In this document: positions 1-44,276 of the stretch, piece after piece | Position numbering within the stretch: the stretch's first letter is position 1 | Layout: each line of letters opens with the position of its first letter | Source of the DNA: a virus | Virus record (IMG/VR): IMGVR_UViG_3300047299_000293 | Span: 1 to 44,276 of that record | Length of the DNA stretch: 44,276 nucleotides | Reading direction: 5' to 3' (one strand) | The notes under the pieces: generated by a model | Told to the model about the DNA's origin: nothing | The model's input: the letters and a program-made list of their open reading frames with translations, nothing else | Database searches by the model: none | Translations under genes and position numbers: made by a program

Positions 1-918
1 TCAGCCACATTTACGCAACTTGCCTGGCTCAATGCGCATGGACACAGGCTTGTTGAGCATAGACAGCAGGATCATCGAGCGCCGTTCCGCATCGGCTGTT
101 TGGTAAATCGCCTCAATGCCAGCAAAGGGGCCATCGGTTATGATCACCTTGTCCCCTGCGGCAAAGAGCGCCTTGGGATTGGATTGCTGGAGCTGCTCAC
201 GCTCGTGCAGGTTCGTGATCAGATCGGTATCGACCTTGGCCGGGTGACCACCAAACTTGACGAGTTCACGCACGCCCAGCGTGGAGCGGATGGGTGACCA
301 GCTCTGGCCATTGCCTGTGGCATCCAATTGCACGAACACGTAGCTGGGGAACATGGGCTCGGCCACCACCGTCGGCTTGCCCCGGCGGGCCTTCTCCACA
401 TACAACATGGGCATGTAGCACCGAAAGTTCTGCCTCTGCAGGTTGGTGAGTGCCGTGTCTTCCTGCCTGCCCTTGGTATGGACCAGGTACCAAGCGTGGT
501 TAGGCTGCAGGCTCAGGTCAATGACTGCCGTGACTTTGGCTGGTGGCGCCTGAGCCGGTTCCTCTATTGGTATGGGGGCAGCACCCTTGACCTTGGGGGC
601 TGGCTTCAAGTCTTGCCGCTCGGCGGGTTTGAAGACCTCGGGGTTGCTTTCTATACCTTGGGTGTTGACACTCAGGTCGAGCGAGCGAGCAATGGCCCGG
701 ATCAGAGGCAGTGGCCGCTCGCGTTGCAGCACCTGCTTCAGCAGGGTCCGCAACTCGCGCTGTTCAAACGCCTCCAGGTCTTCCTGCCGGTAATGAACGG
801 ACAGCCCGTTCTGGAATATGGGCAGCCCATCGTCTTTCCAGCGCAGCTCCTGCAAGCTGCCGGGGGTCAGGCCCAAGCGCTCGGCAGCTTCTTGGGTCGT
901 AAGCAGCCGAGGAGTCAT
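1..918 (-). CDS. HTH-NusG/RfaH-like fusion, putative transcription antiterminator
   Basis: 305 aa, complete (TGA at the left edge). Residues 1-50 look like a MerR/excisionase-type helix-turn-helix (LLTTQEAAERLGLTPGSLQ, then YRQEDLEAF). A charged, Pro/Ala-rich linker covers about 60-135. Residues 141-240 match a NusG N-terminal domain (AWYLVHTKGRQEDTALTNL, then PMFPSYVFVQL), and 252-303 match a KOW domain (FAAGDKVIITDGPFAGIEAI). Specialised NusG paralogues such as RfaH bind RNA polymerase and suppress termination at chosen operons; here a sequence-specific HTH could supply the targeting. It lies beyond the terminator at 1041-1095, so it is probably its own transcript. A perfect palindrome at 937-952 sits just upstream. 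Domain calls are confident. The antitermination role, and whether it is phage or flanking host DNA, are inferred. Confidence 0.85.
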   Translation of the reverse strand: MTPRLLTTQEAAERLGLTPGSLQELRWKDDGLPIFQNGLSVHYRQEDLEAFEQRELRTLLKQVLQRERPLPLIRAIARSLDLSVNTQGIESNPEVFKPAERQDLKPAPKVKGAAPIPIEEPAQAPPAKVTAVIDLSLQPNHAWYLVHTKGRQEDTALTNLQRQNFRCYMPMLYVEKARRGKPTVVAEPMFPSYVFVQLDATGNGQSWSPIRSTLGVRELVKFGGHPAKVDTDLITNLHEREQLQQSNPKALFAAGDKVIITDGPFAGIEAIYQTADAERRSMILLSMLNKPVSMRIEPGKLRKCG

Positions 919-936
919 GTGTTGTTGCTCTTGTCA

Positions 937-952
937 TTCATGCCAGCATGAA
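937..952. promoter_or_regulatory. Perfect palindrome upstream of the HTH-NusG gene, putative operator
   Basis: TTCATGC-CA-GCATGAA is a perfect 7-bp inverted repeat with a 2-bp centre, 19 bases upstream of the start codon at 918. On the minus strand a TTGACT (971-976) followed by 17 bases places a weak -10 over the palindrome, as expected for a repressor-controlled promoter. Autoregulation by the protein's own HTH is a guess. Confidence 0.4.
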
Positions 953-1040
953 CGCTCTGCCGGGCAAACAAGTCAAGCGGAACAGGCGGCTGGCACAGAC
1001 CTGTAAGCAACACTGGCAGATCTACGTCAGAAACGACAAA

Positions 1041-1095
1041 AGACCCCGCCTGCGGTCCACCACCCCGGTGGGGATGGTGAACGCAGACGGGGTCT
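1041..1095 (-). terminator. Rho-independent terminator after the lysis genes
   Basis: Arms 1041-1054 and 1082-1095 pair over 14 positions with one mismatch, and the loop contains a nested CACC/GGTG hairpin. Read on the minus strand the stem is followed by TTTTGTCGTTTC. It lies 9 bases after the Rz stop codon, so it would end the lysis transcript and separate it from the HTH-NusG gene. Confidence 0.75.
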
Positions 1096-1103
1096 GGAAA
1101 TGA

Positions 1104-1640
1104 TCAAGGTTCGGGCACTGCAGGCTGTGCCGTGGCCTGCGCTTTGGCTTGTTCGACATACCAGCGCTGAAACGACAACACCATGAGCGTGGTGTCGGTC
1201 GCATCGCGGGCTAATTGCTCGCAGCCGATGGCACCCGCATCTCGGGCGGGATCAGGTACAGGGTTGGCGGGGGCTGCATCAGCGCTGGGGGCAGGCTCGG
1301 CAATGGCGGACACTGGACTGGCTGCATGACTGGCCGGGACGCACAAGCTGAGAGCGCTATCGCGCAACACAGGGGCACGGCGTGCCAATATGGATTTTTG
1401 GGTTTCATAGTCGGTCGAGATCTTCTGGTTGATGCGCTCTTGCTGAGTTTGGATCTGGGCTACATGCAGGGATTGGTTCAAGGCGGCGGTTTGCTGTTGC
1501 TGCCGCTCGACGTCCCACGCTTGCTGGACGTCCTGCTGTCCCTGCCGGAAGCCTGCCCCAAACAGGCCTGCAGCAAGCAGGATTGAGACGATCCATCGCA
1601 GGGGCAAGGCGCCAAGCCAAGGTAATAGCCACGAACTCAT
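1104..1640 (-). CDS. Rz-like inner-membrane spanin
   Basis: 178 aa from the ATG at 1640, preceded by GGAGG and overlapping the endolysin stop by ATGA. The open frame continues upstream but lacks a ribosome site. Residues about 13-31 form one N-terminal membrane segment. Residues 32-90 are Gln/Glu-rich and likely coiled coil (QQDVQQAWDVERQQQQ). The C-terminal part is Ala/Pro-rich. This is the i-spanin plan: membrane anchor plus periplasmic coil that joins the o-spanin and fuses the two membranes at the end of lysis. The o-spanin is encoded inside this gene in another frame. Sequence identity to lambda Rz is low, so the call rests on topology, position after the endolysin and the nested lipoprotein. 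Confidence 0.8.
   Translation of the reverse strand: MSSWLLPWLGALPLRWIVSILLAAGLFGAGFRQGQQDVQQAWDVERQQQQTAALNQSLHVAQIQTQQERINQKISTDYETQKSILARRAPVLRDSALSLCVPASHAASPVSAIAEPAPSADAAPANPVPDPARDAGAIGCEQLARDATDTTLMVLSFQRWYVEQAKAQATAQPAVPEP
1211..1408 (-). CDS. Rz1-like outer-membrane spanin lipoprotein, nested in Rz
   Basis: 65 aa, wholly inside the Rz gene in a different frame. A short charged start (MKPKN) and a hydrophobic stretch lead to the lipobox LSAC, with the lipidated Cys at residue 22. The predicted mature lipoprotein of 44 residues is very proline-rich (PPLPSLPP, MQPPP). Small size, lipobox, proline-rich body and nesting are exactly the Rz1 pattern. It would sit in the outer membrane and bind the C-terminus of the inner-membrane spanin. 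Confidence 0.85.
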   Translation of the reverse strand: MKPKNPYWHAVPLCCAIALSACASRPVMQPVQCPPLPSLPPALMQPPPTLYLIPPEMRVPSAASN

Positions 1641-2119
1641 GTGGCCTCCGGTGATAGGTTCAGCGGTGGGTCCAGCGCTTCGAGCTGGTACTTGTCGATC
1701 ATGGCGATCAACTTGTCTGCATAACGCGGGTCGGTGGCATAGCCGGCCTTGGCCACGGCTTGGGCGAAGGTTTTTCCTGTGTTGCAAGCAAAACAGGCGG
1801 CGTAGCGTTTGTTGCGGCGCAGAAACTGCCCATGGTCCACCAAGCAGGCCTGCCAATCGGGGTAGGCACGCCAGTCGGCCGGGATGACCACCCACTGCTG
1901 GTTCAGAAACTCTCGGGTGTTGAGCGTGATGCGCTGGCCCGTCCAGCTGCGGTCGGCCTTGATGCCAAAGAGGTTTTTAACCCGTTTGGCCAGACCCGAC
2001 TCACCCCAGCCGGATTCCAAAGCGGCTTGAGCCACCACAAAGCTGGCGGGAATGCCTGTCTGCGAGCGGCTGGCTTGGGCAGCTGGACCGATGAGCGCGA
2101 TGAAGTCTTGCGGTTTCAC
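1637..2119 (-). CDS. Glucosaminidase-type endolysin (FlgJ-like)
   Basis: 160 aa. The whole protein matches the glucosaminidase (FlgJ C-terminal, PF01832-like) fold: PASFVVAQAALESGWGESGLA with probable catalytic Glu35, then NLFGIKADRSWTG, and a tail with YATDPRYADKLIAMI typical of the family. It would cleave peptidoglycan glycan strands during lysis. No signal peptide is seen, so release through the adjacent holin is expected. It overlaps the holin stop (2116-2119) and the Rz start by ATGA junctions, giving the order holin, endolysin, Rz/Rz1. Confidence 0.88.
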   Translation of the reverse strand: MKPQDFIALIGPAAQASRSQTGIPASFVVAQAALESGWGESGLAKRVKNLFGIKADRSWTGQRITLNTREFLNQQWVVIPADWRAYPDWQACLVDHGQFLRRNKRYAACFACNTGKTFAQAVAKAGYATDPRYADKLIAMIDKYQLEALDPPLNLSPEAT

Positions 2120-2499
2120 AGCATCTCCTTCACGTCCTTGGCCACCTGGTCAATGGAGGCATCGCGGCGCTGGCCGATGAAGTTGAACACCCAGCGCACC
2201 ATGGCCCAACCGGGCAGACCACAGGCGAACATAAGCCCGCCAAGTGCGCACAAACCCACCGTAGAAAACGCCCAATGGTGCAAATGGAAATGCTCCACCG
2301 TGATGGCACCGCCCCCAATGCTGGAGACCACGGTGCTGATGAGCCCCACGGCCCATTCACGTTTGTCACGCGGCGGCGTCATGAGCATGACCACCACGGC
2401 GGCCAAAGTGGCCCCACTGGCCACGGCTGCTGCGGTGCCGCCAAAGGCCTTGTAGGCGACGGCTGCCCCTGCCACGCCAGAGCTTGTCGGTTCAGGCAT
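2116..2499 (-). CDS. Putative phage holin
   Basis: 127 aa from the ATG at 2499, which has GGAG 8 bases upstream (a TTG 12 bases earlier is less likely). Three hydrophobic segments at about 21-41, 50-67 and 77-103, a basic loop (RDKRE) between the first two, and a charged cytoplasmic tail ending DQVAKDVKEML. Small size, multiple membrane spans and coupling to the endolysin support a holin that forms the inner-membrane lesion. No family was recognised, so the call rests on topology and context. Confidence 0.75.
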   Translation of the reverse strand: MPEPTSSGVAGAAVAYKAFGGTAAAVASGATLAAVVVMLMTPPRDKREWAVGLISTVVSSIGGGAITVEHFHLHHWAFSTVGLCALGGLMFACGLPGWAMVRWVFNFIGQRRDASIDQVAKDVKEML

Positions 2500-2514
2500 A
2501 CGTTTCTCCAAAGT

Positions 2515-2544
2515 AAAAAATCCGCGCAGACCGAAGCCAGGCGG
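2515..2544 (-). terminator. Putative intrinsic terminator between radical-SAM gene and lysis genes
   Basis: Read on the minus strand: CCGCC-TGGC, a TTCG tetraloop, then GTC-TGCGCGG, giving about 8 pairs with one bulge and one mismatch, directly followed by ATTTTTT. It lies 40 bases after the radical-SAM stop and 15 bases before the holin start. Confidence 0.6.
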
Positions 2545-2584
2545 GTAGAAGTTGGGGTGAGTGGCAAATTGACTGTGTTTGGAC

Positions 2585-3943
2585 TCAGGCTGCGACAGTT
2601 CGGTCGTAGGCCAGGATCGGAATCACGCGTCTGGCACTTTGTTCCGGGACTCCATGGACCTGCCCGAAGATGTCTTTGCGATCGTCACGAAAGTCACCGT
2701 CGATGAAATATGGAATGCAAGCCGTTAGGTACTCGAGGGCTGCAGCCAAAAACGGCACGTTGTCCGAATAAGCTGCGTCGCAACCTGCATCCCACAGCGG
2801 TCCTTGCAAAAACATGCATGAACCCTTGCACAGTTGCAGCACCGGGCAACTGGGGCAATCGGGCCTGTGGCTCCAGTGCGTGGCGCTGCGCATCTTGACC
2901 GCCTGCAGGTTGGACAAATGGCCAATTTGGTGGGGCTGCCCATTGGGCGCAGTGGCTGCTGCGCTGACGTTCTGACAGGTGAGCACATTGCCGTGCAGGT
3001 CCACCGCCAGGTTGTTCAGCTTGTCCATGCCGCACTTTTGACCCAGCGAGGTTGCTGGTCGAGCTGAGCGGATAGACTGCACAAAGTCCATGATGCGCTG
3101 CTGCGCCACCGACATGCGCGAAGCCAGGCCCTGGCGCAGTTCTTTGTAGGCCAAGGCCCTGAAACGCACCTGGTCCTGCTTGGTTTGCAAGGTTGCAGCT
3201 AGGCCGCCTTCGTCATAGGGGTCAATGAATGCACCCTCCCCGATGTTCACATCCTGGCCAAACCGCTGCTGAATCCATGCCTGAATCTGCGCCCGGCTTT
3301 GATTGCTGGCATGGACCATGGCGTTGATGCTGATACGGCCCAGAGGATGCAAGCGGGCATACAGGTCCATGATGGCGGCGCATTTCTCAGGGTCGTTCAA
3401 TGGATCGGGTCCACGGGTCGACTGGCCCGGACCGTCGTGTGACAAACCCACAGAAAAACCCATGCGGTCGAGCCACTCGTTTTTCTGGGCATCGAGCAAG
3501 CTGCCATTGGTGATGACGCTGAACTGCGCGTCCGAGTACAAGTCACGCAGGCGTTCAGCCAACGGTTTGAGCGTCTTCCAGTACACCAGGGGCTCCCCGC
3601 CCCAGAACTCGATGCGCTCAGGTGGTTCAAGAAGCGCATCGGTCAGCTGACTGATAAACGGCTCGATGTCATCCGGGTTGCTCGAGTCCGCATACGGCAC
3701 AAAGCGCTGGTTGCAGTAACTGCATTCGTAGTTGCAAGACAGCCCCAGGCTGATCTTAAGGATGCGCACCTGACCCTTGCGGCCGGGTTGGCTGAACGAC
3801 ACCACCGTGGCATCCCGGAAACTGCCAGGCTGAACAGGCGCCACGGGTGTGCCGTCCTGCCAGGTCAGCGTGGACAACTGGTTGTTGTAGTGCAGCAAGA
3901 CTTTATGGCCATCTTGACGCAAGGCGTGAATCTGAAACTTCAT
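2585..3943 (-). CDS. Radical SAM/SPASM protein-modifying enzyme (maturase)
   Basis: 452 aa. The radical-SAM cluster motif CxxxCxxC is Cys70, Cys74, Cys77, and the SAM-contacting GGEP is at 115-118. The C-terminal SPASM motif is complete: Cys304, Gly318-x4-Cys323, then Cys363-x2-Cys366-x5-Cys372-x3-Cys376 and Cys388. This predicts two extra [4Fe-4S] clusters, as in anaerobic sulfatase-maturing enzymes and PqqE-type peptide maturases. Such enzymes modify peptide or protein side chains by radical chemistry (thioether, C-C, epimerisation, formylglycine). Residues 1-60 are an extra N-terminal region of unknown role. The start overlaps the upstream oxygenase stop (ATGA). No sulfatase, short precursor peptide or exporter is nearby. 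The substrate is unknown, with the Cys-rich fibre tip at 7048-7083 the best candidate. Confidence 0.92.
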   Translation of the reverse strand: MKFQIHALRQDGHKVLLHYNNQLSTLTWQDGTPVAPVQPGSFRDATVVSFSQPGRKGQVRILKISLGLSCNYECSYCNQRFVPYADSSNPDDIEPFISQLTDALLEPPERIEFWGGEPLVYWKTLKPLAERLRDLYSDAQFSVITNGSLLDAQKNEWLDRMGFSVGLSHDGPGQSTRGPDPLNDPEKCAAIMDLYARLHPLGRISINAMVHASNQSRAQIQAWIQQRFGQDVNIGEGAFIDPYDEGGLAATLQTKQDQVRFRALAYKELRQGLASRMSVAQQRIMDFVQSIRSARPATSLGQKCGMDKLNNLAVDLHGNVLTCQNVSAAATAPNGQPHQIGHLSNLQAVKMRSATHWSHRPDCPSCPVLQLCKGSCMFLQGPLWDAGCDAAYSDNVPFLAAALEYLTACIPYFIDGDFRDDRKDIFGQVHGVPEQSARRVIPILAYDRTVAA

Positions 3944-4548
3944 GAAAGGGCCTTTTGCGGCTCATGCAGCCGCGTTTTGAACACCAAGACAGGCCGCAGA
4001 TCACGGCAGGCACGGGAGATGGGGTTGACGCCATGGCGGATGTGCCCAGCAAAGAAAACCACCCGAGCGGGCGCGGGCATGACCGAGCCCAGCAGGCGAT
4101 CCTCCTGGTCGTAGAAAACTGTTTCTCCGCCCCACCCCGCTTGCCACTGCCGCACACCGTAGATCAACAGGGTCCTGTCCAGCGGGTGCTGGCTGTCGAT
4201 GTGGACATTGCCTTCATTGCCGTGGGTGTTGGCATTGGCGTAGACGCCATGGCACTGGGTCATGACGGGCAGTAGCAGCGCCCGCATGCATGACCGCCAA
4301 ACATCAGAGAGCACGCCCGCCTGCTGCTGAAGAAACTGCGGCGTGCAGCTGTAGTCTGAAGCGTGGTTGATGGGCCAGTCCCGACCCAATAATTCGCGGT
4401 GCCAAATCGGAAATGGCTCCGGCTCGTTTTTGTTGGTGATGCGGTGGTAACGGTACTGAAGGTGCTGCAGCCAATCGACGAGCTCCTGCGTTACGCCCGG
4501 ATCCAGAACGCCATCGGCGAATGAAACGGGACTGCGGGCGTCAAGCAT
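3940..4548 (-). CDS. 2-oxoglutarate/Fe(II)-dependent dioxygenase
   Basis: 202 aa from the ATG at 4548, with GGAGG 7 bases upstream. It has the prolyl-4-hydroxylase-like core: HID (His116, Asp118), a GGETVFYD strand (140-147), distal His172 in HIRHGVNPIS, and Arg185 thirteen residues later in RPVLVFKTR for 2-oxoglutarate binding. This iron site and spacing fit the 2OG-FeII_Oxy family, which hydroxylates amino-acid side chains in proteins or peptides. It is sandwiched between a second oxygenase-like gene (8-base overlap) and the radical-SAM gene (ATGA overlap), so it probably acts on the same target. The substrate is not known. Confidence 0.82.
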   Translation of the reverse strand: MLDARSPVSFADGVLDPGVTQELVDWLQHLQYRYHRITNKNEPEPFPIWHRELLGRDWPINHASDYSCTPQFLQQQAGVLSDVWRSCMRALLLPVMTQCHGVYANANTHGNEGNVHIDSQHPLDRTLLIYGVRQWQAGWGGETVFYDQEDRLLGSVMPAPARVVFFAGHIRHGVNPISRACRDLRPVLVFKTRLHEPQKALS

Positions 4549-5260
4549 GTCCTGCCTCCGGTTCTGCCACCGAGTGAAACTCGATGGCCAGGGTGTCGCG
4601 CGTCTGGGTGCGTAGCGGAAAGTAACCATGCGGCGTGCACAAAGGCATGGTTACAAGCAGGCCCGGCTGGGGCGTGATCGGGAAATGCACTGGTGTTTCC
4701 CAGGGCAACAGGGTTTCATTGGCCCGTTTAGCCGGATTCCCAATGACCATACAACCCGGCGTTCGAACATTGGGGCTGTCGGTCGTTGGGTAATCGGATT
4801 GCAAGAACAACACCGTATTGAGCCCAGCACGCGAGCTGGCAATGTGCTCAGCCACATGAAAGCCCGGCTGGCAGCGCATGATGTGGGCACTCAAACGGTA
4901 GCGGTATGTGCCCCAGATGGATTGCAGGTGCTCACGGACCACCGCCAACATGTCATGCAGACCATCCGCCGGGGATACGCCCCCCTGCAACAGGTCATGG
5001 CTGCGGCACTGCCAGGCTTCAGGCCCCCAGCGGTGCTCGGCGTCTTCCCGAAGGATGGCCTTTGCCAGTCGTTCAAGCCTTTCCGGCGACAAGCCAGAGG
5101 GCTGGACGTACACGGTGCTGGGCCATAAAGAAAAAACCCAACGCTGGTGTGACGTTGGGTGGTTCTCTGAGACGTCGGCTGATGCACCTGGGTGCGGACT
5201 GGCTTGTGTGGCCACCGCCATGATGGATGGCGGGGCGTGCGCTGATGCGTCAAATGACAT
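4541..5260 (-). CDS. Oxygenase-like protein, possibly 2OG-Fe(II) type
   Basis: 239 aa. The start at 5260 has AAGGAG and overlaps the upstream stop by 11 bases. Residues 1-40 look disordered. The rest resembles a double-stranded beta-helix oxygenase: GFHVAEHIASSRAGLNTVLF (134-152; His135, Glu138, His139), then GLLVTMPLCTPHGYFP (200-215; His211), and RDTLAIEF (221-228; Arg221). The distal His followed ten residues later by Arg is typical of 2OG oxygenases, but a clean HxD is not seen, so the first metal ligands are uncertain. A strong terminator-like hairpin (5131-5160) lies within codons 34-43. A cupin-like non-enzymatic protein is the alternative. Confidence 0.55.
   Translation of the reverse strand: MSFDASAHAPPSIMAVATQASPHPGASADVSENHPTSHQRWVFSLWPSTVYVQPSGLSPERLERLAKAILREDAEHRWGPEAWQCRSHDLLQGGVSPADGLHDMLAVVREHLQSIWGTYRYRLSAHIMRCQPGFHVAEHIASSRAGLNTVLFLQSDYPTTDSPNVRTPGCMVIGNPAKRANETLLPWETPVHFPITPQPGLLVTMPLCTPHGYFPLRTQTRDTLAIEFHSVAEPEAGHA
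5131..5160 (-). terminator. Terminator-like hairpin inside the oxygenase coding region
   Basis: Arms 5136-5143 and 5153-5160 (ACCCAACG/CGTTGGGT) are perfectly complementary over 8 bp with a 9-base loop. On the minus strand the stem runs straight into TTTTT, then CTTT. It lies about 100 bases into the first oxygenase gene. It could be an attenuator limiting expression of the two oxygenases and the radical-SAM gene, or the relic of a terminator at the edge of an inserted cassette. Confidence 0.6.
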
Positions 5261-6239
5261 GAATCACTCCTTGGGCCAGTGCGGTGACGGCCCCAAATCC
5301 AAATTGAAGGTGCAGGTTTTCTCCAGCACGCAGGCCCAGGGACAGGGCCCGAATTTGGGCTCTTCCTGCAGTCATCCGGACGCGTTGGTGTGGGACATAG
5401 CCCGAGACGGCGTGCACATTCAGCCAGGCATCGGCGGGCTCTGAAGCCCGGATTTCGAGCTCCACCCACTGGTCTGTAGCAACCTCTGACGGTGCTTGCA
5501 CGGTGAGCTTGGGCATGCGTTCGTGCAGCCGGGTGATGGTGTGGGCATGCTGGGTCAATGCGTCACTTGGCTTGGCATAAGTTACGTACTCATCCACTTG
5601 TAGGTTGGTCCAAAGTGGTCCGCCTGGGTGAGCGTTGATGCGCAGAACCATCTGGGCGCTGAGCGGCGATTCATGCCATGGCACCAGACATGACCCGGCA
5701 ACCAAGTGCATCTGACGCGCCTTGGTGAGTGGCAAAGCCAAGGCGGTAAAGCCCTCGCTGTCTACCCGGCTGCTGCGGGTGACCACATGGCGATTGAAGG
5801 GTGTCATGAAGCGCCAGGTATCTGTGCACAGCACAAACATCCACGCGGCCCAATCACTCAGGTGCTCCCCATACATGCGGGGCTTGGCGCGCATGGCCTG
5901 TGGGTCGAGGGCGATTTCATCGACCAGGCCCCACGGCACACCATCAATGGTCTCGGTGTGGACGGATGGCATGTCCAGTCTGACCGGCAAGATATAGGGA
6001 CTGGGCTGGCCGCGTCTGAGCAATGAATGCGCTTTGAGGATTGATGCGCCTAAAGGATGTGCCCGATACTGCTTTTGGGTCACTTGGCCGACCGAACGGT
6101 CTGGCCTGAGCGACTCCAATGGCTCCCACAGCCGCCAGGTCAGGCGATCCGTTTCAGCCAGGACCTCCACAGCCAGCGGCTGCGTGAATTCATCGACCCG
6201 CTGTACGAAGCGCGCACGGACAATTTCAGTACCGCTCAC
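5250..6239 (-). CDS. Unknown phage protein with C-terminal beta-rich domain
   Basis: 329 aa from a GTG start at 6239 that overlaps the previous stop (GTGA) and has GGAGG upstream; upstream in-frame codons lack a ribosome site. No family recognised. Residues 1-240 are mixed and Trp/Met-rich (WAAWMFVLCTDTWRFMTPF). Residues about 245-329 read like an Ig-like beta-sandwich (KLTVQAPSEVATDQWVELEI, then LRAGENLHLQFGFG). It belongs to the tightly overlapping gene chain leading to the oxygenases and radical-SAM enzyme, so it may be a structural tail component or an accessory to the modification system. No signal peptide or membrane segment is seen. Confidence 0.7.
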   Translation of the reverse strand: MSGTEIVRARFVQRVDEFTQPLAVEVLAETDRLTWRLWEPLESLRPDRSVGQVTQKQYRAHPLGASILKAHSLLRRGQPSPYILPVRLDMPSVHTETIDGVPWGLVDEIALDPQAMRAKPRMYGEHLSDWAAWMFVLCTDTWRFMTPFNRHVVTRSSRVDSEGFTALALPLTKARQMHLVAGSCLVPWHESPLSAQMVLRINAHPGGPLWTNLQVDEYVTYAKPSDALTQHAHTITRLHERMPKLTVQAPSEVATDQWVELEIRASEPADAWLNVHAVSGYVPHQRVRMTAGRAQIRALSLGLRAGENLHLQFGFGAVTALAQGVIHVI

Positions 6240-7030
6240 ACCCGCACCTCCAGCTCTTCGACACCGCTGAACCACTTGAAACCCAACTTGATCTTGGCCA
6301 GAGCACCAGCGTCTGCGCCAAAGAGCGTGACAAGGGCTTGCCCTTGTTCCAGGTTTGGTCGGCTGTTGCTCAGGGCTCCGGCTGTGGTGCTCAGAAGCAC
6401 CTGCCCTGACACCGGGAGCACCATCCCCTGATCATTGACCGCCGTGATGCGGATGCGCCGGGGATCACCACCTTCATCGACCAAACGAAACGAGGGAAAC
6501 GCCAGAGCCATGGCAACCGAATTGCTTTCCCACTCTTGGTCAAACTCAAAACCCATCACCTCGGTTTGAACCGCTTGGGGAGAGCACATGAGCACCAGGG
6601 AAGGCTCCAAACCCAACGGTGGAATCCAAAACTGGGCCAAGACCAGCATGGGCTGCTGGTTCCAGTACTGCCGAAACCCTTCTTTAGACAAGGCAGTTTG
6701 CGCGAACTTGTTGATCCACACCGGCTCGCGCTCCCCTTGACGCAGTGCAAAGAGCCAAACGGTGTAGGCATTGCCGGGATCTTGCGCGAAGTTCTGCAGG
6801 TCACTTACTGTGACAGCATGGACAAATGCGCTTTGATGGCCGACCAACATCGGCGCAGACGATTCATCAATGACCCGACCACTTTCATCCAAGGCTTGCT
6901 CAAAAGCAGGCGTGAGGTGTTCGATCAAGAAATCGCCCTCCACCTTCTGAATGCGAATGAGGTTGGTTCGGTGCGCGTTTGTTGTGCTCGCAGGGCTTTG
7001 CATCGGATAAGACATGCGTATGGTTTTCAT
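6236..7030 (-). CDS. Unknown phage tail-region protein with C-terminal Ig-like domain
   Basis: 264 aa from the ATG at 7030 (AGGGGAT upstream). The frame is open for a further 16 codons into the fibre gene, but those codons come from the Cys-repeat DNA. It starts 14 bases after the fibre stop. Residues about 180-264 resemble a bacterial Ig-like/filamin-type sandwich (RIRITAVNDQGMVLPVSGQV, then ALVTLFGADAGALAKIKLG). The N-terminal part is not recognised. A short stretch, LVDEGG followed by basic residues, also appears near the fibre C-terminus. It may be a fibre-associated or fibre-maturation protein; the function is unknown. Confidence 0.7.
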   Translation of the reverse strand: MKTIRMSYPMQSPASTTNAHRTNLIRIQKVEGDFLIEHLTPAFEQALDESGRVIDESSAPMLVGHQSAFVHAVTVSDLQNFAQDPGNAYTVWLFALRQGEREPVWINKFAQTALSKEGFRQYWNQQPMLVLAQFWIPPLGLEPSLVLMCSPQAVQTEVMGFEFDQEWESNSVAMALAFPSFRLVDEGGDPRRIRITAVNDQGMVLPVSGQVLLSTTAGALSNSRPNLEQGQALVTLFGADAGALAKIKLGFKWFSGVEELEVRV

Positions 7031-7044
7031 GAGCAAATCCCCTT

Positions 7045-7980
7045 TCAGCAGCCACAGCAGTTGCAATTGCAGTTGCAATTGGTCAGCACATTCACCGTGC
7101 GCAACCGCACCTGTCCACCTTCATCAACCAGTTCGTAGTCATGCCGGGTTGTGATGTTGCCGCTGCCATAGCAATTGATGGCATAACCAGTGCCTGCGCA
7201 ATTGGCCACTTGCTTAAAGAAGTAGTCGTGCAGCCAACCATAGTTGGCGGTCCACATGGAGCCGCCGTTGTTCATGTACATGTCCCAATTGCCGTCGGTC
7301 TTCAAAAACCCCATCAGGTTGCTGTTGACGTGCAGGTAACGGGTGCTGCCCTGGTCTGTGTCGTAAAAGTCGATCGTGGGCGAGGTGCTCTGTACGGTCT
7401 GACTGGGCAATGTCAGGCGCCCACTCATGCTGTCGCCAGTACGCGCTACCCGCCCCGACAAATCGATGTTGACCGTGGCGTTGCCGTTCGCGTCCGGACC
7501 ACCACCGTTAACCGAGCGGACAAAGGCCGAGGCATCGTAGCCGTCCAGGCGGTCTGCGTCCATCGCCTTGGCATTGATACCCAAATAGGCCGAGTTGTGG
7601 TTGTGTGAAGCTGAAGCAAAAGCACTGGCGTGCTGACCGTCGAGCAAGTCGGCATCGAGCCCGGAGCCCGCGCCATCCACCGTGAGCAGTTTGGCCAGCA
7701 CGTCCGCTGCTGTGTAAGCAGCCGCATTGAGCTTGACCGCGAACTGGGCATCGATCCCACTGGCCAGGTCCATGATGAAGCGCCAGTTGTCCGGGTTGGT
7801 ACCAATCAGCTGGTAAAGCTTGAGCTGGTCCGTGCGGTAGCACAGCATGCCCACTTGCTGGTTGGTCGTCGGAAATGTGGTGCCGCTGTTGCAGGAGATC
7901 GCCGTCTTGTCGTTGTTCAGGATCTCGATGAGCGAGTCAGACAGCGTGCGCGACGACGGTATGTCGGTGAAGTTTTGCAT
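7045..7980 (-). CDS. Tail fibre/receptor-binding protein with Asn-Cys-rich C-terminal tip
   Basis: 311 aa. The N-terminal part (NSGTTFPTTNQQVGMLCYRT, then LKLYQLIGT) is typical of a phage fibre attachment region. The middle has two fibre repeats of the LLDGQHASAF/RLDGYDASAF type, an HNHN motif like those near metal-binding fibre tips, and SGRVARTGDSMSGRLTLPSQ. The C-terminal region is Gly/Asn/Trp-rich with Cys263 and Cys273. The last twelve residues are Thr, four Asn-Cys pairs, then Cys-Gly-Cys. This tail is unlike ordinary fibre tips or chaperone domains. The five genes directly downstream form an overlapping chain ending in two oxygenase-like enzymes and a radical-SAM/SPASM maturase. Confidence 0.85.
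   Translation of the reverse strand: MQNFTDIPSSRTLSDSLIEILNNDKTAISCNSGTTFPTTNQQVGMLCYRTDQLKLYQLIGTNPDNWRFIMDLASGIDAQFAVKLNAAAYTAADVLAKLLTVDGAGSGLDADLLDGQHASAFASASHNHNSAYLGINAKAMDADRLDGYDASAFVRSVNGGGPDANGNATVNIDLSGRVARTGDSMSGRLTLPSQTVQSTSPTIDFYDTDQGSTRYLHVNSNLMGFLKTDGNWDMYMNNGGSMWTANYGWLHDYFFKQVANCAGTGYAINCYGSGNITTRHDYELVDEGGQVRLRTVNVLTNCNCNCNCCGC
7048..7083 (-). repeat. Asn-Cys repeat at the fibre C-terminus (12-bp DNA repeat)
   Basis: Codons 300-311 of the fibre gene. The DNA contains the 12-base unit GTTGCAATTGCA nearly twice, giving alternating Asn (AAC/AAT) and Cys (all TGC) codons, then Cys-Gly-Cys before TGA. Six of the last ten residues are Cys. TTGCAA is self-complementary, so the tract could expand or contract by slippage. 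In sequence composition it resembles the core of a ribosomally made, post-translationally modified peptide. Confidence 0.8.
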
Positions 7981-8020
7981 GGTGAGTGGGTGGGTAAGTG
8001 ACTGAGGTACATGGGAGCTA

Positions 8021-9373
8021 TCAGTACCCCTGAGCGATCCAGGTGAAGGTGCCGGTCACGCGAGCGCCAGCGGTGTTTTCTAAAACTGCCGTGAAGCCTG
8101 TTCGGGTGACTGCACTGGATAGGCGCGGGATGGCGACCACCGTGCCGCCCTTGTGGGTCATGGTCACCTCGGGCGGCACCCTAAAAATTCGGGAAAAGCC
8201 GATAACAGCCTCTGCCTGCGCATCGATGATCTGCACAGTGCCCCGGTCAAAGACATCGGGCACATCCACCGTCACGCGCAGCGCGTCAATAAAACCCCGG
8301 TCGGAGTTTCTGGACTTCAAGATGGCGCGGAATAAGGCGCGCTGGTAGGTGTAGTCACCCTGAATGAAGTCCCGGAAATCCGTGTAGCCCGGGGGATGGC
8401 CCGCTTCGACGATGCTTGCAAAGTCGGCCTCGGTGATCTCAGTGCTGGCCACGATCATGTCGCTGATCACACCGTTGGCGTGGCGGCGGTACTGCTCAGC
8501 GAGCGCCAAGGCTTCATGGGCCTTGAGGCGCATCGCCCGGTGCAGGGCATCCGAGACACCCAGCCCTTCTTGCAAGAGCCGCCTGTACGCCACTGTGCGG
8601 CCCAAGGTTTCGGCAAACGCCAGTGCCTCGGCCACCTGTTTGACGGATTGGCGACTGAGCTGATCGCTCGTGGTGAATGCCTCAGGGACTGGCTTTTGAA
8701 GCCGTTTGGCGGTCTGATCGCTCACAGCCAAACCCTCGCTGATGCGCAGGATGAAGGCGATCAGGTCGTAATAAGTTTCGGCAAAATTCAGCGCTTCGGA
8801 GACCTGTTTGCTGAAGCGTTGATCCAGGTCATCGGTCAAAGCCACCTTTTCAGTGAATGCTTTGGCAGATACCCGCGCGGATACCGATGACACCTGCAGG
8901 TTCTCAGCATGCTTTTGGCGCATCTGCCGCGACAGGCCTTCGGTGACAGACAGGCCTTCTTGCAGGGCTTTGGCCACCAAGCGGGCCAAGCCGTCCAGCG
9001 TTTGGAGGTTTTCTTGAACAGACTTGCTGCTCGACTTGGCAACGCCCTCAGTCACCCCAATCGACTCAACCCATCGCAAAACATAGGCGATCAGGTCGTA
9101 GTAGGTGTCGGCAAACCCGATTGACTCCGTCTTTTGCAGCGTGGCCTGATGACGCCGGGTTTCTGCAAGGGACAGAGTTTCGCCAATACGCTTGCCATGC
9201 TGAAGACCTGACGTGTGCGTCCAAGCCAGCGTGGCAGCCACTGCGACCACATAGACAGCGGGGTAAGCCGTGAGCCACGATTTGCCCGCACTGGCGCTAT
9301 GCCAAGTGAAACTGGCATTGGCCCAGGTGTAGCGCGGCCCTTGGGACTCGCCTACGGTGACCGTCTCGACCAT
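8021..9373 (-). CDS. Phage tail protein with about 13 tandem 18-residue repeats
   Basis: 450 aa. Residues 63-305 are about 13 tandem units of 18-20 residues with pattern xxExLxxx(E/D)xLxRxxxK, for example LQEGLSVTEGLSRQMRQK and VSEALNFAETYYDLIAF. Three units carry a longer variant with YYDLIA or TVAYRR. Residues 1-60 are Trp-rich (YTWANASFTW). The C-terminal region (335-450) begins PPGYTDFRDFIQGDYTYQRALF and ends in a beta-rich domain (FTAVLENTAGARVTGTFTW) plausible for virion assembly. Position between J-distal and fibre genes suggests a shaft-like or spacer virion protein. It starts 5 bases from the preceding gene's stop. Exact role unknown. Confidence 0.75.
   Translation of the reverse strand: MVETVTVGESQGPRYTWANASFTWHSASAGKSWLTAYPAVYVVAVAATLAWTHTSGLQHGKRIGETLSLAETRRHQATLQKTESIGFADTYYDLIAYVLRWVESIGVTEGVAKSSSKSVQENLQTLDGLARLVAKALQEGLSVTEGLSRQMRQKHAENLQVSSVSARVSAKAFTEKVALTDDLDQRFSKQVSEALNFAETYYDLIAFILRISEGLAVSDQTAKRLQKPVPEAFTTSDQLSRQSVKQVAEALAFAETLGRTVAYRRLLQEGLGVSDALHRAMRLKAHEALALAEQYRRHANGVISDMIVASTEITEADFASIVEAGHPPGYTDFRDFIQGDYTYQRALFRAILKSRNSDRGFIDALRVTVDVPDVFDRGTVQIIDAQAEAVIGFSRIFRVPPEVTMTHKGGTVVAIPRLSSAVTRTGFTAVLENTAGARVTGTFTWIAQGY
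8459..9187 (-). repeat. Tandem 18-20-residue protein repeats
   Basis: DNA encoding residues 63-305 of the preceding protein: about 13 diverged units, most exactly 18 codons, a few 19 or 20. The conserved positions are Glu at 3, Leu or another hydrophobic at 5, an acidic residue near 9, a basic residue near 13 and often Lys at 17. DNA identity between units is low, so duplication is old or under selection at the protein level. Confidence 0.7.
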
Positions 9374-9378
9374 GGCGA

Positions 9379-9825
9379 TCAGCTCATGGTGAAGGTGAAC
9401 ACTGCCGTAAGGCTGTCGTCCGCCCCCTTGTTCACCACCGGGAACACCACCCTGTCGAGCATGATGCCGCCCGATGCGGCATTGAACACCCCAGCTTCCG
9501 TGATCGCCCCCGTGCCATCGCCTGCAGGGAAGTCGGCGGTGAAGCTGAAGGCCTTGGTGCCCACCGCGTGCGCGTAGGTGGCGGCGTTTCGGTCGAGCTC
9601 GGAGACCAGGGCCGACTGGCTGGCCGCAGCCGCCGTGGTGCCCGTGCCCAGAGCGATGAAACCCATGACCGAGGGACGACTGGCTGATTTGCCGATGGCA
9701 TCGGCGATGAAATCAAAGCCAACGTTGACGATGATGTTGTCTTTGTGAACGGTTTCGATGTCGCCACTGGCGCGTCGAACAATGAGGGTCATCGCCCCCT
9801 GCAGTTGCATGGTTTCGTCAATCAT
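9379..9825 (-). CDS. Phage tail-associated protein, unknown
   Basis: 148 aa from the ATG at 9825 (AAGG upstream); the frame is open 65 codons further, into the J gene, without a ribosome site. The sequence is beta-rich: GAMTLIVRRASGDIETVHKD, IADAIG, FIALGTGTTAAAA, TGAITEAGVFNAASGGIML, ending in a strand FTFTMS. The FIALGTGTT...EAGVFN pattern is common in small phage proteins encoded next to tail-tip and fibre genes. No specific function can be given; a virion accessory at the tail tip is likely from position. Confidence 0.65.
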   Translation of the reverse strand: MIDETMQLQGAMTLIVRRASGDIETVHKDNIIVNVGFDFIADAIGKSASRPSVMGFIALGTGTTAAAASQSALVSELDRNAATYAHAVGTKAFSFTADFPAGDGTGAITEAGVFNAASGGIMLDRVVFPVVNKGADDSLTAVFTFTMS

Positions 9826-9849
9826 GTAGTGCCTTAAAAGTGAATTGCT

Positions 9850-9875
9850 AAAAAAATCAGCGCACTGCTCAGTGC
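9850..9875 (-). terminator. Weak terminator-like hairpin at the end of J
   Basis: GCACT-GCTC-AGTGC (62-66/71-75 within 9862-9875) is a 5-bp stem overlapping the J stop codon. On the minus strand it is followed after five bases by a run of seven T. The stem is short, so termination would be partial at best. Confidence 0.35.
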
Positions 9876-12800
9876 AGCCGCAAACTGCTGAACGCACCCA
9901 CGGGCTCAAGCCGTGCGCTGGCCGACTGGACACCGCCGCCCATCCGGGCGGCAAAGAGGCGGCGTTCTGTGCTAGTCTGGCAAACCCCCAGGCAGATCCG
10001 ATCGGATGCTTCCAGTTCAAATGCGAGCGTGATTCGCCGGGACAAATGGTCTTCCAGAAAGAAGCCTTGGGTTTGGGCGTCGTAGCCCAGCAGCAAATGG
10101 CCGACTGGCCCTGTTGCTTTCCAGATCACGCAAGTCGTGACCTCTTGGGGGATGAACCAGAACGAGGTGTGGAACACCTGCGGCAGGCTCACAGTCCAGG
10201 CCACCTGGGTGGTGTCCTTGACCATCAGCCCCTTGCCGTAGCGGCCATCGCCGTAACTCACGCCCGCCGACTGGATCGTTACTGCATTGCCAATGCCCAT
10301 CACAGATCCGCTGAGCCGCCAGCCGTAGAGTTCACCCGGGTGCAGCACATCCTCTCGCGCCATCTGAAACCGCGCATCCACGTTGGCGATGGCGCCGTCG
10401 TAGGTCCACTGCCGCCGGGCGGCGTCACCGCTCCAGACAAAGTTGGCTTCCTGCCAGGTGGTGCGGTCATCGACCGAAGCGCCCAGACTGCTGAGCAAGG
10501 TGTTCTGTGCCCGGATGGGCGAGACCAGATCCAACTCGAACAGGTATTCGGCCACTTGCGCGCCGGTGTTCATGCGCAGCACGTTTTTGCCATTGACCGT
10601 GACCACCGAGGCGAAGTGCTTGGTGCCAGCAAAGCCCCCTGCTTGCTCGTCACGCTCGAGGATCAGGTTGGCGTTTTGCGGCTGAGCCACCACGGTCGAG
10701 ACGAAAGTGGGCGTGTCGCTGTAGATCCCGGGCGAGGCGATCGCCTTGATCCAGAACTTGCGCTCGCCATCAAATCCGGAGGGCAGCGTGTAGCTGGTGG
10801 ACTTGACCTCGGCCACAAACAGCGATGCGTCCCATGCCGCACCTTCTCGCAGCTCATAGCCCACCACCTCGGGCTCTGGGTTGGGTTGCCAGCGAAACTC
10901 CAGCCGGTTGGCCGACTGCACGACATCGAACTGGCGCACCGTGGCCGGGGCCAGCAAGGTCAGCACAAAGGTGTTGACATGCGCGCTGTATTGGCCCGAG
11001 GTGTCATAAGCGCGGATGTGGTACGGGTACTGCCCGGCCGCGTCCTGGTCGTGGACCATCTGGGTGCCCGAGGTCTTGGCGACCAGTAGGGCGTCGTCCC
11101 AGCCTGGCCCCACTCTCACCTCATAGCCCGCCAGATCGGCATCGGGCAGTTCGTCCCAGCTCAGCAGCAGATCGGACATGCGCCGCTGCACGGTAAAGCC
11201 GGTCACATCCGACGGGGGCAGTGTCTTGCCCAGCACCGTGGCGCTGAGTGTGGCGGGCGCACTTTCTTTGCGGGTGATGCCGATGGCCTTTAAGCTGAAC
11301 TCATACTCCCCCTCTTGTGCATCCCGGATTTCTGCGTAATTGGCGCTCACCAGCGGCAGGCTCTCGAAATTGCCACCGCCTACCCGGTAAGCAAGCCGGT
11401 AAGCAATGGCACTAGGTACCTCAGCCCAGGACAGTTGCACCAGCACCTGCGCCCGGTCTTTGACCCGGTACAGGCTCTCTCGCATGCTGAGGGCCGTGGG
11501 GGCGGCAGGCATGTCCGACAGCACCGTGATGGCGCGCGGCTGCAGCGCCAGGCCCTCTTCAATGGCCGCGTACTTGCCCGGGTTGTGGGCCAGAGCCGTG
11601 ACTTCATGCACACCGGGCTCGCGCTCGGCCGCTGACACCACCCGAAACAGTTGTGGCACGATGATGGAAGAAGCCAGTACCCAAATGGCATCGGTTTGCG
11701 GCGCCATGCTGAAGGGGATGGTGACCGTGAGGGTTCGCCGAGCGTGTGCATCACCACTGGACGCAGCGAAGGTAGCCCCCACCAGGCGCTCTTCTACACT
11801 GCCATTGGGCAAGATCACCGAAAGCCACCAAGGCAAATCGGCTGGCAAATCCTGGTCCAGGGTAACGCTGGTGGTGGTAGCTGCTGCGACGCGCCCCCCA
11901 AGGCGCATGCCGCCCCGACTTGGGTCAGCCACCTGGATGACATCGCCCGGGCGCACCACTGCGCCTTCCAATCCTGTTCGGAAGGTGATGATTTCTGATT
12001 CAGACTGCTCGGAATACAGCAGCCACTTGCCCACCCGGTTGGCCTGCCCGCGCGAGGTGCAGCCCATGGCCACCACATCGGCTTGCACCACGCCGTAACG
12101 AGCGATGCCTACGACGTCCTCAACGTATTCCACCTTCTGCCTGTAAAAATCCTCCGGATCGACCCAGCTGACCAGGGCCACGGTGTGCCGGGCTTTGGCA
12201 GACGAGCCCTGGTAGGCGAACTCGCCATCGATGACGTTGGCAGCGGTGAATTGGTAGACCGGGTCTTGGGGCGCATCTTGCGTGACGGTGATGGCTCCAC
12301 CCGACCAATAGGCCATGCCCCGAAAGACCGAAGCCATGTCCTGCACCACCTTGTAGGCCTGCTCGCGTGTTTGCAGGTAGAGGTTGCAGGTGAAGCGAGG
12401 CTCGAGACCACCCAGGCCATCGGGCACGAATTCGTCACAGTAACGGGCCACCCGGTACAGGGCCCACTTGTCGACCTGGGACTCAGGGATGAAATGCCCC
12501 AAGCCATAACGGGTGTTGGTGACCAGATCGTAAAAACACCAAGCCGGGTTATCCGTCCAGGCCACCTTGAAGGTGCCATCCCAGACACCCGCGTATGAAC
12601 GGGACTCGGATTCATAGTTGGACGGCACCCGCACACGCAGGAGTTTGAGCTCGTAGCTGCGCCGGGGGATGGCGTTGAACTGCGAGGCGTCCACCCGCAA
12701 GGCCATCAGGGCGCTGTTGGGGTAGCGCAGCTTGCTTTCGATGACCTCAGTGTACGAGTCCAGAAAGGTCTTGTTTTGCAGGCTGCTTTGGGTCGCGTCC

Positions 12801-13414
12801 TCGGTCAGTCTGCGAAGACGAACATCCCAAGGGCCTGTGCCGGACAGTGGCACGTAGTAACTGCGTTGATAACGCGAAGTGGTCTTGCCAGAGACCGTGT
12901 CGGTGAGCAATTGAACAAAACCAGCGCCTGCTGACTGCAAGTCGATCGCATAGCTCACCGATGTGCCGTTCAAGTCGCCGTTGGTCGTGTCCTGCAAGGT
13001 GAGCGCGGGCATGCTCACTTTAAGGCGCACAGCGTCCACGTCGGGGTCGGTGATGGCGCGCACGACCGGCTGGGCAAACTTGCACTCCACGCCGACCGAG
13101 ACTTCGTTTTCTACCGAAGCAAAGCCCGGGATGTAACCCTGCTGCTGGGTGCCGGGGCGGCTTTCAAGTGTCACCCCAGAAAAGTTGTAGCTGCCATCGG
13201 CATTCTGAATCGGCGTGTCGTCCAGAAAGACCGACTGCAGGCCCTGGACCAGGCCTTCGATTTCTCCCTCGCAGACCAAATCGACCACACGGGCGTAGGC
13301 TTTGGAGCGCAGGCTTTCGGCAGCTTCCTGGGCCACACGGGCGCTACCGCCGCCCGACTTGCCACCGCCACCTGCGCCGATGATCAAAGGATTTGAAGCT
13401 GGCATCAGATTCAT
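9869..13414 (-). CDS. J: Tail tip/host specificity protein J (lambda gpJ-like)
   Basis: 1181 aa, the size of lambda J. The Gly-rich N-terminus (GAGGGGKSGGG) leads into the typical J start: AYARVVDLVCEGEIEGLVQG, VFLDDTPIQNADGSYNF. The central part has the tail-tip features ending at ITVTQDAP and VSWVDPEDFYRQKVEYVED. Several fibronectin type III-like modules follow from about residue 600 (TVQRRMSDLLLSWDELPDAD, VVQSANRLEFRWQPNPEPEV). A distal lectin/concanavalin-like region at about 930-1175 may bind the receptor. The start at 13414 shares its surrounding sequence (ATCACTGC before ATGAA) with the K start, supporting this codon over ATG 13405. Forms the central tail tip. Confidence 0.93.
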   Translation of the reverse strand: MNLMPASNPLIIGAGGGGKSGGGSARVAQEAAESLRSKAYARVVDLVCEGEIEGLVQGLQSVFLDDTPIQNADGSYNFSGVTLESRPGTQQQGYIPGFASVENEVSVGVECKFAQPVVRAITDPDVDAVRLKVSMPALTLQDTTNGDLNGTSVSYAIDLQSAGAGFVQLLTDTVSGKTTSRYQRSYYVPLSGTGPWDVRLRRLTEDATQSSLQNKTFLDSYTEVIESKLRYPNSALMALRVDASQFNAIPRRSYELKLLRVRVPSNYESESRSYAGVWDGTFKVAWTDNPAWCFYDLVTNTRYGLGHFIPESQVDKWALYRVARYCDEFVPDGLGGLEPRFTCNLYLQTREQAYKVVQDMASVFRGMAYWSGGAITVTQDAPQDPVYQFTAANVIDGEFAYQGSSAKARHTVALVSWVDPEDFYRQKVEYVEDVVGIARYGVVQADVVAMGCTSRGQANRVGKWLLYSEQSESEIITFRTGLEGAVVRPGDVIQVADPSRGGMRLGGRVAAATTTSVTLDQDLPADLPWWLSVILPNGSVEERLVGATFAASSGDAHARRTLTVTIPFSMAPQTDAIWVLASSIIVPQLFRVVSAAEREPGVHEVTALAHNPGKYAAIEEGLALQPRAITVLSDMPAAPTALSMRESLYRVKDRAQVLVQLSWAEVPSAIAYRLAYRVGGGNFESLPLVSANYAEIRDAQEGEYEFSLKAIGITRKESAPATLSATVLGKTLPPSDVTGFTVQRRMSDLLLSWDELPDADLAGYEVRVGPGWDDALLVAKTSGTQMVHDQDAAGQYPYHIRAYDTSGQYSAHVNTFVLTLLAPATVRQFDVVQSANRLEFRWQPNPEPEVVGYELREGAAWDASLFVAEVKSTSYTLPSGFDGERKFWIKAIASPGIYSDTPTFVSTVVAQPQNANLILERDEQAGGFAGTKHFASVVTVNGKNVLRMNTGAQVAEYLFELDLVSPIRAQNTLLSSLGASVDDRTTWQEANFVWSGDAARRQWTYDGAIANVDARFQMAREDVLHPGELYGWRLSGSVMGIGNAVTIQSAGVSYGDGRYGKGLMVKDTTQVAWTVSLPQVFHTSFWFIPQEVTTCVIWKATGPVGHLLLGYDAQTQGFFLEDHLSRRITLAFELEASDRICLGVCQTSTERRLFAARMGGGVQSASARLEPVGAFSSLRLH

Positions 13415-13437
13415 GCAGTGATCTCATCGACAGGTAT

Positions 13438-14034
13438 TTAAAGGACAGGAATTTCATCGACATCGATGCCCGCACTGATCACGGCCGAACCCACGATCAT
13501 GCGGCCGTAGCCCACGGGCACGGGATGGCCTTGAGCAGTGGTGTTCACGGCCCCGTTGAACACATAACTGGGGCGGTTTTCTGGGCGCTCGGACGGATCT
13601 GAAGCTTTGGCGGTGGGCGCAATCATCTGGGCCACACCGCCCAGGATCATGGAAGTGCCCACCGAATACAGGGTGGCTTGCGACAAGAATGAGCCAGCGG
13701 CTGCCCAGCCCATCGGGTTCCACCAGGACACAGCAATCAAAGCTGCGCCCAGCAGGATCTGACCAAGACCGTTGCCGCCCGCACCCGAGACCACAGGCGC
13801 GATGGTGATGCGCTGCTGGCCGGTGGGTTCATGCAAGCGGTCGAGCGCGAGTTGGTCCCGCCCGGCGAGCACCCTGTAGCCCACACCCCGCTCGCCAGAG
13901 GACACCAACTCGCGCTCAAACTGCGGGAAATTCGCACAAAGAGCCCGCACCGCTTCGGCGGCCGAGGCCACTGCCATCTGATGGCGGCCACCAAAGCGCC
14001 TGCCCAGTTCACCGAGAAGAAGGATTGTGGTCAT
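13438..14034 (-). CDS. I: Tail assembly protein I (lambda gpI-like)
   Basis: 198 aa. Starts MTTILLLGELGRRFGGRHQM and has a ubiquitin-like N-terminal half (EAVRALCANFPQFERELV, GYRVLAGRDQL). A Gly/Ala-rich hydrophobic stretch follows at about 83-137 (GNGLGQILLGAALIAVSWW), and the protein ends YGRMIVGSAVISAGIDV. This is the standard lambda I layout. Gene I lies between K and J in lambda and is needed for tail-tip assembly but absent from the mature tail. Same order and spacing here. Confidence 0.9.
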   Translation of the reverse strand: MTTILLLGELGRRFGGRHQMAVASAAEAVRALCANFPQFERELVSSGERGVGYRVLAGRDQLALDRLHEPTGQQRITIAPVVSGAGGNGLGQILLGAALIAVSWWNPMGWAAAGSFLSQATLYSVGTSMILGGVAQMIAPTAKASDPSERPENRPSYVFNGAVNTTAQGHPVPVGYGRMIVGSAVISAGIDVDEIPVL

Positions 14035-14078
14035 GGCAAGACACGTGCTGCAAGTTTTAGGATCGGTAAAGGAAATGG

Positions 14079-14804
14079 TTAAAGATGCGGGTGCAGGTCT
14101 GGATGCCGCAGCGCGTGGGTGGTGACCTTTTGCCAGTACCCGCCGTACACGTCCCGACTCGACAGCCTGCCTTGCAGGTGGTGCAGGATCAGCCCGTCAC
14201 CCAGATACACCGCCGCATGGTTGGGCACAGGAGAGGCGACCTGCATCAAGAGCACATCCCCCACCTTCAGATCTATCCGATCCGTCAGATCCGTAACCTC
14301 AAACCCGGCGGATCCAAAGTTGTCCAGGTACAGGTTCAAACCGCGCTTCCACCACTCGTCAAAGCGCTCAAAATTAGGCAAATCAACGCCGCGATCCTGC
14401 GCGTACCAGTCGCGCACCAGGGCGTAGCAGTCGAGCACACCATGCGCCCATTGACGGCCCACCAGGGGCGCGACATAGCCCTCAGGCTTGATCTGCGCCC
14501 ACTGACCAGCGGGGAACGACACGATGGACCAGGGCAGCCCTGTGGCTTCGCAGGCCACACGGTCGGCCTGACTGGGCTCAGGGGGCAAGTTCGGGTGGGA
14601 ATGGAACACCTCAACGATTTCGCCTTGGCGGTCAGCCGCCACATAGTCTTCGGGGTGGATCACGAACTGGTCAGTGCCCACACCGATGTTGCGGCAAGTG
14701 CAATAGACTTCGCGGCCCTTTTGAATGACCAGCAGTCCACAGGCTTCACGGGGAAACTCTCTGGCGGCGTGGGCCAAGGCCAAGGATTGATTGATTTCAT
14801 TCAT
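14079..14804 (-). CDS. K: Tail assembly protein K: JAMM/Mov34 plus NlpC/P60 peptidase
   Basis: 241 aa with both lambda K domains. N-terminal Mov34/JAMM metalloprotease: EVFHSHP with the exact H-x-H-x7-S-x2-D motif (His68, His70, Ser78, Asp81). C-terminal NlpC/P60 domain: Cys126 in GVLDCYALVRDWY, His196 in PNHAAVYLGDG, and a second His at 208/209. These proteins assist tail-tip assembly, and the NlpC/P60 part may cut peptidoglycan on entry. The region before ATG 14804 carries the same ATCACTGC as the J start. Confidence 0.93.
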   Translation of the reverse strand: MNEINQSLALAHAAREFPREACGLLVIQKGREVYCTCRNIGVGTDQFVIHPEDYVAADRQGEIVEVFHSHPNLPPEPSQADRVACEATGLPWSIVSFPAGQWAQIKPEGYVAPLVGRQWAHGVLDCYALVRDWYAQDRGVDLPNFERFDEWWKRGLNLYLDNFGSAGFEVTDLTDRIDLKVGDVLLMQVASPVPNHAAVYLGDGLILHHLQGRLSSRDVYGGYWQKVTTHALRHPDLHPHL

Positions 14805-14837
14805 GCAGTGATTTCATTCGTGGATGGACCGCATTCA

Positions 14838-15557
14838 TTACCGGAACAAGCCCGCCGCCGGGAACCCCCCGAATGGCAATTCGGCATGGGCACCAAAGCG
14901 CCTCTGGCAAGAGGCCAGGCGTTTGCCACAAGCGTCTTGCGCCTTGCTGCTCACCACCTCGTCATTCGCATTGAAATACGCACTGCCCGTGTAGCCGCAC
15001 TCGGCACCCAGGTAGGACCAAGGGCAGACGTTTTGCACGATCTGACGGCGTGGCAAGCTGACGCCTTCAAGGTCAAAGGACGCGGCCAACTCGAACTCGA
15101 CCACCTCGCGCGTTTCACGCGACTTGCGGTCCACGCAGTAAATGTCGTCGGCGAACTCGGCCAAGGGGTCTGCCGTGGGATTCAAGCCGCCCGCAAAATT
15201 GACCGCATCGAGGTACTTGGCCAGGGTCCGTTTTCGGGTGATCCTGGCTCCCACCAGATCTTGGTAGCTCAGCACGAGCGCCGTGATTGAACCCGAGACG
15301 TTGGCCACCCGCATTCGGGGACGGGGCACCTGCCCGCCGCCATTGAACTCAAAGCCCTCAACCTGGATCGGGAACGCTTCATAGGCATGGCCTTGCCAGA
15401 CCACGCGTTGCATCAGGTCGTTGGTGCCCGCATGAAACCTCACCGGCCCCTGGTCAAAGAGCGACAGGTCCAGCACAAAGAGCTCGATCACGGCACTGGG
15501 GGCGAGTTTCTGGATTTCTGAGGTGATCGCTGGGGAAGTCGTGGCTTGTTCGGTCAT
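14838..15557 (-). CDS. L: Minor tail protein L (lambda gpL-like, Fe-S tail tip protein)
   Basis: 239 aa from ATG 15557, overlapping the M stop by one base (a GTG one codon earlier is possible). It matches lambda L: IELFVLDLSLFDQGPVRFH, VVWQGHAYEAFPIQVEGFEF, then LPRRQIVQNVCPWSYLGAEC. Four cysteines (178, 187, 210, 217) occupy the places of the cluster-binding cysteines of lambda L, which holds a [4Fe-4S] cluster at the tail tip. Gene order H, M, L, K, I, J is intact. Confidence 0.92.
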   Translation of the reverse strand: MTEQATTSPAITSEIQKLAPSAVIELFVLDLSLFDQGPVRFHAGTNDLMQRVVWQGHAYEAFPIQVEGFEFNGGGQVPRPRMRVANVSGSITALVLSYQDLVGARITRKRTLAKYLDAVNFAGGLNPTADPLAEFADDIYCVDRKSRETREVVEFELAASFDLEGVSLPRRQIVQNVCPWSYLGAECGYTGSAYFNANDEVVSSKAQDACGKRLASCQRRFGAHAELPFGGFPAAGLFR

Positions 15558-15892
15558 CACAGATCAAACACCTGTTTGAATGTGGCCCGCACCGTCTCGA
15601 CATTGGGCTCATCCACCGAGCGGCTCCACTCCTCACAAGTGAACTTGGCAGCAGTGCCTGCCGGGGTGGCCCAGTCAAAGGCCTGCACACCCCCACGAGC
15701 GCGCAAGAAATCGTCGATCGCTCCCGCGTCGTGCGTGGTCCGCCCACGAAACTCCAGCGTCCAGACCTCGGCTTGGGTGTGGATGCCAAAGGCCAGGCGC
15801 TGCTCATACCCATCGCCAAATGCCACCCGCCGTACATTGGGCCGCATGGCCAGACTGGCACCCAGCGAAGGGATCCATGTGAACACCGCCAT
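15557..15892 (-). CDS. M: Minor tail protein M (lambda gpM-like)
   Basis: 111 aa, matching the phage minor tail family (PF05939-like): FTWIPSLGASLAMRPNVRRV, FGDGYEQRLAFGIHTQ, VWTLEFRGRT, AFDWATPAG. It starts immediately after the tape-measure stop (GAGGG upstream) and its stop overlaps the L start. M connects the tape measure/initiator to the tail tip. Confidence 0.92.
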   Translation of the reverse strand: MAVFTWIPSLGASLAMRPNVRRVAFGDGYEQRLAFGIHTQAEVWTLEFRGRTTHDAGAIDDFLRARGGVQAFDWATPAGTAAKFTCEEWSRSVDEPNVETVRATFKQVFDL

Positions 15893-18367
15893 TTACAGAG
15901 CCCTCCTGCTGTCGAGCAAGCCACCGGCCCGCTTTTGCGCCAGCAGCTCCTGGCGCACCGCGTTGGCCACCGCCTGACCCAGGTCACGACCACCGGCACT
16001 GTCGCCACGTGTGGCCGCACCTGCGTCAGAGACACTCACAGAAATGTTGAACACATGACCTGCACCCATGCCCCCAGCAGTGCAACCGTTCATGGTCACG
16101 GGAATGGTCCGCCCATCGGGTAATGGCACATAGGCCTCTGGCCGCGAGCCTTCTCCAAACACCGCCAGTTGCGGCGAATTGGCGATCCCGCCACTGGCGT
16201 AACCCCGCAGCGGTAATGGCCCCTCTGCTGTCATGACCCCGCCATCGGCAAAGCCAAAGAAACTGCTCATGGCTTTGGCCAGGGGCAGCGTGATGGCGCG
16301 CTGGATCTGGATGCGGATCAGGTCCGAGATGATGGAGTTGGCCAGCGACCTGAAGTCGAGCTTGCCCGTCATCACAAAGTCCACCAGCGCATCGGTCATG
16401 CCGTTGAAGGCGCGGATTGTTGCCGCTTCCATCTGCTTGCCAATCTGCTCAGCTTCTTCGGCCACTGCGCGCATGCCCTTGGCAAATCCGGCTTCGGGGT
16501 CCGAGAGTTCCTTGGCCCGCTGCGTCAACAGCTGAGCGCCATCTGCCGCTTGGCGGGCGGCTTCTTCGATTTTGCGAAGGGCATCGGCGAGTTTTTCATT
16601 GCCGGGGGCGGCGTCTGCCAAGGCACGCGCCTGCTCGGCCAGTGTGGCCAGCTGGTTCGCACTTTCCTGACGGGCTTCACCCAAGCGGCGCAGCGAGTCC
16701 AGCTCGCTGATGGCGCCGGTTTCGCGCAGGGTTTTGATCTGCTCTTCGCTGGCACGCAACTGCGCCTGACCGCGCGAGGCCTGCTCTTGCAGGTCTTTGA
16801 GCGATTCGCCCGGCAGCCGGATCTGGCGCTCCAGGTCGGATTGCTGGGCATCGCGCTCGAGCTTTTGGCGCTTGAGGGCAATCTCCAGGAGCTTGTCCTG
16901 GAGCTTGAGTTTGTCCTGGCTGGTTTTAGCGACCGTATCGAGAGCTTTGCGCAAAACAGCTTCCTCATCCGAGGACAAGGCAGAGAGCTTTTGCGTGAAG
17001 TCTTGCTGCGCTGCCAGGCGAGCGTCACTGGCCTCCTTGAAACTCAGGTAGCCCTGGTTTTCATAAAGGTCGATGATGCGTTGGCGGTCCTTGAGGATGC
17101 CCGACTCTGCATCCACCAGGCCTTGCAGTCGCTTGAGTTCACTGTCGATGCCTGCCATGGCCGTGGCTGTGACGGCCGTGGTGGCGGTGCTGTAGTTCAG
17201 GCGCTTTCGGGGCGCGGGTGCAGTTGTTTCTGAGTTGCTCGCATCGGTGCCTTTGCGGAGGTCATCAAACCGCTTGGTGACCGCATCGGCTAAGAGCGGC
17301 ATATCCCACAACTCGACATAGTTCTGATTGGCCTGCTCGACGATCGCGTTGCGTTTGTCCAGCGCCGCTTTGAGGCGTGCACGGTTCTCTTCAGAAAATG
17401 GATTGAGTCCCTCGCCACCCGCTAAAAACGTCCCCGCCAGCTCAATGTCTGCCCACACCGCCTGGAAACTGCCGATCACCGACTTGATGGTCTGGCCAAT
17501 GCCGCGCAGGGCGTCGATGACCACGGCGATGGCGTACGCCGTGTTCTGCGCCCAGGTGGTGAGCGAGCCATCGGTGCGCAGGCGCTGGATACCGCCCACC
17601 GCGTCCTGCGTGCCAAAGAGCACCTGCTTGAGCTCCTGCGCTAACACTGTCATGGACGGGATGGCTGCCGTGACCAGGGTCTGTGCGACAAAGCCCGTCT
17701 CGGCTTTCATGCGGGCCAGCGCCTTGGAGGCGTTATCCGCTTCCTCGATCTGCTGGGCCGTGAGCCGAATATTGAGGTCCTGGTTTTCTGCAAGGTCCTT
17801 GAGGAAGGGCAACATGGACGCGCCCGACTTGCCAAAGAGCTCCATGGCCAAGGCTGTCTTGCCAGCGCCATCCTCAAATTCGGAGAGCTTTAGGGCCACA
17901 TCGTTCATGACCTCGGCAGGATCGCGCAGATTGCCGCTGGCATCCTTGGCCCGTATGCCTAAAAACTGCAACGCCTTGGTGGCACCGGCCGTTTCATCGT
18001 CAACACCCGCCAGACCTTTAGAGAGTTTGGCCAGACTCCCGCCAATGGCGTCCATCGCGGTGCCCGAGATGGTAGCCACGGGCGCAAAGCCCGACAGCGC
18101 CGTGGCGCTCGCCCCGGTTTGCTCGGCCAAACCTTGCAGCGCTGCCGAGGTCTCCAGGGTCTGGGTCACAAAGTCACGCAGTGCGGCCACCGAAGTGGTG
18201 CCAATGACCACCGCAAAAGCGGTCCGGGCAACGCCAGCGACCTGCTGCAGCGAGGCTTTCATGTCCGAGGCGTGCTTGTCCAGCAAACGCGCACTGCGCC
18301 CGAGATCGGCCTGAAACTCGGCGGTTTCGGCTGCAAGTTTGATGACCAAGGAGCCGATATCAGCCAT
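15893..18367 (-). CDS. H: Tail tape measure protein (lambda gpH-like)
   Basis: 824 aa. The N-terminal MADIGSLVIKLAAETAEFQADLG and the following ARLLDKHASDMKASLQQV are typical tape measure starts. A small hydrophobic patch lies at about 46-65 (VARTAFAVVIGTTSVAAL). The middle is long heptad-rich coiled coil (about 450-650, KLKLQDKLLEIALKRQKLE). The C-terminal region matches the lambda-family tape measure end (FNGMTDALVDFVMTGKLDF, LANSIISDLIRIQIQRAI). Its length sets tail length; 824 residues predicts a tail somewhat shorter than or close to lambda's. It is preceded by the G/GT chaperone frameshift pair, as in lambda. Confidence 0.93.
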   Translation of the reverse strand: MADIGSLVIKLAAETAEFQADLGRSARLLDKHASDMKASLQQVAGVARTAFAVVIGTTSVAALRDFVTQTLETSAALQGLAEQTGASATALSGFAPVATISGTAMDAIGGSLAKLSKGLAGVDDETAGATKALQFLGIRAKDASGNLRDPAEVMNDVALKLSEFEDGAGKTALAMELFGKSGASMLPFLKDLAENQDLNIRLTAQQIEEADNASKALARMKAETGFVAQTLVTAAIPSMTVLAQELKQVLFGTQDAVGGIQRLRTDGSLTTWAQNTAYAIAVVIDALRGIGQTIKSVIGSFQAVWADIELAGTFLAGGEGLNPFSEENRARLKAALDKRNAIVEQANQNYVELWDMPLLADAVTKRFDDLRKGTDASNSETTAPAPRKRLNYSTATTAVTATAMAGIDSELKRLQGLVDAESGILKDRQRIIDLYENQGYLSFKEASDARLAAQQDFTQKLSALSSDEEAVLRKALDTVAKTSQDKLKLQDKLLEIALKRQKLERDAQQSDLERQIRLPGESLKDLQEQASRGQAQLRASEEQIKTLRETGAISELDSLRRLGEARQESANQLATLAEQARALADAAPGNEKLADALRKIEEAARQAADGAQLLTQRAKELSDPEAGFAKGMRAVAEEAEQIGKQMEAATIRAFNGMTDALVDFVMTGKLDFRSLANSIISDLIRIQIQRAITLPLAKAMSSFFGFADGGVMTAEGPLPLRGYASGGIANSPQLAVFGEGSRPEAYVPLPDGRTIPVTMNGCTAGGMGAGHVFNISVSVSDAGAATRGDSAGGRDLGQAVANAVRQELLAQKRAGGLLDSRRAL

Positions 18368-18377
18368 GGGAATTGCC

Positions 18378-18731
18378 TTATCTCTTGACGCGGTGCGCGA
18401 ACATGGCCTTGAAGCGGGCGATGTTCAGGCGTGATGTGTCTGCTTCAGATGCCTTGGGTTGATCTGAACGGTTTTTCTTATCCACAAAGGGCATGAAGTC
18501 CTCCGGCGTGAAGGGCTTGCCCTCTTTGCTGCGGTGGGCGTTGGCCAAGGTGGACGCGACGATGGCCGAGCGCAAGTCCGCCCGAAAATCCCCAAAGGGC
18601 TCCAACTGATAAAACGCCATCCACTCGGTGAGCTCGTCAGAGCCCATGCGAGCCAGCAACTCGCGCACTGGCAGACCCAAAGCCAGCGCCAGCCGAAACA
18701 CAAAGCGCCGGGCCGGGCTGGCGATCAGGCG
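18378..18731 (-). CDS. T: Tail assembly chaperone T extension, read by -1 frameshift (GT)
   Basis: Open frame in the -1 register relative to G, from the slippery site to TGA: 117 codons, giving a GT fusion of about 237 aa. The body (FRLALALGLPVRELLARM, ELTEWMAFYQLEPFGDFRAD) is the tail assembly protein T family (DUF4035-like). There is no ATG near its beginning; a GTG at 18701 lacks a ribosome site. Expression through a G-to-T frameshift is therefore the best reading. In lambda, G and GT coat the tape measure and recruit tube protein in a fixed ratio set by the frameshift. Confidence 0.85.
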   Translation of the reverse strand, partial: RLIASPARRFVFRLALALGLPVRELLARMGSDELTEWMAFYQLEPFGDFRADLRSAIVASTLANAHRSKEGKPFTPEDFMPFVDKKNRSDQPKASEADTSRLNIARFKAMFAHRVKR

Positions 18732-19090
18732 TTTTTTGCGGCTTGCGCCTCATCGGCGCCGATACCGTTGAGGCGCTGGGCCACGGCAAAGACCCGGTCG
18801 AGCGCCCGGGCGCTTTTGCGGCCTAAGGCGTCGATGTCGCCATCTTGGAACATGCGCTCGCCCGACTCGCTGCAAAGGGTGAGCGAGACCAGGCGCGCGC
18901 GCACGTTGTGCATACGTTGATCGTTAGACGAGGTGTTTGAATCCCTCGTGATCAAGCTGGCTTCAAAGGCGTCGCGGTCGGTGCCGGTCATGGTGCGCAC
19001 GTACACCTGACCGCCCCATTCGGGAACGCTCACGATTTCGCGCGGCAGGTCGTCTGCGGCCAGGATGGCTTCTTTGGACAGGAGGTTCAT
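18725..19090 (-). CDS. G: Tail assembly chaperone G (lambda gpG-like)
   Basis: 121 aa from ATG 19090, 4 bases after the tube-gene stop. Sequence MNLLSKEAILAADDLPREIV, then VYVRTMTGTDRDAFEASL, resembles chaperones of the lambda G/phage tail chaperone group that sit between tube and tape measure genes. The last codons GCA AAA AAC GCC TGA contain a slippery heptamer, so a fraction of ribosomes would continue into T. The upstream TTG at 19126 is inside the tube gene and unlikely. Confidence 0.88.
   Translation of the reverse strand: MNLLSKEAILAADDLPREIVSVPEWGGQVYVRTMTGTDRDAFEASLITRDSNTSSNDQRMHNVRARLVSLTLCSESGERMFQDGDIDALGRKSARALDRVFAVAQRLNGIGADEAQAAKNA
18731..18737 (-). other. Programmed -1 ribosomal frameshift site A AAA AAC
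   Basis: On the minus strand the G frame reads GCA AAA AAC GCC TGA, a canonical X-XXY-YYZ heptamer in the correct phase, two codons before the G stop. Slipping back one base continues into the 117-codon T frame. Location between tube and tape measure genes matches lambda G/GT. Confidence 0.88.
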
Positions 19091-19094
19091 GGGT

Positions 19095-19505
19095 TTAGCT
19101 TTCTGTGATGTCGCCGTCGATTTCAATGGTCACGCTGGCTTCAACCACCGCGTCCACCCCGCCTTGCACGCTGAACTGCGTGACATAGCCGTAAAACGTC
19201 CAAGTGGCTGCAGCCACATCGGTGAAGGTGATCCGAAACTGGCGACGGGTGCGGTTGGCGCGGTCGGTGCGCAAGCCCTGGTGCACTGCGTCTTCGGGGT
19301 TGTAGTGAAGGCTCAGCGAAAGCTGGCCTTCGTCGCGCAGGCCCACGCGTTTTTCTTTGGAGGTTGAGGCCAGATTGGTCACGTCAATGACCGAAGCCTG
19401 GCCTCCGGGCCCCTGAAACGAGACCACGTTGGGGATGGTTTCAAATGTGGTGGTGCCAAAGCGGGCAATCGCAATGCCCTGTGCGGTGATGGCGGTGCTG
19501 CTCAT
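19095..19505 (-). CDS. V: Major tail tube protein (lambda gpV-like)
   Basis: 136 aa with AGGAG before the ATG. It has tube-protein features: ASVIDVTNLASTSKEKRVGL, GQLSLSLHYNPEDAVHQGLR, RRQFRITFTDVAAATWTFYG, VTQFSVQGGVDAVVEASVTI. The alternating beta strands and VDVTNL...E motif are typical of siphophage tail tube subunits, which polymerise as hexameric rings around the tape measure. Placed just before G/GT. The extra C-terminal Ig domain of lambda V is absent. Confidence 0.9.
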   Translation of the reverse strand: MSSTAITAQGIAIARFGTTTFETIPNVVSFQGPGGQASVIDVTNLASTSKEKRVGLRDEGQLSLSLHYNPEDAVHQGLRTDRANRTRRQFRITFTDVAAATWTFYGYVTQFSVQGGVDAVVEASVTIEIDGDITES

Positions 19506-19552
19506 GCACGTGCTCCTGTTGTGCGGTGAAACTGTTGTGGGCTGAAACGGGT

Positions 19553-19897
19553 TCAGCGGTGGTAGGTGTAGTCCACGCTCACCCGGTACAGCCGGGCTTG
19601 CGATTCAAATTCACTGAGCCCCATGCGCACATCGGCGATGGTGCTAATGTCGGCTAAAAGCACCGCCAGGACCTGGTCTTGCAGGTGCAAGGCCTCCTGG
19701 TAGGTTCTGGCGTAGGTGTCGACCTGCACGCGAACGCGCTGCAGGCCTCCTGACAAATTTGGCCCATCGATGCCAAAGATGTGTTCTTGCGCAATGGGCG
19801 TGTAAACGATGGCTGGGTACTGTGTGCTTTCTGGAGCGACCAGGGCGTACACCTCACCACCAGCCAAGTTTTGGATGGCGTCAAAGAAGTCCTGCAC
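19553..19897 (-). CDS. Tail terminator/completion protein (DUF3168-like)
   Basis: 114 aa from a GTG start at 19897 with AGGA upstream; no ATG is available. Pattern EVYALVAPESTQYPAIVYTP, RVRVQVDTYARTYQEALHL, LYRVSVDYTYHR is that of DUF3168 proteins, which cap the tail tube and join it to the head. It lies between the HK97 gp10-like protein and the tube protein, the usual place. Confidence 0.85.
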   Translation of the reverse strand: MQDFFDAIQNLAGGEVYALVAPESTQYPAIVYTPIAQEHIFGIDGPNLSGGLQRVRVQVDTYARTYQEALHLQDQVLAVLLADISTIADVRMGLSEFESQARLYRVSVDYTYHR

Positions 19898-19906
19898 CGC
19901 TGTGTC

Positions 19907-20398
19907 CTAAGGTCTTGTGCTGAATTTTTTGGCTTCCATCGCCACGCGCTGCTGCAAGCGCTCTTTCATGGCCTGAGCGGCTTCGCGCCGTTTGGCCTCG
20001 AGCGCCGGACGCAGAAATGGGCGTGCCGCCATCTTTCGGGTGCCAAACTCCACAAAGCGCCAATACCAGGCGTCCTGGGACAGGTTGCCCTTTTTGCCCT
20101 GCTTGCGGTACTTCTTGCCGTGACGCACGGTCACAAAGAAAGTCTGGCGCGTGAGGCTGGAGAGCTCTGGGATGTGCTTCATGATCACCGAGCGCTTGAG
20201 GGTGCCCGGTGGGGGCTGGTTCGGCCCCAGAGACTGCTGCGCCTTCGGTGCCCGGGCGCGGGCTTCGTCCCGCACGACCTTGGCCCCGGCGTACACCGAC
20301 ACACGCAGGCCGTTTCTGGCAACACGATCTGGCAATTCGCGCAGGGCTTTGCCCAGTTCTGCCAGGCCCTCAATCTTGACGGTTTCGCGTCTAGCCAT
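19907..20398 (-). CDS. HK97 gp10-like head-tail joining protein
   Basis: 163 aa from ATG 20398, with GAAGGG upstream and an 8-base overlap with the preceding gene. The frame is open 43 codons upstream without a ribosome site. Match to the HK97 gp10 family: VKIEGLAELGKALRELPDRV, VVRDEARARAPK, TVRHGKKYRKQGKKG, WYWRFVEFGTRKMAARPFLR. These neck/tail-completion proteins sit between the head closure protein and the tail terminator. The strongly basic C-terminus is usual. Confidence 0.88.
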   Translation of the reverse strand: MARRETVKIEGLAELGKALRELPDRVARNGLRVSVYAGAKVVRDEARARAPKAQQSLGPNQPPPGTLKRSVIMKHIPELSSLTRQTFFVTVRHGKKYRKQGKKGNLSQDAWYWRFVEFGTRKMAARPFLRPALEAKRREAAQAMKERLQQRVAMEAKKFSTRP

Positions 20399-20741
20399 CG
20401 TCAAGCCCTTCGCAAGCCAACAAGATGAGTTTGACCCGGCGCTCGTCTTCATGAAGAGCCGAGTGAATGTTGAACACACGAGCTTTGTAAAGCACGCGCA
20501 TCTGGGCCACTTGGTGGGGGTTGTCAAAAAGGCTCTGGTGGCGCACCGTGATCTGGTGGGTGAGTTCTGCCGAGATCCGCCCAGCGATCACCGCTTCACG
20601 TCCGGACAGCGGCTGAATGTCAGCCCAGACGGTCGCCACATCAAGCCAGGTGCGGCAGGGGCCACCCAGGCGGTCTTTAGTGGTGCTGGGTCGCTGGATC
20701 CTGATGCGGCGCGTCAATGCGCCTGCTCCGATCGGGTTCAT
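20391..20741 (-). CDS. Head closure/head-tail joining protein (SPP1 gp16-like)
   Basis: 116 aa. Family features: IGAGALTRRIRIQRPS, WLDVATVWADIQPLSGREAV, ELTHQITVRHQ, RVFNIHSALHEDERRVKLIL. This is the Phage_H_T_join (PF05521) pattern, forming the ring that closes the portal after packaging. It lies 7 bases after the connector gene and overlaps the gp10-like gene. Confidence 0.9.
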   Translation of the reverse strand: MNPIGAGALTRRIRIQRPSTTKDRLGGPCRTWLDVATVWADIQPLSGREAVIAGRISAELTHQITVRHQSLFDNPHQVAQMRVLYKARVFNIHSALHEDERRVKLILLACEGLDDG

Positions 20742-20748
20742 AAAGGCC

Positions 20749-21372
20749 TCATATCAGGGGTACTTTGTAGGGATCGAGCAGGCCATCGACAAAGGGCAAG
20801 GGGTCAATCCGACCTCGGGCCATCGACGCGACTTCCTCGCGGTGGGCGTACAGACTGCCCAGACGCAACTTGATCCAGCTTTTGAGGCCTTCGGGCACAT
20901 CCGCTGCGCTGCCATACCCAGCATCAAAAGTCACCGAGACGGCACCGATTTGCGGCAAGGCCACAGGCCAGATTTGTCCAAACACCGGGGTGATGCGGGC
21001 AGGCTCACAGGCCTTATCCACCGTGTAATGTGCGGAGGGCATGACTTGCGAAACACCCACCATGTCCAGATAGCGAATTTCCACCACCGACGCCACCGGC
21101 GACTTGGGCAGCAGAACGGCATGTCCGGGCAGCGTGAAGGTCTGCCCTACGGGCACACCCATGAGGCTAGGTCCGGGAAAGCTGTCGAGCACCATGCGCC
21201 AGCGGGCCGTGACCAGCTGCCTCTGGGTCAGCATCTCAGCGGCCTGGCGGGCTGCCGAGATCAGGGCCTGAATCAGGGCATCGTCCTCGTCAAAGTCCAC
21301 ACGCAGGTGGAGCTTGGCCTCGGCCAGCGAGACCGGCTCGGCCGCTGGCGGGGTGATCAACTGCATGGGCAT
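20749..21372 (-). CDS. Head-tail connector protein (HK97 gp6-like)
   Basis: 207 aa from ATG 21372 with GGGGAG upstream (a second Met two codons in lacks its own site). Pattern EPVSLAEAKLHLRVDFDEDD, LIQALISAARQAAEMLTQRQ, and the C-terminal VPEGLKSWIKLRLGSLYAHR typify the gp6-like adaptor that binds the portal. The region between these helices (about 60-150) is larger than in minimal gp6 proteins and is beta-rich. Confidence 0.88.
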   Translation of the reverse strand: MPMQLITPPAAEPVSLAEAKLHLRVDFDEDDALIQALISAARQAAEMLTQRQLVTARWRMVLDSFPGPSLMGVPVGQTFTLPGHAVLLPKSPVASVVEIRYLDMVGVSQVMPSAHYTVDKACEPARITPVFGQIWPVALPQIGAVSVTFDAGYGSAADVPEGLKSWIKLRLGSLYAHREEVASMARGRIDPLPFVDGLLDPYKVPLI

Positions 21373-21392
21373 GCACCGCTCTCCCCTTCAGA

Positions 21393-21842
21393 TCAAACGA
21401 TCTGAGCCACAGCAGCTTGGTTGGCTGTTTCGGCTGAGGCCAGTCGCGGGTTGACGCCCAGCAGCTGCGCCGAGGTGTTGGCTGCAGCAGCAGCCACCGT
21501 GACCACGAGGCGGACAAAGGCAAAGCCATTGTTCACATCGAGCTCTTCAGGACGCAAGTTGATGAGCGCCTGACGGTTGGCACCGTTGCTCGCCTGGGTG
21601 AGTTGCACGATGGATTTGCCTGCCACGTCCTTGGCACCCGTGCCATTGGCGTCCTGAGCCTGTTGCAGCTTGGCGTCGACGGTGGCACCTGTGGCCAGAG
21701 CGCCGGTTTGAACCAGCGCCAGCAGGCCATGGTGGGTGCTGAGCGGCACCCAGCCAGTGTTGGCGACACCCGGTGCCTGATTGCCCGGATCGAGCGTGGC
21801 CAAGATGGACAGCTGCTCGCTGCCTTTTGCATTGGGAAACAT
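21393..21842 (-). CDS. Unknown head-module protein
   Basis: 149 aa with a strong AAGGAG site. Placed between the major capsid protein and the gp6-like connector. Ala/Leu/Gln-rich and soluble: SILATLDPGNQAPGVANTGW, GATVDAKLQQAQDANGTGAK, ALINLRPEELDVNNGFAFVR, VTVAAAAANTSAQLLGVNPR. No family recognised with confidence. Its place after the capsid gene is often used for head decoration or completion proteins, but nothing in the sequence proves that. Confidence 0.7.
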   Translation of the reverse strand: MFPNAKGSEQLSILATLDPGNQAPGVANTGWVPLSTHHGLLALVQTGALATGATVDAKLQQAQDANGTGAKDVAGKSIVQLTQASNGANRQALINLRPEELDVNNGFAFVRLVVTVAAAAANTSAQLLGVNPRLASAETANQAAVAQIV

Positions 21843-21871
21843 GAGGGTTCTCCTTCAAAGTAGGGCGACGA

Positions 21872-23221
21872 TCAGCGTGCGCCCAGTTGGACAAAGGGCG
21901 ACAAGGTGGCGTTGCCCTTGGCCGGTGCAATGGGCGCGGCGATCTTGGACTGGCCGTCCATGCGGAAGGTGGTCCGAAAGGCGGTGAGGTCCGAGTCGAA
22001 GTACAGGTGCATGGAGGTGGCCGTTTGCATGCCACCGGCCTTGGTAATGGTCTGGTAGTAGGACAGGTCGGCCAGCAACACATCACCCGCCGCAGAAAAG
22101 CTGTTGGCGTGCTGGGAGACAAACACCGGGCGGCCAAGCAAAGTGCCGTAGGGCGAGACCTGGATGCCCCCAACGGGTAATCCAGTGGGCAGGTAAATCG
22201 GGTAGTTGCCCAGCATGAGCGTGAAAAGAGCTGGCAACACGTCGTTGTTGACGATCCACACGGCCTTGCCAAATGAGCCTGGCGGCAAGCGCGAGATCAT
22301 CTTGGCCAGGTTCTGGGCCAGCAGGGTCTGAGCGGCCTGGCCCGACTCCTTGGCCACCGTCACCGTGGTCGCATTGGTCATGCAGCCCACCGGCAGGCCG
22401 GTGCCTGCGCCAAACAGGATCGACTCGTTGGTCTTCCAGCGAATGGAGGTGGCGATCTTGTCGGGCAGATAGGTCGACAGCGCATTGGTGTCGTCCAGCA
22501 GTTCGTCGGTCACCGGCACCAGGGCCATGAGCTTTTTGAGGCGCAAGGTGGATAGGCCCAGCACCGGTTTGGTGGCACCGGCCGGATTGGCTTCGCCTTG
22601 CCAGTAGGCTCGGATGCCGTTGGTGCCCCAGGGCGTGGTCTCGTCCTTGGGGAAGGCCATGGTGTTGCCCGTGATCTCGACGTTGTCGGTCAGCGGCAAC
22701 AAGGAGTCTTCACCCAGGGAGAGCTGGAAGATTTCTTGAGCGAATTGGGGCGGCACCAGAAAGCCACCATCTTGCGCCGAGCCTTCGTTGCCAAAAGAGG
22801 CAGGGGCGACGGCACCGCGACCGGAGCCAATCAGGAGGCGCTCGTCGATGGCGCTACCGGGGTTTTGCGCCTGACGCACGGTTTTGAGGAAGTCGCCCAC
22901 GGTTTTGAAGCCGTGCTTGGGGTCGGCTTCGAGGTTGTCGGCGACGGAAATCACAGTGGCTGTGTGACCATGGGAGACTGCTGGATAGGCTGCGTTGTTC
23001 ACATTGGCCACATTGGCCATATGTGCCTCTTCGGCGATCAGGGCCGCCTCGCGGTCGATGGCGGCTGACGCCGCCTCGATCTTGGCCTTGAGGGCGTTGA
23101 ACGCATTCAACTCCTCATCGGTCATGTCGCGCTCTTCAGATGCGGCGATATCGGTCAGGGCACGGGCGTCCTTGACCAGGGTGGCTTTGCGAGCTTGAAG
23201 CTCGCGCAATTGCTTACTCAT
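21872..23221 (-). CDS. Major capsid protein, HK97 fold with N-terminal scaffold domain
   Basis: 449 aa. Residues 1-75 form a coiled-coil delta (scaffold) domain: QLRELQARKATLVKDARALT, ELNAFNALKAKIEAASAAID. The protease would remove it during maturation. The shell domain follows with HK97 signatures: LVPPQFAQEIFQLS, LRLKKLMALVPVTDELLDD, WKTNESILFGAGTGLPVGCM, LADLSYYQTITKAGGMQTAT. GGAG precedes the ATG. A terminator-like hairpin lies just upstream, between this gene and the protease. Confidence 0.95.
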   Translation of the reverse strand: MSKQLRELQARKATLVKDARALTDIAASEERDMTDEELNAFNALKAKIEAASAAIDREAALIAEEAHMANVANVNNAAYPAVSHGHTATVISVADNLEADPKHGFKTVGDFLKTVRQAQNPGSAIDERLLIGSGRGAVAPASFGNEGSAQDGGFLVPPQFAQEIFQLSLGEDSLLPLTDNVEITGNTMAFPKDETTPWGTNGIRAYWQGEANPAGATKPVLGLSTLRLKKLMALVPVTDELLDDTNALSTYLPDKIATSIRWKTNESILFGAGTGLPVGCMTNATTVTVAKESGQAAQTLLAQNLAKMISRLPPGSFGKAVWIVNNDVLPALFTLMLGNYPIYLPTGLPVGGIQVSPYGTLLGRPVFVSQHANSFSAAGDVLLADLSYYQTITKAGGMQTATSMHLYFDSDLTAFRTTFRMDGQSKIAAPIAPAKGNATLSPFVQLGAR

Positions 23222-23235
23222 TGGTGTTGCTCCAG

Positions 23236-23273
23236 AAATAAAAATGCCGCCCAGGCAGTAAGCACGGGGCGGC
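23236..23273 (-). terminator. Terminator-like hairpin between protease and capsid genes
   Basis: GCCGCCC (23246-23252) pairs perfectly with GGGCGGC (23267-23273) with a 14-base loop. On the minus strand the stem is followed by ATTTTTATTT. It is inside the structural operon, 15 bases before the capsid ATG counting from the T-run, so it may act as an attenuator, processing site or RNA-stabilising 5' hairpin for the capsid message. Confidence 0.55.
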
Positions 23274-23359
23274 GGTTTGAGGCGCGACCAACGGGTCGCA
23301 AGTGGTCGGCAGCCCTCAACGGAGGACTGCTGAATTGTGGAAACGTAATCTGTACGGGG

Positions 23360-24298
23360 TCAGATCAGCGCGAGGGCTGCTCGTGCCCGGCCAAGCCGGG
23401 AAGCACCCGGTGGCTTTTGAGGGACGGCCGACTTTTGCATCTTGGCCAGCACATCGTCGAAGGTGGCAATGCCGTCCACCATCTTGGCGGCAAGCGCCGC
23501 ATCGGCACCCAGCACCCGGCCCTCGCCCATGCCGTCACGCACATCGGCAACCGAGACGCCCCGGCCCTTGGCCACGGCTTTGATGAAGGCGTTGTAGTAG
23601 TCGTCCACACGCGACTGCATGAAGGCCTGGGCCTCAGGATCCAGAGGCACATACGGGTTGCCCTCGACCTTGAACTTGCCTGCCGAAATCAGGGTGGGTT
23701 TGACTCCCTCCTCTTCCAGCGCCTTCGAGTAATCAAAGTGGGCTTGCCAGACCCCAATGGAGCCGACCTCACCACCCGGGGTGACGTAGAACTCACTGGC
23801 CGAGCAACCGATCCAATAAGCGGCCGAAGCGGCCAGGCTGTTGGCAACAGCCACTACGGGCTTTTGAGCCCGGGCCTTGACGATCTCTGAGGCCAACTCG
23901 GCCACGCCGTAGACGCTGCCGCCAGGGCTATCGATGTCGATCAGGATCTGACCCACCGTGTCATCCGCCAGGACCTGGCGCAAGGCACTCGTGAATTTCT
24001 GGGTGCTGGTGCTGCCCGGCCCCGAGATGTCATCGACCATGTTGCCGCGCTGCGTGACCACGCCATACAGGGGCAGGACCGCGATGCCAGCTCCTGCATT
24101 GGAAGCGGCACGGTCTGTTGCGAACTGTTTGCGCGTGTCGCGCAGCACCCGGTCCGCATTGATCTGAAACAGCGTCTCGTCGCTGGGGGACACGTCTGAA
24201 GACCAACGGGAGAGGACGGCAGTCATGGCCTGCAAGCGCTCGGGCATCAACGCCCAGGGCGTGGTCAGAAATTCAGAGATCAGAAGTTGCTTGTTCAT
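23360..24298 (-). CDS. Prohead protease, S49 (SppA/ClpP-fold) family
   Basis: 312 aa. S49 features: GIAVLPLYGVVTQRGNM, ILIDIDSPGGSVYGVAELAS, VAVANSLAASAAYWIGCSAS with probable nucleophile Ser158, GGEVGSIGVW, and PTLISAGKFKVEGNPYVPL with probable Lys208/210 of the Ser-Lys dyad. Such proteases, like lambda C, cleave the capsid delta domain inside the prohead. The start overlaps the portal stop by ATGA. There is no C-terminal scaffold extension of the lambda C/Nu3 type, consistent with the capsid carrying its own delta domain. Confidence 0.92.
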   Translation of the reverse strand: MNKQLLISEFLTTPWALMPERLQAMTAVLSRWSSDVSPSDETLFQINADRVLRDTRKQFATDRAASNAGAGIAVLPLYGVVTQRGNMVDDISGPGSTSTQKFTSALRQVLADDTVGQILIDIDSPGGSVYGVAELASEIVKARAQKPVVAVANSLAASAAYWIGCSASEFYVTPGGEVGSIGVWQAHFDYSKALEEEGVKPTLISAGKFKVEGNPYVPLDPEAQAFMQSRVDDYYNAFIKAVAKGRGVSVADVRDGMGEGRVLGADAALAAKMVDGIATFDDVLAKMQKSAVPQKPPGASRLGRARAALALI

Positions 24299-25791
24299 TC
24301 ATGCGTTCCAAGTTCGATGAGCGCTTGCGCCAGTGCATGCTCATCGGTGGGTGTTTCAAAGGGGGCGGCCCACTGCTCAACCCGTGATTGCGTCAAGCCG
24401 AAGGTCTCAGAGATCAAATTCACTTCTTTGGGCCCGATCACACCGGTCCTGCTGATGCGACGGGCCAGACGCTGTGCATTGGCACGAACCAAACCCCGCA
24501 GCCTCTGGCGAATGGCTTGATCAGACCCGGGGTCTACGTCAGGTGCGGCCTGTGCTTCTGCCTCTTCACCTACCTCAACACTCTCTGATTCCAATGCCTC
24601 GGCCGCGTCCTCTTCGACCATATTGAGCGGGCGAAGGGGCTGATCCAGTCCAGAAATCGGATTGAGGTTCTCAGCGATACGGGCCTCGTTGCGGGTGAGC
24701 CAGCCGTTTTGTATGCCACTTTGGTAGTAAGCCGAGCGGCTGGCCGCATCACCACGCATCAGGTTGGCGAAGTCGAATTCGATTTCCAGCTCATCGCCAT
24801 CGAGCATCAGGTCCGCTTCGATCGAAGCCTCCCAGCGCTCGGCCCACGGCGTCATGGTGTGCATGACGAACTCCAGGCTCTGCTGCTCGATGTTCGAGAA
24901 TGTCGCCCGATCTAAATCGGCAATCATGTGCGGTGGCACACGAAACAAACGGGCAATATCTGTTATTTGGAACTTGCGCAGCTCAAGAAACTGGGCGTCC
25001 TTGTTGGTCACGCCCACCTCATGGAACTTCATGCCGTTTTCCAGCACCAGCACCTTGCCCCTGTTCGCTCCGGATTGGGCGGCCTGGTACGACTCCCTGA
25101 ATACCCGCTTGGCCTCAGCATCCTTGAAATTGCCCGGGAACTCGATCCAGCCGCCCGTGGGTTTGGCATCGTTGTTGAAGAACCGGGCGCCATAGTCCTG
25201 CGCGGCCAATGCCATGCCCAGGCTCTCGCGGGAAAGCTCGATGGGACTCAGGCCCAACAGACCGTCAGAGGACAAACCCCGCAGGTGCCAGACCTCGCCC
25301 CGGGGCAAGACCAGCTCGTGACCCGTCTGGTTCTGAATCCGGTAGCGGTAGTCCCCTTCGGTGAGCAGCTCCATTCGCACCCGGTCCGGATGGATGGGAA
25401 TCAGCTCGGTGATCTCGCCCCGGCCGTTGGCAAGGATCTGGCAGAAGGCATTGCCACGCAAGGCCAGGTGGCCCTGCAGCATCTCGCGCCACTCGAACGG
25501 GTTCTGGTACCGGTTTGGTCTTTTGCCCAGCACCCGGTAGAGCCAGTGGTCCGTGATCCGGTCCTTGCCACCGTCTTTCCTGGCCCGGTAGACCACCAGT
25601 GGCAGCGAGGCCATGGTCTCAGACAAGATGCGCACGCAGGCATAGACGGCGGCCAGGCGCATGGCCGAATCGGCCGAGACGCGCATGCCCGAGACACTGC
25701 GCACCGATACAGGCTCAAAAAAGAAATCGCCCCATGGGGAGCGATCACTTGTGGAAGCTTTGAATCGGTCAAAGAGGTTGAAGATTCCCAT
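24295..25791 (-). CDS. Portal protein (HK97 type)
   Basis: 498 aa. Phage_portal (PF04860) pattern: AMRLAAVYACVRILSETMAS, LPLVVYRAR, WLYRVLGKRPNRYQNPFEW, ALRGNAFCQILANGRGEITE, LIPIHPDRVRMEL, GLLGLSPIELSRESLGMAL, ADLDRATFSNIEQQSLEFVM. It forms the dodecameric DNA gate at one head vertex. The C-terminal 90 residues are acidic, then helical. Standard position between large terminase and protease. Confidence 0.95.
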   Translation of the reverse strand: MGIFNLFDRFKASTSDRSPWGDFFFEPVSVRSVSGMRVSADSAMRLAAVYACVRILSETMASLPLVVYRARKDGGKDRITDHWLYRVLGKRPNRYQNPFEWREMLQGHLALRGNAFCQILANGRGEITELIPIHPDRVRMELLTEGDYRYRIQNQTGHELVLPRGEVWHLRGLSSDGLLGLSPIELSRESLGMALAAQDYGARFFNNDAKPTGGWIEFPGNFKDAEAKRVFRESYQAAQSGANRGKVLVLENGMKFHEVGVTNKDAQFLELRKFQITDIARLFRVPPHMIADLDRATFSNIEQQSLEFVMHTMTPWAERWEASIEADLMLDGDELEIEFDFANLMRGDAASRSAYYQSGIQNGWLTRNEARIAENLNPISGLDQPLRPLNMVEEDAAEALESESVEVGEEAEAQAAPDVDPGSDQAIRQRLRGLVRANAQRLARRISRTGVIGPKEVNLISETFGLTQSRVEQWAAPFETPTDEHALAQALIELGTHE

Positions 25792-25823
25792 CGGTAGTGT
25801 CAGAAAACGTGCCTGCCGTCTTG

Positions 25824-27530
25824 TTAGAGCAGCATCAGCTCGTAGTCGGATCCCAGCACCACCGAGTCCCCCGGTTTTATCGCCCGTGAGAGGGCCATGA
25901 TCAGTGCCACGATGCCGTCGATCTTGTTTTCTGCTCGCTCCTTACGTGGGTAAATGTTGTCTTTGACGTCCGTGTGGGCCACCACGTTGCTGGCCATCCA
26001 GGCCAATACCGGGTCGCCGTCATGGACGAGCTTCTTTTGCAAGACCAGGGCTTCAAGCGTCTTCATCGGTTCGCTGAAATTGAGCACCGTGGGACGAACC
26101 TCGATCATGGGCAGGCCCTCAGAGAGCATCCGGGTGGACAGCTGTGTGGCCTGAAACGGATCGAAAGCCACGGCCTCCACCGAAAACCGGGACGCGATGT
26201 CCAGCAGATCGGCCTCGATCCAGCTGAAGTCGATCACGTTGCCCGGCGTCACAGACAGGCGTCCGGTATGGGACCAGCCCTCGTACTGGCTGTTGCCCGC
26301 AGCCTGGACCGTGTCCTCGGGCAGGTAGTACTTGCCAAACACCGCATATGCGTCTGGTGTGTCAGGGTGCTGGAACACCATGACCAGTGCCGCAATGTCC
26401 GTCTTGCTGGCCAGGTCCAGGCCCACCCAACAGGGTTGCCCGAGAAACTGGTCCAACTCCAGATCGGGGTTGGTGCCCGCGTCCCAGGCCCGCATGTCCA
26501 TCCAGGCCTTGTCCGCGCTCACCCATTCATTGAGGTGCTTGGTCTTGAAGTTGTTGACCGCGCTGGGCAACTGCATGGCTTTTGCCTGCAGGGGCACCAG
26601 GATCTCCTCGCGCACCGAGATGCCCCAGTTGGGGTTGGCCTTGATGAGGGAGTCCTTGGCAGTCCAGTCGTCGCCTTCATCGAGGCCGTAAATGATCCCG
26701 AACTGAGAGTCGTCTTCGAACACTCGGTTGAGCAGCTTGGTGACAAAGCTCCTGACCTCGTAACAAATCCCTGAGCGGTTGCTGCCAGCCGTGGTGATCA
26801 CCCACAGCAGGGAGTTGTCCCTCTTGCCGGTGCCGGTTTCCACAACGTCATAGACCGTTCGGGTCTTGTGGGCGTGCAGTTCGTCAATACAACCGAAGTG
26901 GATGTTCAGACCGTCCAGCGTGGAGCCCTCAGCAGAGAGTGCCTCAAACTTGGAGCCCGTTTGAAGCACATGCATGTTGTGCGCACCGACGTTCACCGCG
27001 AATCGATTCCTGAATCCCGGGCTCAGGCGCGCCATGGTCTGGGCATCGCCAAATACGATGCGAGCCTGATCGCGGGTGGTGGCCAGCGAGTACACCTCGG
27101 CGCCGCCCTCGCGGTCGGCCGCCAGCATGTACAGACCCACCGCCGATGACAGCGTGGACTTGGCATTGCCCCTTGGCACCTCGATGTACGACCGCCTGAA
27201 ACGGCGCTTGCCGTCCGATTTGACCCATCCGAATACCGTGGACAGGATGAACACCTGCCATGGCTCCAGAACAATCATCCGGCTGGCCAGAGGCCCTTTG
27301 ACGTGAGGCAGGCGCTCAATGAAAGCGCACAAGTTGTCGGCTGGTCTGTAAGGCCTGCCGTACCGGTCAAGCAGCTCCGGGTTGAACTGGTAGATGCTGC
27401 TCTTTCGTTTGAAGCGGATCAGGTCATCAAGTTGACGCTTGCAGGCCTTCTGAACCCACTCGCAGGTCAGGATCTCTCCCGATACGACGCGCTGTGCATA
27501 TTGTTTGGCGCTCGCAGCGTATGTGCTCAT
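25824..27530 (-). CDS. terL: Terminase large subunit (packaging ATPase/nuclease)
   Basis: 568 aa from ATG 27530, 5 bases after the small-subunit stop. The frame stays open 102 codons upstream through the small-subunit gene, which is not coding in that frame. Terminase_1 features: MIVLEPWQVFILSTVFGWV, Walker A-like VPRGNAKST (118-126), Walker B IHFGCIDE (210-217), ATTRDQARIVF. C-terminal RNase H-like nuclease: VGLDLASKTDIAALVMVF, DPFQATQLS, VAHTDVKDNIYPRKERAENK IDGIVA. The motor pumps DNA into the prohead and cuts the concatemer. Confidence 0.95.
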   Translation of the reverse strand: MSTYAASAKQYAQRVVSGEILTCEWVQKACKRQLDDLIRFKRKSSIYQFNPELLDRYGRPYRPADNLCAFIERLPHVKGPLASRMIVLEPWQVFILSTVFGWVKSDGKRRFRRSYIEVPRGNAKSTLSSAVGLYMLAADREGGAEVYSLATTRDQARIVFGDAQTMARLSPGFRNRFAVNVGAHNMHVLQTGSKFEALSAEGSTLDGLNIHFGCIDELHAHKTRTVYDVVETGTGKRDNSLLWVITTAGSNRSGICYEVRSFVTKLLNRVFEDDSQFGIIYGLDEGDDWTAKDSLIKANPNWGISVREEILVPLQAKAMQLPSAVNNFKTKHLNEWVSADKAWMDMRAWDAGTNPDLELDQFLGQPCWVGLDLASKTDIAALVMVFQHPDTPDAYAVFGKYYLPEDTVQAAGNSQYEGWSHTGRLSVTPGNVIDFSWIEADLLDIASRFSVEAVAFDPFQATQLSTRMLSEGLPMIEVRPTVLNFSEPMKTLEALVLQKKLVHDGDPVLAWMASNVVAHTDVKDNIYPRKERAENKIDGIVALIMALSRAIKPGDSVVLGSDYELMLL

Positions 27531-27535
27531 CGGTT

Positions 27536-27997
27536 CTACCCAACAATGTCCTCCCAGAGATCGAGCTCTTCGCCCGGTCGCTCGTTTGGAATGGAGATGC
27601 GCGAACGCGATGCAGGCGTGAACCCCATCTCGATCGCAGCCTTGGTCATGATCTGTGCCTGCTTGTTGGCAATGGCCAGGTACGGCGACTGCATGGGCAC
27701 ACCGCTGTGGGGCGCCTTCACCAAGAGCCCCGTTTTGCCGATACCCGCCTGGGCCTGTCGGTACAAGTCTGCCGCGCAGGCCCAGATCTCCAGCACGGAC
27801 ATGTCCAGCTTGCGAATCAGGGTGGGCGGCGCACATTCAAGCGCGTAGCGCCAGGCAGCCTTGGCACCCTCAGGCATGTAGTCCGGAGGCTCGACCAGCA
27901 AGCCCTCTGGGATGGGCTCGTGGTAGTTGGTCCGGCATGGCTGCAAGGTCCCCTTGATCTGCTTGACTTGAGTCGGCAGTGGCTTGCGTCCGCCCAT
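27536..27997 (-). CDS. terS: Terminase small subunit, P27 family
   Basis: 153 aa. P27/Terminase_4 features: MGGRKPLPTQVKQIKGTLQ, AWRYALECAPPTLIRKLDMS, VLEIWACAADLYRQAQ, LVKAPHSGVPMQSPYLAIAN, QAQIMTKAAIEMGFTPASRS. It recognises the packaging site and loads the large subunit. Located directly upstream of terL. Confidence 0.92.
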   Translation of the reverse strand: MGGRKPLPTQVKQIKGTLQPCRTNYHEPIPEGLLVEPPDYMPEGAKAAWRYALECAPPTLIRKLDMSVLEIWACAADLYRQAQAGIGKTGLLVKAPHSGVPMQSPYLAIANKQAQIMTKAAIEMGFTPASRSRISIPNERPGEELDLWEDIVG

Positions 27998-28159
27998 AAA
28001 TCACCCGCTTGGTTTGATGTTCATTTGATGCACGGCCTTTGCTGCGCAGAGTCTTTGGAAAAGGGGATACCCCCCCTTGTTCAATTTGCACGCACAAAAA
28101 TTTGCGCAAGCGCACGCATCTTGGGCGCCAGTCTGTAGAGATTCAGACCCCCTACCCCC
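27998..28159. other. Intergenic region, candidate cos/packaging site
   Basis: 162 bases between the HNH and small terminase genes. It holds C-tracts (ACCCCCCC and CCCCCTACCCCCTC), an AT-rich patch CAAAAATTTG, and no convincing open frame or promoter. In HK97-like phages the cos site lies near terS and the HNH gene, so this is the first place to look. No cohesive-end sequence is recognised. Confidence 0.3.
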
Positions 28160-28540
28160 TCAGGACGGGGCCTGGTTGCGCAGGGATGCCGTCTCTGAGG
28201 CGGTCTTGGCGTTGTGACAGGGAACGCACAGGCTCTGCAGGTTCGCTCGCTCAAAGCGCTCACCGCCAAGCTTCACCGGAACGATGTGATCAACCACCTT
28301 GGCTGGCTGGATCACTCCCTTAGCCTGGCACCTGCAGCAAAGCGGGTTATCCCGTAGCACCGCTGCACGAGTGTTGCGCCACCTGGCTGATTGATAGAAG
28401 CCCAGCTCGGTGTCGAACCCACGCCGCGCACGCCCGTATTCACGGTGCACTTGGGGCTGGTGATTGGGGCAGTAGCCGGGCACATTCAGCACCTGCGCAC
28501 AACCCGGATATCTGCATGGAGTGGGCGCACTTCGCGGCAT
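28160..28540 (-). CDS. HNH endonuclease
   Basis: 126 aa. HNH core: KVVDHIVPVKLGGER (His85), FERANLQSLC (Asn100), VPCHNAKT (His109). Structural cysteine pairs are Cys68/69, Cys71 and Cys105-x2-Cys108. An extra N-terminal CxxxC-like segment, RYPGCAQ...CPNH, may bind a second zinc. In HK97-type phages an HNH protein beside the terminase is needed for specific cos cleavage and head maturation. Position immediately before terS fits that role. Confidence 0.9.
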   Translation of the reverse strand: MPRSAPTPCRYPGCAQVLNVPGYCPNHQPQVHREYGRARRGFDTELGFYQSARWRNTRAAVLRDNPLCCRCQAKGVIQPAKVVDHIVPVKLGGERFERANLQSLCVPCHNAKTASETASLRNQAPS

Positions 28541-28610
28541 CTCAATCGTCTTTCAAGGAATAAGCGACAGCTCGAAAAATTGACTTGGCTTCATCTTGAT
28601 TCAGAGCGTC

Positions 28611-28628
28611 AATCCATCACATTGGATT
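28611..28628. promoter_or_regulatory. Inverted repeat upstream of the DUF6900 gene
   Basis: AATCCA-TCACAT-TGGATT is a perfect 6-bp inverted repeat 19 bases before the ATG at 28647, in the 106-base divergent gap with the HNH gene. A TTGACT lies at 28580-28585. The site may be an operator or a short leader hairpin. Confidence 0.3.
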
Positions 28629-28646
28629 AACGAAAGGAATCACCCA

Positions 28647-28853
28647 ATGAAACAAAACAAGGACCTGAACAAGCTGCTGGAGCAGATCGCCAAAGAGCAC
28701 TTGTTCATCGAAACGCTGGAGACCCAGCACCGTGATCGCCTGGACTTCCACGACGTCGCAGTCTGGTCCATCAAGGGCGCACTGGAGGCTGCTTACGCCG
28801 CAGGGATCGAAGCAGCAAAAAACACATCAACAACATCGAAAGGCAAACAATGA
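28647..28853 (+). CDS. DUF6900-like small protein
   Basis: 68 aa from ATG 28647 with AAAGGA upstream. KDLNKLLEQIAKEHLFIETL and TQHRDRLDFHDVAVWSIKGA match a small helical family (DUF6900) common on proteobacterial phages and plasmids, often next to DUF3489. Function unknown. First gene of a three-gene plus-strand unit opposed to the surrounding minus-strand phage genes; its stop overlaps the next start by ATGA. Confidence 0.8.
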   Translation: MKQNKDLNKLLEQIAKEHLFIETLETQHRDRLDFHDVAVWSIKGALEAAYAAGIEAAKNTSTTSKGKQ

Positions 28854-29293
28854 AACTCACGGACACTCAACGCGCGCTGCTTGAAGCCGCTGCGCAGCAT
28901 CCTCAAAAGAAACTGACCAACTTCCCCGACACCCTCAAGGGTGGTGCACGCATCAAGGTGCTCACGGCCATGCGCAACGCACAGCTGATTGAGGCCAGCG
29001 CGTCAGAGCCCGAGGTGTACCTGGCCACAGCCACAGGATTGCAAGAGATTGGCATCACCACTGAGCAATCACGCACAACTCGTGAAGGCACCAAGCAGGC
29101 CCTGCTGATCGAGCTGCTCAGCCGCGCCGAGGGCGCTACGTTGCCTCAGATGACCAAGGCCACAGGGTGGCAGGTCCGCACGGTGCGCGGCGCGATGGCA
29201 GGCGCGCTCAAAAAGAAACTGGGGCTGGAGATCACCTCAGAGAAGCAGACCGGCACAGACCGCGTCTACCGCATCACCACCCCAACCGTTTGA
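28850..29293 (+). CDS. DUF3489 domain protein
   Basis: 147 aa. The C-terminal half carries the DUF3489 winged-helix-like pattern: GTKQALLIELLSRAEGATLP, QMTKATGWQVRTVRGAMAGA, LKKKLGLEITSEK. The N-terminal half, LTDTQRALLEAAAQHPQKKL, looks like a related second helical domain. A DNA-binding role is plausible but not established. Coupled by ATGA to the DUF6900 gene. Confidence 0.85.
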   Translation: MKLTDTQRALLEAAAQHPQKKLTNFPDTLKGGARIKVLTAMRNAQLIEASASEPEVYLATATGLQEIGITTEQSRTTREGTKQALLIELLSRAEGATLPQMTKATGWQVRTVRGAMAGALKKKLGLEITSEKQTGTDRVYRITTPTV

Positions 29294-29300
29294 GGCTCAC

Positions 29301-29660
29301 ATGAAAACCATGACCATCACGATCGAACGCAAGCCAATGACTGTCAACTTTGATGGCAACAGCATCGAAGTCGAAGAACTCAGCATCCAACTTCCCTTTG
29401 GCCGCAAACCCGCTGACATCACAGACATTGCCGCTTGCGGCGATTACACGGTCTACGTCTCCGATACCCGGGAAATGACTCCTGAAGAGTTCGATGGCTT
29501 TGCGATGAGCCTCTACAAGTCACGTGACTGGCTAAAGGGCAAAGGCGGCTATATCGGCAATGGCCGCTTGTGTGTCGAGGTTCACGCTCCTGGCCGTCCG
29601 TACCTTTTTATTGATCCGTCTGGTGGCGACTACGCAAGGTACGTTGCTCGATTGGGTTGA
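29301..29660 (+). CDS. Unknown protein, third gene of the DUF6900/DUF3489 unit
   Basis: 119 aa, starting 8 bases after the DUF3489 stop (MKTMTITIERKPMTVNFDG). Beta-rich, acidic, with YTVYVSDTREMTPEEFDGFA and the end RPYLFIDPSGGDYARYVARL. No family recognised. It is followed by a 26-base gap and then the convergent DUF6933 gene, with no clear terminator between them. Confidence 0.65.
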   Translation: MKTMTITIERKPMTVNFDGNSIEVEELSIQLPFGRKPADITDIAACGDYTVYVSDTREMTPEEFDGFAMSLYKSRDWLKGKGGYIGNGRLCVEVHAPGRPYLFIDPSGGDYARYVARLG

Positions 29661-29686
29661 TTTGTTGGGTACGAGCGAATGATCAG

Positions 29687-30184
29687 TCAATGAATCGGTC
29701 CGCCATGGACCAGCTCACGCAGGGCCTTGTCCGGAAAGACAGCGCCTTTGTAGAGAGGGCCACAGGGTGTGCCTGCCAATTTGAGGGACAACGCAACTGG
29801 GTCGACTGATCCATCTTGGTCACGGTAGCCCTCTGCCAAGAACGCAAACTCGTTCATCACGCCCAGTACGCTTCGGTTGGCAGTCTTGGCATAGACCACC
29901 TCACTCATGCCATCGATTTCCGAATCAATAAATTCGCCTGGCGTGTCCAGCGCTCGCAGGACCTCTCGCAACGCTACCGGGAATCGCTGCGCAAGCGTTG
30001 CCGCTGGCGCCAATGGCAGCAGCACGGGCAAGAGCGTTCGCTCATTGACCACAAGTGCCATTTGAGGTTTCCAAAACAGCGCCGTGGCATACCAACTGCC
30101 AAGACGAGTTGATCCGTGCCGAGGAGTTTGAACCTCTGGTTTGATGCGATCGAGAAGCTTCTTGGTGCAGTGAAGATTGAACAT
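29687..30184 (-). CDS. DUF6933-like protein
   Basis: 165 aa. MFNLHCTKKLLDRI, LGSWYATALFWKPQMALVVN, ERTLLPVLLPLAPAATLAQR and KTANRSVLGVMNEFAFLAEG are the conserved blocks of the DUF6933 family, whose function is unknown. The ribosome site is weak. It follows the methyltransferase gene on the same strand after 80 bases. Probably an accessory (moron) gene. Confidence 0.75.
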   Translation of the reverse strand: MFNLHCTKKLLDRIKPEVQTPRHGSTRLGSWYATALFWKPQMALVVNERTLLPVLLPLAPAATLAQRFPVALREVLRALDTPGEFIDSEIDGMSEVVYAKTANRSVLGVMNEFAFLAEGYRDQDGSVDPVALSLKLAGTPCGPLYKGAVFPDKALRELVHGGPIH

Positions 30185-30264
30185 GCCGGTCTGAGGTCAT
30201 GGTTTGAAAAAGCCCATGGCTTGGACTTACCCGTGATTTTGACGCAAGCAGATGTGGGCCACCG

Positions 30265-31524
30265 TCATTGGACAGCTGGATCAGGAAGCGCTTTTTCGCT
30301 TGCCTCAGAAAACTTCAACCCGTCGTCTTCACGCACCGCCTGCTGGCCGGTGTAGTCCTCCCAGCGTTTGATGATCACGTCCACGAACTTGGGATCGAGT
30401 TCAATGAGGCGGGCCTGACGCCCGGTCTTTTCACTGGCGATCAGGGTGGTGCCGGAACCTCCAAACAGGTCCAGCACGATGTCTCGGCTCTTCGATGAAT
30501 TCTTGATGGCCCGCTCGACCAGCTCGACCGGCTTCATGGTCGGGTGCAGGTCATTGACCCGAGGCTTGTTGTAGTTCCAGATGTCCGACTGGTCCCGGTC
30601 GCCGCACCAGAAGTGGTCCGAGCCCTGCTTCCAGCCATACAGGATGGGCTCGTACTGGCGCTGGTAATCCGCGCGACCGAGCGTGAAGGTGTTCTTGGAC
30701 CAAATGATGAACGTGGACCACTTGCCCCCTGCCTTGATCCAGGCCTTTTGCAGGGTGTGCAGTTCCGAGGAGCTCATGCACACGTAGCAGGCACCCTTGG
30801 TGACCAGGAGCAGGTTCAGACAGGCGTCGTACAGGAACTGGAAGAAGCCCTCACCCAGATCGTCATTCATGATGCGCCGGTCTTTGCTGCGCATCTTGTC
30901 CTTGGCGCTGTTGCCGTAGTCCACGTTGTAAGGCGGATCGGTAAAGGCCATGTCGGCCAGTTGGCCACCCATGAGGCGCTCCACATCCGACAGGACCGTC
31001 GAGTCGCCACAAAGGAGGCGGTGGTTGCCGAGAATCCACAAGTCCCCAGGTTTGGAAACAGGATCTACTGGTGCTTCTGGGATTGCATCATCCTCAGTCA
31101 AACCACCGCCTGATTCGTCACCGTTGAGCAGCTCTTCGAGCTCTATGTCGGTGAAACCCATCAGGTCCAGATCGAAGTCGGCCGCTTTGAGCTCGGCCAA
31201 CTCCAGTTTCAAGAGCTCGTCATCCCAGCCCGCGTTCTCGGCCAACCGGTTGTCGGCCAGGATGTAGGCCTTCTTCTGCTCGGGGGTCAGGTGCCCCAGC
31301 TCAATAACCGGCACATCCTTGAGACCGAGCTTGCGCGCAGCCATCAAGCGACCGTGGCCAGCAATCAGGCCCTTGTCACCGTCCGTGAGGATCGGGTTGG
31401 TCCAGCCGAACTCGGTGATCGAGGCCGCGATCTGTGCCACCTGGGCATCGCTGTGGGTTCGGGCATTGCGTGCGTAGGGGACGAGCGCGTCCACTGGGAC
31501 CATTCGGATCTCAGGATGATTCAT
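30265..31524 (-). CDS. ParB-domain/DNA adenine or cytosine-N4 methyltransferase fusion
   Basis: 419 aa from ATG 31524 (TTG 31551 is less likely). Residues 1-100 are a ParB/Srx-like domain (ALVPYARNARTHSDAQVAQI, LIAGHGRLMAARKLGLKDVP). Residues 160-400 are an amino-methyltransferase with catalytic DPPY (196-199) before the SAM-binding FGGSG (354-358), the beta-class order. HPTMKPVELVERAI lies between. ParB-methylase fusions are frequent in phages and plasmids and modify phage DNA, probably for evasion of restriction. No cognate restriction enzyme is seen, so it is an orphan methylase. Confidence 0.92.
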   Translation of the reverse strand: MNHPEIRMVPVDALVPYARNARTHSDAQVAQIAASITEFGWTNPILTDGDKGLIAGHGRLMAARKLGLKDVPVIELGHLTPEQKKAYILADNRLAENAGWDDELLKLELAELKAADFDLDLMGFTDIELEELLNGDESGGGLTEDDAIPEAPVDPVSKPGDLWILGNHRLLCGDSTVLSDVERLMGGQLADMAFTDPPYNVDYGNSAKDKMRSKDRRIMNDDLGEGFFQFLYDACLNLLLVTKGACYVCMSSSELHTLQKAWIKAGGKWSTFIIWSKNTFTLGRADYQRQYEPILYGWKQGSDHFWCGDRDQSDIWNYNKPRVNDLHPTMKPVELVERAIKNSSKSRDIVLDLFGGSGTTLIASEKTGRQARLIELDPKFVDVIIKRWEDYTGQQAVREDDGLKFSEASEKALPDPAVQ

Positions 31525-31568
31525 GGGGGTGACCGGTAAAATCGACCGCAAAACGAGAATGTTCTGCA

Positions 31569-31790
31569 GTGCAAATCAAAGTAGTTCGCGGGGTTCTGGC
31601 CCGCAAAAGCCCGACTGAGGCCACAGCATCCGGAGCAGGCTTTACGCCGCTGGTTGCAGGGACTTACGAAGTGGGATCAGAAATTCATGGCCGACTGGAA
31701 GTGCTCCGCGAGGGAAAGCCGACCGTTTACATGCCGCTGGAAAAGCTGGTGGAGTACCAGGAGTCCGGAGAAATCGAAGTCTTTCGATAG
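31569..31790 (+). CDS. Small unknown protein, divergent from the methyltransferase
   Basis: 73 aa from a GTG start with GAGAA upstream, divergent from the methyltransferase gene (44-base gap). A compact soluble sequence, VVRGVLARKSPTEATASGAG and GRLEVLREGKPTVYMPLEKL, ending GEIEVFR. It reads as a real globular beta-rich protein, but no family is recognised. Confidence 0.55.
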   Translation: MQIKVVRGVLARKSPTEATASGAGFTPLVAGTYEVGSEIHGRLEVLREGKPTVYMPLEKLVEYQESGEIEVFR

Positions 31791-31870
31791 GTCTGGTGCG
31801 AAGCCATTGCTGCTCACGCACCTTTGTCGACCGTAGATGAAAATGTAGCCGCAAATCGCCGAAATGTTGC

Positions 31871-31946
31871 AGCGTGTTTTGGCACCAAAAACCGCGCATT
31901 CGCCCTCCAATTCGAATAGCGCCGCTCATTGCCGCCAAAACACGCT
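31871..31946. repeat. Perfect 13-bp inverted repeat with 50-base spacer
   Basis: AGCGTGTTTTGGC (31871-31883) is perfectly complementary to GCCAAAACACGCT (31934-31946). The spacer contains AATTCGAAT. An imperfect copy of the spacer segment (CCCTCCAATTCGAATAGC) recurs as CCCTCTCCAGTTGGAATGGC just outside. It occupies the 180-base gap between convergent genes (31569-31790 plus; 31971-32366 minus). It may be a long-range bidirectional hairpin, a protein-binding site or a recombination site. Confidence 0.6.
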
Positions 31947-31970
31947 AATTCCCTCTCCAGTTGGAATGGC

Positions 31971-32366
31971 TCAGGGTTTGACCCTCTGAGCCTGCCGGTT
32001 GAGCAGATCGGCCACCATCTGCATGTCCCGCTTCCACCGTCTCCACGCCGTGGTGCGGTCACAGGCAAAGCGCTTGCTGATCTCCACCCAGTCAAAGCGC
32101 TTGGCCCGCATCCACACCAGGTGGCGCTCATCGAGCTCGAGCAACTGCACCCAGCGCATCACTTCGAGCATGCGCTCCACATCCTGTGGGGACGGGGGCG
32201 GCAATCGGTACACCTTGTGCGGATCCGGATAGGCATCGCCTGGCAGGATCACGATGGGCCAGGTACTGGCGTAGCCCTGCACCGCCACACGTGGCAGGCG
32301 CCTGGCGGTTCTGGCCGCATCGACAAACCGGTCGGCCACCGTCTCGACTGTCCAGGCTTCAACCAT
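31971..32366 (-). CDS. DUF6362-like helix-turn-helix protein
   Basis: 131 aa from ATG 32366 with a strong GGGGAGG site; the longer upstream frame is rejected. Conserved family blocks: WTVETVADRFVDAARTARRL, then QDVERMLEVMRWVQLLELDE and HLVWMRAKRFDWVEISKRFA. The C-terminal FACDRTTAWRRWKRDMQMVA looks like a sigma/HTH recognition helix. Probably a DNA-binding protein in the early region. Overlaps the preceding gene by 8 bases. Confidence 0.8.
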   Translation of the reverse strand: MVEAWTVETVADRFVDAARTARRLPRVAVQGYASTWPIVILPGDAYPDPHKVYRLPPPSPQDVERMLEVMRWVQLLELDERHLVWMRAKRFDWVEISKRFACDRTTAWRRWKRDMQMVADLLNRQAQRVKP

Positions 32367-32598
32367 GGCCACCTCCCCTGGTCTGCGCTGGCCGCTGGCC
32401 AGAAAGCCGATCGCCATAGAGTCGCTCGCCAATGGAGCGGATGAGCTGGCGCTCCAGAAAGTCCAGGCGCTCGTCATCATGGGAGATGACCAGGATGTGC
32501 TGCTCGCGCCATCCCTGGCGCTTGGTCGCTTCGACGTCCATGGGCGTGGCCTGCATCTGCCCAAGGGGCGATGGGTAACGTGCTGGAGGGATCTTCAT
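32359..32598 (-). CDS. Small unknown early protein
   Basis: 79 aa with a strong GGAGG site. Sequence includes MDVEATKRQGWREQHILVIS and DDERLDFLERQLIRSIGERL, a helical, charged body. It overlaps the DUF6362 gene by 8 bases and the preceding small gene by ATGA, a typical early-operon arrangement. No family recognised. Confidence 0.7.
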   Translation of the reverse strand: MKIPPARYPSPLGQMQATPMDVEATKRQGWREQHILVISHDDERLDFLERQLIRSIGERLYGDRLSGQRPAQTRGGGHG

Positions 32599-32795
32599 AC
32601 CTGCCCTCCAAACGAAATATTCCGATGCGCCGCTGGGAAGTCAAAACCGGCCCTGGCCGGGTTTGACATGGTTGGCGACACAAAAGACGGTACATAACAT
32701 TGCTTGTCTTTGTCTGCGCCTGCGCGCCCGCGAGACAAACCAATGTAATGACTCGTCTGTCGTGTCGAAAAGCCGATATCTGAAATCTTTTTCAT
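32595..32795 (-). CDS. Possible small protein after the primase gene
   Basis: 66 aa, starting 12 bases after the primase stop; GAGAGG is present but 12 bases from the ATG. MKKISDIGFSTRQTSHYIGL, basic and Ser-rich, no recognised family. The ATGA overlap with the next gene is the main argument for it being translated. It could equally be untranslated spacer. Confidence 0.4.
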   Translation of the reverse strand: MKKISDIGFSTRQTSHYIGLSRGRAGADKDKQCYVPSFVSPTMSNPARAGFDFPAAHRNISFGGQV

Positions 32796-32807
32796 TGGAT
32801 TTGCCTC

Positions 32808-35126
32808 TCAATCATCGTTGTAGGGATAGGACCGCGAGGGCAAGGAAGTGGGCTGCTTGAGGTCAATGCCCCGAAAGCCGCGCACACCCATGGAGTTGCG
32901 CCACTTCTCGAACCGCCTGGCCAGCAAGGCATCAGAAAACCGGCGCTGCGTGCCCGTGTACTCGCCACTGATTTCGGACCATTGCTTCCAGTCGTTGAAG
33001 AGCGTGGCCGTCAGCGCCGTGTCGTTGGCGCCTTGCTTGCAGCGCTCGCTGATCCACCGACCCATGGCGTCCTCGGCCTCGAAATACTCCTCGGTGGCCG
33101 CCATCACCGATTGGGGTTGCGTGAGGCCGTGCTGCTGCCACAGCAGGCAGCCCTGCACGGCCCAGGCCATGATCCCGTCACGCTCGGCCAGCAACTTCTC
33201 GGTGAGCAACGGGTCGCGCTTTTCTGGAGGCACCGTGATCGTGAAGGGGATCAGGTGCATGCGGCGGCGCATGGCCTCGTCGATGTTGCGGATCGCTGGC
33301 TTGTGGTTGCCCGCAATGAGCAGCTTGAACTGCGGCGTGTAGGTGAAAAAGTCCTGGTGCATCAGGCGCGCCGTGATGTCGTCACCGCCCGTGATCGCCT
33401 TGATCTTGGACTCGTTCCAGCGCCTGCCCTGCTCCGTTTCGGTGGCCGAGACAAAGCGTGCACCACGCAGACCCGCCAGATCGGTGGGGTGCCGGTCCGA
33501 ACGCGACTCCATGAAGGTGTCCATGGGTGCGTTGGCCGCATAGTCGCCCAGCACCGTGGAGATCACGTTCACGAAGACCGACTTGCCATTTGCCCCTGTG
33601 CCGTACAGGAAGAACAGTGCATGGGTGCTCACGTCGCCGGTCAGGCAGTAGCCCACCACGCGCTGCAGGTAGTTCTGCAGTTCCTCATCGCCTCCCGTGA
33701 CGTTGTCCAGGAAATTGAGCCAGACAGGGCATTGCCCCCGAGGTGTGGCTGTGGTCACCTTGGTCATGAGGCGATGGCGGTCGTGCGGTCCACGCGCGCC
33801 GGTGCGCAGATCAACGATGCCACCGGGCGTGTTCAGCAGCCACGCATACGCATCCCAACTTTCGACCCTGGCGGTGTGCCGTGGATCGGTCCGCGCGAGT
33901 CTCTCGACGGCAGAGATGGTGCCCGAACTGGACAGGCGACTCTTGACCTTGGCCACATCCGCATGCCCGGCAGCCGTGCGGCAAATCAGGCGCGAGAGGT
34001 GCAGCACATACAGGGACTTGTCGATGTTCCAGCGCACGCCGTTCCATACAAACCATTTGCTCCATGGCGCGCAATAGCGCCAATCCTCAGCAAACTGGTA
34101 CGTGAAGGCCGTGGCCAGACCATCTTCGGTCGTGTAGTCCATGCCATCGATCAGTGCCACAGGGACATTCGGATCAACCGACATGACCACAGGCATCCTT
34201 TCGCCCACAGCCAGAAAGCCGGCAACGTCAAAGCCGTCAAGCACGGCATCGGCCGCATCCCACCCATCGGGATCTCCGTCTGGGGGCTGCAGGATGGCAC
34301 ACGATGTGGCCCCCGCCTGCATCACTGCCTGCGAGGCCTGGTCCGCATAGATCCACCCCGGCTTGTCCCGGTCTGGCCAGACGAGCACATGCTTGCCCTT
34401 CAAGGGCGACCAATCGGTCTTGTCCACAGGGGCATTGGCACCGTGCATGGCCGTGGTGGCGCACACGCCCAGATCGATGAGGGCCTGTGCACATTTCTCA
34501 CCCTCCACCAACACCACCTGCTCGGCCTTGAGCATGCCCGGCTGGTTGTACAGCGGCCTGCGCTCGGGCGGCGTCATCCTGCGACGCAGCACATCCCAGG
34601 GCCGAAACTCCTTGCGCCCGGGCTCGGGGTCGTAGCGGTACACCACAGCGATGAGCTTGCCGCTGGCGTCCCGGTAATCCCATTTGGCGGTTGCTGGTCC
34701 CAGCTCATCCACGGCAGGCGCTTTGGCCTTGCTTTTGGCTGAAGCATTGGCAGGGGTGGCCGAGACTCGGCCCAGCCACTCGCGTGCGCGATCCAGGACT
34801 TGCGGAAACTGGGTGTGTGCATCCAGGCTGTAGTAGCGGGCAATCAGGTCGAAGATGTCACCACCCTCCCCTGTTGCCCGATCCGTCCACAGACCGGCCT
34901 TGGCGCCCGAGAGCAGCAGCTCCAGGCTATCACCCGGTCCACCCAGCACATCCCCGACCAGGTACTTGTTCTGGCGCTGCTTGCCCGTGGGCCAGATGTC
35001 CAGAACCAGCCGCTCCAGCCGTAAATTGAGGGCTGTGCGAATGGTGTCTTTCTCCAGCGCTGCCGTGGTGCCATCCCCAGGCGCCTTGCTTCGTTGTCCA
35101 CTGTTTGCATCATTGAAATCAAGCAT
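32808..35126 (-). CDS. Toprim-D5-type primase/helicase
   Basis: 772 aa from ATG 35126 (GGGAGG upstream; 8-base overlap with the HTH gene). An N-terminal primase-like region (GLWTDRATGEGGDIFDLIAR) is followed by a Toprim domain with VVLVEGEKCAQALIDLG (Glu210) and VLVWPDRDKPG (Asp252, Asp254). A D5_N-like region follows at about 345-500. The SF3-type helicase has Walker A LYGTGANGKSVF (508-518), LAGLRGARFVSATETEQG and FKLLIAGNHKPAI. It is the phage's replication initiator/primase-helicase; no phage DNA polymerase is present, so host polymerase is presumably used. Confidence 0.93.
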   Translation of the reverse strand: MLDFNDANSGQRSKAPGDGTTAALEKDTIRTALNLRLERLVLDIWPTGKQRQNKYLVGDVLGGPGDSLELLLSGAKAGLWTDRATGEGGDIFDLIARYYSLDAHTQFPQVLDRAREWLGRVSATPANASAKSKAKAPAVDELGPATAKWDYRDASGKLIAVVYRYDPEPGRKEFRPWDVLRRRMTPPERRPLYNQPGMLKAEQVVLVEGEKCAQALIDLGVCATTAMHGANAPVDKTDWSPLKGKHVLVWPDRDKPGWIYADQASQAVMQAGATSCAILQPPDGDPDGWDAADAVLDGFDVAGFLAVGERMPVVMSVDPNVPVALIDGMDYTTEDGLATAFTYQFAEDWRYCAPWSKWFVWNGVRWNIDKSLYVLHLSRLICRTAAGHADVAKVKSRLSSSGTISAVERLARTDPRHTARVESWDAYAWLLNTPGGIVDLRTGARGPHDRHRLMTKVTTATPRGQCPVWLNFLDNVTGGDEELQNYLQRVVGYCLTGDVSTHALFFLYGTGANGKSVFVNVISTVLGDYAANAPMDTFMESRSDRHPTDLAGLRGARFVSATETEQGRRWNESKIKAITGGDDITARLMHQDFFTYTPQFKLLIAGNHKPAIRNIDEAMRRRMHLIPFTITVPPEKRDPLLTEKLLAERDGIMAWAVQGCLLWQQHGLTQPQSVMAATEEYFEAEDAMGRWISERCKQGANDTALTATLFNDWKQWSEISGEYTGTQRRFSDALLARRFEKWRNSMGVRGFRGIDLKQPTSLPSRSYPYNDD

Positions 35127-35415
35127 GGACGCCTCCCACCACGGTTGCGGTCGCGCTCTGGGTGCGCGCGCGCTGCTTGGCCGTGTACTCCACCTGCCAC
35201 TTGTGCACCTCCCCAATCCGGAAGCGCACCATGCGGTTGATGCAGTAGTACGGAATGCCCATGTCAGCGCGCTTGCGTCTGTCGTTGAAGTAGTACAGCG
35301 GCAGGTTCAAAGCCACAGCGATCTGTTCGCCCGTGATGAGCGGCTCGTGGAATGCGTCACGCGTCTTTGGAGCTGCCCACAGCGATAGTGAATTCGTTTG
35401 TTTTTGGGTTTTCAT
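35119..35415 (-). CDS. Small helix-turn-helix protein
   Basis: 98 aa from ATG 35415. LITGEQIAVALNLPLYYFND, RRKRADMGIPYYCI and RMVRFRIGEVHKWQVEYTA make an excisionase/MerR-type winged helix (HTH_17-like), with helix, turn, then beta wing. It overlaps the primase start by 8 bases. It may be a replication-site binder or a regulator; in some phages a similar protein is an excision factor, but it is far from the recombinase here. Confidence 0.7.
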   Translation of the reverse strand: MKTQKQTNSLSLWAAPKTRDAFHEPLITGEQIAVALNLPLYYFNDRRKRADMGIPYYCINRMVRFRIGEVHKWQVEYTAKQRARTQSATATVVGGVHA

Positions 35416-35489
35416 GAAAAAGTCATCCCTGCAGGCGGCGTGAACCGCCCGCATTTATTGGTTAAAAAAATGAGTCGAGGAGGAAGTGA

Positions 35490-35927
35490 TCAGCGCGGTG
35501 GCTGAACATCCAGTTGCATGCGAACGCTGGGGAACTTGCTGCGTTCGTGTTCCTGCACCATGGCCTCGACATAGGTCGTGACCACCGCATTGATCAGCCT
35601 GAGGGCTTCGTGTTCGGTGTAGCTGGCCAGAGGTCGATCCATCCCGATCTCGCTGGCAGCTTCACCCAGTGGCTTGAGGCATTGCTGCATGGCGGCCAGT
35701 TCGGTATCGCTTGGATCAATCACGCTGGCCTCCGGTGACGGATTGGGCAAGTGCCCATCGCGCTCGAGCGCGCGGACACCGGCCACGTACAGCCGATGAA
35801 AGCAGGCCTGGCAGCGCATGGAGCAAAACACCCAGTCGATCGGGTACCGCCTGGGATGCCCCACCTTGAAGCGGACATCCACATGGCCGTAGCCCCTGGC
35901 TTGACGGGAGCACACCCAGCATTTCAT
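35490..35927 (-). CDS. DUF6511-like zinc-finger protein
   Basis: 145 aa. The N-terminal MKCWVCSRQARGYGHVDVRF and YPIDWVFCSMRCQACFHRLY form a probable four-Cys zinc site (Cys3, Cys6, Cys35, Cys39). The C-terminal half is helical (ELAAMQQCLKPLGEAASEIG, ALRLINAVVTTYVEAMVQEH). This is the DUF6511 pattern of phage early regions. Function unknown, perhaps nucleic-acid or protein binding. Confidence 0.75.
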   Translation of the reverse strand: MKCWVCSRQARGYGHVDVRFKVGHPRRYPIDWVFCSMRCQACFHRLYVAGVRALERDGHLPNPSPEASVIDPSDTELAAMQQCLKPLGEAASEIGMDRPLASYTEHEALRLINAVVTTYVEAMVQEHERSKFPSVRMQLDVQPPR

Positions 35928-35939
35928 GCAGCCCTGCCA

Positions 35940-36674
35940 TCACTGTGCCCATGCCGGACGGCCTTGCGCACTGCCCGGGCGCGGCGCATAGCCATTCTGT
36001 GGGGCTGGCGCCGCTGGTGCCGCTGACATGGGGATTGCAACGGCTGGTGCACTGCCCGAGCCATGGCCGCCACCTCCACCACCGGTGCCACCTTCTCGCT
36101 GATTCCTGACCTGCATCAGCTGTGCGTAGTCCTGGTGGTCCGGCTCGATCACCAGCCGGATGGTGTTGCGGTGCTCATCCCTGCCGTCTTTCTCGATGCC
36201 GATGCGCGCGGCGAACTCTACCCCATCCAGATCCCCGAAGCTGCGGATTTGACGGGCACGCTGCGCCTCGGGCGACTTGTCGTCGGGATGGATGTTGCGC
36301 GAACTGTTGAGCACCGCCTTGATGAAGCTGCGCCCCATGTGCGCCCAGGTCGGCCCCTTGTTGGAGTGCAGGCCGACGTTGCTCCATATCTTGCGCTTGG
36401 CAAAAGGCCCTGTGAGCAGCACAAACTCGCAGGACAGGAACACTGCGCCGGTTTCGTCCGAGGCCGTGGCATAGCCGCCCGTCCAGCCCCTGCTGGCGTC
36501 GTCATGGCCACCCGGTTTGATGGCCATACGCACCAGGGCTTGCGTGCCCTTGGGGATCAGGTTGAACTCGCCTTGCTGGGCTTCGGCATCATTGAAATCA
36601 CTCCAGCCGCCCGGTGCGTCATGGATGGAGGGGTGGCCATAGGCTGCGGCCTGGTCGTAGGTATCGTGGTTCAT
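35940..36674 (-). CDS. SSB-like early protein (unrecognised family)
   Basis: 244 aa. Residues 30-180 are beta-rich with GEFNLIPKGTQALVRMAIKP, AVFLSCEFVLLTGPFAKRKI, WSNVGLHSNKGPTWAHMGRS, VEFAARIGIEKDG, as in phage proteins proposed to bind single-stranded DNA. Residues about 195-244 are a Gly-rich then Ala/Pro-rich disordered tail (GGTGGGGGGHGSGSA), an SSB-like layout but without an acidic tip (ends RPAWAQ). Position upstream of primase fits a replication or recombination accessory. The family assignment is uncertain. Confidence 0.6.
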   Translation of the reverse strand: MNHDTYDQAAAYGHPSIHDAPGGWSDFNDAEAQQGEFNLIPKGTQALVRMAIKPGGHDDASRGWTGGYATASDETGAVFLSCEFVLLTGPFAKRKIWSNVGLHSNKGPTWAHMGRSFIKAVLNSSRNIHPDDKSPEAQRARQIRSFGDLDGVEFAARIGIEKDGRDEHRNTIRLVIEPDHQDYAQLMQVRNQREGGTGGGGGGHGSGSAPAVAIPMSAAPAAPAPQNGYAPRPGSAQGRPAWAQ

Positions 36675-36727
36675 TTTTGAAATTTCTGTGAATTGAGGTT
36701 GTGAAGTGCGTTGTGGCGAAACCCGGC

Positions 36728-37213
36728 TCAGAGCTGGACTTCTCCCACCCAGCGGATCTGGAAGGTCGGTTCAGTGATCAGCTCCTTGCGGGCTGGCTGG
36801 AAAGCCGCGCGCAGCAACGGGTGCCAACGGGCGTAGTCCTGCTCGCTCACCGAGAACTGGACCTGCATGAAGTCCTGCACCCGGTCACCGGCCACGACCA
36901 TGCGCTCGGCGATCTGGGACAGGTGGTCCTGATCCCAGACGATTTCATTGGGGTTGGAAACATCGATTTGCAGGTCACCGTCATCGATGCGGAACCTGGC
37001 CGCCTCGTCCTGGCCCAGGGTCTGCGCATGGCGCATCTGCTCGGCGTAGCGGATTTCCATGGCCCGGTTGATCCGCCCGCGCATCTGCTCAGTCCAGTCC
37101 TGGAGTTGCTGCACCGCATTGCTGAAATGGGCCAGCTGGTCTTTGGGCAGACGGCTGATCTGGCTCACGGACAGGTCTGGCAACGCCGCCTGTTGCAATT
37201 GAAGGTGGTTCAT
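36728..37213 (-). CDS. Unknown early protein with coiled coil
   Basis: 161 aa. Residues 20-65 are likely coiled coil (RLPKDQLAHFSNAVQQLQDW, MRGRINRAMEIRYAEQMRHA). The C-terminal half is mixed (ERMVVAGDRVQDFMQVQFSV). It overlaps the upstream HTH gene by ATGA and precedes the SSB-like gene. No family recognised; a Gam- or recombination-like accessory is possible from position only. Confidence 0.7.
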   Translation of the reverse strand: MNHLQLQQAALPDLSVSQISRLPKDQLAHFSNAVQQLQDWTEQMRGRINRAMEIRYAEQMRHAQTLGQDEAARFRIDDGDLQIDVSNPNEIVWDQDHLSQIAERMVVAGDRVQDFMQVQFSVSEQDYARWHPLLRAAFQPARKELITEPTFQIRWVGEVQL

Positions 37214-37494
37214 ACGTCGCCCCCACCATTGAGGTCACGCTGTGACGTGGAGACGTGCTGGATGCAGCTTTCAAAGGCGATCACGGCATTGAGCGAATAG
37301 TTCACCCGCTTGCCCATCTTCAGGTAGCTCGGACCTCGCCCCTCCATGCGCCAGCGCTGCAGCGTCTTGGGACTCATGCTCCAGCGCGAGGCCAGGTCAG
37401 CCTCACTCAGGGTGAACTTTGGGGGTGGTGGGGGCAGGATTGCCAGCGCTTTTGGTAGTGCTGGCGCTGAACGTGCTGGTGTTGCTAGCAGCAT
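37210..37494 (-). CDS. Excisionase/MerR-type HTH protein, first gene of the early operon
   Basis: 94 aa from ATG 37494, with AAAGGAG six bases upstream. FTLSEADLASRWSMSPKTLQ, RWRMEGRGPSYLKMGKRVNY and SLNAVIAFESC form an HTH_17 winged helix. It is the first gene of the leftward early operon and lies next to the TAAAGAACT repeats at 37546-37600, so it could bind them as a regulator. An excisionase role is also possible. Confidence 0.8.
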   Translation of the reverse strand: MLLATPARSAPALPKALAILPPPPPKFTLSEADLASRWSMSPKTLQRWRMEGRGPSYLKMGKRVNYSLNAVIAFESCIQHVSTSQRDLNGGGDV

Positions 37495-37545
37495 GGTGAC
37501 TCCTTTCAAGAGTTGAGGGACAACGCTGCTATTTCAGGAAATCAA

Positions 37546-37600
37546 TAAAGAACTGATAAGGAACTGAATAAAGAACTTTGGCGATATCTCCAGTTCTTTA
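37546..37600. promoter_or_regulatory. TAARGAACT iteron cluster, putative operator
   Basis: Three direct copies at about 11-base spacing (TAAAGAACTGA 37546-37556, TAAGGAACTGA 37557-37567, TAAAGAACTTT 37569-37579) and one inverted copy (AGTTCTTTA 37592-37600). One helical turn spacing suggests cooperative protein binding on one DNA face. It lies in the divergent control region between the early operon and abiE. Confidence 0.6.
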
Positions 37601-37652
37601 ATGCCCGGCCGACCTGTCCGTCCCCCTCCCGAGTTGGCCCTGGCTTGCCTTT

Positions 37653-37682
37653 TTGTCAGAAAATAAAGTAAACTTCTGACAA
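37653..37682. promoter_or_regulatory. Inverted-repeat operator of the abiE operon
   Basis: TTGTCAGAA and TTCTGACAA form a perfect 9-bp inverted repeat with a 12-base AT-rich spacer, ending 12 bases before the abiEi start. AbiEi antitoxins are known to bind inverted repeats in their own promoter and repress it, so this is the expected site. Confidence 0.7.
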
Positions 37683-37694
37683 CAGAGCCAAGCC

Positions 37695-38288
37695 ATGAGC
37701 CAACTTGCCCAATCCATCCTCTCGCAAGCGCAATCCCTCCCCGAGGGAGGGCTGCTCTCGCCCAAGGAGTTCCTGCACCTGGGCTCTCGGGCTGCGATTG
37801 ACCAGACCCTCTCCCGTCTGGCACGTGAAGGCCTGCTGCTCAGGGTTGGTCGTGGCGCTTACGCCCTGCCGGTTCAGGGCCGCTTTGGCGTGCGTCCGCC
37901 CTCGACCGAATCCGTGGTGGAAGCGATCGAGTCCACCAGTGGGGAGACTGTGGTGGCCAGCGGCGCTGCCGAGGCCAATGCGCTGGGCTTGACCACACAG
38001 GTGCCCACACGCGAGGTCTACCTGACCTCTGGCCCTTCCCGGCGACTGAAACTGGGGAACCGGGAGGTGGAACTCAAGCACGGCAACCGCTGGCAGATGC
38101 TGCTGGGCAAGCGCCCAGCTGGCAAAGCCATCCGTGCGCTCATGTGGTTTGGCCCCGAACAAGCGCCCAAGGTTTTGCAAGTGCTCAGGAGCAAACTGCC
38201 CAGCCAGGAATGGGAGGCCATGCGCCAAGCTCGTGCGGGATTGCCCAGCTGGATGGCCAAAGCAGTAAGCGAGGTGGCCATTGGCTGA
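37695..38288 (+). CDS. abiEi: AbiEi-type antitoxin/repressor (DUF6088-like)
   Basis: 197 aa. The N-terminal winged helix (LSPKEFLHLGSRAAIDQTLS, LAREGLLLRVGRGAYALPV) and middle SVVEAIESTSGETVVASGAA, ANALGLTTQVPTREVYLTSG are typical of AbiEi/DUF6088 type IV antitoxins. They neutralise the toxin without binding it and repress the operon. The operator lies just upstream and the toxin gene overlaps its end by 8 bases. Likely gives the lysogen abortive-infection protection. Confidence 0.88.
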   Translation: MSQLAQSILSQAQSLPEGGLLSPKEFLHLGSRAAIDQTLSRLAREGLLLRVGRGAYALPVQGRFGVRPPSTESVVEAIESTSGETVVASGAAEANALGLTTQVPTREVYLTSGPSRRLKLGNREVELKHGNRWQMLLGKRPAGKAIRALMWFGPEQAPKVLQVLRSKLPSQEWEAMRQARAGLPSWMAKAVSEVAIG

Positions 38289-39294
38289 TTCATGGTTCAC
38301 CCTCAGCCGCGAAGACCAGGCTGAAGCACTCGAAGTGGCTGCCGCTCAGACCGGACGCCCGCCTCACCTTCTGGAAAAAGACATCTGGGTCGTCTGGACC
38401 CTGTCTGCCATCTATGGGTCAGCCCTTGCGGAAAAACTGACCTTCAAAGGCGGCACCTCGCTGTCCAAGGTCTACAAGATCATCGATCGGTTCTCCGAAG
38501 ACATTGACCTGACCTACGACATCCGCGAAGTGGTTCCGGATCTACTGCGCGATGGCAACCCAATTCCCGCCTCATCGAGTCAGGCCAAAAAGATCACTGA
38601 CCGGGTTCGCGAACGATTGCCCCAGTGGATTGAGGGCGAAGTGGTTCCGATCCTGCTGTCCGCCCTTGAGCGTGATGGACTGCGTGCCAGTCTGACACTT
38701 GCTGGCAATGAGCAGGAAAAACTCATCCTGGCATATGAGCCCATCAAGGTAGGCACCGGCTATGCGCCATCCACCATTCAGCTGGAGTTTGGTGGACGAG
38801 CCACGGGTGAACCGCACCAGCGCCATAACGTCGCATGCGACATGGCACCGGCCATCAATGGAATTGAATTCCCGACGGCGCAACCTTTGGTGATGGCCGC
38901 CGAACGGACTTTCTGGGAGAAAGCCACGGCAGCACATGTGTACTGCAAGCAGGGCCGACTGCGTGGCGAACGCTATTCAAGGCACTGGTACGACCTGGCC
39001 GCCATGGCCAACTCGGGACATGCCCAAAAGGCGATCACGGATCTCGAACTGGCCCACGCAGTGGCTGAACACAAGTCGATGTTCTTTGCCGAAAAAGATG
39101 TCGACAAGGCACCGATTAACTACAGAGCAGCGGTCAGCGCTGGAATTCAGATCATCCCCGACGGGCATGCGCTCGAAGCACTCAAAAAAGACTATGCCGC
39201 CATGCTGGAAGATGGCTTGCTCTCCACGCACCAGCCCAGCTTTGACGAAGTCATCTCCGCCTGCGCCCAGCTACAAAGCCTGATCAACCGATAG
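38281..39294 (+). CDS. abiEii: AbiEii-type nucleotidyltransferase toxin
   Basis: 337 aa from TTG 38281; no ATG or GTG is available near the domain start. Nucleotidyltransferase signature: LTFKGGTSLSKVYKIIDRFS (GGTSLSK 57-63) with SEDIDLTY (Asp74, Asp76) as metal ligands. Then VMAAERTFWEKATAAHVYC and SRHWYDLAAM, typical of the PF08843 family. Such toxins add nucleotides to tRNA 3' ends or otherwise block translation and stop growth when released. Its 3' end overlaps the convergent 39271-40242 gene by 24 bases. Confidence 0.92.
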   Translation: MADSWFTLSREDQAEALEVAAAQTGRPPHLLEKDIWVVWTLSAIYGSALAEKLTFKGGTSLSKVYKIIDRFSEDIDLTYDIREVVPDLLRDGNPIPASSSQAKKITDRVRERLPQWIEGEVVPILLSALERDGLRASLTLAGNEQEKLILAYEPIKVGTGYAPSTIQLEFGGRATGEPHQRHNVACDMAPAINGIEFPTAQPLVMAAERTFWEKATAAHVYCKQGRLRGERYSRHWYDLAAMANSGHAQKAITDLELAHAVAEHKSMFFAEKDVDKAPINYRAAVSAGIQIIPDGHALEALKKDYAAMLEDGLLSTHQPSFDEVISACAQLQSLINR

Positions 39295-40242
39295 CACCAA
39301 GCGATACAAGCCATGCCGACGCTGGCGCATGACCAGTGCTTCGTAGACATGCAGTGGCCCTTCATAGCTCGGATCCCCACGGTTTGCCGCCTTGATCTTG
39401 AACACATCGATCGGCCGCGCACTGTCCAGCCCCGCTTCCCGCATGAGGAACTCCGCCGACTGCGCCTGATGCCGGTGCGCCCAGAGCGCAGAAAACAGGC
39501 GTGCCTGCGCTTCAGACAATCGAATCGGGCCATGTGGCCAGTCATCCAGATGCACCCACATGAAGTCCTCGCTGAACGGTCCGTGGACGGCGGCCGGAGT
39601 GACGTCATCCGTTGGGTCAATAGCCACATTCTGCTCCCCGGCAAGCAGCCGTAACGACATGCCATGCAGGGCGAACCTGTCTTCCAACTGCCACCAGATG
39701 GCCGTTCCTGCCAATGGATCCGCAGGCATTTTCCCCAAAGGCCTGGGCGTGATCACCCAGCTTTGGCGCCGAGGCTGTGGTCCATGGAATATCCGCAACC
39801 CATGGCGCTCCACCAGATCAATCCGGCGCGCCAGTACCACGGGCCGCTTCTTGTACCGGCCGATCTCCCAGACCCCATCGGCGATGAGGGTGACGGATGC
39901 ATGCGGTGCGATGTCCATGGCAGCGCGCAATTTGCGGATCAGCCAGTCATCATCGATTTTCCAGTTGCGCTGACTGGCCGGGTCCAATCCATACGGACCA
40001 CAGTCAGGGCACTGAACCATTAGCCCCTCACTGCTTCTAAAAATCGGCCCGCGATACAGACCACAAAACCCGCACAAGGCATCGCTGGTATTGGCCGCCC
40101 CGGCGATCACGGCCTTGGCCTGCTTGAGAACGCCAAGGGCGCAAACCTCGCCTTCATGCAGGCTGATCTCCGCAAAAAACCCGCCACGCACGAACAGCAG
40201 GGCCATGAGGCTCATGGCTTGTTGGTTGGGTGTAGACGCCAT
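39271..40242 (-). CDS. Unknown protein with zinc ribbon, partner of the 416-aa gene
   Basis: 323 aa from ATG 40242 (GAGGTG upstream). A CxxC-x-CxxC zinc ribbon lies at about residues 52-76 (LCGFCGLYRGPIF, QCPDCGPYG). The middle is IGRYKKRPVVLARRIDLVER, WVITPRPLGKMPADPLAG. The C-terminal part, IRLSEAQARLFSALWAHRHQ and SAEFLMREAGLDSARPIDVF, resembles a winged-helix/response-regulator-like DNA-binding domain. No family recognised. It starts 7 bases after the 416-aa gene, forming a two-gene unit in the accessory arm next to AbiE. Confidence 0.7.
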   Translation of the reverse strand: MASTPNQQAMSLMALLFVRGGFFAEISLHEGEVCALGVLKQAKAVIAGAANTSDALCGFCGLYRGPIFRSSEGLMVQCPDCGPYGLDPASQRNWKIDDDWLIRKLRAAMDIAPHASVTLIADGVWEIGRYKKRPVVLARRIDLVERHGLRIFHGPQPRRQSWVITPRPLGKMPADPLAGTAIWWQLEDRFALHGMSLRLLAGEQNVAIDPTDDVTPAAVHGPFSEDFMWVHLDDWPHGPIRLSEAQARLFSALWAHRHQAQSAEFLMREAGLDSARPIDVFKIKAANRGDPSYEGPLHVYEALVMRQRRHGLYRLVLSVDQAL

Positions 40243-40249
40243 CTGCACC

Positions 40250-41500
40250 TCAAACAAACAAGTCGGTGGTCACAAGCGACTGCGCTCCCTGCTCTCGATC
40301 AGGCTTGAACACCTGGCGCTCATTGAGAATGCCCAGCTCAACCAGATAGCCCTCGAGTTGCGCGCGCAGTTTTTCATCGAACTTGTGCAGGTTCAGCCGC
40401 CCCTTGCTTGTGAGCTCCACGCTGAGCACTTGTCGTCGGCTTTTGCCCTGCATCGGCGCAAGGCAAAAATTGAGGATCGCCGCCTGGATCGCCCAGCCAC
40501 GGGTGAGCGGGTTTTCTGCTCCGAAATACTGAGCCAGCAAGTCGGTCACGCAGCGCTGCTCACTGCCCGCAGTCGCAGCACTGGCGGTGCATTCGAGCTT
40601 GAGCTGGCCGCAATCGCTGACTACCGTCACACTCTTGACCTGCAGGCCCACAAATCCATCCTCGATTGCCCGTGGAATGTTCATCCCCAGGCGCAGGCTC
40701 GACAGGTTCAGGCGTGGCGTCTGAATGCGCTGCGCATCGGCATCCACACCCAGCATGTGCCGGGCAAAGGCTTCGCAGAGCATGGCGTGGTATTTGGCCC
40801 CGCCACGGATGATGGTGCGAGCCACTCCGGTGGCTTGAGCGTACTCGAGCACCATGTGAATGTTGGGACTGCCCACACGCCGCTGTAACTGGCCGCCTTC
40901 GAACTCCAGCTTGGCCGTTGCCATGTCCTTGGCATGGATGGAGACCAGCTGCGTACCTTGCGCCCGGTCGAGCACGTTGACCACGCAGACCTCGCCGCAA
41001 CCCAGCTCCCGCTGGTAGAACCCTTTGATGGCCTCACCGAAGGCTGCTATCGAAGCCTCGTCGCGGTGGATGGCACGCTTGATGCCCAGATCGTGCTGCT
41101 GGGCTTGCTGCCCGTGATGGTCCAGGTACTCGATCTCGGCCGCCGACTCAAACAGCGCCGGGTGGTGAACGTACAACCAAAACGCGCGGTGCAGATCGCT
41201 TTTGCAGGCGATCAGCGCCATCAGCTCCGACGGCCTGTCGTGCGCAACCTGAAACATGGCCTGCTTGCCCAGGGGGTGGGCCAGCAGTGTGCTGGCGTGC
41301 AAGCCAGCCACGATGCGGTCGCGCATGGGCACCACCGGATGGCCCTGGATGAGTCCGGCCAGTCGTCTGGAAGTGTGGACCGTGTCATCCCACATCCAGC
41401 CCTCGGGCAAAGGCAAGGCATGGCGCTGCATGAAGGTTTTAAGGGTGTCGTCGACAGGCAGGTGCAACAGGATGTCGGCGTAGGTCTGAGGTCTGCTCAT
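40250..41500 (-). CDS. Unknown 416-aa protein, first gene of a two-gene accessory unit
   Basis: 416 aa from ATG 41500 with AAAGGAG upstream. Mostly soluble alpha/beta: DILLHLPVDDTLKTFMQRHA at the start, HDLGIKRAIHRDEASIAAFG, VCVVNVLDRAQGTQLVSIHA, MVLEYAQATGVARTIIRGGA, and a C-terminal helical region with winged-helix character (LSVELTSKGRLNLHKFDEKL, QLEGYLVELGILNERQVF). No catalytic motif is recognised. Paired with the zinc-ribbon protein and placed between abiE and the integration cassette, a slot where phages carry defence or lysogenic-conversion genes. Confidence 0.65.
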   Translation of the reverse strand: MSRPQTYADILLHLPVDDTLKTFMQRHALPLPEGWMWDDTVHTSRRLAGLIQGHPVVPMRDRIVAGLHASTLLAHPLGKQAMFQVAHDRPSELMALIACKSDLHRAFWLYVHHPALFESAAEIEYLDHHGQQAQQHDLGIKRAIHRDEASIAAFGEAIKGFYQRELGCGEVCVVNVLDRAQGTQLVSIHAKDMATAKLEFEGGQLQRRVGSPNIHMVLEYAQATGVARTIIRGGAKYHAMLCEAFARHMLGVDADAQRIQTPRLNLSSLRLGMNIPRAIEDGFVGLQVKSVTVVSDCGQLKLECTASAATAGSEQRCVTDLLAQYFGAENPLTRGWAIQAAILNFCLAPMQGKSRRQVLSVELTSKGRLNLHKFDEKLRAQLEGYLVELGILNERQVFKPDREQGAQSLVTTDLFV

Positions 41501-41697
41501 TGAAGGTCTCCTTTGTCGTTGTTTATGTTTCGGCAATGAGGCGTCTCAACCCCTGACCTCGGTGGTCTGGGGCTGGGTGTGAGTTTTGCCGGATTGCTGG
41601 ACAAATATACAGCTTTTGGCAGTTTTGTCAAAACCGCCGCTGGCAGGCTCATGGATCAAGGCAGTCGGCCAAAAAAATCACGGATTGATGCGCTTCT

Positions 41698-41732
41698 CCA
41701 GCTCGTGTCCCCCTAAAACACGTTACAGCTGG
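41698..41732. repeat. Imperfect long hairpin/palindrome upstream of the integration cassette
   Basis: CCAGCT (41698-41703) plus CGTGT (41704-41708) pair with ACACG (41718-41722) and AGCTGG (41727-41732), with a 9-base loop and a 4-base bulge. It is within the 283-base divergent gap between the 416-aa gene and the integration cassette. It could be a binding site, part of a phage attachment site, or a leader hairpin. Confidence 0.4.
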
Positions 41733-41752
41733 AGGGGTTCGCTCCTACGATT

Positions 41753-41772
41753 TGTGGACAGTTTTATCCACG
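41753..41772. promoter_or_regulatory. Inverted DnaA-box-like motifs before the integration cassette
   Basis: TGTGGACAG (41753-41761) and TTATCCACG (41764-41772) are inverted near-matches to the DnaA box TTATCCACA, with a GTGGA/TCCAC palindrome. They end 11 bases before ATG 41784. It may be an operator or DnaA-linked control element. Confidence 0.35.
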
Positions 41773-41783
41773 AAGTCCCAGCC

Positions 41784-42023
41784 ATGACAGCCCCTCTGAA
41801 CCCCTCCACAAGCCACGCCGGAAAGCGCTCCGAAAAGAGCGGTTTTCTTTCCCTATCGCAGATCAGCGAATTGATGGCCCATGGCGCCGTCGATCAACAC
41901 AAGCAGCTGACCGAAGCCCACAGCAGTCAGGTTTACGCCACTGACCTTGATGAATTCGTCGACTCCCATGCCTGGCAGAGCGTGAATGTGAACCCGTCTA
42001 CAGAACAAGGAGTTCACCCATGA
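41784..42023 (+). CDS. Small unknown protein opening the integration cassette
   Basis: 79 aa from ATG 41784; longer upstream extension lacks coding character. KSGFLSLSQISELMAHGAVD and SSQVYATDLDEFVDSHAW suggest a short helical protein. Its stop overlaps the DUF2924 start (ATGA), so it is translationally coupled to the recombinase operon. A recombination directionality or control factor is possible but unproven. Confidence 0.6.
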   Translation: MTAPLNPSTSHAGKRSEKSGFLSLSQISELMAHGAVDQHKQLTEAHSSQVYATDLDEFVDSHAWQSVNVNPSTEQGVHP

Positions 42024-42502
42024 AGCCCCGATCCATTACCCCGCGCGAGCAGCGCAGCCAAGACAAGCTCGATGCCGTCCAGCGCCAGGTTGCCGACCTA
42101 CACGACCTCAAAATGTCCGAGCTCTGGCAGCTCTGGGATATGCACTTCTCGCGCCGCCCGGCCCATCCCAACCGAAACTTCCTGACATCGCGGCTGGCCT
42201 ACCGACTCCAAGAACTGGCCTTTGGCTCTTTACCGCAATCAACCCAGGAAAGACTGGCCGACTATGGCCAGCACCTCTCCAAGATCAAGAGCAAGACCCC
42301 GGCCAAAGCGGTGGCCATGCCGGGGGCCACCCTAGTGCGGGAATTCGACGGCAAGGAGTACAGGGTGCTGGTGCTGGCCGATGGCCGCTATGAATACAAC
42401 CGCCAGATTTACGGCAGCTTGTCCGCAATCGCCAAAACCATCACCGGAACGCAATGGTCCGGACCGTCCTTCTTTGGCCTCAAATCCACGGGGGCTGCAT
42501 GA
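42020..42502 (+). CDS. DUF2924 protein
   Basis: 160 aa. Conserved DUF2924 blocks: LHDLKMSELWQLWDMHFSRR, RNFLTSRLAYRLQELAFGSL, LVREFDGKEYRVLVLADGRY, SLSAIAKTITGTQWSGPSFF. DUF2924 genes very commonly sit directly upstream of serine recombinase genes in proteobacterial prophages and islands, suggesting a recombination accessory. Coupled on both sides by ATGA overlaps. Confidence 0.9.
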   Translation: MKPRSITPREQRSQDKLDAVQRQVADLHDLKMSELWQLWDMHFSRRPAHPNRNFLTSRLAYRLQELAFGSLPQSTQERLADYGQHLSKIKSKTPAKAVAMPGATLVREFDGKEYRVLVLADGRYEYNRQIYGSLSAIAKTITGTQWSGPSFFGLKSTGAA

Positions 42503-43842
42503 ACATGCCAACGCCCAAACGGTGTGCGGTGTACTGCCGCGTCTCCTCCGACGAAAGGCTGGACCAGTCCTTCAACTCGATCGATGCCCAGCGTGAGTCG
42601 GGCCTGTCCTTTGTTATGAGCCAGCGCGATGAGGGCTGGGTGCCGGTGCAGGACACCTATGAAGACCCGGGTTACTCGGGCGGGAACATGGAGCGTCCGG
42701 GGCTCAAACGCCTGATGGCGGATATCAAGGCCGGACGGATTGACATGGTGGTGGTCTACAAGATCGACCGCCTCTCGCGTTCATTGGCCGACTTTGCCAA
42801 GATGGTGGAGGTCTTTGACAAGCACCAGGTCAACTTCAGCTCGGTGACCCAGCAGATCAACTCGGCCACTTCGACTGGGCGTTTGATGCTCAACATGCTG
42901 CTGTCGTTTGCCCAATTCGAACGCGAGGTGACCGGCGAGCGCATCCGCGACAAGATTGCCGCCTCCAAACGCAAGGGCCTGTGGATGGGTGGCCCCGTGC
43001 CGCTGGGTTATCGCGTGGAGAACCGGTTGCTGCTGATCGATCCGAAGGAGGCAGAGACCGTGAACTGGATTTTTGACACCTACGCCAGCACGGGATCGAC
43101 CACGCAGATGGTCCAGCAAATGAAGGAACAAAATCACCTGACCAAGACGGGGCGGAACTTTTGCAAGCAGTCGCTGTACAAGATTTTGCAGAACCGGGTG
43201 TATCTGGGCATGCTGGCGCACAAGGGCCAGTACTTTGCCGGTGCCCACCAGCCCCTGATCGATCAAACCCGATGGGACAAGGTGCAACAGTTGATGGTGC
43301 GCACCAGCGAAGAGAAGACCCAGGCCACCTGGTCCCTGAAGGCACGCACACAGTTCCTGCTACGCGGCCTGATCTACAGCCCAGGCGGGGATCTGTACCT
43401 GCCGATGGCCACACAGAAGAAATCCGGAAAGGTCTACCGCTACTACGTGCACAACCGGAAAATGCACGAAGGTGCCAGCCAGAGCAATATTTCCAATCAA
43501 CCCGCCGAACCGGTGGAGCAAGAGGTCACGCGACAGGTTCTGGATTTCCTGCGCTCAGGCTCGATGCTCAACAAATATTGGCACCAGATACAGACCTTCA
43601 ACCCTGGCATTCCCGAATCCCAGGCTGTCGTACTGATCCTGCAGCGCACCGCGCAAATCTGGGACAGCTACTTTGATCAGGTCAAAAGCCACATCATCCG
43701 CAGCTTGGTCGAGCGGGTCACGCTGCACGACGACGACACGATCGAGGTCAGCTGGCGCACCCATGAGTGGTTGCCCCTGCTCGAGGCCATGAAGCCCAGA
43801 ACGGTAGGTGCAGACAAATTGGAAATGGAGATGCACGCATGA
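42499..43842 (+). CDS. Large serine recombinase/integrase
   Basis: 447 aa from ATG 42499 (ATGA with DUF2924). Resolvase domain: CAVYCRVSSDE with nucleophile Ser16 (or Ser17), YEDPGYSGGNMERPGLKRLM, VVVYKIDRLSRSLADFAKMV. Then a recombinase domain (GLWMGGPVPLGYRVENRLLL, KTGRNFCKQSLYKILQNRVY) and C-terminal region with FLLRGLIYSPGG but no full four-Cys zinc ribbon. It is smaller than phiC31-type integrases. It probably integrates and excises this phage; the attP has not been located. Confidence 0.93.
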   Translation: MNMPTPKRCAVYCRVSSDERLDQSFNSIDAQRESGLSFVMSQRDEGWVPVQDTYEDPGYSGGNMERPGLKRLMADIKAGRIDMVVVYKIDRLSRSLADFAKMVEVFDKHQVNFSSVTQQINSATSTGRLMLNMLLSFAQFEREVTGERIRDKIAASKRKGLWMGGPVPLGYRVENRLLLIDPKEAETVNWIFDTYASTGSTTQMVQQMKEQNHLTKTGRNFCKQSLYKILQNRVYLGMLAHKGQYFAGAHQPLIDQTRWDKVQQLMVRTSEEKTQATWSLKARTQFLLRGLIYSPGGDLYLPMATQKKSGKVYRYYVHNRKMHEGASQSNISNQPAEPVEQEVTRQVLDFLRSGSMLNKYWHQIQTFNPGIPESQAVVLILQRTAQIWDSYFDQVKSHIIRSLVERVTLHDDDTIEVSWRTHEWLPLLEAMKPRTVGADKLEMEMHA

Positions 43843-44276
43843 ACGGAATGACCCTGAGCAAGAGCGCGGATGGGAGTGAGCTGCGGATTTCCACGCGTGG
43901 GCCATTCAAGCTCAAGCGGCGCCCGGGCCGCAAAACCTTGCTGATGCCGCCCGAGACGGCCGAAGGGCATCTGGCTGGCTCCTGCCTGGATCAGAGCAGT
44001 CATCTGACCCTGTTCCAGGGGCTGGCCCGAGCCCATTACTGGCAGCGTCTGCTGGATGCCAGTGAGGTCGGCAGCGGATCCGAAATTGCCAAGCTGGAGG
44101 GACTGCATCCGAGCACAGTCAATGAACTGCTGCGGATGACGCTGCTCGATCCATCTACCGTGATGGACATCCTGGAAGGAAGACCGCCTCAGGGTGTCAG
44201 CATGCTGTGGTTCGCGACAAATGCGCTGCCCAACCTGTGGCACGAGCAGTTCAGGCCTCCGGCCAGTTGTGAACCG
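43839..44276 (+). CDS. HTH protein after the recombinase, truncated by window end
   Basis: At least 146 codons, open to the right edge. It starts by ATGA overlap with the recombinase stop. Reads MNGMTLSKSADGSELRISTR, RPGRKTLLMPPE, GLARAHYWQRLLDASEVGSG, SEIAKLEGLHPSTVNELLRM, TLLDPSTVMDILEGRPPQGV. The SEIAKLEGLHPSTVNELLRM part is a KorB/ParB-like helix-turn-helix. Such proteins commonly follow DUF2924/recombinase pairs, suggesting a DNA-binding accessory of integration. The C-terminus is outside the window. Confidence 0.75.
   Translation, partial: MNGMTLSKSADGSELRISTRGPFKLKRRPGRKTLLMPPETAEGHLAGSCLDQSSHLTLFQGLARAHYWQRLLDASEVGSGSEIAKLEGLHPSTVNELLRMTLLDPSTVMDILEGRPPQGVSMLWFATNALPNLWHEQFRPPASCEP

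Follow-up and report, generated by a model that had tools for sequence, protein, structure and literature searches.

An RfaH protein with an added excisionase-like domain at a phage edge, a candidate gene for switching on the polysaccharide coat of the host

The HTH-RfaH gene of the viral record

The IMG/VR virus contig IMGVR_UViG_3300047299_000293, whose full 44,276 bases form the window of this study, begins with a gene (1-918, minus strand; stop codon at 1-3) whose product of 305 aa is predicted to be an RfaH protein carrying an added excisionase-like winged helix-turn-helix (HTH) at its N-terminus, and which is named HTH-RfaH here. Its relatives in bacterial genomes typically lie between phage genes and a polysaccharide (EPS) operon, and the explanation that we favour, with moderate confidence, is that HTH-RfaH is borne by a mobile element and activates the neighbouring EPS operon via an ops element. 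As such, it may be a candidate gene with which a virus switches on the coat of its host. RfaH is known as a free-standing protein, which is recruited to RNA polymerase when this pauses at ops and which counteracts pausing and termination. The portions of the literature available on RfaH fusions, phage RfaH, excisionase-RfaH, Limnohabitans prophage EPS and the trio described below contain no HTH-RfaH fusion, and one report describes rfaH-like genes on prophages, as well as a cluster that adjoins an HTH gene in unfused form (PMC7593976).

The minus strand of the window encodes phage terminase, portal, tape-measure, J-like fibre and endolysin proteins (Pfam, PHROG). The upstream neighbour of HTH-RfaH is the last phage late gene (1104-1640, minus), named spanin-like from its position, beside the endolysin, a glucosaminidase (1637-2119, minus; Pfam PF01832, PHROG endolysin), while a large serine integrase (42454-43842, plus; PHROG integrase, E 5e-102) occupies the opposite end of the phage. 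The record stops at base 1 with the stop codon of HTH-RfaH, and the recombinase-ParB-RepB trio, ops and EPS operon are not within the window but are features of relatives.

Domain architecture and selective constraint

Profile searches bear out the fusion of an HTH with NGN-KOW domains that an earlier note on this DNA had proposed. Pfam HTH_17 matches residues 5-54 (757-906, minus) with 28.6 bits against a cutoff of 27, and reaches only 18 bits, under the cutoff, in the clade-2 protein of L131. The NusG/NGN model covers residues 142-236 (211-495, minus) with 77.4 bits. The KOW or RfaH C-terminal domain (residues 243-305; 4-192, minus) is sub-threshold in Pfam (13.4 vs 22.3 bits), and the NCBIfam RfaH model TIGR01955 spans residues 143-297 with 174.4 bits (cutoff 144.5). 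PRK09014 scores 158.8 (cutoff 124), and the cutoff of the curated RfaH model is also passed by clades 2 and 3. HTH-RfaH stays far under the cutoffs of the NusG, LoaP and UpxY models (50 of 125 bits for LoaP and 71 of 100 for UpxY).

An AlphaFold model from a 31-row alignment (mean pLDDT 63.8) was used, an earlier 12-row model (pLDDT 47) being too poor. It predicts a winged HTH at residues 1-56 (block means of pLDDT 73-83) and an NGN domain (70-90). The C-terminal domain, which in RfaH is an autoinhibitory alpha-helical hairpin able to turn into a beta barrel, is modelled poorly, with blocks of 31-54 from residue 251 and a mixture of helix and strand. When aligned with VIA-align, residues 3-58 resemble the excisionases 8c3t (Z 8.3), 8dgl (Z 7.7) and Pukovnik Xis 4j2n (Z 7.1), and residues 140-294 resemble E. 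coli RfaH (5ond, Z 14.7); the assignment of the N-terminus as an HTH has thus survived a structural check. The 90-residue linker described earlier has to be divided. Residues 81-140 (499-678, minus) do form a variable, proline-rich linker, with pLDDT in the 30s over 81-130, but residues 57-80 (679-750, minus) form a conserved helix, in which R68, P69, L70, L72, R74 and A77 are invariant across the three clades (alignment A4).

The median dN/dS among 12 clade-1 sequences is 0.055 for the HTH, 0.056 for residues 57-80, 0.253 for the linker, 0.066 for NGN and 0.065 for KOW. The HTH is under constraint equal to that of NGN, and the low values in each half argue that both the HTH and NGN-KOW are in use.

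Relatives and the origin of the fusion

The fused form is found on 23 viral contigs (eight close relatives, five at about 50% and ten of a third clade), and the relatives of HTH-RfaH fall into three clades. Host genomes came from a close-relative scan of genome contigs and from overlapping samples around a Limnohabitans parvus genome (399 genomes of the family, 90 of the genus and 399 of the order). Ten of them carry the fused gene (G001, G002, G003, G004, G214, G297, G432, G457, G470 and G584), which is frameshifted in G297; excluded from this count were L014 and G005, where the contig begins inside the gene, and G625 and G702, which have no HTH.

A tree built from 78 NGN-KOW sequences gathers the fused rows into one set inside RfaH (support 96/91), composed of 18 fused, two HTH-less partial and two plain sequences. 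Since the fused rows are grouped in one supported set, the tree fits a single fusion followed by losses, with four changes as the minimum.

Gene neighbourhood

A link with phages, which the earlier note had asked to have checked, holds in these genomes: the immediate upstream neighbours of the fused gene are co-oriented phage late or lysis genes in 10/10 host genomes, the evidence in G001 being the lysis-gene end alone at a contig edge. A fused gene without a phage was found in none of the ten, across the family, genus and order samples and the genome-contig scan. The type of upstream phage varies: clade 1 has lysis genes of the window type, clade 2 and part of clade 3 have a 3TM-type holin, and the remaining copies follow tape-measure or other genes.

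Downstream, a trio of serine recombinase, ParB-like and RepB-like genes is present in all ten genomes (ParB2 is truncated in G003 and the recombinase frameshifted in G297), and an EPS operon comes after the trio in nine, several of these operons starting with a MarR_EPS-type regulator (equivalog match). The order shared by the three clades is phage late genes, HTH-RfaH, recombinase, ParB1, ParB2, a plain RfaH in clade 2, ops and EPS.

The trio itself is widespread, with its recombinase in 46/399 family genomes at E 1e-60, and a small cysteine-rich frame often precedes it in place of HTH-RfaH (L071-L100). According to PADLOC, HTH-RfaH, the recombinase and ParB1 match no defence family, and ParB2 has one weak match. 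In L194 (4546-6059), HTH-RfaH and the recombinase are separated by about 1.6 kb that contain a glycosyltransferase-like frame, and in L195 and L200 (about 2.1-3.3 kb) the gene just upstream of HTH-RfaH resembles the one that adjoins a plain RfaH on the distal side of EPS loci (G297, 1221602).

G412 has a near relative of the window phage, 96-98% identical to it in tape measure and J, with SspB in the place of HTH-RfaH, and in G416 a DNA methyltransferase was recognised by eye at that place. The corresponding regions are L117 19065-20000 for SspB, which belongs to phosphorothioation defence, and L116 18417-20000 for the methyltransferase, again by eye. Seven records are matched by the integrase and have no HTH-RfaH, most of them stopping short of that end. 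In G584, HTH-RfaH, the trio, a plain RfaH, ops and EPS are all intact beside a decayed prophage, where homologues of the window terminase, portal and tape measure were not found. A second copy in G004 (C3:199312-199700, in L120), beside a decayed phage and an EPS locus, is missing HTH-RfaH and the recombinase, a deletion that makes the promoter run into the middle of ParB1. In G625, an HTH-less close relative stands directly before ops and EPS. The SspB and methyltransferase swaps, the intact locus of G584, the deletion in G004 and the HTH-less relative in G625 fit a candidate mobile gene of the conversion type that may have gained lasting use at the EPS locus.

Direct repeats marking the phage ends were not convincing in either G297 or G004. 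In G003, tRNA-end repeats lie outside HTH-RfaH and its truncated trio, but they are part of a composite island: three fragments like tRNA 3' ends surround the prophage, defence genes and further recombinases (contig 1, 878600-957467; L053-L057).

The ops element and its expected recognition

Downstream of the trio, the leader of the EPS operon contains an exact ops element, GGCGGTAGCGTG, in 8/10 host genomes. The exact 12-mer occurs 17 times over 1.8 Mb on both strands (overlapping sources), and 14/58 plain rfaH genes of the group have ops within 500 bases. An RNA hairpin just before ops was not above shuffles. Three genomes count against an activation of EPS by the fused protein: ops in G457 is a two-mismatch version, the region downstream of HTH-RfaH and its truncated trio in G003 is without ops or EPS, and the relative that directly precedes ops and EPS in G625 is the HTH-less one, on a 15.6-kb contig where no trio or phage gene was recognised.

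In E. coli RfaH, the ops contacts are K10, H20, R23, Q24, T68 and N70-V75 (PMC5995543). K10, R23, Q24, T72, G74 and V75 are kept in 18/18 fused rows, whereas N or H occupies position 20 and L, V or I position 73 (H and R in E. coli). The plain RfaHs of the hosts that stand beside ops share N20 and mostly lack R at 73, and R70/S71 is common to them and the fused proteins. Apart from variable positions such as 73, the fused proteins match the host plain RfaHs found before canonical ops, and because of this equality of contact residues, recognition of ops by HTH-RfaH is the default expectation, short of proof.

Promoter-like motif, palindrome and terminators

A promoter-like motif of a mobile-element family, TTGACTT-N11-AGAGCGTTCAT (948-976, minus), is kept upstream of HTH-RfaH in all clades. 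In its general form, TTGRCTT-N11-AGMGCSTTCAT, it is present in 30/31 upstream regions, G457 being the exception; L002/L012 and L132/G584 look like duplicate strains, so such counts contain non-independent rows, and L196 was mapped but left out of one upstream-region table. The 90 genus genomes contain 21 exact copies in 13 genomes and no reversed motif. Judged by eye from the first downstream frame, six copies precede HTH-RfaH or a remnant of it, five the leading gene of an integrase operon, three an AlpA-like gene, six short genes as in the operon at 28.6 kb in the window or similar, and one a gene like 28850-29293. The promoter family of L219-L239, to which the window motif belongs, is common to integrase operons, AlpA-like genes and others.

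Two further copies are present in the window. One with two mismatches (28585-28613, plus) precedes a small phage operon (a short gene, then 28850-29293), and in L222 a gene similar to that short gene is preceded by the exact motif. The other, a degenerate copy with four mismatches (41959-41987, plus), precedes the gene leading the integrase operon; similar leading genes have the exact motif in L221, L229 and L232-L234. Shuffling by triplets produced 0.1 sites per window with two mismatches and 1.2 with four; the copy at 41959-41987 is therefore not significant alone. Of 60 regions upstream of plain rfaH, none has the motif within one mismatch, and of 28 trio loci lacking HTH-RfaH, none has it within two (about 1.5 kb of flank), while the 29th trio locus examined has both the motif and HTH-RfaH. 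The trio was rejected as the carrier of the promoter because of its absence from these 28 loci. It counts against the favoured explanation that the motif has a poor -10 ([GC]TTCAT) and that a generic promoter scan missed 948-976.

The palindrome TTCATGCCAGCATGAA (937-952), to which the earlier note drew attention, is indeed perfect and has no second perfect copy in the window. Among the upstream regions, however, just 4/22 have perfect arms. It was rejected as an operator on account of this poor conservation, the adjoining promoter motif being the conserved part.

Between the lysis genes and HTH-RfaH lies a predicted intrinsic terminator (1041-1095, minus), with a hairpin of -49 kcal/mol (z -7.1; 0/200 shuffles as good) and TTTT on the late-gene strand. 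A comparable hairpin precedes the clade-2 and clade-3 copies, and some clade-1 copies are without it. On the basis of this terminator and the motif family, HTH-RfaH is predicted to be a separate transcription unit with a mobile-element promoter, insulated from late transcription by a strong terminator, and the terminator-isolated transcript suggested earlier therefore holds at the level of sequence. The other internal terminators that had been listed fared less well: sites at 5.14 and 9.86 kb were recovered, but the scan of 1-12000 gave 12 terminator-like sites in total against 11.7 expected in shuffles, and none lies at 2.5 kb.

Proposed mechanism and alternative explanations

According to the favoured explanation, HTH-RfaH would be transcribed in the lysogen from its own promoter of the phage family, with the terminator shielding it from the late operon. 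Its NGN-KOW part would join RNA polymerase at ops in the EPS leader downstream of the trio and carry it through the long EPS operon. The HTH would most likely bind near its own promoter, which could provide autoregulation, tie expression to the resident element and keep the factor local; the conserved motif may be its target, since AlpA-like genes have the same promoter and the same type of fold. The benefit would be an altered host coat, which could for instance guard against superinfection. If this is true, a prophage-linked element controls a host EPS locus, and through the conserved HTH fusion a processive antiterminator would gain a second DNA address. The questions then arise whether docking at a promoter can direct an elongation factor to its target, and whether prophages alter the host coat by antitermination instead of by sugar-modifying enzymes.

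A possible but unlikely alternative is that the gene is a host RfaH of the EPS locus, and that related serine-integrase phages integrate beside it at a hot spot next to its promoter. The EPS operon and ops downstream of HTH-RfaH, as well as the presence of phages of several lysis types at one place, are in line with this, and so is the finding of SspB or a methyltransferase at this position in near-identical phages. Moreover, the homology of G412 to the HTH-RfaH loci breaks off within the motif, following GAGCGTT, so that an attachment site there keeps some probability. However, the best mirrored half of the motif at the integrase end has 11-14/30 mismatches against shuffled means of 13.3-14.4, not beyond chance, for which the motif was rejected as an integrase attachment site. 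The fused gene occurs without a phage in 0/10 host genomes, and its promoter is that of mobile-element genes, missing at the 60 plain rfaH loci and at 28/28 trio loci free of HTH-RfaH. Of the earlier suggestion of a host gene at a prophage edge, what remains is that relatives of the gene lead into a host-type EPS operon with ops; its promoter points to a mobile element. The other role that had been suggested, that of a phage late antiterminator with the late operon as its target, is very improbable. The NusG-family fold and the location where the late region ends would suit such a protein, but HTH-RfaH is set apart from the late genes by its own promoter and strong terminator, exact ops is absent from the 44,276-base window, where one-mismatch sites are at chance, the gene is intact in G584 beside a prophage without recognisable head genes, and two near phage relatives hold other genes at its place.

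The HTH has also to be considered as a targeting device. It could dock on TTGRCTT-N11-AGMGCSTTCAT, in the manner of Q or AlpA, and so make the protein a DNA-targeted loader that antiterminates phage operons too. Its resemblance to folds of the excisionase or AlpA type suggests such a role, as does the occurrence of the motif before HTH-RfaH and several phage operons, and a study of P. aeruginosa AlpA describes antitermination from an element between -35 and -10 (PMC7969949). Nevertheless, the motif is present also in genomes without HTH-RfaH, and the window copies at 28585 and 41959 are imperfect, with two and four mismatches, so we consider a loader of this kind quite improbable. A combined action, in which the HTH docks on mobile-element promoters (those of integrase-operon and regulator genes) and loads NGN-KOW there, and the protein joins polymerase again at the EPS ops, is also improbable in our judgement. 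Were it true, one prophage-linked factor would couple phage-gene expression with control of the host surface polysaccharide.

Comparison with known systems

HTH-RfaH is close to E. coli RfaH (TIGR01955/PRK09014): its NGN-KOW part shares about 40% identity with enterobacterial RfaH, the positions that contact RNA polymerase and ops are largely kept, and a canonical ops is ahead of a polysaccharide operon in its relatives. It differs in the winged HTH, the conserved helix, the linker and the mobile-element promoter, and in being flanked by a phage and the recombinase-ParB-RepB trio. Residues 3-58 have the winged-HTH fold of RdfS, the GIsul2 excisionase and Pukovnik Xis (Z 7.1-8.3), but unlike the free-standing excisionases, AlpA and HTH_17 regulators, this HTH is fused to an elongation factor. 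LoaP and UpxY are likewise specialised NusG paralogues encoded near their target operons; HTH-RfaH bears an HTH and scores far below their cutoffs.

Phage Q proteins are DNA-loaded antiterminators. By analogy with Q and P. aeruginosa AlpA, HTH-RfaH may join a DNA-binding module to antitermination in a phage setting, whereas its body is an NGN-KOW of the RfaH type, and ops is situated in the EPS leader rather than among the late genes. Morons are lysogenic-conversion genes found where the late region ends, each with its own promoter and terminator. HTH-RfaH resembles them in its own promoter-like motif and its terminator at the late end, and in the variable genes found there, including SspB and a methyltransferase. 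It is a candidate moron which, unlike the known ones, would activate a neighbouring host-type operon and not encode a converting enzyme.

Other genes of the window

The window also contains an AbiEii-type toxin gene (38281-39294, plus; PADLOC E 1e-98) next to a frame in the AbiEi position (37695-38288, plus), and the region 37695-39294 is predicted to be a phage-borne abortive-infection pair. Finally, genes for a radical SAM protein and a 2OG-Fe(II) oxygenase (Pfam) were identified in the tail and lysis region (2585-4629, minus), and this gene pair is also kept in the phage relatives L117 and L120.

Follow-up and report, generated by a model that had tools for sequence, protein, structure and literature searches.

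Does a phage chemically modify the tip of its own tail fibre? This question is raised by a locus in which a fibre-like protein ending in alternating Asn and Cys residues is encoded upstream of a putative radical-SAM/SPASM maturase. Fibre tips largely decide the host bacterium and are generally assumed to consist of the twenty standard amino acids; radical-SAM chemistry of this kind is known mainly from small bacterial peptides. The DNA analyzed here (44,276 nucleotides from an IMG/VR virus record, subsequently designated the window) represents a lambda-like siphophage, in which terminase, portal, protease, major head protein, tape measure and J-like tip protein were all recognized. On the minus strand, the J-like gene is followed by two tail-region genes, the fibre gene, genes E, D and C, a 2OG oxygenase gene and finally the radical-SAM gene (Table 1). 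The five genes downstream of the fibre gene had been described as a chain with overlaps of 4 to 11 bases. The chain as such stands: the radical-SAM and 2OG oxygenase genes overlap by 4 bases (3940-3943) and genes C and D by 11 bases (5250-5260), and the overlap of the 2OG oxygenase gene with gene C is about 8 bases if an internal ATG serves as the start and 89 bases if the first ATG does. The D/E and E/fibre overlaps, however, vary with the start chosen, the internal ATG of gene E giving zero overlap with the fibre gene. In our reading, the locus probably encodes a maturation system for a virion protein, in which the radical-SAM enzyme modifies an (Asn/Asp/Ala-Cys)n tail.

Table 1. Features of the tail region and their positions in the window.
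Feature	Position	Strand	Size	Basis
J-like tip gene	9869-13414	minus		
Tail-fibre-like protein (candidate substrate)	7045-7980	minus	311 aa	PHROG tail-fibre matches; position in tail module
C-terminal tail NCNCNCNCCGC (proposed modification site)	7048-7080	minus	residues 301-311	translation; (N/D/A-Cys)n at C-terminus of homologous/analogous proteins
Gene E, Ig-like partner protein (likely start: internal ATG ~7033)	6236-7078	minus		same blast family as D; AF2 C-terminal domain
Gene D, second Ig-like partner protein	5250-6275	minus		same blast family as E
Gene C, 2OG-Fe(II) oxygenase fold	4541-5260	minus		AF2 and Foldseek; relatives match PF13759
2OG-Fe(II) oxygenase (likely start: internal ATG ~4548)	3940-4629	minus		PF13640, E 5.5e-7, over cutoff
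Radical-SAM/SPASM maturase (putative)	2585-3943	minus	452 aa	PF04055, TIGR04085, phrog_1802

The candidate substrate was identified as a tail fibre by its homology to PHROG tail fibres (phrog_7389, E 2e-10; phrog_19602, E 4e-8) together with its place in the tail module. Its translation ends in LTNCNCNCNCCGC (in a longer view, TNCNCNCNCCGC), and the claimed Asn-Cys/Cys-Gly-Cys end is indeed recovered as the run listed in Table 1. The run is not a product of chance or of a DNA repeat, because among relatives its Asn and Cys codons show synonymous changes but encode the same residues, and because no tail is seen in enzyme-less relatives of the fibre or gene G for which 4 kb or more of downstream sequence is available. 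Moreover, where a tail lacks an enzyme at its locus (nine cases), the contig invariably ends no more than 1.9 kb away.

The putative maturase exceeded the cutoffs of both PF04055 (Pfam Radical_SAM) and TIGR04085 (the NCBIfam SPASM-domain model) and matched phrog_1802 with an E value of 2e-57. All seven SPASM cysteines that had been claimed were found (C304, C323, C363, C366, C372, C376, C388), as was the CX3CX2C motif of the core (C70, C74, C77). Hence, all ten cluster cysteines are present, and they are invariant or nearly so in an alignment of 23 relatives. The enzyme stays far below the cutoff of each curated maturase (equivalog) model in NCBIfam: the best score was obtained for PapB (57.2 of 340 bits), followed by the geopeptide (47.7 of 400) and sulfatase (43.3 of 349) maturases, with the rest lower. 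Therefore, the reaction is not assignable by family.

The proposal that the tail is the substrate draws on the pairing of the two genes. A search of IMG/VR with the radical-SAM enzyme alone yielded 77 loci. When viral loci were collapsed at 90% identity and at least 6 kb of upstream sequence was demanded, an upstream protein with a C-terminal (N/D/A-Cys)n tail was present in 42 of 43 non-redundant loci, exemplified by the terminal runs NCNCNCNCDCYC, NCNCNCACNCNCACNCNC and QCNCNCACDC. The remaining locus (L075) carries a variant tail ending in NCTSACACACNCGG. No tail was seen in locus L074, where 3.4 kb are available upstream of the enzyme gene. In bacterial and archaeal genomes the tail accompanied the enzyme at about 60 of 79 loci; the tail-less ones include truncated contigs, a decayed copy (L271) and deep-branching non-phage enzymes. 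In the opposite direction, and independently of the enzyme search, viral contigs were scanned for codons of NC[N/D]CNCNC. Among the matches listed, a relative of the radical-SAM gene was found on the same strand for all 46 non-redundant ORFs with a C-terminal run and at least 4 kb downstream, and for 1 of 12 ORFs in which the run is placed elsewhere.

To this we added a matched comparison, for which loci with 4 kb or more downstream were gathered by the gene preceding the fibre gene and by the N-terminus of the fibre, and near-duplicates were removed. Among relatives of the fibre N-terminus, 38 loci had both tail and enzyme, 40 had neither and none was discordant (Fisher 4e-23), although only a small number of loci truly qualify as matched, since most tail-negative fibre relatives match only short generic fibre motifs. 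Loci gathered by the preceding gene comprised 42 with both features, 2 with neither and again none discordant. Two loci (L328 and L330) kept a fibre N-terminus of the same family but have a different end, and they lack both the tail and the enzyme. In L336, the one locus that initially seemed discordant, NCDCNCNCGTC precedes a Hint-like start, CFPLDTMLTMANG. The reciprocal searches and the co-absence among relatives exclude that the enzyme gene is merely a hitchhiking neighbour. The original prediction had named cassettes regularly lacking a Cys tail as evidence against itself; instead, the pairing holds in both directions and in many phages.

What can be read directly from these sequences is a near-obligate genetic pairing, the C-terminal placement of the run, a preference for Asn, Asp or Ala, and the motifs of the enzymes. 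The run comprises 3 to 10 pairs in 104 non-redundant loci and ends no more than 8 residues from the C-terminus in 97 of them and 17 residues from it in one. In the other six a Hint-type domain directly follows the run, as it does in a further locus (L225) and, by eye, in L336. This domain resembles Hint/intein autoprocessing domains (Hom_end_hint): in the temperate Achromobacter siphophages JWF and 2-1 it scores 47.5 and 46.6 bits with PF05203 (cutoff 32.1), and a C-FPAGT...ADGT block with the catalytic N-terminal Cys, seen in relatives only, forms the junction. We found no description of a fibre Cys run paired with a Hint domain. Since a self-cleaving domain directly follows the run in JWF, 2-1 and other loci, the C-terminal position seems to matter, and in such phages the Hint domain may excise itself to expose a modified end. 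Among 364 positions preceding Cys in unique runs, 337 are occupied by Asn (243), Ala (49) or Asp (45); Gly occurs at 2, as compared to a background of 12.8% in the same proteins. Avoidance of Gly, Ser and Thr before Cys is compatible with, though no proof of, a reaction at an unbranched beta carbon of the substrate.

The proteins carrying the tail range from 65 to 1082 aa, most of them having 170-1082 aa and a minority 65-147 aa. Several carriers on different scaffolds match PHROG tail fibres, and one has CBM5/12 carbohydrate-binding repeats; some of 65-125 aa have no fibre match and may not belong to the virion. Judged by its carriers, the tail is a module that transfers between many scaffolds. 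Of the earlier reading, the pairing of tail and enzyme thus holds and the tie of the tail to one fibre does not. The genes between tail and enzyme vary as well, which excludes a fixed five-gene cassette as the unit. Among 104 arrangements, an Ig-like gene followed by a 2OG oxygenase gene was found in 23, an Ig-like gene alone in 16 and nothing in 7; rarer are a different family of about 310-380 aa (component 6; 7 cases), an Ig-like gene followed by a second radical-SAM gene (6), a 2OG oxygenase gene followed by a gene for a JWF gp29-like protein (6), and other sets. The intervening 2OG families match PF13759 and PF13640, and the second radical-SAM enzyme matches PF04055. In several minimal two-gene forms the tail gene is followed by the enzyme gene after 9-19 bp. 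Because the intervening genes vary, tail and radical-SAM enzyme form the core and the rest is accessory: the enzyme as tail maturase is retained from the original prediction, but the Ig-like and 2OG genes are frequent and replaceable rather than essential.

These arrangements also bear on the idea that an unmodified Cys tail binds a metal or Fe-S cluster or forms disulphides, with the enzyme acting on another cassette or host protein. Dense Cys runs are plausible metal ligands, and the tail by itself could harden the tip of a trimer. However, tail and enzyme appear and disappear together, any intervening protein can be missing and two-gene forms occur, and we regard this explanation as quite unlikely. 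Instead, it is very likely that the enzyme acts on the tail. A fibre or small fibre-tip protein would be made with the C-terminal (Asn/Asp/Ala-Cys)n extension, which the neighbouring radical-SAM/SPASM enzyme would modify inside the infected host, either ahead of fibre assembly or in the course of it. With equally high confidence we expect the tail to be present in the virion; a role of the tip in contacting the receptor or envelope is predicted with moderate confidence.

Which bond would be formed? Thioether bridges, joining Cys sulphurs to carbons of the adjacent Asn, Asp or Ala and producing a small, rigid, protease-resistant tip, are our first but tentative choice, because Cys is constant, the SPASM domain is complete and the best models include a ranthipeptide maturase. 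In line with the latter, PDB entry 5wgg, which we take to be CteB, is a full-length relative of the enzyme. Alternatively, the enzyme might epimerize every other residue to yield a polytheonamide-like D-Asn/L-Cys alternation; the tip would then be beta-helical, or stiff in some other way, and free of thioethers. Such a reaction would suit the strict period-two pattern and the favoured Asn before Cys; the epimerase YydG is among the PDB relatives, over the common core only, and the polytheonamide-type epimerase PoyD acts on alternating N-x-N-x stretches, which is no more than a lead. However, epimerization does not require Cys at every second position and leaves the constancy of this residue unexplained, and SPASM domains with seven Cys typically belong to enzymes that form crosslinks or formylglycine, which makes this alternative unlikely. 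If the enzyme, like anaerobic sulfatase maturases, converted Cys to formylglycine, the tip would carry aldehydes able to bind amines on the host surface. This reaction could account for the anSME structures among the PDB profile matches spanning the core and SPASM regions (E ~1e-13), and one record annotated JWF gp30 as sulfatase-maturating. Nonetheless, the run has no C/S-x-P/A-x-R motif, all its Cys residues are conserved and the sulfatase-maturase model reached only 43 of 349 bits. Sulfatase maturation was dropped on the grounds of motif and score, and formylglycine formation in the tip is very unlikely.

The closest known systems are RiPP radical-SAM/SPASM maturases (PapB and CteB of the ranthipeptide type, AlbA-type sactipeptide enzymes), which share the CX3CX2C and SPASM cysteines and a Cys-rich, repeated substrate encoded beside the enzyme, PapB being the top NCBIfam score in the window. 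Unlike their short leader-core peptides, the candidate substrate is the C-terminus of a structural-type phage protein, a 311-aa fibre in place of a short separate precursor; the scores are far under the curated cutoffs, and the cassette has no exporter or leader peptidase. In agreement with the claimed absence of a peptide exporter, neither was found among the Pfam matches of those genes from the 1-10 kb part of the window that were tested. As two defining features (short precursor, exporter) fail, the system, which would work like RiPP maturation, is not classed as a RiPP cluster. The phage enzyme probably shares ancestry with RiPP maturation, given that non-phage relatives occur in RiPP-type clusters beside genes for a C39-peptidase ABC exporter or YcaO, an exporter or leader peptidase being present for two of these relatives. 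No NC-type precursors were recognized near non-phage enzymes and deep-branching ones lack the (N/D/A-Cys)n tail; the tree, a quick one with several long branches, gives no firm direction. These neighbourhoods, and the tail proteins of 65-125 aa, might suggest that the product of the cassette is a small peptide of the RiPP type, such as a bacteriocin or a signal, with the cassette lying at the fibre gene by coincidence. Against this stand the fusion of the tail to proteins of 170-1082 aa, often fibre-like, in most phages, the lack of an exporter or separate precursor in the window and the Hint domains behind non-terminal runs, and we consider it extremely unlikely. A precedent for modification of a full protein is QhpD, the quinohemoprotein amine dehydrogenase maturase, a SPASM enzyme that puts thioethers inside a functional protein; its model scores the window enzyme weakly (36 of 453 bits), and it is non-phage and has a different substrate.

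On balance, we favour with moderate confidence a widespread modular viral system whose radical-SAM enzyme, in many cases together with 2OG oxygenases, makes an (Asn-Cys)n fibre extension into a crosslinked non-canonical tip, sometimes unveiled by a Hint domain, that would contact or breach the host envelope. Far more than a hundred phage contigs have the enzyme-plus-tail module, which also occurs in prophages of cultured bacteria. To our knowledge, no virion protein matured by a radical-SAM enzyme has been known before, and this would be the first if true. The receptor-touching tip of a virus would then undergo a chemistry otherwise described mostly for small peptides of bacteria, and part of the phage-host interface would be post-translational chemistry, invisible to sequence-based structure prediction. 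For radical-SAM enzymology, the module offers a self-identifying enzyme/substrate pair with a simple repeat as substrate. We found no curated family covering the pair. Searches confined to open-access full text yielded no description of it either, in keeping with the earlier statement that no such fibre had been described; given this scope, the result is weak evidence of novelty. Likewise, the passages located in the papers on JWF and its relative Lumi (PMC3899368, PMC9959647) contained no virion proteomics of the fibre tip. The window enzyme and JWF gp30 both belong with phrog_1802 ("radical SAM domain-containing protein"), a family carrying no function or substrate, which gains a testable role through the link to the (NC)n tail made here.

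Regarding the accessory genes, one or two 2OG oxygenases would take part in many phages, probably hydroxylating Asn or Asp, as would an Ig-like protein, joined in some phages by a second radical-SAM enzyme. Genes D and E belong to one blast family (component 0, 106 loci). Both had been claimed to have C-terminal Ig-like domains; the AF2 model of E has a C-terminal beta domain (pLDDT 80-90) with a weak local match to Ig domains of intimin, so the ends of D and E are weakly predicted to be Ig-like. We suggest, as a conjecture, that the Ig-like protein keeps the tip in place or offers it to the enzymes. Gene C, formerly a possible oxygenase, matched nothing in any sequence library tried, and its AF2 model (mean pLDDT only 64) has a prolyl-hydroxylase-like 2OG fold according to Foldseek (PHD2 and bacterial P4H, E ~5e-8, probability 1.00). 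The HxD/E carboxylate ligand, however, is absent at the aligned site, which reads HxA instead (HIA at 139-141, i.e. H139 and A141; distal H211); several relatives have HTE, HVE or HND. The neighbouring protein is the clear 2OG-Fe(II) oxygenase that had been predicted, with an intact HxD...H triad (HxD at 143-145, i.e. H143 and D145; H196) and R209/R212 in addition to its Pfam match. NCBIfam names a 2OG oxygenase (FlmC) and a radical-SAM peptide maturase (FlmE/OhkG) together, for which we found no describing paper; both window enzymes are weakly similar to them, at 52.8 of 240 and 26 of 500 bits, and are therefore not members. A PHROG label of the 2OG oxygenase gene as "DNA endonuclease V" was overruled by the Pfam match.

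The pairing of a Cys run, an (N/D/A-Cys)n stretch, with a relative of the window radical-SAM/SPASM enzyme (rSAM) also occurs in a Rhodobacterales form, in which the run is carried by a separate small protein of 94–226 aa (loci L249, L250, L251, L257, L258, L260 and L270). These proteins terminate in NCNCNCRC, replaced by NCNCACRC in L260, and the distance to the downstream rSAM gene is a constant 635 bp. In L249, a short gene of 2OG-like appearance lies between the two and fibre-like genes are located upstream. Thalassobacter stenotrophicus possesses at least three copies of this form. A decayed copy is present in Polynucleobacter necessarius (L271), where the rSAM reading frame is in pieces and the run has degenerated to NCNCDRNCGC. 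In seven loci the tail and the main rSAM are separated by another radical-SAM enzyme, which is shorter, at about 340 aa.

A Hint (intein-like) autoprocessing domain comes immediately after the fibre Cys run in two cultured phages of Achromobacter, JWF and 2-1, as well as in several prophage or viral loci; Pfam was applied to this assignment in JWF and 2-1.

Other rSAM relatives, in Variovorax and Ramlibacter, adjoin YcaO/nitroreductase fusion proteins, in one case together with a short possible precursor; both loci are candidate uncharacterised RiPP clusters. ABC exporters adjoin the relatives in L238, there with a C39 peptidase domain, and in L256; no phage genes were recognised near either.

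Features and their positions
Feature	Locus	Coordinates
Fibre Cys run + Hint-type domain	L080	9835-11286
Fibre Cys run + Hint-type domain	L079	9796-11238
Fibre Cys run + Hint-type domain	L336	11348-12772
Fibre Cys run + Hint-type domain	L225, L244, L262, L266, L267	
Second radical-SAM enzyme	L112, L059, L060, L062, L113, L132, L236	
YcaO/nitroreductase fusion	L263	7391-9691
YcaO/nitroreductase fusion	L259	7342-9753
Possible precursor	L263	9768-9977
HTH_17/NusG-like fusion	window	1-918
phrog_274 match	window	3940-4629
Gene C	window	4541-5260
Adjacent gene pair	window	39271-41536

Elsewhere in the window, an HTH_17 DNA-binding domain is fused to a NusG-like antiterminator. Of an adjacent gene pair, the first product (328 aa) had no PHROG match and the second (428 aa) matched solely phrog_37634, a family of unknown function.

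The label "DNA endonuclease V" of phrog_274, which has been passed on to many cyanophage records, seems to be a misannotation that has spread, since Pfam identifies the window protein matching this family as a 2OG-Fe(II) oxygenase. The product of gene C, which has a 2OG fold, reads HIA where the iron ligands align. Fe/2OG halogenases are distinguished by HxA/G, which makes halogenation a remote lead for gene C.

Follow-up and report, generated by a model that had tools for sequence, protein, structure and literature searches.

A phage-encoded radical-SAM/SPASM enzyme with a probable substrate in the cysteine-repeat C terminus of the tail fibre

The window, meaning the whole stretch of DNA analysed here, is a 44,276-base virus record whose minus strand carries genes for terminase, portal, head protease, major head protein, tape measure, minor tail proteins and a lambda-J-like tail protein, while an integrase of the serine-recombinase type (matching phrog_95 and DNA invertases) lies on the plus strand at 42454-43842; the structural genes together with the integrase indicate a temperate siphophage. 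The J-like tail protein, a tail fibre, a radical-SAM (rSAM) enzyme, a small ORF and a glucosaminidase follow one another on the minus strand, so that the preliminary description was right to place the enzyme in a late operon between tail and lysis genes. Its view that such a position is almost unknown did not hold, since in this lineage the position is usual: homologues of the small ORF (2116-2511) and of the glucosaminidase occur in 27 and 25, respectively, of 80 sequence sets (79 loci plus the window; best 80 of 82 relatives), and a protein family for the enzyme, PHROG 1802, already exists. The small ORF is a holin candidate by position only. An RfaH-like protein with an N-terminal HTH_17 domain (window 1-918, minus strand; TIGR01955, 174 bits, cut-off 144.5; HTH_17, 28.6 bits, cut-off 27) adjoins the phage lysis genes and may be a phage regulator or a host gene. 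Between fibre and enzyme lie two members of an accessory family with an Ig-like domain at the C terminus ('IgTail'), a probable 2OG-Fe(II) oxygenase and a PF13640 oxygenase, giving the following features.

2585-3943, minus strand: radical-SAM/SPASM enzyme, 452 aa (PF04055, TIGR04085, phrog_1802, invariant Cys, structure model, dN/dS)
3940-4629, minus strand: 2OG-Fe(II) oxygenase (PF13640, 30.9 bits, cut-off 27), distantly FlmC-like, accessory
4541-5260, minus strand: probable 2OG-Fe(II) oxygenase of a PF13759-linked family (homologues in other loci)
5250-6275, minus strand: IgTail accessory protein 1, start codon uncertain (family found between tail gene and rSAM gene in 45 of 78 clusters)
6236-7030, minus strand: IgTail accessory protein 2 with a C-terminal Ig-like domain (structure model, weak Ig-like/intimin matches)
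7045-7980, minus strand: tail-fibre-like protein, 311 aa, probable substrate (PHROG tail-fibre matches, relatives L081-L153)
7048-7080, minus strand: C-terminal fibre tail NCNCNCNCCGC, probable modified stretch (sequence, association tests)

The fibre reads from 7980 to 7045, upstream of the enzyme in the same operon, and has the C terminus TNCNCNCNCCGC. The start of the second IgTail protein was set at the ATG that follows a frame overlapping the fibre tail, and its model has a mean pLDDT of 81.6, with Ig-like/intimin matches that are weak. The ORF at 3940-4629 overlaps the start of the rSAM gene by 4 bases and scores 52.8 bits on NF052475, below the cut-off of 240; no tie of FlmC, FlmE or OhkG to a radical-SAM paper was found in the open-licence literature. 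Its neighbour at 4541-5260 has no Pfam match itself, and on the weak ground of blastp linkage to a family that includes an ORF of locus L223 with a PF13759 match (30.6 bits, cut-off 27) it is probably a member of that family. Among the scanned neighbours of the rSAM gene no sulfatase was found, and no peptidase or transporter was identified.

The rSAM gene is intact and under selection, as the preliminary description had held. Its ORF runs from an ATG at 3943 to 2585 on the minus strand, the plus-strand reading of the same interval being interrupted by stops. In an alignment of 53 sequences, whose members other than the window enzyme are 35-89% identical to it, the CX3CX2C core (Cys70/74/77), the GGEP motif (residues 115-118) and the seven SPASM cysteines (Cys304, 323, 363, 366, 372, 376 and 388) are invariant in 53/53, the latter spaced as C-x18-C with G-x4-C and then CX2CX5CX3C-x11-C. 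Scores above the cut-offs of PF04055 (30.8 bits, cut-off 29.5) and of the SPASM model TIGR04085 (33.7 bits, cut-off 27), together with the core motif and the seven-Cys series, place the enzyme in the radical SAM/SPASM superfamily, and the PHROG 1802 profile, which has no curated cut-off, matches residues 60-394 with an E value of 2e-57. Values of dN/dS between 0.06 and 0.13 against eight relatives indicate purifying selection. The predicted structure has a mean pLDDT of 93, with residues 1-60 modelled at high confidence as three beta-strands and no helix and therefore not as a winged-helix RRE. This extension, lacking RRE-like helices in the model, may still serve as a recognition element.

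Profile searches against maturase subgroups identified a SPASM enzyme of the peptide-maturase type, and placement in a curated maturase family was tried and rejected, every NCBIfam maturase cut-off among the matches listed being missed. The best curated profile is that of PapB (NF047865), which is matched by 53/53 alignment members and gives 57.2 bits for the window enzyme against a cut-off of 340. Fold matches to anSME, ChlB, CteB, TigE and SuiB are moderate (query TM about 0.5). The best of these is anSMEcpe (PDB 4k36-4k39), whose family profile TIGR03942 gives only 43.3 bits for the window enzyme against a cut-off of 349, and whose segment CGMNGTCTC carries extra Cys that the window enzyme lacks. 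This maturase targets a Cys or Ser residue within a complete protein. CteB, a maturase of SCIFF-type thioethers (PDB 5wgg/5why), shares the SPASM maturase fold (sequence-profile E value 7e-12) but shows about 15% identity in the fold alignment and 29.5 bits on TIGR03974 against 425; its N terminus is an RRE. The profile of the quinohemoprotein amine dehydrogenase maturase (TIGR03906) is likewise matched by 53/53 members, though the window enzyme scores 36 bits against 453 and the substrate differs. That maturase cross-links a structural protein subunit and not a peptide product. A fold search of the window enzyme gave no separate RRE match, and model and profile searches showed an RRE neither in the enzyme N terminus nor in the IgTail protein; one may reside on another protein. 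No leader was identified. Canonical RiPP biosynthesis, with a short leader-bearing precursor, proteolysis and export, differs from the present case, in which the candidate substrate is a 311-aa fibre.

The preliminary description overlooked what is probably the substrate, the Cys-repeat tail of the tail fibre. We scanned loci encoding relatives of the enzyme for a motif of at least three X-Cys units, at least two of them with Asn or Asp, within 8 kb upstream on the rSAM strand, covering 77 viral loci found with the window enzyme (best 80 of 82 relatives) and 79 bacterial loci from a profile-guided scan of bacterial genomes (best 80 of 126), with strict counts confined to loci having at least 4 kb upstream (70/77 viral, 63/79 bacterial). 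Among these best-scoring relatives, a same-strand (Asn/Asp/Ala-Cys)n tail lay upstream in 68/70 strict viral loci (71/77 overall) and in 53/63 strict bacterial loci (61/79 overall), leaving 2 and 10 strict loci, respectively, with no motif. The motif was found downstream of the enzyme in 0/39 viral and 0/57 bacterial loci, on the opposite strand in 1/70 and 2/63, and in 1/80 unrelated viral loci subjected to the same scan. Phages do carry auxiliary metabolic genes, and the enzyme and oxygenases might produce a small molecule or act on a protein of the host, lying near the tail through a shared late-gene location; we consider this very improbable given that enzymes this divergent pair specifically with a single tail motif, that no motif lies downstream, and that profiles and folds are those of peptide maturases.

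The reverse search started from the tail and was blind to the enzyme. IMG/VR DNA encoding NCNCNC(N/D)C yielded 78 frames (best 80 of 119 stretches), 54 of which had a same-strand match to the rSAM profile. Restricting these frames to usable C-terminal tails, namely closed frames of at least 60 aa that carry the motif no more than 25 aa from their end and are followed by 2 kb or more of sequence, left 49/78, and 48/49 had a profile match alongside; the 48 represent 31 clusters at an identity of 80% and 20 at one of 60%. The single strict miss, L263, belongs to a sequence that ends 2.4 kb after the tail gene, and the distance from tail to rSAM frame is about 2.5 kb in L257 and L260, which resemble it. 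A control search with NSNSNS(N/D)S found an rSAM gene at 0/77 frames (best 80 of 120 stretches; 30/77 strict-usable). The loci are interrelated, and forward and reverse counts are therefore not independent trials; the contrast between the NC-tail search and the Asn-Ser control is extreme despite this kinship.

Starting from relatives of the window fibre (best 80 of 94), 73/79 loci encode at least three consecutive X-Cys units, and the remaining six comprise five cut by a contig end and L115. In L115 (8001-8942 and 10121-11674) the rSAM gene is split over three frames and one of its SPASM cysteines has become Tyr, and the tail reads NCNCDRNCGC with one Cys lost, which in this single case would amount to a joint decay of tail and enzyme. 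L151 retains the tail and has no rSAM gene within 3.9 kb, while eight further tailed fibre-relative loci that lack an rSAM match have less than 2 kb downstream. NC tails are also borne by other proteins, paired with more distantly related rSAM enzymes that score 94-174 bits on the profile (for example L241/L293, L239/L288, L308 and L310). In L241 and L293 the fibre-like proteins are very small (NHTHIFFDDYSTACNCNCNCNC), three to four same-strand rSAM-profile matches lie within about 7 kb, and the L293-type protein has no relative in the isolated-phage collection. A single rSAM gene in L036 is preceded by a tandem array (8017-9096) of three short fibre-like ORFs that all have the C terminus TNCNCACDCL.

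The anatomy of the tails was compared in 78 representatives, one per rSAM cluster at 80% identity, in all of which both genes are present by construction. The residue X of the X-Cys units is N in 266/386 cases, D in 46 and A in 43. Tails open with N as X in 70/78 and consist of four or five units in 53/78. Between motif and C terminus lie 0-9 aa in 67/78 and 17-18 aa in two, and nine proteins carry an extension of 161-214 aa, so that the tail either closes the protein or is followed by a long extension which, where tested, is a Hint domain. In Achromobacter phages JWF and 2-1 the first residue of this domain is the Cys that follows the repeat (PF05203, 47.5 and 46.6 bits, cut-off 32.1), with weaker matches below the cut-off in L114 and L074, and the other long extensions resemble the Hint-type ones by eye. 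A fibre Cys repeat running into a Hint domain above the cut-off was seen in L079 (9835-11286) and L080 (9796-11238), and one running by eye into a Hint-like domain in L182, L224, L227, L228, L232, L291, L302 and L310. Hint domains self-cleave. If they do so after the repeat, the repeat again becomes the C terminus, and their placement suggests possible self-cleavage at the fibre tip. As for the fibre bodies, blastp single linkage at E 1e-3 joins 60/75, which led us to drop the idea of many unrelated fibre-body families and leaves a claim of six groups only.

A hexanucleotide microsatellite that has no protein function would also produce AACTGC-like units, and in 17/78 tails the NC units are indeed identical at the DNA level. 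Elsewhere codons are mixed, close relatives differ by synonymous codons with the protein unchanged, and both the C-terminal placement and the association tests speak against it; we give this origin of the tail practically no credence and, from the codon mixing, regard it as ruled out. Enzyme and Cys tail are almost always found together, tail first and on one strand, and both are conserved as protein.

The genes accompanying this pair vary across the 78 clusters, with IgTail in 45, the PF13759-linked oxygenase in 28, a JWF gp029-like family in 11, a second rSAM gene in seven and a PF13640-like family in six, and tail composition shows no clear trend with accessory enzymes. No gene separates tail gene and rSAM gene in 8/78 clusters, and the minimal system is therefore tail plus rSAM enzyme. 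Some phage fibres have metal-binding HxH tips, and the Cys tail, with its metal-binding-like CxCxC pattern, could be a metal- or disulphide-bonding tip while the enzyme modifies another protein of the operon, for example IgTail, which adjoins the fibre in those 45 clusters. We find this improbable, given that IgTail is missing from 33/78 clusters, that tail and enzyme persist in the eight clusters where nothing intervenes, and that the blind search with the tail finds the enzyme.

We therefore propose, from the sequence comparisons above and with a probability of roughly 0.8, that the rSAM enzyme is a phage-encoded maturase acting, in RiPP-like fashion, on the (Asn-Cys)n C-terminal tip of the phage's own tail fibre. 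The occurrence of an enzyme relative in a YcaO peptide-maturation locus (below) supports this assignment of the substrate, and the tail without an rSAM gene in L151, the motif-less loci, the distant maturase cut-offs and the lack of an RRE or leader weaken it. Which reaction the enzyme would catalyse is best approached through PapB, in which three cysteines (C352, C370 and C421) form auxiliary cluster I (AC1) and four form AC2 (PMC10470005), so that ten cysteines are arranged as three of the radical-SAM cluster, three of AC1 and four of AC2, as in the window enzyme. By analogy, Cys304/323/376 of the window enzyme would form AC1 and Cys363/366/372/388 AC2. The PapB AC1 is held to bind the substrate thiol (PMC10470005), and PapB bridges Cys and Asp at separations of 0-6 (PMC9413430), which makes bridges between near neighbours chemically precedented. 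The systems differ in that the RRE domain of PapB-type maturases is not seen in the first 60 residues of the modelled window enzyme, and in that the PapB substrate is a CX3D peptide and not an alternating N/C fibre tip; CX3D/E motifs are absent from the tails of the 78 representatives, in which X and Cys alternate.

Fibre-tip modification would take place ahead of virion assembly. A tail Cys would bind the open site of auxiliary cluster I, a 5'-deoxyadenosyl radical would abstract hydrogen from the neighbouring Asn, Asp or Ala, and a Cys thioether would form, the reaction being repeated along the tail in the manner of sactipeptides and ranthipeptides. In some lineages, 2OG-Fe(II) oxygenases would add hydroxylations, and the resulting fibre tip, at the end that contacts the host, would be rigid and non-reducible. 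Thioether chemistry is favoured on three counts, namely the constancy of Cys, a thioether maturase as the nearest profile and an apparently open AC1, and we give it an even chance. Epimerisation of the epipeptide kind, C-C cross-linking or oxidation of Asn/Asp carbons, with the Cys left free or disulphide-bonded, would be alternative reactions on the tail. Strict residue alternation would be in keeping with an epimerase that acts processively, fold or profile matches of the window enzyme include EpeE, an rSAM epimerase, and cyclophane maturases, and many loci are accompanied by 2OG oxygenases; we nevertheless think such a reaction rather unlikely, because Cys is constant while X varies as counted above, and because both the three-Cys AC1 arrangement and the best profile point to a thioether maturase. 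Stiffening of the tip or contact with the receptor is offered tentatively as the purpose of the modification, with the odds leaning somewhat against it; a rigid or reduction-proof tip, receptor contact and trimer locking are all speculation as to purpose.

In the rSAM tree (84 rows, leaving out the no-motif loci L196, L218 and L226), phage and bacterial-genome copies interleave, and the enzyme is not placed inside a host clade with a known substrate, the outcome that the preliminary description had named as its refutation. Three tail-less Variovorax copies form a supported clade with the phage copy L302, whose fibre has a long extension, and close copies (91-94% identity) occur in genomes and bins, Limnohabitans and other Burkholderiaceae among them (best 80 of 126). 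Among 50,697 phage records, matches of at least 80% coverage were found only in Achromobacter phages JWF (two records) and 2-1, whose enzymes are 47-49% identical to that of the window and have an NC tail upstream in both. PHROG 1802 ('radical SAM domain-containing protein'), which includes JWF gp030, is the same family as the window enzyme, and its members are annotated only as radical SAM or sulfatase-maturating enzymes, with no substrate named. At L225, a tail-less relative adjoins one protein that combines nitroreductase and YcaO domains (SagB/SagD-like, below NCBIfam cut-offs), together with a short frame ending GSSSDCSAISPLPQ, a candidate precursor; frames of like kind lie upstream of tail-less relatives in L230, L231, L218 and L221 (Variovorax and others), and these five loci likely represent a bacterial peptide-maturation cluster.

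The rSAM genes of two other phages were also inspected. Campylobacter phage CP220 (L467), with another rSAM gene, has no NC tail within 8 kb of it, and a frame from 15899, about 7 kb from that gene, encodes a protein ending in dense Cys repeats (CDYCYNCVICENCGECEDCDHCNNCDDCFGCYG). In Erwinia phage Asesino (L468, 5441-9302), the adjacent rSAM genes gp181 and gp180 come after the small Cys-repeat proteins gp185 and gp183, which have the block HY(D/N)CGG(T/S)CSWTCS in common, gp185 having 20 Cys in CSG-type repeats; Asesino may be another phage pairing of rSAM enzyme and Cys repeat, of a different repeat type. Radical-SAM cassettes have been noted in the tail-fibre region of the pelagimyophage host recognition cluster (PMC7029224), and the accessible part of that study proposes no substrate, Cys tail or mechanism, the likeness to the present system being one of genome location.

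Searches of open-licence PMC papers turned up none on a radical-SAM enzyme acting on a phage fibre, and within that literature we found no description of fibre-tip Cys-tail maturation by a phage rSAM enzyme as a kind of virus-particle modification. The furthest-reaching reading, a new class of virion-protein maturation in which phage rSAM/SPASM enzymes, aided in some lineages by 2OG oxygenases, would convert a modular (Asn-Cys)n appendix of many different fibres into multiply thioether-bridged, non-reducible tips, possibly stapling the chains of the trimer and with Hint domains of some phages exposing the tip as a new C terminus, falls a little short of even odds in our estimate and would bring RiPP chemistry to the receptor-contact end of the virus particle. 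Achromobacter phage JWF is an isolated phage that carries the system, and the proposal is testable there. If it is true, a group of phage rSAM genes whose annotation stops at 'radical SAM domain' or 'anaerobic sulfatase-maturating enzyme' would gain a substrate, and enzymatic covalent modification would join the ways of building a tail-fibre tip, with a compact pair of enzyme and tag, the latter a few C-terminal Asn-Cys dipeptides, that may modify full-size proteins.

Follow-up and report, generated by a model that had tools for sequence, protein, structure and literature searches.

A portable cysteine-rich tail on phage fibre proteins and its association with a radical-SAM/SPASM enzyme

The window analysed here, a stretch of viral DNA of 44,276 nucleotides (IMG/VR record IMGVR_UViG_3300047299_000293, positions 1 to 44,276), encodes a fibre-like protein that ends in the cysteine-rich sequence TNCNCNCNCCGC. 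This raises the question of why a structural protein of a phage should finish in what looks like a RiPP core, and whether a neighbouring enzyme acts on it.

The fibre and its cysteine tail

The predicted product of the fibre gene (Table 1) is classed as a tail fibre on its family matches and its place after the tail genes. It matches several PHROG tail-fibre families, of which phrog_7389 is the best (E 2e-10), and its gene follows a 1181-aa ORF (9869-13414) that, judged by eye, encodes a host-specificity (J-like) tail protein; a Pfam search, metal-binding families included, gave no match. Read on the minus strand, the C-terminus is RTVNVLTNCNCNCNCCGC*, in which the eleven codons of the tail occupy 7080..7048 and the stop codon 7047..7045, and the span of 7048-7083 originally given for the tail includes Thr300 as well. 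Cysteines stand at residues 302, 304, 306, 308, 309 and 311, and translation thus bears out the prediction that the last ten residues hold six of them. The further claim that all are encoded by TGC was wrong, as five codons are TGC and that of Cys309 is TGT; the repeat described in the underlying DNA is real, with AATTGCAACTGC present as two perfect copies. By simple arithmetic, at a Cys frequency of about 1%, at least six Cys in ten residues would arise by chance with a probability of about 2e-10 per protein end.

Table 1. Features of the fibre and enzyme locus and of related loci (positions refer to the window unless a locus is named)
Feature	Position	Strand	Basis or remark
Tail-fibre-like protein with the Cys tail, 311 aa	7045..7980	-	translation and PHROG tail-fibre matches
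NCNCNCNCCGC tail, residues 301-311, presumed core/substrate	7048..7080	-	peptide conserved despite synonymous change
Variable fibre tip, residues 261-300	7081..7200	-	least conserved part of the fibre; swapped between relatives
Accessory protein, 264 aa, family c0	6236..7030	-	c0 profile E 6e-32
Accessory protein, 329 aa, family c0	5250..6239	-	c0 profile E 3e-56
2OG-Fe(II) oxygenase-like protein, 239 aa, family c1	4541..5260	-	alignment, invariant H139 and H211
2OG-Fe(II) oxygenase, 229 aa	3940..4629	-	PF13640, 30.9 bits (cut-off 27)
Radical SAM/SPASM protein, 452 aa, presumed tail-modifying enzyme	2585..3943	-	PF04055 above cut-off
Hint-fused tails	L035, L267, L275, L276, L305, L326, L350, L353, L354
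DCxxISP-like ORFs	L332 7775-7972; L345 7765-7959; L348 7617-7973; L351 7768-7977

The decisive evidence that the tail is real is its conservation across relatives. A scan of viral contigs with the whole fibre returned 79 loci, 74 of them with a complete C-terminus. Comparison of related C-termini, as proposed in the original prediction, showed the cysteines to be conserved: a dense tail, with at least four Cys within 12 residues, closes 72 of these 74 fibres, and L031 and L077 have shorter NCNC tails instead. The N-terminal part of the fibre is highly conserved (61 distinct fibres), and identity to the window fibre, taken by blocks, is mostly 0.6-0.9 as far as residue 260. It is only 0.32-0.54 over residues 271-300, yet 0.80 in the tail itself. 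The tail has thus been retained through exchanges of the tip in front of it.

Selection acts on the peptide. The 100 tail peptides collected are encoded by 174 distinct tail DNA sequences, in which Cys is written 695 times as TGC and 296 times as TGT and Asn by a mixture of AAC and AAT, and for individual peptides such as NCNCNCNCDCYC and NCNCDCNCC there are eight or nine different coding sequences apiece; the recurrence of the same peptides from so many DNAs marks purifying selection on the residues. Likewise, twelve distinct fibre sequences share the tail peptide of the window fibre unchanged, with variation in the codons used for Asn and Cys. The commonest non-Cys residues are, in order, Asn (679), Asp (108), Ala (105) and Gly (76). 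The original prediction held that slippage of the repeat could alter copy number between strains. Copy number does range from two to about nine xC units between distant lineages, with no support for slippage as the source. Slippage and assembly artefact were rejected as explanations of the tail itself, since the peptide stays constant while the codons change and independent contigs agree. A chance origin was rejected on the conservation across relatives and on the matched NSNSNSNS control given below.

Linkage of the tail to a radical-SAM gene

The genes on the strand of the fibre run in the order fibre, two c0 proteins, the 239-aa and 229-aa proteins, the radical-SAM/SPASM enzyme, a small phrog_1024 protein whose position is that of a holin, and a putative lysozyme. 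This arrangement of tail and enzyme is a general one. Among the loci found with the fibre, a radical-SAM gene was present in 35 of the 35 with at least 4.5 kb of downstream sequence and in 62 of the 63 with at least 2 kb. In a second scan, blind to both enzyme and fibre, viral contigs were searched only for DNA encoding NCNCNCNC; among the matches listed, a same-strand radical-SAM/SPASM gene followed in 44/44 C-terminal cases with at least 4.5 kb downstream. A control scan of the same layout with NSNSNSNS gave the enzyme in 0/120 loci. The final enzyme profile contains tail-seeded members; an earlier profile, built from enzyme-seeded loci alone, detected the enzyme in 77 of 102 tail-seeded loci among the matches listed, a set that includes contig ends and internal low-complexity matches. 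All these counts come from contigs that are partly redundant and from loci that are phylogenetically non-independent.

The converse search gave the same picture. Almost all of 77 viral loci found with the enzyme have an upstream ORF with a Cys tail, and the others are cut contigs, loci with shorter tails (RCNC, YNCNCNC), L099 and the Hint-type L152. Close homologues that keep the enzyme and lack the cysteines, the counter-evidence named in the original prediction, were sought; short contigs aside, the one phage-like exception, L099, has a tail-less fibre on a contig that is rearranged and whose enzyme gene is truncated. L152 was rejected as a second exception, as it carries a CxxC-rich Hint-type variant. 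Apparent tails on the opposite strand were also discarded, because the NC repeat, when read in antisense, itself gives SCNC. The tail lies upstream of the enzyme on the same strand in 283 of 285 pairs, with a median gap of 1.4 kb, and a candidate peptide and a modifying enzyme therefore share one gene row, as in RiPP systems. The association of tail and enzyme is solid.

Across 50 systems whose fibres are related, the type of tail correlated with enzyme distance when fibre N-terminal distance was allowed for (partial 0.235, reached in 1 of 2000 permutations). In the same 50 systems it was uncorrelated with fibre distance once the enzyme was allowed for. Tail and enzyme genes are close neighbours, so that co-inheritance alone accounts for part of the correlation between them.

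The tail is not a property of one fibre. It was found behind 83 divergent upstream contexts, on proteins of 65 to 1082 aa. In L329 the protein has a collagen-like repeat, and in L114, L121, L252 and L269 two or three small proteins in a row each carry a tail. The tail is the sole element that these otherwise divergent proteins have in common. Most RiPP precursors have a conserved leader, whereas the 30 residues before the tail in these 83 contexts held no strong leader motif, with only weak enrichment of Tyr, Arg and a Gly turn; the enzyme may recognise structure instead. The accessory genes vary from system to system. Among 187 distinct systems, 60 have c0 and c1, 36 have c0 alone and 18 have c0, c1 and c3, but 44 have none of the common accessory families in the stretch between tail gene and enzyme, and in ten the two genes directly adjoin. 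Thus, the minimum is the tail and the radical-SAM enzyme.

In nine distinct proteins (Table 1) the tail is followed directly by a Hint-type sequence with a CFP or similar start, which scores above the Pfam Hint cut-off in L275 and more weakly in L035 and L267. Hedgehog-type domains autocleave before their first Cys. By analogy, the Hint domain would cut before its own Cys, so that the mature protein ends in the tail; the fusions suggest C-terminal trimming only.

Two further arrangements were seen. Proteins of 67-79 aa ending in YDDYSTACNCNCNCNC or alike lie near one or several radical-SAM genes (L162, L203, L168 and L227) and are apparently a different branch of the system. In L239, a protein at 2873-3586 with CQSCQ-type repeats and an NCNCNC end lies near two radical-SAM genes and is possibly an expanded core.

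The enzyme and its candidate chemistry

The 452-aa enzyme matches phrog_1802 (E 2e-57). Its radical-SAM motif CX3CX2C (C70/C74/C77) is invariant in 57 relatives, and it carries a SPASM domain (TIGR04085, 33.7 bits against a cut-off of 27) whose full seven-Cys set (C304-X13-G318-X4-C323, C363-X2-C366-X5-C372-X3-C376, C388) is invariant or nearly so in the same relatives. The AF2 model (pLDDT 94, pTM 0.91) is closest to the thioether-forming RiPP maturase CteB (Foldseek, VIA; Z 24.1 and rmsd 4.4 with 362 aligned, covering residues 1-406), followed in the same comparison by ChlB (Z 21.6), anSME (20.9) and TigE (18.3); further neighbours include EpeE, an epimerase, and SuiB, which makes C-C cross-links. 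The scores of the enzyme against the specific maturase families tested all lie far under the respective cut-offs, including PapB (NF047865, 57 bits against 340, yet the best NCBIfam score), SCIFF (TIGR03974, 29.5 against 425) and anSME (TIGR03942, 43 against 349). Identity as an antiviral viperin was rejected, as the score is 55 bits against a cut-off of 180 and a SPASM domain is present; viperins are not known to have one. The idea of a RiPP-core-like tail beside a modifying enzyme has strong support in the near-constant co-occurrence in very divergent phages and in the peptide-maturase-like structure.

Several known systems are instructive here. The ranthipeptide pair CteB/SCIFF has the same SPASM fold and a Cys-rich substrate encoded near the enzyme gene, and CteB acts on a genetically encoded peptide; the substrate there is a short six-Cys peptide, whereas here it would be the C-terminal stretch of phage proteins 65-1082 aa long, in a repeated xC pattern. 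With PapB, Cys-Xn-Asp thioethers form for n=0-6 and the rings may be in-line or nested (PMC9413430), which shows that this type of enzyme copes with closely spaced cysteines. The CX3D/E core motif of PapB substrates is absent from the tail of the window, which has no Asp or Glu, and among its relatives Asp is a minority x residue (108, against 679 for Asn).

Distant relatives of the enzyme (35-41%) occur beside YcaO genes in Ramlibacter, Variovorax and a gammaproteobacterium, with an adjoining ORF of about 65 aa. That is a RiPP-type setting, but it has no NC tail and no phage context in the flanks read. Small ORFs that share a DCxxISP-like motif (Table 1) lie just upstream of bacterial radical-SAM genes; three of these ORFs adjoin YcaO, and they are probable precursors of a RiPP class.

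Nearer at hand, the fibres of Achromobacter phages JWF and 2-1 have a related N-terminus, an NC tail and a radical-SAM gene, and differ in the Hint domain after the tail; their records annotate an anaerobic sulfatase maturase and a Hint family protein and draw no link between them. Some phage tail fibres have chaperone or autocleaving C-termini, which are cut off or beta-structured. Those fibres likewise carry a C-terminal processing element after the tip, whose counterpart here would be a Cys repeat served by a radical enzyme of its own.

In our view the phage-encoded tail is probably a portable RiPP-core-like substrate at the end of fibre or tail-tip proteins, modified by the radical-SAM/SPASM maturase. 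The parts of this reading differ in strength. That the tail is the substrate of the enzyme is likely, although a different protein encoded at the locus could be its target. Thioether chemistry on the tail cysteines is an even call, as is a structural role for the tail at the tip. The most specific form, a widespread phage system in which the maturase welds the xC ladder on structural tip proteins into a new polycyclic thioether cap, with the tag portable and sometimes exposed by Hint, falls slightly short of an even chance. In such a scheme, the fibre would be made and would then trimerise, and the c0 protein, where present, may, speculatively, hold or present the tip. The maturase would close thioether rings along the ladder, from Cys sulfur to a carbon of the neighbouring Asn, Asp or Ala; 2OG-Fe(II) oxygenases, found in many but not all of the phages, may hydroxylate Asn or Asp, which is again speculation; and the Hint domain, where present, would cut itself off to leave the tail as the mature C-terminus. 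The product would be a rigid, covalently stiffened tip cap, resistant to oxidation and protease.

With xC alternation, the cysteines of an extended strand all point to the same side, an arrangement compatible with a ladder of rings as well as with a metal core. The tail may accordingly be a metal or Fe-S tip, in which cysteines lined up on the NC strands of the trimer bind Zn, Cu or Fe, with help from the radical-SAM protein in building or loading the site; CxCxC arrays are classic metal ligands, and iron is present in some phage tail tips. We consider this unlikely, as a SPASM-type peptide maturase is not needed for metal binding and is nearly always present, and the enzyme model lies closest to peptide maturases, with the nitrogenase-cofactor enzyme NifB at Z 11.0 against 24.1 for CteB. 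Another chemistry on the tail (epimerisation, C-C links, methylation or dehydrogenation) is improbable too: radical-SAM peptide enzymes are known for all of these, and EpeE and SuiB are structural neighbours, but so extreme and strict a Cys content favours chemistry at sulfur.

Decidedly improbable is a reading in which the tail cysteines, as disulfides or as free thiols, hold the trimer together or attach to the host surface while the enzyme acts elsewhere in the operon. Free cysteines at a fibre tip could pair outside the cell, and the tail is the presumed substrate of the enzyme; yet the adjoining gene pairs have nothing between them and the tail is all that the divergent upstream proteins share. 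Finally, oxidation of tail Cys by a sulfatase-maturase-like enzyme to formylglycine aldehydes for covalent host attachment is very unlikely: anSME ranks with the closest matches by structure and by sequence, and the JWF copy carries that annotation, but the score is far below the anSME cut-off, the tails lack a CxPxR-type motif, and the residue after the second SPASM Cys is Gln324 in 54 of 57 relatives, where anSME has an Asp that we take to be its general base, and this lowers the reading further.

Returning to the accessory proteins, the gene of the 264-aa c0 protein has a ribosome-binding site, AAAGGGGA, before its ATG at 7030; the protein has no Pfam or PHROG match and, by family, an Ig-like C-terminal domain. 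Residues 242-329 of the 329-aa c0 protein are predicted to form an Ig-like sandwich (AF2 pLDDT 81; Ig-like matches at Z about 10). The fold gives no pointer to what c0 does, and a weak SoxY match was set aside as the generic Ig-like fold. The 239-aa protein has no Pfam match, so that its oxygenase assignment is an inference from the alignment. Its residues 139-141 read HIA, and most relatives have D, E or H at the acid position; H-x-A/G is the pattern of Fe/2OG halogenases, and the window copy may follow that pattern or be inactive. The 229-aa oxygenase scores 53 bits as FlmC-like, against a cut-off of 240. Fatty-acid-desaturase-like genes lie between tail gene and enzyme in L264 (4888-5643) and relatives (FA_desaturase) and, by eye, in L349 (6645-7376), and are possible extra tailoring enzymes.

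Novelty and phage context

RiPP-type modification by radical-SAM enzymes is already known; the new element is the class of substrate, phage structural proteins. We know of no virion protein with a RiPP-type radical modification. A search of the open literature, preprints excluded, and of a few subscription papers found no phage fibre described with a radical-SAM partner, and this coverage makes it weak evidence of novelty. Should the tail prove to be a maturase substrate, RiPP-type radical chemistry would have a part in the construction of phage particles, the first case of a radical-SAM protein modification serving to build a virus particle. It would also give a role to phrog_1802, a common, unexplained phage radical-SAM family that is filed as 'other'. 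Furthermore, the enzyme seemingly accepts a short C-terminal tag on many proteins, which would be useful for making cross-linked peptides.

The hosts named in the genome collections are Limnohabitans, Rhodoferax, Burkholderia paludis, Paraburkholderia, Polynucleobacter, genera of the Roseobacter group, Bradyrhizobium and Rhodoplanes, and JWF and 2-1 are isolated phages that bear the system. JWF is a UV-inducible siphovirus (PMC3899368). The window has a gene that, by eye, is serine-recombinase-like (42454-43842), and near-identical gene rows occur in genomes of Limnohabitans and other Burkholderiales; together these suggest that the window is from a temperate phage. It also carries an AbiEi/AbiEii pair on the plus strand (37695-38288 and 38281-39294; PADLOC E 2.5e-63 and 1.2e-98), a defence module of the toxin-antitoxin type. 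After the lysis genes, 1-918 on the minus strand encodes an HTH_17 domain fused to an RfaH/NusG-type antiterminator, with the RfaH equivalog above cut-off, and 30265-31551, also on the minus strand, encodes what by eye is a ParB-like N-terminus fused to a DNA methyltransferase.
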